Shown here piece after piece: positions 1-22,602 of a DNA stretch of 22,602 bases (position 1 is its first letter; each line of letters begins with the position of its first letter). This DNA comes from a virus. The position numbers and the translations under genes are program-made. Under the pieces are notes generated by a model that saw only the letters and a list, made by a program, of their open reading frames with translations, was not told where the DNA came from and did not search any database. The stretch lies in the IMG/VR virus record IMGVR_UViG_3300047173_000022, positions 1 through 22,602 of that record; one strand, given 5' to 3'.

Positions 1-164
1 GACCAGCGGGCATTAACACCTTATCATTTGTGTTTACAGACTCACCTGCCTCACAGTCTGATCTACCAAGCCGACCAGCGGGCATTAACACGCCTTCTCG
101 CGGTCGAAGGCGTAAGCAATCACTTGGTGTCTGATCTACCAAGCCGACCAGCGGGCACTATCAC
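1..164 (+). CRISPR. End of a CRISPR array (36-nt repeats, 2 spacers visible)
   Basis: A 36-nt unit starting GTCTGATCTACCAAG and ending GCGGGCATTAACAC occurs in full at 56-91. It recurs at 129-164 with two changes near its 3' end (CATTAACAC becomes CACTATCAC). Its last 19 bases are present at 1-19, cut by the window edge. The intervening sequences, 20-55 (36 nt) and 92-128 (37 nt), are unrelated to each other. Constant repeat length, near-constant unique spacers and a degenerate last repeat are the marks of the leader-distal end of a CRISPR array, so the leader and older-to-newer order should run off the left edge. From memory, the 3' end resembles the GGCATTAGCAC end of the Bacillus hisashii Cas12b repeat and the 5' GTC.GATC resembles the Alicyclobacillus Cas12b repeat, so type V-B is a guess. 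No cas gene or convincing anti-repeat is visible here. Confidence 0.85.
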
Positions 165-467
165 AGCCGTCACGCTATCTATCTTGTTTTGAGTTATTGC
201 GACTCGGCAACGCGAGCGGCTGTAGGGTATCTACTATCTAGTCTCAGGTATACCCCCATTCGCCAGCGGTTGTCAAGCCTTTGTTCCCATGACGCGAGAG
301 GCTCCCGGCAAATCGGCATCACGGTGGGCGCTCGCTCATTCAGGCGGCCAACGGCGCGGCGGCGTGGTCGATCTGAGATGCGAACATACGGAAGGTAGTG
401 GGCGGCGGGCAGGGGAATTCTCGTAGAGAATTTTGGCGCGGTATCCCGGTGGGCCACTCTTGTGGAA
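165..467. other. Non-coding stretch between CRISPR array and first phage-like gene
   Basis: I see no convincing gene in these 303 bases: open frames on both strands have arginine-rich, low-quality translations and no ribosome binding site. A short perfect hairpin (AATTCTC, loop GTA, GAGAATT) lies at 416-432, about 35 bases past the stop of the leftward gene ending at 468; it lacks a T-tract, so it is at best a weak terminator. If an integration junction exists between the host CRISPR locus and a prophage, it should be in this stretch, but no duplicated att core can be seen because the other end is outside the window. Confidence 0.5.
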
Positions 468-1040
468 TCATTTTGGGTCGTGGACGTTGCGGTCGGAGAG
501 GTGCCAGCCGATTGCGTTTAAGTCCCTCCGCAGTTGTGAGATCAGGATGTCTCGCTCTTCTTCGTCCGGCTCCTCCGGGTCGGGTTCGCCGTATTTTTGT
601 TTTTTGATTGTCTTCTTTGGGCGGATTGTGAGCTTGACGGGAAGAATTTCGGGAGCCTTAAGTCGGCGCATGCGCCATTGCTCAATTTCTTCCGCCGTCA
701 CGCGCGGATGAATCATACCGTCCTCTAGCGCGGCGGCAAAGAGCTTGCTGTCCAGCCGCGAAATCGCGTACAGCGTTCGTCGGGCATCGGGCAAGATATC
801 GCGGTATTGCGGATCATTGATTTTTTCATGGTTCGCAATTTTTTTTAATTTGCGAAACCAACTGTATTGGAACGGAAGACAGGCGTGATCGTAATCGGGC
901 TTCGAAATCTGAAGTTCGCGAACTATCTTAGCTACGGCCAAATTTTTTTCCAGCGTGTCGCCCCACAATCGCTTGATCCTGGCGACTTGATCGAAGGTGT
1001 GAGTGTCCCAGCGGGACACTTGGGTTGCGCTAGTACTCAT
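468..1040 (-). CDS. Helical protein of unknown function, phage/plasmid type
   Basis: A 190-residue soluble protein starting MSTSATQVSRWDTHTF; not assigned to a named family. The central part (about residues 82-125) has a pattern LPDARRTLYAISRLD followed by an alanine-rich helix, an IHP.VT turn and EEIEQWR. This LP-x-TLY-x-L ... G-x-I-x-P-x-x-T layout is common in phage and plasmid DNA-associated proteins with DUF3102-like or ParB-like helices, so DNA binding is a possibility, not a demonstration. The last 60 residues are highly charged, with a KKTIKKQK basic patch followed by DPEEPDEEER. The start codon overlaps the stop of a possible tiny upstream frame by ATGA. No membrane segment or signal peptide. 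It is transcribed away from the methyltransferase gene, with about 270 bases between the two. Confidence 0.6.
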   Translation of the reverse strand: MSTSATQVSRWDTHTFDQVARIKRLWGDTLEKNLAVAKIVRELQISKPDYDHACLPFQYSWFRKLKKIANHEKINDPQYRDILPDARRTLYAISRLDSKLFAAALEDGMIHPRVTAEEIEQWRMRRLKAPEILPVKLTIRPKKTIKKQKYGEPDPEEPDEEERDILISQLRRDLNAIGWHLSDRNVHDPK

Positions 1041-1111
1041 TTGATGCGGGATTCGGCCATGGGCAGATATACTTCGAGTCGGTTTTTTAGGTCGGTGATT
1101 CGGTCGAGCAA
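1037..1111 (-). CDS. Possible tiny ORF or gene remnant upstream of the 190-aa gene
   Basis: Reading leftward, an open frame encodes a helical stretch ending LEVYLPMAESRIK and stops at 1037-1039, overlapping the ATG of the next gene as ATGA, a typical operon junction. The frame is closed by TAA only about 12 codons further upstream and has no ATG at a sensible place; TTG at 1109-1111 is the only alternative start, giving 24 residues. It may be a leader peptide coupled to the downstream gene, the tail of a decayed gene, or chance. Confidence 0.22.
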   Translation of the reverse strand: MLDRITDLKNRLEVYLPMAESRIK

Positions 1112-1311
1112 CTGGCGAGAAGGCGCGACGGGGATCTGGTTTTGATGTTAGTCGCGCGGTGGCCGAAATTGTCTCAGATTATTTTGATGGTATGAGTTTT
1201 TTCTGGCGGCTGAAAGGCGAAAACAGACCCCGGATACCGGCGTTAGCGCGGTAAAGTAGTGCCTGGATTACTTCCCCAGTCATTCCAGCAAAAGTAGTCC
1301 GCTTAGAAGAT

Positions 1312-2889
1312 ATGTCGTTCTTAGATACTCAATGGAACGAAGAAGTAGACAAAGCCCTTCGTAATCCCCCCGGATGGAATTCGGATTTAATACAAGACAT
1401 CCACAGTTTATCGGGCGCTTCGCTTGTTGCCGCCATCAAGATTGGTAAAAGACTAGACTTTGACCTGCGTAGCAAAGGAATCCCTCTCACGGATGATGGC
1501 CTTTTTCGTGTTGGAGTTCCTTTCGAAGATGCATACACAGCAATGATGTGTGTCGAGTTAGTCATGCACGATCCCGGCTGTGAGGAGCGGACACTTTACC
1601 GGGACCGCCGACGCTACGGCACGCGCGAAGGTGAACAGGCAATAATCGATAAGATCGTGCAACTATTCGCAGCCGGGAAGTCTTACCGAAGGATCGCGGA
1701 AACACTCAATTTAGAAGGTTATTTACCGCGTAAGGGTAAGTGGACCCATTCCATGGTTAAGAATGTAATTGACGCAGGGCAGAATGTGACGCCCAGCCAT
1801 CCGTGCAAATGCCGGATGTACCGCACCGACTGGGAGAAGCCCTCCTCCCCGTCAGTCTGCATAGAAGTGTTACGCCTGAGCGACGACACCTTTGAGGCGA
1901 TGCGGACGAAAGGCGGCACCCACCGTGACACGACAGAAAACGACGTGCGGAGGTTTCGCCGGTCGCTTGCGGCTCAAGCGGATTACACTCCACCCCTGGT
2001 CGTCGATCACTCTAACATCCCTCACCTAAATCAAGTCGTCTTCGGCGATTGCCGTAAGAGGATCGAAGAATTGCCCGACAACTCCGTCTCCCTGGTTGTC
2101 ACGTCCCCGCCTTACGGGGAGCAAAGAAGCCAATACAAGGGAGCCACCGATGCCGATTACCCAGAGTTCACCCTTGAGTGGATGACGCCGATGAAGCAGG
2201 CGTTAAAGAACGACGGGTCGGTTATGATTATCATTCGCCCGCACGTGAAAGACGGCCAAGAAACTGATTACGTAGAGCGAACTATTACCGCCCTGAAGGG
2301 CGCGGGCTGGATACTCATTCAGCGTTCGATCTGGTACAAACCGGATGGCGGACCATTTGGCGCGGTGGATCGGCCACGTCGGAACTATGAGTATGTTTTG
2401 TGGTTTGCGAAAACTACGAAACCCTACGTCAATCTGACGGCTGACGGCAAAAACTCAGATCGCATCGGCATGTTAACCAAGAATCCGCAAGGCAACTTTC
2501 ACTCCACCGGTGGCGGTTTCGTCGATGGAATCGCGCGAGTAAGCGATGTTATTATCGCGCCTGTTTCCGGCTGTGACAAAGGCGTAAATCACCCCGCCAT
2601 GTGTCCGCCTGATTTAATACGCCAGTTGATACTTCCTTATGCGCCGGAGGGCGGGCTAGTCGTTGATCCTTTTGCCGGAGCTGGTACGACTTGTCTAGTA
2701 GCGCAGTCGCTAGGCCGCGACTCCATTGGCTTTGAGAACGGGTATGAGGAACTTGGAAAAGATCGGGATGGGAAGCCGATACACGGGGATTCATTCGCCG
2801 ACATCGCTAACCGACGCTTGGCAACTGAGGTGAAGTATAAAAGGGGAGCGGCGCTGGTGAAGACGATGGCGAAAGGCGTGGGCGCTTAA
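1312..2889 (+). CDS. DNA methyltransferase (beta class, TSPPY) with N-terminal recombinase-like HTH
   Basis: Predicted S-adenosylmethionine-dependent DNA amino-methyltransferase (N4-cytosine or N6-adenine), 525 residues. The C-terminal half carries the catalytic motif IV TSPPY at 264-268 ahead of the SAM-binding motif DPFAGAGTT at 452-460, with HPAMCPPDLIR at 427-437; this order defines the beta class. The N-terminal 240 residues are unusual. At about 107-154 a segment (IIDKIVQLFAAGKSYRRIAE, then GYLPRKGKW and VKNVI) looks like the helix-turn-helix of large serine recombinases or transposase linkers, and may supply target recognition. No restriction endonuclease is adjacent, so it looks like an orphan phage or mobile-element methylase protecting DNA from host restriction. 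The ATG has only a weak purine-rich AGAAGA upstream. Its stop overlaps the convergent gene by four bases. Target base and sequence cannot be read from here. Confidence 0.88.
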   Translation: MSFLDTQWNEEVDKALRNPPGWNSDLIQDIHSLSGASLVAAIKIGKRLDFDLRSKGIPLTDDGLFRVGVPFEDAYTAMMCVELVMHDPGCEERTLYRDRRRYGTREGEQAIIDKIVQLFAAGKSYRRIAETLNLEGYLPRKGKWTHSMVKNVIDAGQNVTPSHPCKCRMYRTDWEKPSSPSVCIEVLRLSDDTFEAMRTKGGTHRDTTENDVRRFRRSLAAQADYTPPLVVDHSNIPHLNQVVFGDCRKRIEELPDNSVSLVVTSPPYGEQRSQYKGATDADYPEFTLEWMTPMKQALKNDGSVMIIIRPHVKDGQETDYVERTITALKGAGWILIQRSIWYKPDGGPFGAVDRPRRNYEYVLWFAKTTKPYVNLTADGKNSDRIGMLTKNPQGNFHSTGGGFVDGIARVSDVIIAPVSGCDKGVNHPAMCPPDLIRQLILPYAPEGGLVVDPFAGAGTTCLVAQSLGRDSIGFENGYEELGKDRDGKPIHGDSFADIANRRLATEVKYKRGAALVKTMAKGVGA

Positions 2890-3662
2890 GCCAGCAGCAA
2901 ATCAAGCGCAGCAACGTCCAGGGTCACGCTAGTTGCTCCCCGGCTCCTTGCCGCGTCAATGCTGGTGCGGATCAGATCGGCGACGCTGGGCACGACGTAG
3001 ACGGTATCGGCGGGCGCTGTGGCTGGCGGCTGCATCGGCGGTTGCGCATCGGCTTGCGCACCTTCGGCGGTCGGCAACGGTGATGCTGGCTCAGCGATCG
3101 GCGCGATTTCGCGGAGCGCGGATTTCTTGCTGTGATCCGGCGCTGGCATTTTACCCTGGCGGCGCTTTTGCCAAACTTCGCGCATTTTGCCGCCACGGTT
3201 CCCGGCAGGCGGCTTAACTGAGGGAATCTTCTCAGTTAATGGCTTGACGGCTACGCTGGCGGTCTTTTTAATGCGCGCCGGGGGCCGGGCTGGTTCAGCT
3301 TTTGTAGTGGCGGCAATGATCGCGTCAAGCTCTTCTGTATCGCCGTCGTCGGTGTCGGCCTCATCGTCGGGGCTTAACTCAGGATCGTCGCCGGTATCGG
3401 CGTCGTCGGTCGTAGAAGTTGTATCCACGGGCGCGGCGGCAATCTCGCCGTCAAGCTCACCGCGCAACTCATCGCTGAGTGTGAACGTCCCGCCCTTGCC
3501 GCGCTTCAACAGGCCCTCATTGACCAGATCGTCCAGCCGGGTGGCCAGCGCCGGGCGCGATAAGCCGGACGCAGGGAGGAGTTGACTTTCCGTTAGGCCG
3601 CCGCCCGGCGCGGTGCGGAGGGCTTTGATGATGGCGGCTTCATGACGATCAGAGAAGAACAT
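2886..3662 (-). CDS. Winged-helix protein with acidic linker, unknown function
   Basis: 258 residues, not assigned to a named family. Residues 1-62 look like a winged helix: helices around HEAAIIKALRTAPG, a recognition-helix-like GLSRPALATRLDDLVNEG and a wing GLLKRGKGGTFTLS, as in MarR/Lrp-type DNA-binding domains. Residues 75-115 are a strongly acidic, threonine-rich linker (many DD, DT, ED pairs). Residues 115-225 are proline/alanine-rich with a basic patch (GGKMREVWQKRRQGK). The last 30 residues form an amphipathic helix ending DVAALDLLLA. It is the last gene of the leftward early operon, six bases after the small acidic gene, and its end overlaps the end of the convergent methyltransferase gene. 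A regulatory or replication-accessory role is inferred only from position and the DNA-binding fold. Confidence 0.7.
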   Translation of the reverse strand: MFFSDRHEAAIIKALRTAPGGGLTESQLLPASGLSRPALATRLDDLVNEGLLKRGKGGTFTLSDELRGELDGEIAAAPVDTTSTTDDADTGDDPELSPDDEADTDDGDTEELDAIIAATTKAEPARPPARIKKTASVAVKPLTEKIPSVKPPAGNRGGKMREVWQKRRQGKMPAPDHSKKSALREIAPIAEPASPLPTAEGAQADAQPPMQPPATAPADTVYVVPSVADLIRTSIDAARSRGATSVTLDVAALDLLLA

Positions 3663-3668
3663 TGCGGT

Positions 3669-3836
3669 TTACCACTCCCAGGGGTGAAAAGGAAGTTGAA
3701 GTTGACCGTCCGCGTCTTCGTCTTCATCGTCGGCTGAAGGCCCCGGCCAGTCGTCCGGCAGCGGCGCGGCGAATTCTTCCGTCTCAGTAGGGTCAGTGGG
3801 AGCGAAGTCTAGATCAGGCGGCAATGGTACGTCCAC
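3669..3836 (-). CDS. Small acidic protein (55 aa), unknown function
   Basis: Reading leftward from a GTG at 3834-3836, an open frame encodes 55 residues beginning MDVPLPPDLDF and ending LQLPFHPWEW, with stop TAA at 3669-3671. An in-frame TAA lies two codons before the GTG, so this is the only usable start. The composition is strongly acidic (an ADDEDEDADG run at about 35-44) and proline-rich with a WEW C-terminus, which is not what a random frame in GC-rich DNA gives. It lies between the primase gene (about 78 bases away) and the winged-helix gene (six bases away), consistent with an operon. No family recognised. Small acidic phage proteins can be inhibitors or DNA mimics, but nothing here shows that. 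Confidence 0.6.
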   Translation of the reverse strand: MDVPLPPDLDFAPTDPTETEEFAAPLPDDWPGPSADDEDEDADGQLQLPFHPWEW

Positions 3837-3914
3837 GCTTCGTTAATACCCGGCTGCGGCGGGAAATGAACGGAATTCGGAATATATTTCTGAGAATTCC
3901 GGCTAGAGAGAGGC

Positions 3915-5081
3915 TCACTCAACAAGATCAGCGCCGCCCCATCCTTCAATGGCGTGCTGGAGCTCTTCGGGGGAAACTTCAGTTTCCGGCCAGAATCGAA
4001 TGCCGCAGCGGCGGCCCGTCAAATCTTCGCAATGCTTCAGGAGTTTAGCAAAGGTCACTTCCCCGCATTCGTCGTGGAAGCACTTAAACTGGACGCCACC
4101 ATCGGCATGAAGGATCAAGCAAGACTTACCCCGGCCAACGTTCATCTTGTTGTGCGACTCGCCACTAGCTGGACATGGATCGAAGCTGTACCATGTTTTG
4201 TCGCCGTCGTTCGTGACCCTCACCAAACTGAAAATCTCAGGGTAGAGTGCAATGAGTTGCTCAATCTTTCCTTCGGTCCCGAGTTGCTTCAAGGCGCTTT
4301 TACTGGGCGGCGGCGGCGCGACATAACCCCATGCTCTTGCCAATGCGGAATAATCGGCGGGCAGGTATTGCGGCGGATACTCGAACACTTGAGCGATGCG
4401 GCCACCCTTTAGATTTTTGAATCCAGGGAGCCTGCTGATGCGGTTGGCGTCGAAGACATTACGGTCGATTTTCGTTTTACCATCGTCAAATTTATCGGCA
4501 AGGTGGTGGAGAAAGAATACCAAACTCCGATTGGCGTTAGGCACACTGGTTGCACGGTTGGGAGTTCGATATACCAGGTACCAGCCGTTGCCGCTGAAGG
4601 CAACCACGGGCAAAGGAAAACCGCACGCACTGAGACAGTCGCGCACGTTGAGGGCGAAAAAGTAGGCTTCCCACGTTTGGGCGCGAGTTGCCGCCTCACT
4701 GGCGGGGCGAACCGGGTCGCAATCAATAAAGAGATTTGAGCGCATCTCAATATCACTGCCTTTTGTTGTCTCGAAGCTGCGCGGGCGCGCGGTATTCAAA
4801 GGGTGCGGCCAGGTCGCCGGGTGCTTAGGAGACTTTAACCCGTTCAGCGTGTGATAAACGTTGGCGTGTAACGTGGTACTCATTTTATGCGCGTAAATGG
4901 CGGCGAGATGAGGATCGGTGAATAAGCCGGAGGCGACAGACTTCCCGGTCAAACCACGAATCTCAAAAACATGATGAGGGTGAACGAAGCGCAGGAATTG
5001 CTCCGCATGCGCGACGTTGGAAAGCGGATCGTCGGTGAGCTTGACCGGCTCTAGGCTAGTTAAGGCGTTCTGTGTCGTCAT
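3915..5081 (-). CDS. AEP-type DNA primase with C-terminal zinc-binding region
   Basis: Predicted archaeo-eukaryotic-type primase (388 residues) that would make primers for phage DNA replication. Numbering from MTTQNALTSL, the catalytic pair is in FIDCD (118-122), followed by AFSGNGWYLVYR (161-172), the conserved glycine-rich strand, and DRNVFDANRISRLPG (206-220), typical of phage and plasmid RepB/prim-pol-like primases. The C-terminal region has cysteines in DPCP (301-304), a cysteine at 321 and FKCFHDEC (332-339), likely one zinc site. I place the start at 5081: an in-frame upstream ATG at 5186 would add 35 basic residues lying wholly inside the helicase gene. With the chosen start the gene overlaps the helicase gene by 26 bases, suggesting translational coupling. 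Many phages fuse primase and helicase; here they are separate. Confidence 0.82.
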   Translation of the reverse strand: MTTQNALTSLEPVKLTDDPLSNVAHAEQFLRFVHPHHVFEIRGLTGKSVASGLFTDPHLAAIYAHKMSTTLHANVYHTLNGLKSPKHPATWPHPLNTARPRSFETTKGSDIEMRSNLFIDCDPVRPASEAATRAQTWEAYFFALNVRDCLSACGFPLPVVAFSGNGWYLVYRTPNRATSVPNANRSLVFFLHHLADKFDDGKTKIDRNVFDANRISRLPGFKNLKGGRIAQVFEYPPQYLPADYSALARAWGYVAPPPPSKSALKQLGTEGKIEQLIALYPEIFSLVRVTNDGDKTWYSFDPCPASGESHNKMNVGRGKSCLILHADGGVQFKCFHDECGEVTFAKLLKHCEDLTGRRCGIRFWPETEVSPEELQHAIEGWGGADLVE

Positions 5082-6948
5082 TAGTGATTCCAAGGCGTTT
5101 CGCTTCTGCCTCCCACATGGGGTCGGCGAATACTTCCTCATCGGATGGTGGAGTCCTTTTAGCGGCGGGTTCAGACGATGGGACAAGGTGATCCCACTTA
5201 ATAGGGCGAGCCTTTTGAGTTGCGGCCATCTCCCGGTAGAGCGCTTGACAGTCGATCATCTCAGTGTCGGACGGGGCAAATTTGTATGTCGTTCCAGTGC
5301 GGTCGTGTTCGCGCGAATAACCGATCACCTTGAGCGATGAAATTTGCTTCGACAACGCCGTTCCAAAGGCGCTCACGGCTTTATAGGTAAATGGCTGGCC
5401 TAGCTCTTCAGACACGTTGCGCAACTCGCCAAAGAGCGTCGTAGAGCTGACTGCGCGGTTGGCGTTGGCTTTGCTTTTGCCCAACCAACATCTAACGGTG
5501 TGTACCAGCGGATTGGAGGAAGTGATCGTCTCGCCATACTTTTTCATGTACGCGGCCCAAAGGTTAACGGTGCTATCCAAGGTTCCCTCATATTCGCTCA
5601 CAACGAGTGTGAAGGCTTCATATTCAACCATTTCACTCTGATACGGGTAGACCTTTGCACCGTGTTGCAGATGAGCGCGGAGGATATTCTGACTGCGTAG
5701 GATGTACTCGGCGAGAAGCGCGGGACGCGCCTTTAGAACAGCGTTAAACAGCTTTTGCTTAGGGATCTTCTTCGGGGCGGCTGGTGCCACGTCCAATGTG
5801 AGGGTGCGCCGATGCACATCCGACCTGCTAAAGGGATTGACACGGCTGGTAAAGACTCCGTGATTGTGGATCACAAAGGTATCCTTCATGTTGGTTGTGA
5901 AAAGGCGGCGTAAATCGATCTCAGCACCGGTGGCGATATGACAAAGGCGATCTGAGTAAGATGCCAACTTGGGATCATCTAAGCCAAAGCTGTCGATGTT
6001 ATCGTAAACGACATACGACCTGTTCGTGATGGAGGCAATTAGTGCGTCTTCCTTCATCGGGAGCGCTTGCGCCAGGGAGGCTTCACCACGTAGGAATGTC
6101 AAGATCATTTCAGGGCCGCTGCTTTTCGTGCCGCCTGCTTCGCCCTTTAAGAGCGTCAAGGGCCACAACGGATATTTGCTGGCGGCCGGAATAAACAGGA
6201 ACCTGGTTAAGAACATCTGGTGATTTTGATCGTGGCTGAGAATATCATCGTGGCTCCAGCGAGTGGTTAGGAGTTGGGTCATTGGAAGATCAGGTAGTAG
6301 CTTGGTGCAGGCGGTGCCAACTTTAGGCTGCATCTCTTCAATCAAAGGCTTTAGCTCTGACAGCGGCGGCCATGCACCAATATCGTCGGCGATCAAGATC
6401 ACGCCATCGGTGCCGAGTGGGACCTCTGAGATGGAATCCGCCGTGATCTTAATCATGGTGGTACCACCCGCGTTCAGGTAAACAGCGTCATCGCTCATGT
6501 AGCTGAGATGATAAAGCTTGCGCTTGGGCGAGACTTCGGCGATCTGGCGTAGGTTGCTAGCTATTAGCTTCGTCGCTTTTTGAGTATCCAGCAGCCGGAT
6601 CAAACGCAGTAAATGCATGAATTCCGGGCCGGGGTCCTTACCCTCCAACCTGATTACCTTGTTGGTCGCGCGATCAAAAAGGTAAGGGTATGGACTGCGG
6701 AAGCATTCAGCACGGGCGGGGGTTTCACCTGCACGCGCTAAGAAGAATCTCCTAACCTCATCCCAAAGGCGTTGCTCCACTTCATGTGCCGCAAGCTTGA
6801 CGTACTCCACCTTCTCGTAACCATCACCATCTTCGGTGATTACCTCTTTGAAGCCGTGTCTGAGCCATGTGACTCTATCGGCAAAGCTCGCTAAACTCTC
6901 CGGTGGGCCGTCCGGCAAGGGGCATGGTCCTATGTTGATCTTCTTCAT
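5056..6948 (-). CDS. Phage replicative helicase, D5/AAA+ type
   Basis: A 630-residue ATPase of the phage D5-like helicase group. The Walker A region is KGEAGGTKSS (268-277), where the glycine before the lysine is replaced by threonine; related phage proteins have GEQGSAKST there. A Walker B-like YVVYDN (312-317) follows, then SDRLCHIATGAEIDLRRLFTT (332-352) and SDVHRRTLTL (375-384), whose paired arginines fit the arginine-finger/sensor region of this family. The N-terminal 250 residues lack an obvious primase motif; the primase is the next gene. The C-terminus (about 480-560) looks like a winged-helix segment. ATG at 6946-6948 has AAGGA upstream and starts seven bases after the preceding gene. 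It should unwind DNA at the phage origin in partnership with the primase. Confidence 0.8.
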   Translation of the reverse strand: MKKINIGPCPLPDGPPESLASFADRVTWLRHGFKEVITEDGDGYEKVEYVKLAAHEVEQRLWDEVRRFFLARAGETPARAECFRSPYPYLFDRATNKVIRLEGKDPGPEFMHLLRLIRLLDTQKATKLIASNLRQIAEVSPKRKLYHLSYMSDDAVYLNAGGTTMIKITADSISEVPLGTDGVILIADDIGAWPPLSELKPLIEEMQPKVGTACTKLLPDLPMTQLLTTRWSHDDILSHDQNHQMFLTRFLFIPAASKYPLWPLTLLKGEAGGTKSSGPEMILTFLRGEASLAQALPMKEDALIASITNRSYVVYDNIDSFGLDDPKLASYSDRLCHIATGAEIDLRRLFTTNMKDTFVIHNHGVFTSRVNPFSRSDVHRRTLTLDVAPAAPKKIPKQKLFNAVLKARPALLAEYILRSQNILRAHLQHGAKVYPYQSEMVEYEAFTLVVSEYEGTLDSTVNLWAAYMKKYGETITSSNPLVHTVRCWLGKSKANANRAVSSTTLFGELRNVSEELGQPFTYKAVSAFGTALSKQISSLKVIGYSREHDRTGTTYKFAPSDTEMIDCQALYREMAATQKARPIKWDHLVPSSEPAAKRTPPSDEEVFADPMWEAEAKRLGITNDDTERLN

Positions 6949-6955
6949 TTGATCC

Positions 6956-7333
6956 TTATTCTTTCCCGGCGATGCCGGGGGTTAACTTTCCCCGAAAGTC
7001 GGGGGCTGCGGAAAACAACACCGTGGCGTGTGTGATTGAAGTCGGGTGTTCAATGACGCGACGGCGCACAAGAGCAAAACTCAGCAGCCGTGTGACGGCG
7101 GCGTAAACGGTTTGATGACTGATAGGAAGTTGCCGCTCAATCTCCGGGACGGTGACCTCCGCATCGGCGGGGAGGTGGCACAGGTAGGTCAGGATAGCCT
7201 TGTGACTCCAGGCCAGACGTGAGTCGCGCAGAATATCCAGGAGGACTTCGGCCTCAAGCCGATGAGTTGGCGTGTTCGGCTGTGAGTTGGTAGTTTGACT
7301 TGTATTGGTTTGAGTAGTTGTTTGGATTGACAT
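6956..7333 (-). CDS. Winged-helix protein, first gene of the replication operon
   Basis: 125 residues from the ATG at 7331-7333, chosen because a strong AAGGAAAG sits just upstream; a longer in-frame reading from 7435 would have its ATG without such a site. Residues 5-23 are a threonine/glutamine/asparagine-rich disordered leader. About 36-96 form a winged helix: SRLAWSHKAILTYLCHL, then DAEVTVPEIERQLPISHQTV as the helix-turn-helix and RLLSFALVRRRVIEHP as the wing. This resembles the helix-turn-helix domains of phage replication initiators (DnaD or lambda O-like) and of phage regulators. Being the gene nearest the GTGACAGC repeats, it is the natural candidate to bind them, as initiator or autoregulator; that is inference. 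The helicase gene follows after seven bases. Confidence 0.7.
   Translation of the reverse strand: MSIQTTTQTNTSQTTNSQPNTPTHRLEAEVLLDILRDSRLAWSHKAILTYLCHLPADAEVTVPEIERQLPISHQTVYAAVTRLLSFALVRRRVIEHPTSITHATVLFSAAPDFRGKLTPGIAGKE
6965..7004 (-). promoter_or_regulatory. Cluster of short hairpins, two mutually exclusive, before the helicase start
   Basis: CCCGGC-GAT-GCCGGG (6965-6979) is a perfect 6-bp stem. ACTTTC-CCC-GAAAGT (6985-6999) and CCCCGA-AAG-TCGGGG (6990-7004) are both perfect 6-bp stems but overlap, so only one can form at a time. They lie in the last codons of the winged-helix gene, 17-56 bases before the helicase ATG on the leftward transcript, where they could affect helicase translation. 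Structure is seen; function is inferred. Confidence 0.4.
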
Positions 7334-7552
7334 AAATTCTTTCCTTTTGGCTAATACCGCACCGGCGACGGGAAAATCTGGTTTGTCGAAAATATACTTG
7401 AGGCGCGTGGTGATTCGATTTGCTGGCCCCAACATAGGAATTGATAGTTGGGAAATGCGGAACTATAAATAGTCTGCACCTAAACCGGGTGGCTGTCTTT
7501 ACAGATGAATCTGGAAATAAGGTAGGTGAAACCCTACCCGGTGAGGGGCCGC
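7334..7552. other. Leader of the leftward replication operon
   Basis: This stretch lies between the start of the first leftward gene and the repeat cluster. It holds the AAGGAAAG ribosome binding site of that gene and a rightward sigma70-like promoter. No leftward promoter with both good hexamers stands out; a TATATT-like box occurs on the minus strand at about 7390-7397. Frames in this stretch are not convincing genes. Confidence 0.4.
7441..7469 (+). promoter_or_regulatory. Sigma70-like promoter, rightward
   Basis: TTGATA (7441-7446) and TATAAA (7464-7469) are separated by exactly 17 bases, close to the TTGACA-17-TATAAT consensus. Transcription would run rightward through the repeat region towards the small gene at 7913 and the HNH gene, or act as an origin-priming or regulatory transcript. 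No leader gene follows directly. Confidence 0.55.
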
Positions 7553-7839
7553 GTGACAGCTCTTGTGACAGCTCTTGTGACAGCGCGAAATTAGAGCTTT
7601 GCCTGGGAGGGGCCCGCGTGACAGTGCTTAGCTTTCACAGTAAACGCTGTCACAACGGCCATCTCTGTGAAAACTAAACCAGTTGCACTGGCTGTGACAG
7701 TGTGACAACCCTTTTCTATATATTGAGAAAATGTTTCTTTTTACCCCCCATAACATGTGTATATATTTAATAGGGAGGGCTGTCACCTTGCACGTCGTCA
7801 CAACACCGTGCCAGCTACCCCGGCAATTTACCTGACAGC
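7553..7839. repeat. Iteron-like GTGACAGC repeats with AT-rich stretch: candidate origin or operator array
   Basis: GTGACAGC occurs three times in tandem with a 12-base period (7553, 7565, 7577; unit GTGACAGCTCTT). GTGACAG recurs at 7618 and 7694, with GTGACAA at 7702. The reverse complement GCTGTCAC is at 7646-7653 and 7779-7786, and CTGACAGC at 7832-7839. The copies at 7618 and 7647 form an inverted pair. A strongly AT-rich stretch (about 7710-7773, containing CTATATATTGAGAAAATG and TGTATATATTTAATAG) lies inside the cluster. Iterons plus an AT-rich unwinding zone directly upstream of a replication operon is the classic layout of a phage or plasmid origin; an operator for a regulator at the switch between leftward and rightward transcription is the alternative. 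Confidence 0.65.
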
Positions 7840-7891
7840 ACTGACAATCTCAACCAGACTGAAACGGAATCCTACGGTAATCTTCTACCGC

Positions 7892-7912
7892 CCGACTTCC
7901 GCTCCTTTTTAC
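7892..7912 (+). promoter_or_regulatory. Weak copy of the CGACTTT box before the small gene
   Basis: CCGACTTCCGCTCC followed by TTTTTAC abuts the ATG at 7913. It matches the first six bases of the recurring CGACTTT box, with 20 rather than 22 bases from C to ATG. No Shine-Dalgarno is present. Treated as a doubtful member of the set. Confidence 0.25.
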
Positions 7913-8161
7913 ATGGCAACCAACCCAACCTCAACCCCAACCACCGCAGCGGAAGCGCTCCTAGACGCCCTCGCCGACTTCTTTGTCGATTCGTTTAAGG
8001 CTCACATGATTAGGCGGCATCCGCACCTGGAAGCCGTATTTGATCCGCCGCCTCCACGTACAGCAAAACCCGGCTGCATCCTGCTCAGGGTGCCCAAGAT
8101 GACAACCGAGACAGTCCACACTGAGTCTTTCCTGGGACGTGAGTTCCCGACGCACAATTAG
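7913..8161 (+). CDS. Small protein of unknown function (82 aa)
   Basis: 82 residues starting MATNPTSTPTTAAEALLDAL, with a threonine/proline-rich head, an amphipathic helix (ALADFFVDSFKAHMIRRHPH) and a short PPPPRTAKPG turn before a strand-like ILLRVPKM. No family recognised. The frame stays open upstream to about 7757, but that part contains AT-rich and repeat elements and reads poorly as protein, so I start at 7913. There is no ribosome binding site; the ATG follows a CGACTT-type box. It is the first rightward gene after the repeat region. Confidence 0.5.
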   Translation: MATNPTSTPTTAAEALLDALADFFVDSFKAHMIRRHPHLEAVFDPPPPRTAKPGCILLRVPKMTTETVHTESFLGREFPTHN

Positions 8162-8454
8162 CCGCTCGCCCGGCACCCAACCGACTTCCGCACCCCTAAG
8201 CAGGTAGCGCGCCGGTTTTTTAACCTCTCCTTTCTCCCGGCGCGCGTTGGCAATTCGGGATTCGCGGCGGCGGGGCATGCCGCTGCGGTCCCGGCCAGCC
8301 TTACCGCTTCGTCAGCGACGACGACGCCGAACTCACAGAAGCGAACTATCAAACCTCTTAGTGCAGCAGTGCTCGCCATAGCTCTTGTTGCGTTCTCCTG
8401 TACGGGCCGCTTCACGGACATGCGGCGGCCCGTCTCTTTTATGCCGTCTAATTT
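8162..8454. other. Non-coding stretch with inverted repeats before the HNH gene
   Basis: No convincing gene. It holds CCGACTTCCGCACCCCTAAG at 8181-8200, a possible degenerate CGACTTT box. It also has an inverted repeat GCGCGCCGG (8207-8215) / CCGGCGCGC (8237-8245) around a T-rich loop, and the terminator-like hairpin at 8402-8440. Because an HNH nuclease and terminase genes follow, a cos site could lie here, but no cos sequence can be recognised by eye. Confidence 0.4.
8402..8440 (+). terminator. Terminator-like hairpin
   Basis: ACGGGCCGC (8402-8410) pairs perfectly with GCGGCCCGT (8425-8433) across a 14-base loop and is followed by CTCTTTT. The T-tract is short, so it is a plausible but not strong rho-independent terminator. 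It would separate early rightward transcription from the HNH gene. Confidence 0.5.
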
Positions 8455-8465
8455 ATGCCGTCTAA
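8438..8465 (+). repeat. Perfect 14-bp tandem duplication over the HNH start codon
   Basis: TTTATGCCGTCTAA occurs twice back to back (8438-8451 and 8452-8465). Each copy carries an ATG; because 14 is not a multiple of three, only the second (8455) is in frame with the HNH gene. A recent slippage duplication or a recognition site are both possible. Confidence 0.8.
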
Positions 8466-8796
8466 ACCCCTTACCGCGTGCGCCACGCCTGGTTGTGCCG
8501 CACTTGTGACGCAAGGCCATTGTGAAGCGCACAAAGGTAACAGCTACGACCGGCAACGCGGTACGACGGCTGAGCGCGGTTACGGCGGGCGCTGGCAACG
8601 GACGCGCGCCGTCTTCTTGTCTCGCGCAGAAAACAGCATGTGCCGCTTATGCCCAAACCACTTAGCAACAGACGTTCACCACACGAAGCCAGCGAAGCAG
8701 TTCCCGGAATTATTCTGGGATGAATCATTGTGGTTGCCTTGCTGCCATTCATGTCACTCGATGCTTACGCGGCAAGAGCGACTATCAGGCGCATAA
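8455..8796 (+). CDS. Phage HNH endonuclease
   Basis: A 113-residue HNH nuclease of the small type found beside terminases. An N-terminal CATPGCAALV...GHCEAH (9-26) suggests one zinc site. RGYGGRWQRTRAVFL (41-55) is the family's usual lead-in. C63/C66 (CRLC), VHHTKP (74-79) with the HH catalytic pair, and CHSCH (97-101) form the beta-beta-alpha metal HNH core. In HK97-like phages such HNH proteins act with terminase at cos sites to cut concatemers; here the ParB-like and Mom-like genes lie between it and the terminase. The ATG at 8455 has no Shine-Dalgarno and lies in the second copy of a 14-bp duplication. Confidence 0.85.
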   Translation: MPSKPLTACATPGCAALVTQGHCEAHKGNSYDRQRGTTAERGYGGRWQRTRAVFLSRAENSMCRLCPNHLATDVHHTKPAKQFPELFWDESLWLPCCHSCHSMLTRQERLSGA

Positions 8797-8927
8797 GTAG
8801 TGGTAACTGCCTTAGTAGGTCACGAATGAGCATGGAGTGGTATACCCCCTCTAGTAGTTTTTCAGCAGCGGTTTCCCTGATCGTTCGCGGTGCCAAACGT
8901 ATAAACGCGATTTGAACCTTAAGGGTA

Positions 8928-8950
8928 TCGACTTTCACCCGTCTAGTTAG
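8928..8950 (+). promoter_or_regulatory. CGACTTT box (copy 1) at the head of the ParB/Mom/terminase operon
   Basis: TCGACTTTCACCCGTC and TAGTTAG run directly into the ATG at 8951; C of CGACTTT to A of ATG is 22 bases. No Shine-Dalgarno lies in between. The same start and spacing recur at 16099, with related copies at 14627 and 19610. Likely a phage-specific promoter or start signal. Confidence 0.5.
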
Positions 8951-9457
8951 ATGAGCAGAATCAGCGATTTGGTACAGGACCCTAAGAATGCGAATCGCGG
9001 CACGAAGCGCGGCAACGAACTAGTTGAGGCTTCCCTTCGTGAGTATGGCGCGGGCCGGTCAATCTTGATCGACCGCAATGGAAAGATAATCGCGGGAAAC
9101 AAGACGGTTGCCAATGCTCAGGCCGCTGGCCTTGAAGACCTCATGGTTATCCAGTCGGACGGCTCCCGGCTGATAGCAGTGCAACGTACCGACCTTGATT
9201 TAGACGACGCGAAAGCCAAGGCGCTGGCCATTGCCGACAATCGGACGGCGGAGATCGGCTTAGAGTGGGACCCGGCGATCTTGGGCGAGCTTGCCAATGA
9301 GATGGATTTGAATCCATTCTTCAGCGACGAGGAACTCACAGAAATGGGCGCAACCCTTCCTGCGTTCCAACCCGGCGATGCCGCCGACCAACACCGACTC
9401 GACGAAAAGAATAAAGTAACCTGCCCTGCTTGCCAACATGTCTTTACCCCTTCTTAA
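8951..9457 (+). CDS. ParB/sulfiredoxin-fold protein with C-terminal CPAC motif
   Basis: 168 residues. The N-terminal two thirds matches the ParB N-terminal-like domain of phage proteins: DPKNANRGTKRG (10-21), GAGRSILIDRNGKIIAGNKT (34-52 region) and ALAIADNRTAEIGLEWD (about 92-108). In this superfamily, IIAGN-type glycine-rich turns bind nucleotides; some members are nucleases or CTP switches, others are fused to DNA methylases. The tail ends VTCPACQHVFTPS (C158, C161), a half zinc-knuckle. Its end overlaps the Mom-like gene by 20 bases, so the two are probably translated together and act in one pathway, perhaps DNA modification. It has no DNA-partition partner (ParA), arguing against plasmid segregation. 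Starts right after a CGACTTT box without a ribosome binding site. Confidence 0.82.
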   Translation: MSRISDLVQDPKNANRGTKRGNELVEASLREYGAGRSILIDRNGKIIAGNKTVANAQAAGLEDLMVIQSDGSRLIAVQRTDLDLDDAKAKALAIADNRTAEIGLEWDPAILGELANEMDLNPFFSDEELTEMGATLPAFQPGDAADQHRLDEKNKVTCPACQHVFTPS

Positions 9458-10133
9458 ACTTGACTGGGCGACCCATGAAGCCGCTAAGTTCGCTGTGGAG
9501 CACTGGCACTATTCAAAACAGATGCCAGTTGGTAAGTGCGTAAAGGTAGGCGTCTGGGAAGCCGGCGCGTTCATCGGCGTCGTGACTTTCAACCAAGGTG
9601 CTAATCGCAACATCGGATCGCCCTACGGTTTGGGTTTGACTGAGGCGTGCGAACTTACCAGAGTCGCCCTTACAAAGCACGTTACTCCTGTGTCACGCAT
9701 TGTCGCCATTGCGATCCGATTTCTAACCAAGCAATCCCCCGGGCTGAAACTAATTGTGTCTTACGCTGACCCCGGCCACGGTCACCACGGTGGCATTTAT
9801 CAGGCTGGCAATTGGGTTTACGTTGGGTTCGGCTGCGCAACTAGGCACCTCCTTATCGACGGCTCCCCCATGCATAATAGGATGGCTTTCGACCTGTTCG
9901 GGTCATCAAGCGCGAATGTTGTGCGGGCACAGACCAAGGTTGAAGTAATACGCCTGCCACCGTCGCCCAAACACACATACCTGATGCCACTCGACCCAAC
10001 TATCAGGACCTTTTGTGAGGCACTAAGAAAGCCATACCCTAAGCGGGTGAAGCAGGCGATGCCTGGGGACCACTCAGACAGCGGCGGCGCGACACCGACC
10101 CACCCGCTCCAAAACACCGGAGAGACAGCATGA
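9438..10133 (+). CDS. mom: Mom-like DNA modification protein (adenine hypermodification)
   Basis: 231 residues, the length of phage Mu Mom, which converts adenine in phage DNA to an N6-carbamoylmethyl form and so blocks host restriction. Family-typical blocks, matched from memory: HWHYSKQMPVGKCVKVGVWE (22-41), FIGVVTFNQGANRN, EACELTRVALTKHVTPVSRI, SPGLKLIVSYADPGHGHHGG, then IYQAGNWVYVGFG. These correspond to the GNAT-like (acetyltransferase-type) fold proposed for Mom. The C-terminus KHTYLMPLDP...LRKPYPKR is also seen in relatives. In Mu the regulator gene com overlaps mom; here a ParB-like gene with a CxxC tail overlaps it by 20 bases, and the end overlaps terS by ATGA. Chemistry in this phage is inferred. 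Confidence 0.82.
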   Translation: MSLPLLKLDWATHEAAKFAVEHWHYSKQMPVGKCVKVGVWEAGAFIGVVTFNQGANRNIGSPYGLGLTEACELTRVALTKHVTPVSRIVAIAIRFLTKQSPGLKLIVSYADPGHGHHGGIYQAGNWVYVGFGCATRHLLIDGSPMHNRMAFDLFGSSSANVVRAQTKVEVIRLPPSPKHTYLMPLDPTIRTFCEALRKPYPKRVKQAMPGDHSDSGGATPTHPLQNTGETA

Positions 10134-10633
10134 GCGTAGGCAGAAGGCCGAAGCCAACCGCGCTGAAGCGCGCAGCCGGAAATGTCGGCCACCGCCCACT
10201 TAACGACAAAGAGCCGAAGCCTACGGGCACGCCTACCTGCCCCAAACATTTAGATAAGGCCGCAAAGGCTGAATGGAAACGCATATCCAAAGAACTAACA
10301 AGCCTTGGTTTACTCACATCCGTTGATCGCGCGGCACTGGCTGCCTACTGCCAAGCCTGGAGCCGATTCATTACCGCAGAGGAAGGGATTGCCCGTTTCG
10401 GTTTGGTCATAAAGTCCCCGAAGAGCGGCTTCCCCATACAAAACCCTTTCGTTAGCATTTCCAACACCGCGCTGGACCTTATGCGGAAGTTTGCAGTTGA
10501 ATTCGGCCTCAGTCCCGCCTCACGCTCCCGCTTAACAACCGGCACGGCTGAACCCACCGATGCGTTCGCGGAATTCATGCAGACCTTGGGCGCAGATGAG
10601 GAAGTAGGTGTTGCCGTTGACCCAACCCAATAA
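10130..10633 (+). CDS. terS: Terminase small subunit, P27 family
   Basis: 167 residues. The opening GRRPKPTALKRAAGNVGHRP (4-23), then a PTCPKHLDKAAKAEWKRIS block, and the helical core SLGLLTSVDRAALAAYCQAW are typical of P27-type small terminase subunits, which bind packaging sites and recruit the large subunit. The middle GFPIQNPFVSISNTALDLMRKFAVEFGLSPASRSRL is the conserved C-terminal part. The start overlaps the Mom-like stop as ATGA and the end overlaps terL by 26 bases, so the modification and packaging genes form one tightly coupled unit. Confidence 0.9.
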   Translation: MSVGRRPKPTALKRAAGNVGHRPLNDKEPKPTGTPTCPKHLDKAAKAEWKRISKELTSLGLLTSVDRAALAAYCQAWSRFITAEEGIARFGLVIKSPKSGFPIQNPFVSISNTALDLMRKFAVEFGLSPASRSRLTTGTAEPTDAFAEFMQTLGADEEVGVAVDPTQ

Positions 10634-12284
10634 GGCCCTCACTTACATAGCCGACGTTTTAGCGGGCCGTGTTGTCACCTCCAAGCTTGTCAAGCTTGCC
10701 ATAGAACGCCACGAGCGGGACCTACTCAACGGCCATGAACGCGGCCTAACCTTCAATCCAAAGAAGGCTCAGCACATTGTCACGTTTATTGAGAGCTTCT
10801 GTAAACATAGCGTCGGTGCCTGGGCCGGTAAGCCTTTCAAGCTTGAACCGTGGCAGTGGGCGCTTTTGTGGATTCTATACGGCTGGACCTTCACTGAGAC
10901 TGGATATCGACGTTTCAAGTTCGCCTATGTGGAATTAGGACGCGGTAACGGTAAGTCGGCGCTGGCGTCCTGTGTCGCTCTCTATGAGCTTCTGGGATCT
11001 GGTGAACCGGGCGCGGAATGCTTTTCGATTGCCACTAAGAAAGATCAGGCGCGTATCGTCTTCGCTGAAGCTGAGCGCATGGTTAAGCAGTCACCATCTC
11101 TAAAGAAGCGGGTCAAGAACTATCGGGATTCGCTGTTCATTCCAGACACGGCAAGTAAGTTTACGCCGCTATCGTCGGATGAGGATTCCCTGGACGGCCT
11201 TCGGCCACAGTGCATTATTGCAGATGAACTTCATGCTTGGTCCACCACAGGTAGAAAGCTGTGGGATGTACTCGTAAGTGCTCTTGGCAAGCGTAGGAGT
11301 CCGCTCTTCTTCGCCATCACCACCGCTGGCAGTGATCGTAATTCGGTGTGTTGGCAACAGCGCGATTATTGCGAAAAGGTACTGAGCGGCGTCTTTGAGG
11401 ACGACCGCTGGTTTGCCTGGATCTGCGGATTATCGGCGGACGAAGACTGGGAAGACGAGCGCAATTGGATCAAGGCAAATCCAAATCTAGGAATCTCAGT
11501 TAGTCTGTCCGATCTACAGGACGCGGTACGGAAAGCAAAGAACGACCCCGCTTCACTTAACGGCGTGCTCCGGCTCCGGCTTGGTATCTGGACCCAATCC
11601 CACACGGCATGGCTACCGATGGATAAGTGGGACGCCTGCGCCGGGGAAGTGGACCGTGAAGCCCTCAAAGGCCGCTCCTGCTATGCAGGCTTGGACTTGA
11701 GCACGTCAATAGACATCTCAGCTTTCGTGATGTTGTTCCCCCCACATGGCGACGACAAGTATTGGCGAATACTGTGTGAGTTCTTCCTGCCAGCCGACAA
11801 CATCGAAGCGCGGGTTAAACGGGACCGCGTTCCTTATGACGTTTGGAACCGGCAAGGACTCTTCAATTTGACGGAAGGCAATGTTATCGACTACGACGTT
11901 ATCCGCAACCGCATCAAGTCACTTGGTCAGGACTACGACATTAAAGAAATTGCCTTTGACCGTTGGGGCGCTCAACAAATCGTTACTCAGTTGACCGCTG
12001 ATGGTTTCACAATGGTTCAGTTCGGTCAAGGCTTCGCTTCGATGGGCGCTCCGACGAAGCGGCTCATGGAACTCGTGCTGTCCGGTGAGTTGGCCCATGG
12101 CGGTAACCCGGTACTTCGATGGATGGCTGGCAACGTCATGGTTGAGATAGACCCGGCAGGGAACATCAAGCCTTCAAAGAGCAAGAGCCGGGAGAAGATT
12201 GACGGCGTCGTCAGTTTGGTCATGGCGCTGGCGAGGGCGTCGGCCCACGCGGAGAGTCAAGGCTTTGCGCCTACAGTGTGGTAA
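10608..12284 (+). CDS. terL: Terminase large subunit
   Basis: 558 residues, packaging motor ATPase plus nuclease that moves DNA into the prohead. Walker A is GRGNGKS (111-117), preceded by FAYVEL; Walker B is QCIIADE (201-207); the ITTAGSDRN motif (237-245) is the coupling/motif III region. The nuclease domain has acidic residues in YAGLDLSTSIDISAF (359-373), AFDRWGAQQI (449-458) and EKIDGVVSLVMA (529-540). Length and motifs fit the HK97-like (Terminase_1) group that pairs with P27 small subunits. The start is taken as GTG at 10608; TTG at 10611 is equally well placed behind GAGGAAG and would change only one residue. Confidence 0.95.
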   Translation: MLPLTQPNKALTYIADVLAGRVVTSKLVKLAIERHERDLLNGHERGLTFNPKKAQHIVTFIESFCKHSVGAWAGKPFKLEPWQWALLWILYGWTFTETGYRRFKFAYVELGRGNGKSALASCVALYELLGSGEPGAECFSIATKKDQARIVFAEAERMVKQSPSLKKRVKNYRDSLFIPDTASKFTPLSSDEDSLDGLRPQCIIADELHAWSTTGRKLWDVLVSALGKRRSPLFFAITTAGSDRNSVCWQQRDYCEKVLSGVFEDDRWFAWICGLSADEDWEDERNWIKANPNLGISVSLSDLQDAVRKAKNDPASLNGVLRLRLGIWTQSHTAWLPMDKWDACAGEVDREALKGRSCYAGLDLSTSIDISAFVMLFPPHGDDKYWRILCEFFLPADNIEARVKRDRVPYDVWNRQGLFNLTEGNVIDYDVIRNRIKSLGQDYDIKEIAFDRWGAQQIVTQLTADGFTMVQFGQGFASMGAPTKRLMELVLSGELAHGGNPVLRWMAGNVMVEIDPAGNIKPSKSKSREKIDGVVSLVMALARASAHAESQGFAPTVW

Positions 12285-12307
12285 CCAACTTCCCAATCAC
12301 TTCATGA

Positions 12308-14020
12308 ATGGGCTTCTTCCAAAATGTAATCAATCGCTTCTCACCCGAAACACGCGGCAACCCAGCGGAGAACCCTTCCGTATCGCTTTCCTCGCCCGCC
12401 GTATGGTCTTGGATCACCGGCTCAGAACCAACCGCCAGCGGTGAGTTGATCGATGAACGCAAAGCTTTACAAATTTCCACGGTTTACGTTTGTGTCCGTA
12501 TCATCGCCGAAACCATCGCAAGTCTCCCGGCCAAGGTATTTGAGACTCTTCCCGCTGGCCGCCGCGAAGCTGTTGACGCTGATCTTTACGACCTTCTTAC
12601 CCTGAACCCCAACCCTGAGATGACGGCCTTCTCCTTCTTTGAGACGTTATCGGGTTCACTCTGTCTGACCGGCAACTGCTACGCCCAGATCCAGCGCGTA
12701 GGTGGCAAGGTGGTAGCACTGTGGCCCCTTCACCCGCTGATGACTCACCCAATCCGCAAGCCCGGTGGTGTGCTGGCATACAGCACAACGGACGGCATGC
12801 AGGCCGGTCAGACGCGCGTTATCGATGCCGCCGACTGTATAGCGATTCCGCTCTTCAGTTTCGACGGCGTGCTTGGCTTGAGCCCAATCGGGATGGCGCG
12901 GCAAATGTTAGGTCTAGCAGTGGCCACGACGAAGTACGGGGCGCGCTTCTTTGGCAACGGCTCGAAGCCGGGTGGCCTGCTATCAACCTCCAGCAACCTC
13001 AACGACGTTCAGTTATCCGCTATCAAGGAATCTTGGCAGGCAGCGCAGGGCGGCGTCAATCAGGGCAAGACGGCGGTATTGCATGGCGACTGGAAGTACA
13101 GTCAGATCGGCATCAGCCCCGAAGATAGCCAATTTTTAGCCACAAAAGCCTTCTCGCGCACCGAAATATCAGCCTTATTTCAGGTACCCAGTCACCTCGT
13201 GGGCGACACTTCGCGGCTGTCAAATGCGAACCACGAGCAGCAACAGCTTCAGTTTTTGACCGGCTGTATTCGCCCTTACTTAGTGAGGATGGAGCAAGAG
13301 CTAAAACGTAAGTTACTCCCTGCCCTTGGCCGAAATGCTGGCCGCTATCACATTCAGTTTGATACGCGGGAACTAACTCGCGGTGACTTCGCTAGCCAGA
13401 TGACAGCCTACGCAACCGGGCGCACCAACGGCTTCCTTAACGCCAATGATATCAGGCAATCGTTGGGGGATAACCCGATACCGGGCCTTGCTGGTTCAAC
13501 TTACTGGATGCCTGTAAACATGCAGGATGCGAACTTCCCGAACCAGGGCGGCGGCACAGAGAAGCCCGGTGACGCCACGGACGATGACCCTGAAGACACC
13601 GACCCACTGGCAGGCGACGACAGCGGCGACGACACAGCCGACCCACTTACCGACGATCAACGCTCACTACCGGCAGCCACCGCGTTCCTCAAGCTTTTTA
13701 GGGATGGAATGGGACGCCTTCTCAGTCGGGACAAGCGCGATTATGAAGCTATTAGCCATATATTCACCCCGTTGGTGGAGACTTTAGCCACCCTTGCGGA
13801 AGCCAAATACGGCGAGTTAGCAGCCGATGTTAGAAGCAAAATCACCAAAGAAGCCCTCAAAGGTTTGGAAAAACGGTCGGCGGCGTGGTTACTTGAGACG
13901 GCTGACCAGTTCGCGGACGCGGAACTACTGAAGGTAACTCGCGCAGTGGTCATCAACATCGCCAAAGAAGCAGCGGCGAAGAAGGCGCTAAAGGAAATAC
14001 CCGGAGGATCAAATGAGTAA
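12308..14020 (+). CDS. Portal protein, HK97 family, with long C-terminal extension
   Basis: 570 residues. The first 405 or so match the HK97-type portal: ALQISTVYVCVRIIAETIAS near the start, GNCYAQIQRVGGKVVALWPL, then FFGNGSKPGGLL, FQVPSHLVGD, and EQQQLQFLTGCIRPYLVRME, ending NDIRQSLGDNPIPGL. The portal forms the dodecameric DNA entry ring at one capsid vertex. Family members usually end near 400-430 residues. Here an acidic linker (about 415-452, DDDPEDTDPLAGDDSGDD) joins a further 115-residue helical domain (453-570) rich in Ala/Lys/Glu of unknown role, perhaps a scaffold or capsid-assembly contact. ATG 12308 lacks a Shine-Dalgarno; another ATG at 12304 is out of frame. Confidence 0.92.
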   Translation: MGFFQNVINRFSPETRGNPAENPSVSLSSPAVWSWITGSEPTASGELIDERKALQISTVYVCVRIIAETIASLPAKVFETLPAGRREAVDADLYDLLTLNPNPEMTAFSFFETLSGSLCLTGNCYAQIQRVGGKVVALWPLHPLMTHPIRKPGGVLAYSTTDGMQAGQTRVIDAADCIAIPLFSFDGVLGLSPIGMARQMLGLAVATTKYGARFFGNGSKPGGLLSTSSNLNDVQLSAIKESWQAAQGGVNQGKTAVLHGDWKYSQIGISPEDSQFLATKAFSRTEISALFQVPSHLVGDTSRLSNANHEQQQLQFLTGCIRPYLVRMEQELKRKLLPALGRNAGRYHIQFDTRELTRGDFASQMTAYATGRTNGFLNANDIRQSLGDNPIPGLAGSTYWMPVNMQDANFPNQGGGTEKPGDATDDDPEDTDPLAGDDSGDDTADPLTDDQRSLPAATAFLKLFRDGMGRLLSRDKRDYEAISHIFTPLVETLATLAEAKYGELAADVRSKITKEALKGLEKRSAAWLLETADQFADAELLKVTRAVVINIAKEAAAKKALKEIPGGSNE

Positions 14021-14624
14021 CAAGAAAGAAGTCCGCTTTATAAGCGAGAAGACGCTGGAGGTTCGCGCAGCCGGTGACGGTAAGCGCACCATGAGCGGGA
14101 TAGCGGCGCGGTACAACGTCCGTTCCCTCGACTTAGGTGGCTTCACGGAAGTACTTGCTCCCGGCGCGTTCACTCGCACGCTGGCAGACCCCGCGTCTGA
14201 TGTTTGCTGTCTCTACGGTCACAACATGAGTAACGGCTTGCTTGGCCGCACCACATCCGGCACCTTACGGCTTCGTTCCAACGATGACGGTTTGGTTTTT
14301 GACTGCGACTTGCCAAGTACCACTCTAGGCAACGATACCGCCGAAAGCATTTCACGCGGCGACGTAACCGGTATGAGCTTTGGCTTCATGGTGCGTGATG
14401 ACGATTGGGTAACCGCAAGCGACGGCACCACGGTAAGAACGATCAAAGACCTTGACCTTATGGAAATCAGCGCGGTTCCGTTCCCGGCCTACCCGTCCAC
14501 AAGCGTGCAAATGCGTTCACTGTTGTTCCCCCAAGGTTTGCCGGAGGTGCCGATGGTTCAAGTTCCCGACACTATCGAAACCGACAAGCTTCTGGCCGCC
14601 ATTCTAGACCGGCGTTCCAGATAA
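14013..14624 (+). CDS. Prohead protease, HK97 type
   Basis: 203 residues. Serine protease (assemblin-like fold) that cleaves the capsid protein's N-terminal delta domain during head maturation. SGIAARYNVRSLDLGGFTEVLAPGAF is split here as SGIAARYNVR and GGFTEVLAPGAF (28-53), with the catalytic histidine in YGHNMSNGLLGR (H70) and the serine in TGMSFGF (S122). DLMEISAVPFPAYPSTSVQ (148-166 region) completes the family signature. GGAGG is placed six bases before the ATG. The first eight bases overlap the end of the portal gene, so the two are coupled. Confidence 0.94.
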   Translation: MSNKKEVRFISEKTLEVRAAGDGKRTMSGIAARYNVRSLDLGGFTEVLAPGAFTRTLADPASDVCCLYGHNMSNGLLGRTTSGTLRLRSNDDGLVFDCDLPSTTLGNDTAESISRGDVTGMSFGFMVRDDDWVTASDGTTVRTIKDLDLMEISAVPFPAYPSTSVQMRSLLFPQGLPEVPMVQVPDTIETDKLLAAILDRRSR

Positions 14625-14625
14625 C

Positions 14626-14648
14626 TCGACTTTCAAACCCTTAGTTGA
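14626..14648 (+). promoter_or_regulatory. CGACTTT box (copy 2) ahead of the major capsid gene
   Basis: TCGACTTTCAAACCCTTAG starts two bases after the protease stop and is followed by TTGAAA. It is the closest relative of the copy at 19609. A separate promoter for the capsid gene would fit its need for high expression. Transcription start and factor are unknown. Confidence 0.5.
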
Positions 14649-14717
14649 AACTGTTCTGACTCAGCATTCCTTGTGATGCCGCGTTAACTCGCGATCTGGG
14701 GTAGAGCAAACAGGAAG

Positions 14718-14738
14718 TTATCCGCCTGAAGCGGATGA
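14718..14738 (+). promoter_or_regulatory. Hairpin in the capsid gene leader
   Basis: TTATCCGC (14718-14725) and GCGGATGA (14731-14738) pair as an 8-bp stem with one G-T pair around a CTGAA loop, about 30 bases before the capsid ATG. It could stabilise the leader of an abundant mRNA. Confidence 0.35.
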
Positions 14739-14768
14739 CGGCCCTAATTCAATTCGTAGGTGAGTCAC

Positions 14769-16022
14769 ATGACTTTAGAAGAAATCAAAACAAAGCGGAC
14801 GAAGTTACTTCGTGACGCTCAGGCCGTTCTCTTAGGAGAAGGCGTTGACGGTGAAAAGCGTGCCAAGGCACAGCTTATGATTACCGACGCGGACGGCTGT
14901 GAAGCCGACATCGCTTCTTTGGAGCGCATCGCCAAGTTTGAATCAGAGGAACGGGCACGCACGACTCCGCCCCGCCCGCAACCAAACGGCGGTATGCCTT
15001 CCACGGAAGAAACTGCCGAACAGCGCACCGCCAAACAGAAGGAAGCATTCTCGAACTACATCCGCTTCGGTCGGGTTAGCGAAGAGAACCGCAGTCATTT
15101 GACCGCTGGCAGCTTAGCGGGAGCCAATCTCCCGGCTGAACTTCGCGATCTAACCACCGGTGTCGGTGGCGTAGGTTCTGTAGGTTACTGGATACCCCAG
15201 GGCTTCTATCCGTCCCTAGTTGAGGCGGAAAAAAGCGTGGGTCAGATCATCAGCCTGATAAACGTACAGAAGGTCAGCGATGGTTCGCCAACGAAGGTCG
15301 GCCTTGTCGATGATACCGCCAACAGCCTTACCGTTCTCGGCGAAACCGTGGCGGTTTCCGAAGTCGATCCGACCACAAGTGGCAAGATCGTCACGCCAGA
15401 CATGTTGACGACCGGCGCTGTAAAGGTGTCGATCCAGAGTTTGCAGGATTCATATTTCTCCGTCGATGAGTTCCTGAAGAACGCCTTCGGCGTTCGCTAC
15501 TACCGTGGGCTTTCCAACTTGGTCACCAATGGTAGCTCCAGCGGCAACATTCAGAGCATCCTTACCGGCGCTCATAACGTGGATACGACCACCGGCCCCG
15601 GCGTCGTTGGTTACTCGGACATTGTAAATCTATTTGCAAGTCTCGATCCTGCGTATTTGGGTAACTCCACTTTTGTAATGAACAGCACGACACGCGGCTA
15701 CCTTTTGGGTGTCACCGATACCCTTGGTCGGCCTCTGTTTATTACCAGTCCGAACAGCGGCGCGTTTGACACGTTGCTTGGTCGGCCCGTCGTTCTCAAT
15801 CAGTCCATGCCAAACATCGGAGCCGGTAACACGGCCATACAGTTTGGTGACTTCAAAGCCGGATATTTGTTGCGCCAAGTGGGGGACCTTACCGTCCTTC
15901 GTTTGTCTGAGCGCTACATGGATCAACTCGAAGTGGGTTTTATCGGCTACGTTAGAGCGGGTGGTGTTTCACTCGACATGACGAACGCTCACCCCATCGT
16001 CAATTCGATAGGTCACGCATAA
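14769..16022 (+). CDS. Major capsid protein, HK97 fold
   Basis: 417 residues. Residues 1-110 are a charged, helical delta/scaffold region (EEIKTKRTKLLRDAQ...RARTTPPRPQP) removed by the prohead protease in HK97-type phages. The mature shell domain follows: DLTTGVGGVGSVGYWIPQGF (the N-arm start), then SVDEFLKNAFGVRYYRGLSNLVTNG in the spine helix, TFVMNSTTRGYLLGVTD and GRPVVLNQSMPNIGAGNTAIQFGDF in the P/A domains, and VGFIGYVRAGGVSLD at the end. I start at ATG 14769 because TAGGTGAG is well placed before it; a GTG three codons upstream (14760) lies within that site. A strong terminator follows directly, so this gene has its own expression unit. Confidence 0.94.
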   Translation: MTLEEIKTKRTKLLRDAQAVLLGEGVDGEKRAKAQLMITDADGCEADIASLERIAKFESEERARTTPPRPQPNGGMPSTEETAEQRTAKQKEAFSNYIRFGRVSEENRSHLTAGSLAGANLPAELRDLTTGVGGVGSVGYWIPQGFYPSLVEAEKSVGQIISLINVQKVSDGSPTKVGLVDDTANSLTVLGETVAVSEVDPTTSGKIVTPDMLTTGAVKVSIQSLQDSYFSVDEFLKNAFGVRYYRGLSNLVTNGSSSGNIQSILTGAHNVDTTTGPGVVGYSDIVNLFASLDPAYLGNSTFVMNSTTRGYLLGVTDTLGRPLFITSPNSGAFDTLLGRPVVLNQSMPNIGAGNTAIQFGDFKAGYLLRQVGDLTVLRLSERYMDQLEVGFIGYVRAGGVSLDMTNAHPIVNSIGHA

Positions 16023-16049
16023 AAAGCCGCCCACGGCGGTAACAACCAA

Positions 16050-16094
16050 AAGAAGCCGGACCTTCTACCGAAGGAATCCGGCTTCTTCGTTTTG
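16050..16094 (+). terminator. Rho-independent terminator after the capsid gene
   Basis: AAGAAGCCGGA (16050-16060) pairs perfectly with TCCGGCTTCTT (16077-16087); the intervening CCTTC-TAC-CGAAGG-type sequence extends the stem. CGTTTTG follows. It lies 28 bases past the capsid stop. Confidence 0.82.
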
Positions 16095-16097
16095 ATT

Positions 16098-16120
16098 CCG
16101 ACTTTACAAACCCTTGTTAG
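16098..16120 (+). promoter_or_regulatory. CGACTTT box (copy 3), directly after the terminator
   Basis: CCGACTTTACAAACCC then TTGTTAG runs into the ATG at 16121, 22 bases from C to A exactly as at 8929. It begins four bases after the terminator's T-tract, where a new promoter would be expected. No Shine-Dalgarno is present before the ATG. Confidence 0.55.
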
Positions 16121-16336
16121 ATGCAAATACGAATCGTCAAATCCTTCGTCTCTTCCGGCTTCGCCCCTTTCTGTCCTGGGGAAGTTATCCGCGACGTCCC
16201 GGCTGATCTGGCCAAAACCTGGATCGCCATTGGAGTCGCCAAGCTCATTGAGCCTGAGCCTTCTGAAGCAGAGGCTCCGCCACCAGTCAAAGAAACCGCC
16301 ACCCGCAAAACCCGTACCGAAACAAGAGGCTCCTAA
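16121..16336 (+). CDS. Small protein between capsid and connector genes (71 aa)
   Basis: 71 residues, MQIRIVKSFVSSG at the start with FCPGEVIRDVPADLAKTWIAIGVAKLIEP, then a proline/glutamate and lysine/arginine-rich tail. The compact first half (an RIV strand, a PGE.. turn and a helix ending ..GVAK) is a pattern I associate with small head-region proteins lying between capsid and connector genes in HK97-like phages; no function is established from sequence. It opens the transcription unit that follows the terminator and is four bases from the next start. Confidence 0.65.
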   Translation: MQIRIVKSFVSSGFAPFCPGEVIRDVPADLAKTWIAIGVAKLIEPEPSEAEAPPPVKETATRKTRTETRGS

Positions 16337-16339
16337 TCG

Positions 16340-17026
16340 ATGTCGGTACAACTCCGCCTAATTACAGGACCGATCATTGAGCCCGTGGTACTCACCGACG
16401 CCAAGGCGTTCCTCGTTTTGGACCCTGGCTTCACTCAAGACGATGGCCTGATTACCGCGCTTATCGTTGCGGCGCGCCAGTACGCGGAGAATTATTGCAA
16501 CCGGTCTTTTTACAACCAAACGTGGCAGCTAACCAAAGACTGGTTTCCCTTCTTCATCGGTGACTCAACGCTCCCGGCCACCGGCCAAGGTGAAGGCTAT
16601 TGGACTTGGTCATACTACTGGAACGGCGTCATGTTCCGCGTCCCCAAACCAAGCTTGGTGAGCGTCACGTCAATTACTTACTTGGATACGACCGGCACCG
16701 TGCAGACTGTCAATCCTGCAAGCTACTTTGCCGACACCCACAGCGAGCCTGGCCGCATCGTTCCGGCTGCCGGGTCCTTCTGGCCGTGGGCGGCTAGCTA
16801 TTTCCCTGGCGGCGTCCAGATCATTTACGTTTCAGGCACCTATGGCGACGGCGCGGAGGTAGACACTTGCCCCGAAACCATCAGAGTCGCAATCAAGCTC
16901 TTAGTCGGCCACTGGTACAGCAACCGCGAAGCTTCGAGCGCTTATAGCTTGACATCGATCCCGATGGGGGTCAGCGCTTTGCTTGACTCTGTGAAGTTTA
17001 CCTATTGGTCTTGGGGAAACAACTAA
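16340..17026 (+). CDS. Head-tail connector, gp6-like
   Basis: 228 residues. VVLTDAKAFLVLDPGFTQDDGLITALIVAARQYAENYCNRSF is the classic start of the gp6/YqbG-like head-tail connector fold (positions 16-57, quoted in parts: LTDAKAFLVL, DDGLITALIVAARQYAE). The C-terminal CPETIRVAIKLLVGHWYSNRE completes the helical bundle. It would sit under the portal as the adaptor ring. A central insertion rich in Trp/Tyr/Gly (FPFFIG...GEGYWTWSYYWNGVM) is longer than usual. GAGG lies about 12 bases upstream of the ATG. The next gene starts at the base after its stop. Confidence 0.84.
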   Translation: MSVQLRLITGPIIEPVVLTDAKAFLVLDPGFTQDDGLITALIVAARQYAENYCNRSFYNQTWQLTKDWFPFFIGDSTLPATGQGEGYWTWSYYWNGVMFRVPKPSLVSVTSITYLDTTGTVQTVNPASYFADTHSEPGRIVPAAGSFWPWAASYFPGGVQIIYVSGTYGDGAEVDTCPETIRVAIKLLVGHWYSNREASSAYSLTSIPMGVSALLDSVKFTYWSWGNN

Positions 17027-17398
17027 ATGATTGATCCCCTTTATCTGGCAGCCGGGAAGCTGCGCCATACGGTGTCTGTTCAACAACTGAACCGAATCGG
17101 TGATAGTCAGTGGACAGCGACAGACGCCACCGTAGCAACTGCCGGGTGGACGACGCTGTATACCACTCGCGCTTCGATTGAATCGCTGGGCGGCCTGAAC
17201 TTCAAGGAAGTCTACGCGGACACGGACTTGTCTTCTGTCAGCACACATCTGATAACGATGCGCTGGAATCCCAGCTTTACGATTAACGCGGGAAATCAAG
17301 TTGTGTCGGCAACGAAGACATTTAGAGTCCAGCTCAGCCGGAATGTCGATGAGCGTAACAAGGTGTGGAAGCTCCTGTGTGTGGAGGTGCCAGCCTAA
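17027..17398 (+). CDS. Head-tail joining (head closure) protein
   Basis: 123 residues. GKLRHTVSVQQLNRIGDSQW (10-29), WTTLYTTRASIESLGG and HLITMRWNPSFTINAGNQV correspond to the beta-barrel head closure/joining proteins (SPP1 gp16-like, Phage_H_T_join family) that seal the connector after packaging. It begins directly after the gp6-like stop and its TAA shares an A with the next ATG. GGGGAAACAAC upstream may serve as ribosome binding site. Small, soluble, no membrane segment. Confidence 0.84.
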   Translation: MIDPLYLAAGKLRHTVSVQQLNRIGDSQWTATDATVATAGWTTLYTTRASIESLGGLNFKEVYADTDLSSVSTHLITMRWNPSFTINAGNQVVSATKTFRVQLSRNVDERNKVWKLLCVEVPA

Positions 17399-17814
17399 TG
17401 CCTATCTCGCTTCTGGAGGTGGACCTTAAAGAATTCCTGGCCGCGCAACCCGCGATAACGGCCCTTGTGCCGCCGTCCCAAATTTATCCGGCGTTCATCC
17501 GCTCTGATGCAAGTTGGCCCGCGATCAGCATATGCACCGTGGGCAGGACGATAACGAGGACCTTGGACAATACACGGATTCAATCAAAACGAATTCAGGT
17601 GGACACGTTCGCGGTGACCTACCAGACATGCAAGCAGTTAGAGGTAGCAGTGCTAGCCGCGCTAGACGGCTTTGAGGGATTACTTCAGCCGGGGAGTACA
17701 ATCCGCGTGATTAGCTGCTACGCGGATTTACTTTCTGACTCGTGGGATGAAAATGCCAGCATTTTCCGTGTAATGCAAGTGTTTTTGGTCGATCATACGG
17801 CGGTGGTGGCTTAG
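17398..17814 (+). CDS. Tail completion protein, DUF3168/gp17-like
   Basis: 138 residues from the ATG sharing a base with the previous TAA (TAATG), with GGAGG about 10 bases ahead; an in-frame ATG 11 codons earlier lies inside the preceding gene and is less likely. The order LLEVDLKEFLAAQPAITALV, IYPAFIRSDASWPAISICTV, RIQVDTFAVTYQTCKQLEVA matches DUF3168 proteins, which resemble SPP1 gp17 and act as tail terminator or tail-to-head joining proteins. Position between head closure and gp10-like genes agrees. Confidence 0.78.
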   Translation: MPISLLEVDLKEFLAAQPAITALVPPSQIYPAFIRSDASWPAISICTVGRTITRTLDNTRIQSKRIQVDTFAVTYQTCKQLEVAVLAALDGFEGLLQPGSTIRVISCYADLLSDSWDENASIFRVMQVFLVDHTAVVA

Positions 17815-18126
17815 ATGCAACGCAACCCCGACTTGATACGCGCCATCCTGTTAGCTGTTGAGGCGTCACCCACATCACCAGCCACCATTCCCGGCTACTC
17901 AGACGAAGCAGTTTCCTACCATGTCGAGTTGTTATGCCAGGCTCACTGGCTTGAAACGGCGGGGCTTACTTGGGAAGGTCATGAGTTTCTGGACGATTTC
18001 CGTAGCGATACCGTGTGGAATAAAACAAAGGCGTTTGCGGTCGAGAAGACGGGGACCATTTCGGTTGAGATTTTGAAGCTGGCCCTGCCGTTTGCCTTGA
18101 AGGCCCTCATGGCGGCGACAAGCTAA
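17815..18126 (+). CDS. DUF2513-like winged-helix protein within the tail genes
   Basis: 103 residues. NPDLIRAILLAVEASP (4-19), GYSDEAVSYHVELLCQAHWL and LTWEGHEFLDDFRSDTVWNK (51-70) match the DUF2513 pattern as I recall it, a small winged-helix-like family of unknown function found in phages, prophages and host genomes, often among regulators. The C-terminus (ISVEILKLALPFALKALMAA) is hydrophobic and helical and might touch a membrane. It begins directly after the stop of the tail completion gene and overlaps the next gene by one base (TAATG), so it is fully embedded in the structural operon. Whether it is a tail part or a passenger regulator is open. Confidence 0.75.
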   Translation: MQRNPDLIRAILLAVEASPTSPATIPGYSDEAVSYHVELLCQAHWLETAGLTWEGHEFLDDFRSDTVWNKTKAFAVEKTGTISVEILKLALPFALKALMAATS

Positions 18127-18563
18127 TGCCTGAAGGCTCTTACTGCGTTTTGGATGCCGCCGACGTTCAGAAGATGTTCAGCGACATGCAGGCGCGCATG
18201 AAGCGGGCCGTGTTAAGGCGCGCGCTGGTAGCGGCAATCAATGTAATCGCGGACGAAGTACGGCAAGCTTGCCCTGATGTTACGGGAGTGATGCAGGCTT
18301 CGCTAGGGACGAAAGTAAGCACGAGTTCGGATGGGTTGAAGGGATCGGCGCGCATTGTGTGGAATAACGACCAGGGCGTGGTGGTCGCTCGCGTCGAATT
18401 TGGGCACACAAATGTGGGCCATCAGCCTGAGTTGAAAAATCTTGGTTCGGTGACACCGCCGCATCCATTTTTTTGGAACGCTTGCGACCGGGCGCTACCG
18501 AAGGCTCTTGAGGTCTATACCCTCATGGTTGAGTCGGAAGTGATTGCCCGCGAAGGGTTGTAA
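18126..18563 (+). CDS. HK97 gp10-like tail component
   Basis: 145 residues. MQARMKRAVLRRALVAAINVIADEVRQACP (helical start), GSARIVWNNDQGVVVARVEFG and TPPHPFFWNACDRALPKALEV fit the HK97 gp10 family: a helix, a beta sheet ending in VEFG, and the HPFF-x-A motif near the C-terminus. These proteins help join or complete the tail. The ATG overlaps the stop of the DUF2513-like gene by one base. The next gene, an endonuclease, is 57 bases away and breaks the tight spacing of the structural operon. Confidence 0.82.
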   Translation: MPEGSYCVLDAADVQKMFSDMQARMKRAVLRRALVAAINVIADEVRQACPDVTGVMQASLGTKVSTSSDGLKGSARIVWNNDQGVVVARVEFGHTNVGHQPELKNLGSVTPPHPFFWNACDRALPKALEVYTLMVESEVIAREGL

Positions 18564-18620
18564 ACAACCATCAGATAAATCCCGGTTCGTGAAGGCGTGC
18601 CACACGGGTATTAGCTTCAT

Positions 18621-19607
18621 GTGGCGCGAACACCCTACGGAAGTATTTACATCGCATGGCACCGCGAAAGTGGCAAAGGTTACGGCGGCTTGACCCGCTG
18701 CTGGAGACGTCTAGGTGGTAAATGGCACTACTTCACTCCGCAGGAAGCTTTTGAGCGGCGCAAGCGGTGGCATCTCAAAGACTCCAAGTATAGGCCGACC
18801 ACGGATATCGACAGAGCTATAGCTCTGTTCGGCGCGAAAGCGTTCGAGTGGGTGCTTGTCGGCGTTGCCTTCTCGCGGGCCGAACTGAACGCCATGGAAA
18901 TCGCTGTTATAGCGATGAATGAGTTTGACAACCCAGAGTTCGGTTGGAATGTATCCCCCGGAGGCAGTCGGATTTCGAGGGAAACACAGCTTAAGATCAG
19001 CGCATCAAACGCAATCGCTAATAAAGGCAAGATACTTTCCGAAGGGACGAAGGCTAAAATAGCCGCCTTCCATAAAGGTAAGAAAAAATCGCCTGAAGCA
19101 ATAGAGAAGGCAGCCGCGCATAGGCGGGGACGAAAACACACACCTGAGCACGTAGAAAAGTGCGCCGCCAAGCTTCGTGGCAGAAAACAGCCACCTGAGC
19201 TAGTTGAAAGGATCGCCGCCACCCATCGGGGTGAAAAGGCGTATAACAGTATCCTAACCGGAACGAACGTGCTTGAAATTAGAGCTTTGACCGGGGTAGT
19301 GTCTGGACCCGAAATGGCTAAGAGGTACGGCGTCAACAAGAACACGATTTACGCCGTCAGGAGTCGAAGAATCTGGAAACATCTCCCGGCTGAACCCACG
19401 GACGCCCAGGCGCGGAGACGCGCTCCGTCTAAGCAGTTCGGTGAGCGGTCGAATGGCAGCAAACTTAAAGAGGATGAGGTATTACAAATCAGGGAGGAGG
19501 CGGCTGAACAACCTAAACCGTCACTGGCAGAGATTGGTCATAGGCACAGCATAAGCTATAGCACTGTCCGGAGAATCGTCAATCGCAAGACCTGGAAGCA
19601 CATCTAA
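18621..19607 (+). CDS. Free-standing GIY-YIG endonuclease with NUMOD3-like repeats and two HTH units
   Basis: 328 residues, a homing-type nuclease (selfish gene) rather than a structural protein. GIY-YIG core: GSIYIAWHRESGKGYGG (7-23; Y10 and Y21), arginine at 26, the catalytic-glutamate region ELNAMEIAVIAMNEFDN (88-104, E93) and GWNVSPGG (108-115). Residues 121-205 hold tandem 17-residue basic repeats of the NUMOD3 type (LSEGTKAKIAAFHKG, SPEAIEKAAAHRRG, TPEHVEKCAAKLRG, PPELVERIAATHRG) for DNA contact. Two helix-turn-helix units follow, each ending in WKHL or WKHI (230-254, 300-328), apparently a duplication. The start is GTG 18621; no clear ribosome binding site. It sits between gp10-like and tail tube genes, a typical insertion place for homing genes. 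Confidence 0.88.
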   Translation: MARTPYGSIYIAWHRESGKGYGGLTRCWRRLGGKWHYFTPQEAFERRKRWHLKDSKYRPTTDIDRAIALFGAKAFEWVLVGVAFSRAELNAMEIAVIAMNEFDNPEFGWNVSPGGSRISRETQLKISASNAIANKGKILSEGTKAKIAAFHKGKKKSPEAIEKAAAHRRGRKHTPEHVEKCAAKLRGRKQPPELVERIAATHRGEKAYNSILTGTNVLEIRALTGVVSGPEMAKRYGVNKNTIYAVRSRRIWKHLPAEPTDAQARRRAPSKQFGERSNGSKLKEDEVLQIREEAAEQPKPSLAEIGHRHSISYSTVRRIVNRKTWKHI

Positions 19608-19608
19608 T

Positions 19609-19631
19609 CCGACTTTCAAACTCCTTAGCGT
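19609..19631 (+). promoter_or_regulatory. CGACTTT box (copy 4) ahead of the tail tube gene
   Basis: CCGACTTTCAAACTCCTTAG begins two bases after the endonuclease stop, the same spacing to a stop as copy 2. It would restart expression for the tail tube protein, another abundant virion part. Confidence 0.5.
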
Positions 19632-19682
19632 AAGGCCGCTCCTGGACGCCGGTAGCAATTCAAGCCTTCACATGGAGTTCAT

Positions 19683-20138
19683 ATGAGCTATTCAGGATCG
19701 CAAAGTTTTAGTGGCGCTGGAAGTGCATTGTCGGTGAATACGGGGACCGTTACCACGCCTGTGATGACGGTAATTAACGAGATAATGTCGTGTTCGTTGG
19801 GGTCGCGTAGCGCCAAGGTGAGCGACTGTACAAATTTCAGCAGCGGGAAGGTGTCCGAATTCCTGGCGACAATTGTAGATTCCGGGACCATCGACATCAA
19901 GGCTTCGTATCTCGCTGCGGACCCAGGCCAAAGTGCCTTAAGCACGGCTTTTTCATCACTCACTAAAACATTGTTCTCCCTACAGCTCCCACCCAGCCCA
20001 GCGCAGACTGTTGGAGACCTCTACAAATTTTCCGCCATAGTCTCCGAGTTTTCGTTTGATGTGGACATGGAAAAACAAATTATGCTCGCGGCGAAACTTC
20101 GCATTAGCGGCGCGCTCAACCTGACGCCGGGAACGTAA
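19683..20138 (+). CDS. Major tail (tail tube) protein
   Basis: 151 residues. VMTVINEIMSCSLGSRSAKVSD (27-48), then CTNFSSGKVSEFLATIVDSGTI, ADPGQSALSTAFSS and KFSAIVSEFSFDVDMEKQIM follow the tail tube pattern: an N-terminal strand with v.ei.s...G, DvTn..S, a fiatl.D.G strand, and a C-terminal sheet with f.a.v..f. Monomers stack in rings to form the inner tail tube. A GGAG lies ten bases before the ATG. It has its own leader with a CGACTTT box and is followed by a hairpin, so it is probably expressed as a separate strong unit. Assignment rests on pattern and position ahead of the chaperone genes. Confidence 0.8.
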   Translation: MSYSGSQSFSGAGSALSVNTGTVTTPVMTVINEIMSCSLGSRSAKVSDCTNFSSGKVSEFLATIVDSGTIDIKASYLAADPGQSALSTAFSSLTKTLFSLQLPPSPAQTVGDLYKFSAIVSEFSFDVDMEKQIMLAAKLRISGALNLTPGT

Positions 20139-20160
20139 TCCAATCAACCACCAACCCTTC

Positions 20161-20198
20161 GGCGGAGCCGTGGCATTAACCGCCATGCTCCGCCTTTA
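20161..20198 (+). terminator. Terminator-like hairpin after the tail tube gene
   Basis: GGCGGAGC (20161-20168) pairs with GCTCCGCC (20186-20193), with an inner GTGGC/GCCAT pairing, followed by TTTACTT. The weak T-tract suggests partial termination, which would keep the chaperone genes at a lower level than the tube protein. Confidence 0.55.
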
Positions 20199-20218
20199 CT
20201 TCATAAGGAGCATTTTAC

Positions 20219-20548
20219 TTGGAAGATCCAACCGCAATCATCAATCCGCCGACCGAACTGAAGGTAGGCGACAAGCTTTATCATCTGGTATTCACCCATC
20301 GCGCGTTAGCCGCCGCAGAGCAGGCCACGAAATTGAACCTGATTCGCTGGCTGAACTCCTATGAGATGAGTCTCAGCGACCTGAGCGGTATGTTACTAGC
20401 CTGTCTCAAGAAGCATCACCCTGAACTCACCCTTGACGACGTATTTACGATCTTAGACACCGTGGGAATCGCCCCCGCGTTTGAAGCCGTCGTCCAGGCA
20501 TGGAAGCAGGCGCAACCGCCCCCAAACGCCCAGGCCGTCGCCGGGTAG
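20219..20548 (+). CDS. Tail assembly chaperone, upstream frame (G-like)
   Basis: 109 residues from TTG 20219, which has AAGGAG nine bases ahead; no ATG fits better. PTELKVGDKLYHLVFTHRALAAAEQATKLNL and the helical DVFTILDTVGIAPAFEAVVQ fit small tail assembly chaperones that coat the tape measure protein during tail assembly. Near its end the in-frame codons CCC CCA AAC carry the slippery heptamer CCCAAAC. Most ribosomes would finish here at the TAG at 20546; a minority would slip to make the longer fused chaperone. The order tail tube, chaperones, tape measure is the usual one in long-tailed phages. Confidence 0.82.
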   Translation: MEDPTAIINPPTELKVGDKLYHLVFTHRALAAAEQATKLNLIRWLNSYEMSLSDLSGMLLACLKKHHPELTLDDVFTILDTVGIAPAFEAVVQAWKQAQPPPNAQAVAG

Positions 20549-20934
20549 CGGACTCAGCGGCGGAGGTTGACAGTGAGACTTTTTGGTTACGGCGCTGGTC
20601 ATTCGCGCGCTACACGCTGGGGCTTAGTGAGGAATGCTTTTGGGATTCGACCCCCAGAAGTCTTGACGCCCTGGCCGATAGGTTGCTAGAGGAACGGAAA
20701 TTAGACGACTGGAGAACGGCGCTGTTAGTGTCAACACTTATTAACACTTCGATGGCGCGACCCAAAGAAGGAGTGAAGCCGGAGGATTATATGCCGCGAT
20801 ACGACGACGATCCTGAGACACAGCCGACCGATAACGAAATGAAGAAGAAAGTAGCCAGTATCTCACTCACGTCGATAATCACCGGCCTCTACCAGCGTCA
20901 GGAGCGCAATAAAGGGGTGACCAATGGCAGCTAG
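20500..20934 (+). CDS. Tail assembly chaperone, downstream frame (T-like, made by frameshift)
   Basis: This frame lies -1 to the upstream chaperone and overlaps its end by 49 bases if read from the ATG at 20500. That ATG has no ribosome binding site, and its first codons (MEAGATAPKR) simply mirror the other frame, so independent initiation is unlikely. Expected product: the first 103 residues of the upstream protein joined to 135 residues beginning RPGRRRVADSAAEV. Recognisable stretches are TFWLRRWSFARYTLGLSEECFWDST (27-51, in parts), then LADRLLEERKLDDWRTALLV and KKKVASISLTSIITGLYQRQ. In lambda the GT product binds the tape measure and the tail tube subunits. The end overlaps the tape measure gene by 11 bases. 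Confidence 0.78.
   Translation: MEAGATAPKRPGRRRVADSAAEVDSETFWLRRWSFARYTLGLSEECFWDSTPRSLDALADRLLEERKLDDWRTALLVSTLINTSMARPKEGVKPEDYMPRYDDDPETQPTDNEMKKKVASISLTSIITGLYQRQERNKGVTNGS
20521..20527 (+). other. Programmed -1 frameshift site CCCAAAC
   Basis: Read in the upstream chaperone frame as C CCA AAC, this is a perfect X XXY YYZ heptamer. A -1 slip moves translation into the overlapping frame that runs on to 20934, giving join(20219..20527,20527..20934), about 238 residues. A possible stimulating stem CGCCG (20539-20543) / CGGCG (20558-20562) starts 11 bases downstream. This matches the lambda G/GT arrangement. Confidence 0.8.
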
Positions 20935-22602
20935 TTCAAAGCCGATAACAGTCCGGATCGTAGGCGATAACACATCGTTCGATGTCGCAATTTCCAAATC
21001 TCAGTTGAAAATGATTGAGATGAAGGGGTCGTTGGACTCCCTTTCCCGCACGCTCAACATCCAAGGAGCGGAATCCCGCAAGGCCGCCAAAGCCCTCAAA
21101 GACGTGGGTGACGCCGCGCATGGCAGCGTTAGCGGCATGCAAGCGTCGTCCGCTTCCCTTCGTTTACTCGAAGGCGGCATGACGAACAATCTCCGCGCTG
21201 CTGAACGCTTCATCACAACGCTACCGGGAGTTTCAAACGCCCTGAAATTGGCCTTCCCGGTCGTAGGTGCCTTCGCCCTGGTCGGCGTCTTCACCGAAAT
21301 GGCTGAACACATCGAAAAGCTCAAGAAAGCCTTCGACGACCTCAAGGACGCCCCCAACCGCATCGGCGCGGCGTTCAATCAACTGGCAGCGGCGTCAATC
21401 AAGAGCGGCGATACCATCGACGTTACAAACGCCAAACTTCAAGAGTCGATCAATAAGTTACAGGGTAAGCCAAACAACGGAATTGCGCTGGCAATCGCGG
21501 AAGCCAAGCAGCGCGCCGACGAACTTTCTTCTAGTCTCACCGGCGACATCGCCAAGATTGAAGAAATACTCACCAAGGAAACCTTCTCCCATTGGGACTG
21601 GAAGGGCATCATCGGCAATCAGGCGCAAACCTCCGACATCGCCGACCAGTTCAAAGGCTTCCAGCGGCAGTCAACGGCTATTGACTTGTCAGGCCAGACG
21701 AAGGCATTGGCTGCCAACAGCGTTGGCGATAAAGCAGGTGCCGCCGCCGCATCCACTGAAGCGGCTGAAGCGAAGCTCACGGCCACCCGCAAAGAGCTAA
21801 CCTACGTCACCACTGAGCTAGCCAAGGCGCAAACCAATCAGGCTAACCGGCAAGCCTACTTAGATTCTCAGATCGCCGTACAGAAAGCTCCCGATAACAC
21901 GGCCCTGGAAGCGGCGTTAGCGAAACGCGCAGCTTTACAGGCGAAGGAGTACGACCAGCTTAAGGACCATAGCGACCGTATCGCAACCCTGCAAGGCGAA
22001 GCGAATGCATTAACGGCCAATCTCAATAACAAGATCGGCAGCGATCTACAGGTTGGACTCGAAGGTAAAGAGCACAGCCTCCAGTTATCCAAGGAACAGG
22101 CCGACGCCTACAGAAGCGTGTCCAAAACGCTGGAAGAGTTACAGGCCAAAATCAAAGGCGTCTCGCAGGAGACAGCCGCCAGCACACCCGTGGAACAGGC
22201 TCACGCCAAAGCATTCGCCGAATCTGAACAAGTCATCAGTCGCTTGCGTGAATCTCTTGCTGAACATGCTCTTACCCTCAAAGCTTCCGACGCCGCGAAG
22301 ATCCGCAGCATGGAAACCACTCTGGCCGACCTTGAGTTGCAGAAGGCCACAGACGCCGAATTCAAAAAGACCATAGACGGCATCAATGAAAAGATCGACG
22401 CCTACCGCCGTCTCACCGCAGCTATCGGCGCTGGTTATGCCGCCCAACGTCAAGCCACCGTCCAGGACGCGGTTGAAAAAGCTTCCCTTGGAAAGAACTA
22501 CAGTCCCGCGCAGAAGGCCGCTATTGGCAACGCTGCCGGTAGCGAATTCGACGCCGCAAACTCTCAGAAGACGGCAGCAGATGTAGACAAGCTTCAGGAG
22601 AA
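20924..22602 (+). CDS. Tape measure protein (5' part, runs off the window)
   Basis: From the ATG at 20924 (GGGGTGA just ahead) the frame is open to the window edge, 559 complete codons, beginning MAASSKPITVRIVGDNTSFD. This start, with a short beta strand and then long helices, is typical of tape measure proteins, which set tail length and are ejected with the DNA. One hydrophobic segment is seen at about 107-123 (LKLAFPVVGAFALVGVF), followed by long alanine-, lysine- and glutamine-rich helical regions with coiled-coil character (for example QAKEYDQLKDHSDRIATLQG and SEQVISRLRESLAEH). Position directly after frameshifted chaperones is diagnostic. Length, and any C-terminal peptidase or transglycosylase domain, are outside the window. 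Confidence 0.88.
   Translation, partial: MAASSKPITVRIVGDNTSFDVAISKSQLKMIEMKGSLDSLSRTLNIQGAESRKAAKALKDVGDAAHGSVSGMQASSASLRLLEGGMTNNLRAAERFITTLPGVSNALKLAFPVVGAFALVGVFTEMAEHIEKLKKAFDDLKDAPNRIGAAFNQLAAASIKSGDTIDVTNAKLQESINKLQGKPNNGIALAIAEAKQRADELSSSLTGDIAKIEEILTKETFSHWDWKGIIGNQAQTSDIADQFKGFQRQSTAIDLSGQTKALAANSVGDKAGAAAASTEAAEAKLTATRKELTYVTTELAKAQTNQANRQAYLDSQIAVQKAPDNTALEAALAKRAALQAKEYDQLKDHSDRIATLQGEANALTANLNNKIGSDLQVGLEGKEHSLQLSKEQADAYRSVSKTLEELQAKIKGVSQETAASTPVEQAHAKAFAESEQVISRLRESLAEHALTLKASDAAKIRSMETTLADLELQKATDAEFKKTIDGINEKIDAYRRLTAAIGAGYAAQRQATVQDAVEKASLGKNYSPAQKAAIGNAAGSEFDAANSQKTAADVDKLQE

Follow-up and report, generated by a model that had tools for sequence, protein, structure and literature searches.

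Does a CRISPR array that lies beside the genes of a tailed phage belong to that phage, and which type of CRISPR system would it serve? The window analysed here, a complete IMG/VR virus record of 22,602 bases (IMGVR_UViG_3300047173_000022) that is classed as 'linear', starts inside such an array. At its left edge, on the plus strand, are the last 19 nt of a repeat (positions 1–19), the rest of which is cut off by the contig edge. This is followed by spacer 1 (36 nt, 20–55), a full 36-nt copy of the repeat, GTCTGATCTACCAAGCCGACCAGCGGGCATTAACAC (56–91), spacer 2 (37 nt, 92–128) and a degenerate terminal repeat (129–164), in which two changes turn GGCATTAACAC into GGCACTATCAC. The terminal copy is identical to the full repeat at 34 of 36 positions and the partial copy at 19 of 19, whereas 200 shuffled versions of the first 1500 bases gave at most 25/36 for the self-match of 36-nt windows placed 60–85 nt apart. 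The two spacers, though similar in length, are unrelated to each other (12 matches at best). One open frame of 63 codons runs across positions 1–192; a protein-coding tandem repeat was rejected, as copies 2 and 3 lie in different frames and the spacers are unlike each other. Bases 1–164 are a genuine CRISPR array, with a repeat pattern far beyond chance. Both the layout that the sequence-only reading had described, namely three copies of a 36-nt repeat, one cut by the edge and the last one degenerate, with spacers 36 and 37 nt long, and its identification as CRISPR thus hold on the coordinates and the shuffles, the regular repeats and unrelated spacers exceeding the shuffled expectation.

A degenerate repeat usually marks the leader-distal end of an array. 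From this rule, we infer that the window holds the leader-distal, and hence old, end of the array, so that its leader would be expected beyond the left edge of the contig.

Next, we focused on the sequence that follows the array. A stretch of 303 bases (165–467) contains no recognised gene, repeat or RNA family: an Rfam search of bases 1–1400 found no family, and no further repeat copies were found in the stretch itself. It ends at an ORF on the minus strand (468–1040), in agreement with the distance of about 300 bases from the array to the first phage-like gene that had been read from the sequence. This ORF encodes a DUF3102-like protein of 190 aa. Its own Pfam match is not significant, but over 151 residues it aligns at 34% identity with a DUF3102 protein from Azospirillum ramasamyi. 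The gene for that protein comes after an AAA ATPase gene, and the region also holds an integrase gene and a Gam-family gene. A weaker relative, in Roseomonas, is flanked by ParA and RepA genes. As these relatives occupy plasmid and prophage neighbourhoods, the ORF is probably a mobile-element gene, and genes of this type would then begin some 300 bases from the array.

The genes beyond it are those of a tailed phage. At its N terminus, a DNA methyltransferase (N6_N4_Mtase; 1312–2889, plus strand) resembles the DNA-binding 'Recombinase' domain (PF07508) found in large serine recombinases. This gene was rejected as an integrase, since the catalytic recombinase domain was not found; on its domain matches, it may be a fusion of a methylase with a DNA-binding module of recombinase type. 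Two overlapping ORFs on the minus strand follow, one of them weakly RepB-primase-like (3915–5186) and the other 5056–6948, both lacking good family matches; the pair (3915–6948) probably functions in phage replication. The phage body proper (8455–22,602, plus strand) encodes an HNH endonuclease, ParB-like and Mom-like proteins, the small and large terminase subunits, portal, protease, major capsid protein, connectors and tail proteins, and ends in a long ORF that runs off the right edge and is probably the tape measure gene. Within this body, the ParB-like protein is directly followed by the Mom-like DNA modification protein (8951–10,133), adjoining the terminase genes, and such a pair is likewise annotated in Enterococcus phage phiEf11. 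A homing-endonuclease-like gene (group I intron endonuclease type, with a trace of NUMOD3) is located between the neck and major tail genes (18,621–19,607).

We infer from this arrangement that a tailed phage (or phage-plasmid) carries the array in its genome, beside its replication region, a reading that we favour at about even chances. The virus record begins within the array, the first gene after it is of mobile-element type, and methyltransferase, replication-like, packaging, head and tail genes follow in turn. No host gene was recognised in the record, and no integrase was found among its proteins searched. However, only 164 bases of the array are visible, and they lie at a contig edge, where misjoins or flanking host sequence are likely to occur.

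Hosts have arrays more often than phages, where they are rare, and this general expectation favours a different origin. The array could be that of a host chromosome (or plasmid), with its trailer end beside a prophage and the contig spanning the junction. Such adjacency of prophage and array requires no new biology, and it agrees with the position of the array at the edge of a record classed as linear. The short-word make-up of the array also differs somewhat from that of the phage body: only 4% of 303-nt pieces of the contig are further from the mean in trinucleotide composition, although 164 bases are too short for this to be weighed, whether for a host origin or against a phage one. That no integrase was found among the proteins searched, and no host gene recognised, speaks against a host array, yet a prophage with no integrase in the 22 kb that follow the array is possible if the integrase lies at its other end. 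The phage end that faces the array bears no integration module but genes of replication type. If this were a prophage, its attachment site would have to fall within the 303 bases of 165–467, a coincidence that a phage-borne array does not need. We regard a host array as a lesser, though still serious, possibility.

An assembly chimera, in which an array fragment of one organism was joined to the phage of another, would also place these elements side by side. Assemblers often break or misjoin within repeats, and the contig does start within one. However, 303 bases of unremarkable unique sequence separate the end of the array from the phage genes, and the GC content is fairly even (0.54, 0.58 and 0.52). 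A chimera seems unlikely.

To investigate who owns the array, we searched for its spacers, its repeat and relatives of the phage. The sequence-only reading had pointed to phage databases as a source of spacer targets, but neither spacer matched a phage, which weakens the phage-borne reading. Spacer 1 had no match in the window, in phages, in plasmids or in IMG/VR (one wobble-degenerate pattern). Spacer 2 had none in phages or IMG/VR (one wobble pattern, in one reading frame), and plasmids gave only partial matches at chance level; the rest of the window and the related virus records matched neither spacer. The exact repeat and its degenerate form (GTCTGATC-17N-GGCATTARCAC) had no match in IMG/VR. 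These searches of viral collections may omit records very near the window. The degenerate form was likewise absent from 399 and 396 genomes of two phyla, those of Prevotella and Lachnospiraceae metagenome-assembled genomes (MAGs). This absence from 795 genomes counts against a host array but says little, as the host may belong to another phylum. Single matches in Prevotella and Lachnospiraceae MAGs fit a 37-nt pattern (18 N) and are not relatives of the repeat.

Relatives of the phage identified by terminase, at up to 62% identity, have packaging and head genes in common with the window. None of them carries an array, which counts against the phage-borne reading. Their left-hand, array-side genes are not shared either, and for this reason these relatives do not decide who owns the array. 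A search of IMG/VR for relatives of two array-side genes (468–1040 and 5056–6948) found none. One related virus record (G504) contains long tandem repeats with a period of 12 bases (L043, 907–1683; L042, 19,163–19,558).

Arrays in viruses have precedents. In a landfill survey, 0.43% of viral elements carried arrays, some of them far from any cas gene (PMC12607003), and it is established that array-bearing viruses can exploit the Cas proteins of their hosts, as shown for the mini-arrays of archaeal viruses (PMC11656645). Like the arrays and mini-arrays of phages and archaeal viruses (PMC11656645, PMC12607003; Medvedeva et al. 2019, cited there), the array described here is a short stretch amid virus genes, and no cas gene is visible. 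Unlike those, it is truncated at the contig edge, which puts its full length and any cas neighbours out of view. As a rule, the repeats of mini-arrays equal those of the host. These precedents support a phage-borne array.

The ends of the repeat had suggested type V-B (Cas12b) in the sequence-only reading. As a reference for this type we used Alicyclobacillus Cas12b, verified to be identical to the chain of PDB entry 5wqe. A V-B locus was located on a plasmid of Alicyclobacillus dauci (NZ_CP104065.1, L036), where cas12b and cas2 lie beside an array with the repeat GTCGGATCGTTGAGCGAGCGATCTGAGAAGTGGCAC. In this plasmid, cas12b is annotated as two overlapping pieces (6001–9365), which may reflect a frameshift or a sequencing error, and a five-repeat array is found downstream of it. 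The window repeat and the A. dauci repeat share a length of 36 nt, a 5' GTCxGATC, a 3' CAC and a unit spacing of about 70–73. The 3' end also agrees with that of the Bacillus Cas12b repeat. Over their whole length, the window repeat is identical to the A. dauci repeat at 16/36 positions without gaps and to the Bacillus repeat at 17/36, though between these two V-B repeats only 15/36 positions agree. Taken together, the two ends match the A. dauci repeat at 13 of 19 positions (shuffle p about 6e-5), and the second comparison, with the Bacillus repeat, gave p 4e-5; in both comparisons the ends were picked once the resemblance had been noticed, which lessens their weight.

The resemblance to V-B repeats did not stand out in a typing control, in which the whole repeat was globally aligned with 15 further repeats. 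Repeats of type VI-A and of E. coli type I-E reached shuffle p values of 0.0015 and 0.0025, and thus scored as well as the A. dauci repeat (0.0020). On these alignments, repeat typing by global alignment is not specific. The repeats also differ in predicted structure: the strong hairpin of the A. dauci repeat (-13.4 kcal/mol) has no counterpart in the window repeat, whose folding energy (-5.1) is no better than those of shuffles.

Unlike the A. dauci locus, with its long repeat hairpin, the record shows neither cas12b nor a tracrRNA anti-repeat. The anti-repeat, which had been proposed as a check on the type, was sought within the window only, where nothing exceeded chance matches of 9–10 nt; such a tracrRNA would normally lie beyond the contig edge. 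A search of the record and of eight related virus records, for which the A. dauci plasmid served as positive control, gave no Cas12b, and neither did the phage collection at the sensitivity used. At the same limit, a conserved-motif scan of IMG/VR gave no true match, as its sole candidate (L035) was rejected as a tape-measure-like gene. In 300 and 198 of the genomes from the phyla of Prevotella and Lachnospiraceae, the Cas12b family NF033949 gave only weak fragment matches far under the cut-off. Of the proposed V-B likeness, the shared ends GTCxGATC and CAC therefore stand, whereas the subtype is not singled out, given the equal alignment of VI-A and I-E repeats, the absent hairpin and a record that contains no Cas12b. 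A type V-like repeat is possible. A phage-borne array of type V-B, which would be a special case of the phage-borne reading, is improbable, even though a Cas12b2-like gene has been reported on a jumbo phage (PMC12607003). Slimmer still is the prospect of a mid-sized tailed phage whose V-B-kind array feeds guides to a Cas12b of the host or of the phage itself.

If the array is borne by the phage, as we favour, the rest of it would lie beyond the contig edge. Its transcripts would most likely be processed into guides and loaded onto Cas proteins encoded elsewhere, either by the part of the phage genome that the contig lacks or by its host, and these guides may direct attack on competing phages or plasmids. 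An array end of 164 bases at a contig edge cannot carry the claim of phage ownership, nor that of type V-B. If the former is correct, this would be one more phage that uses CRISPR guides against its rivals. If the array were also of type V-B, it would extend this subtype to phages of ordinary size, and guides supplied to a Cas12b of host or phage would make it a rare example of a phage armed with V-B RNA-guided weapons.
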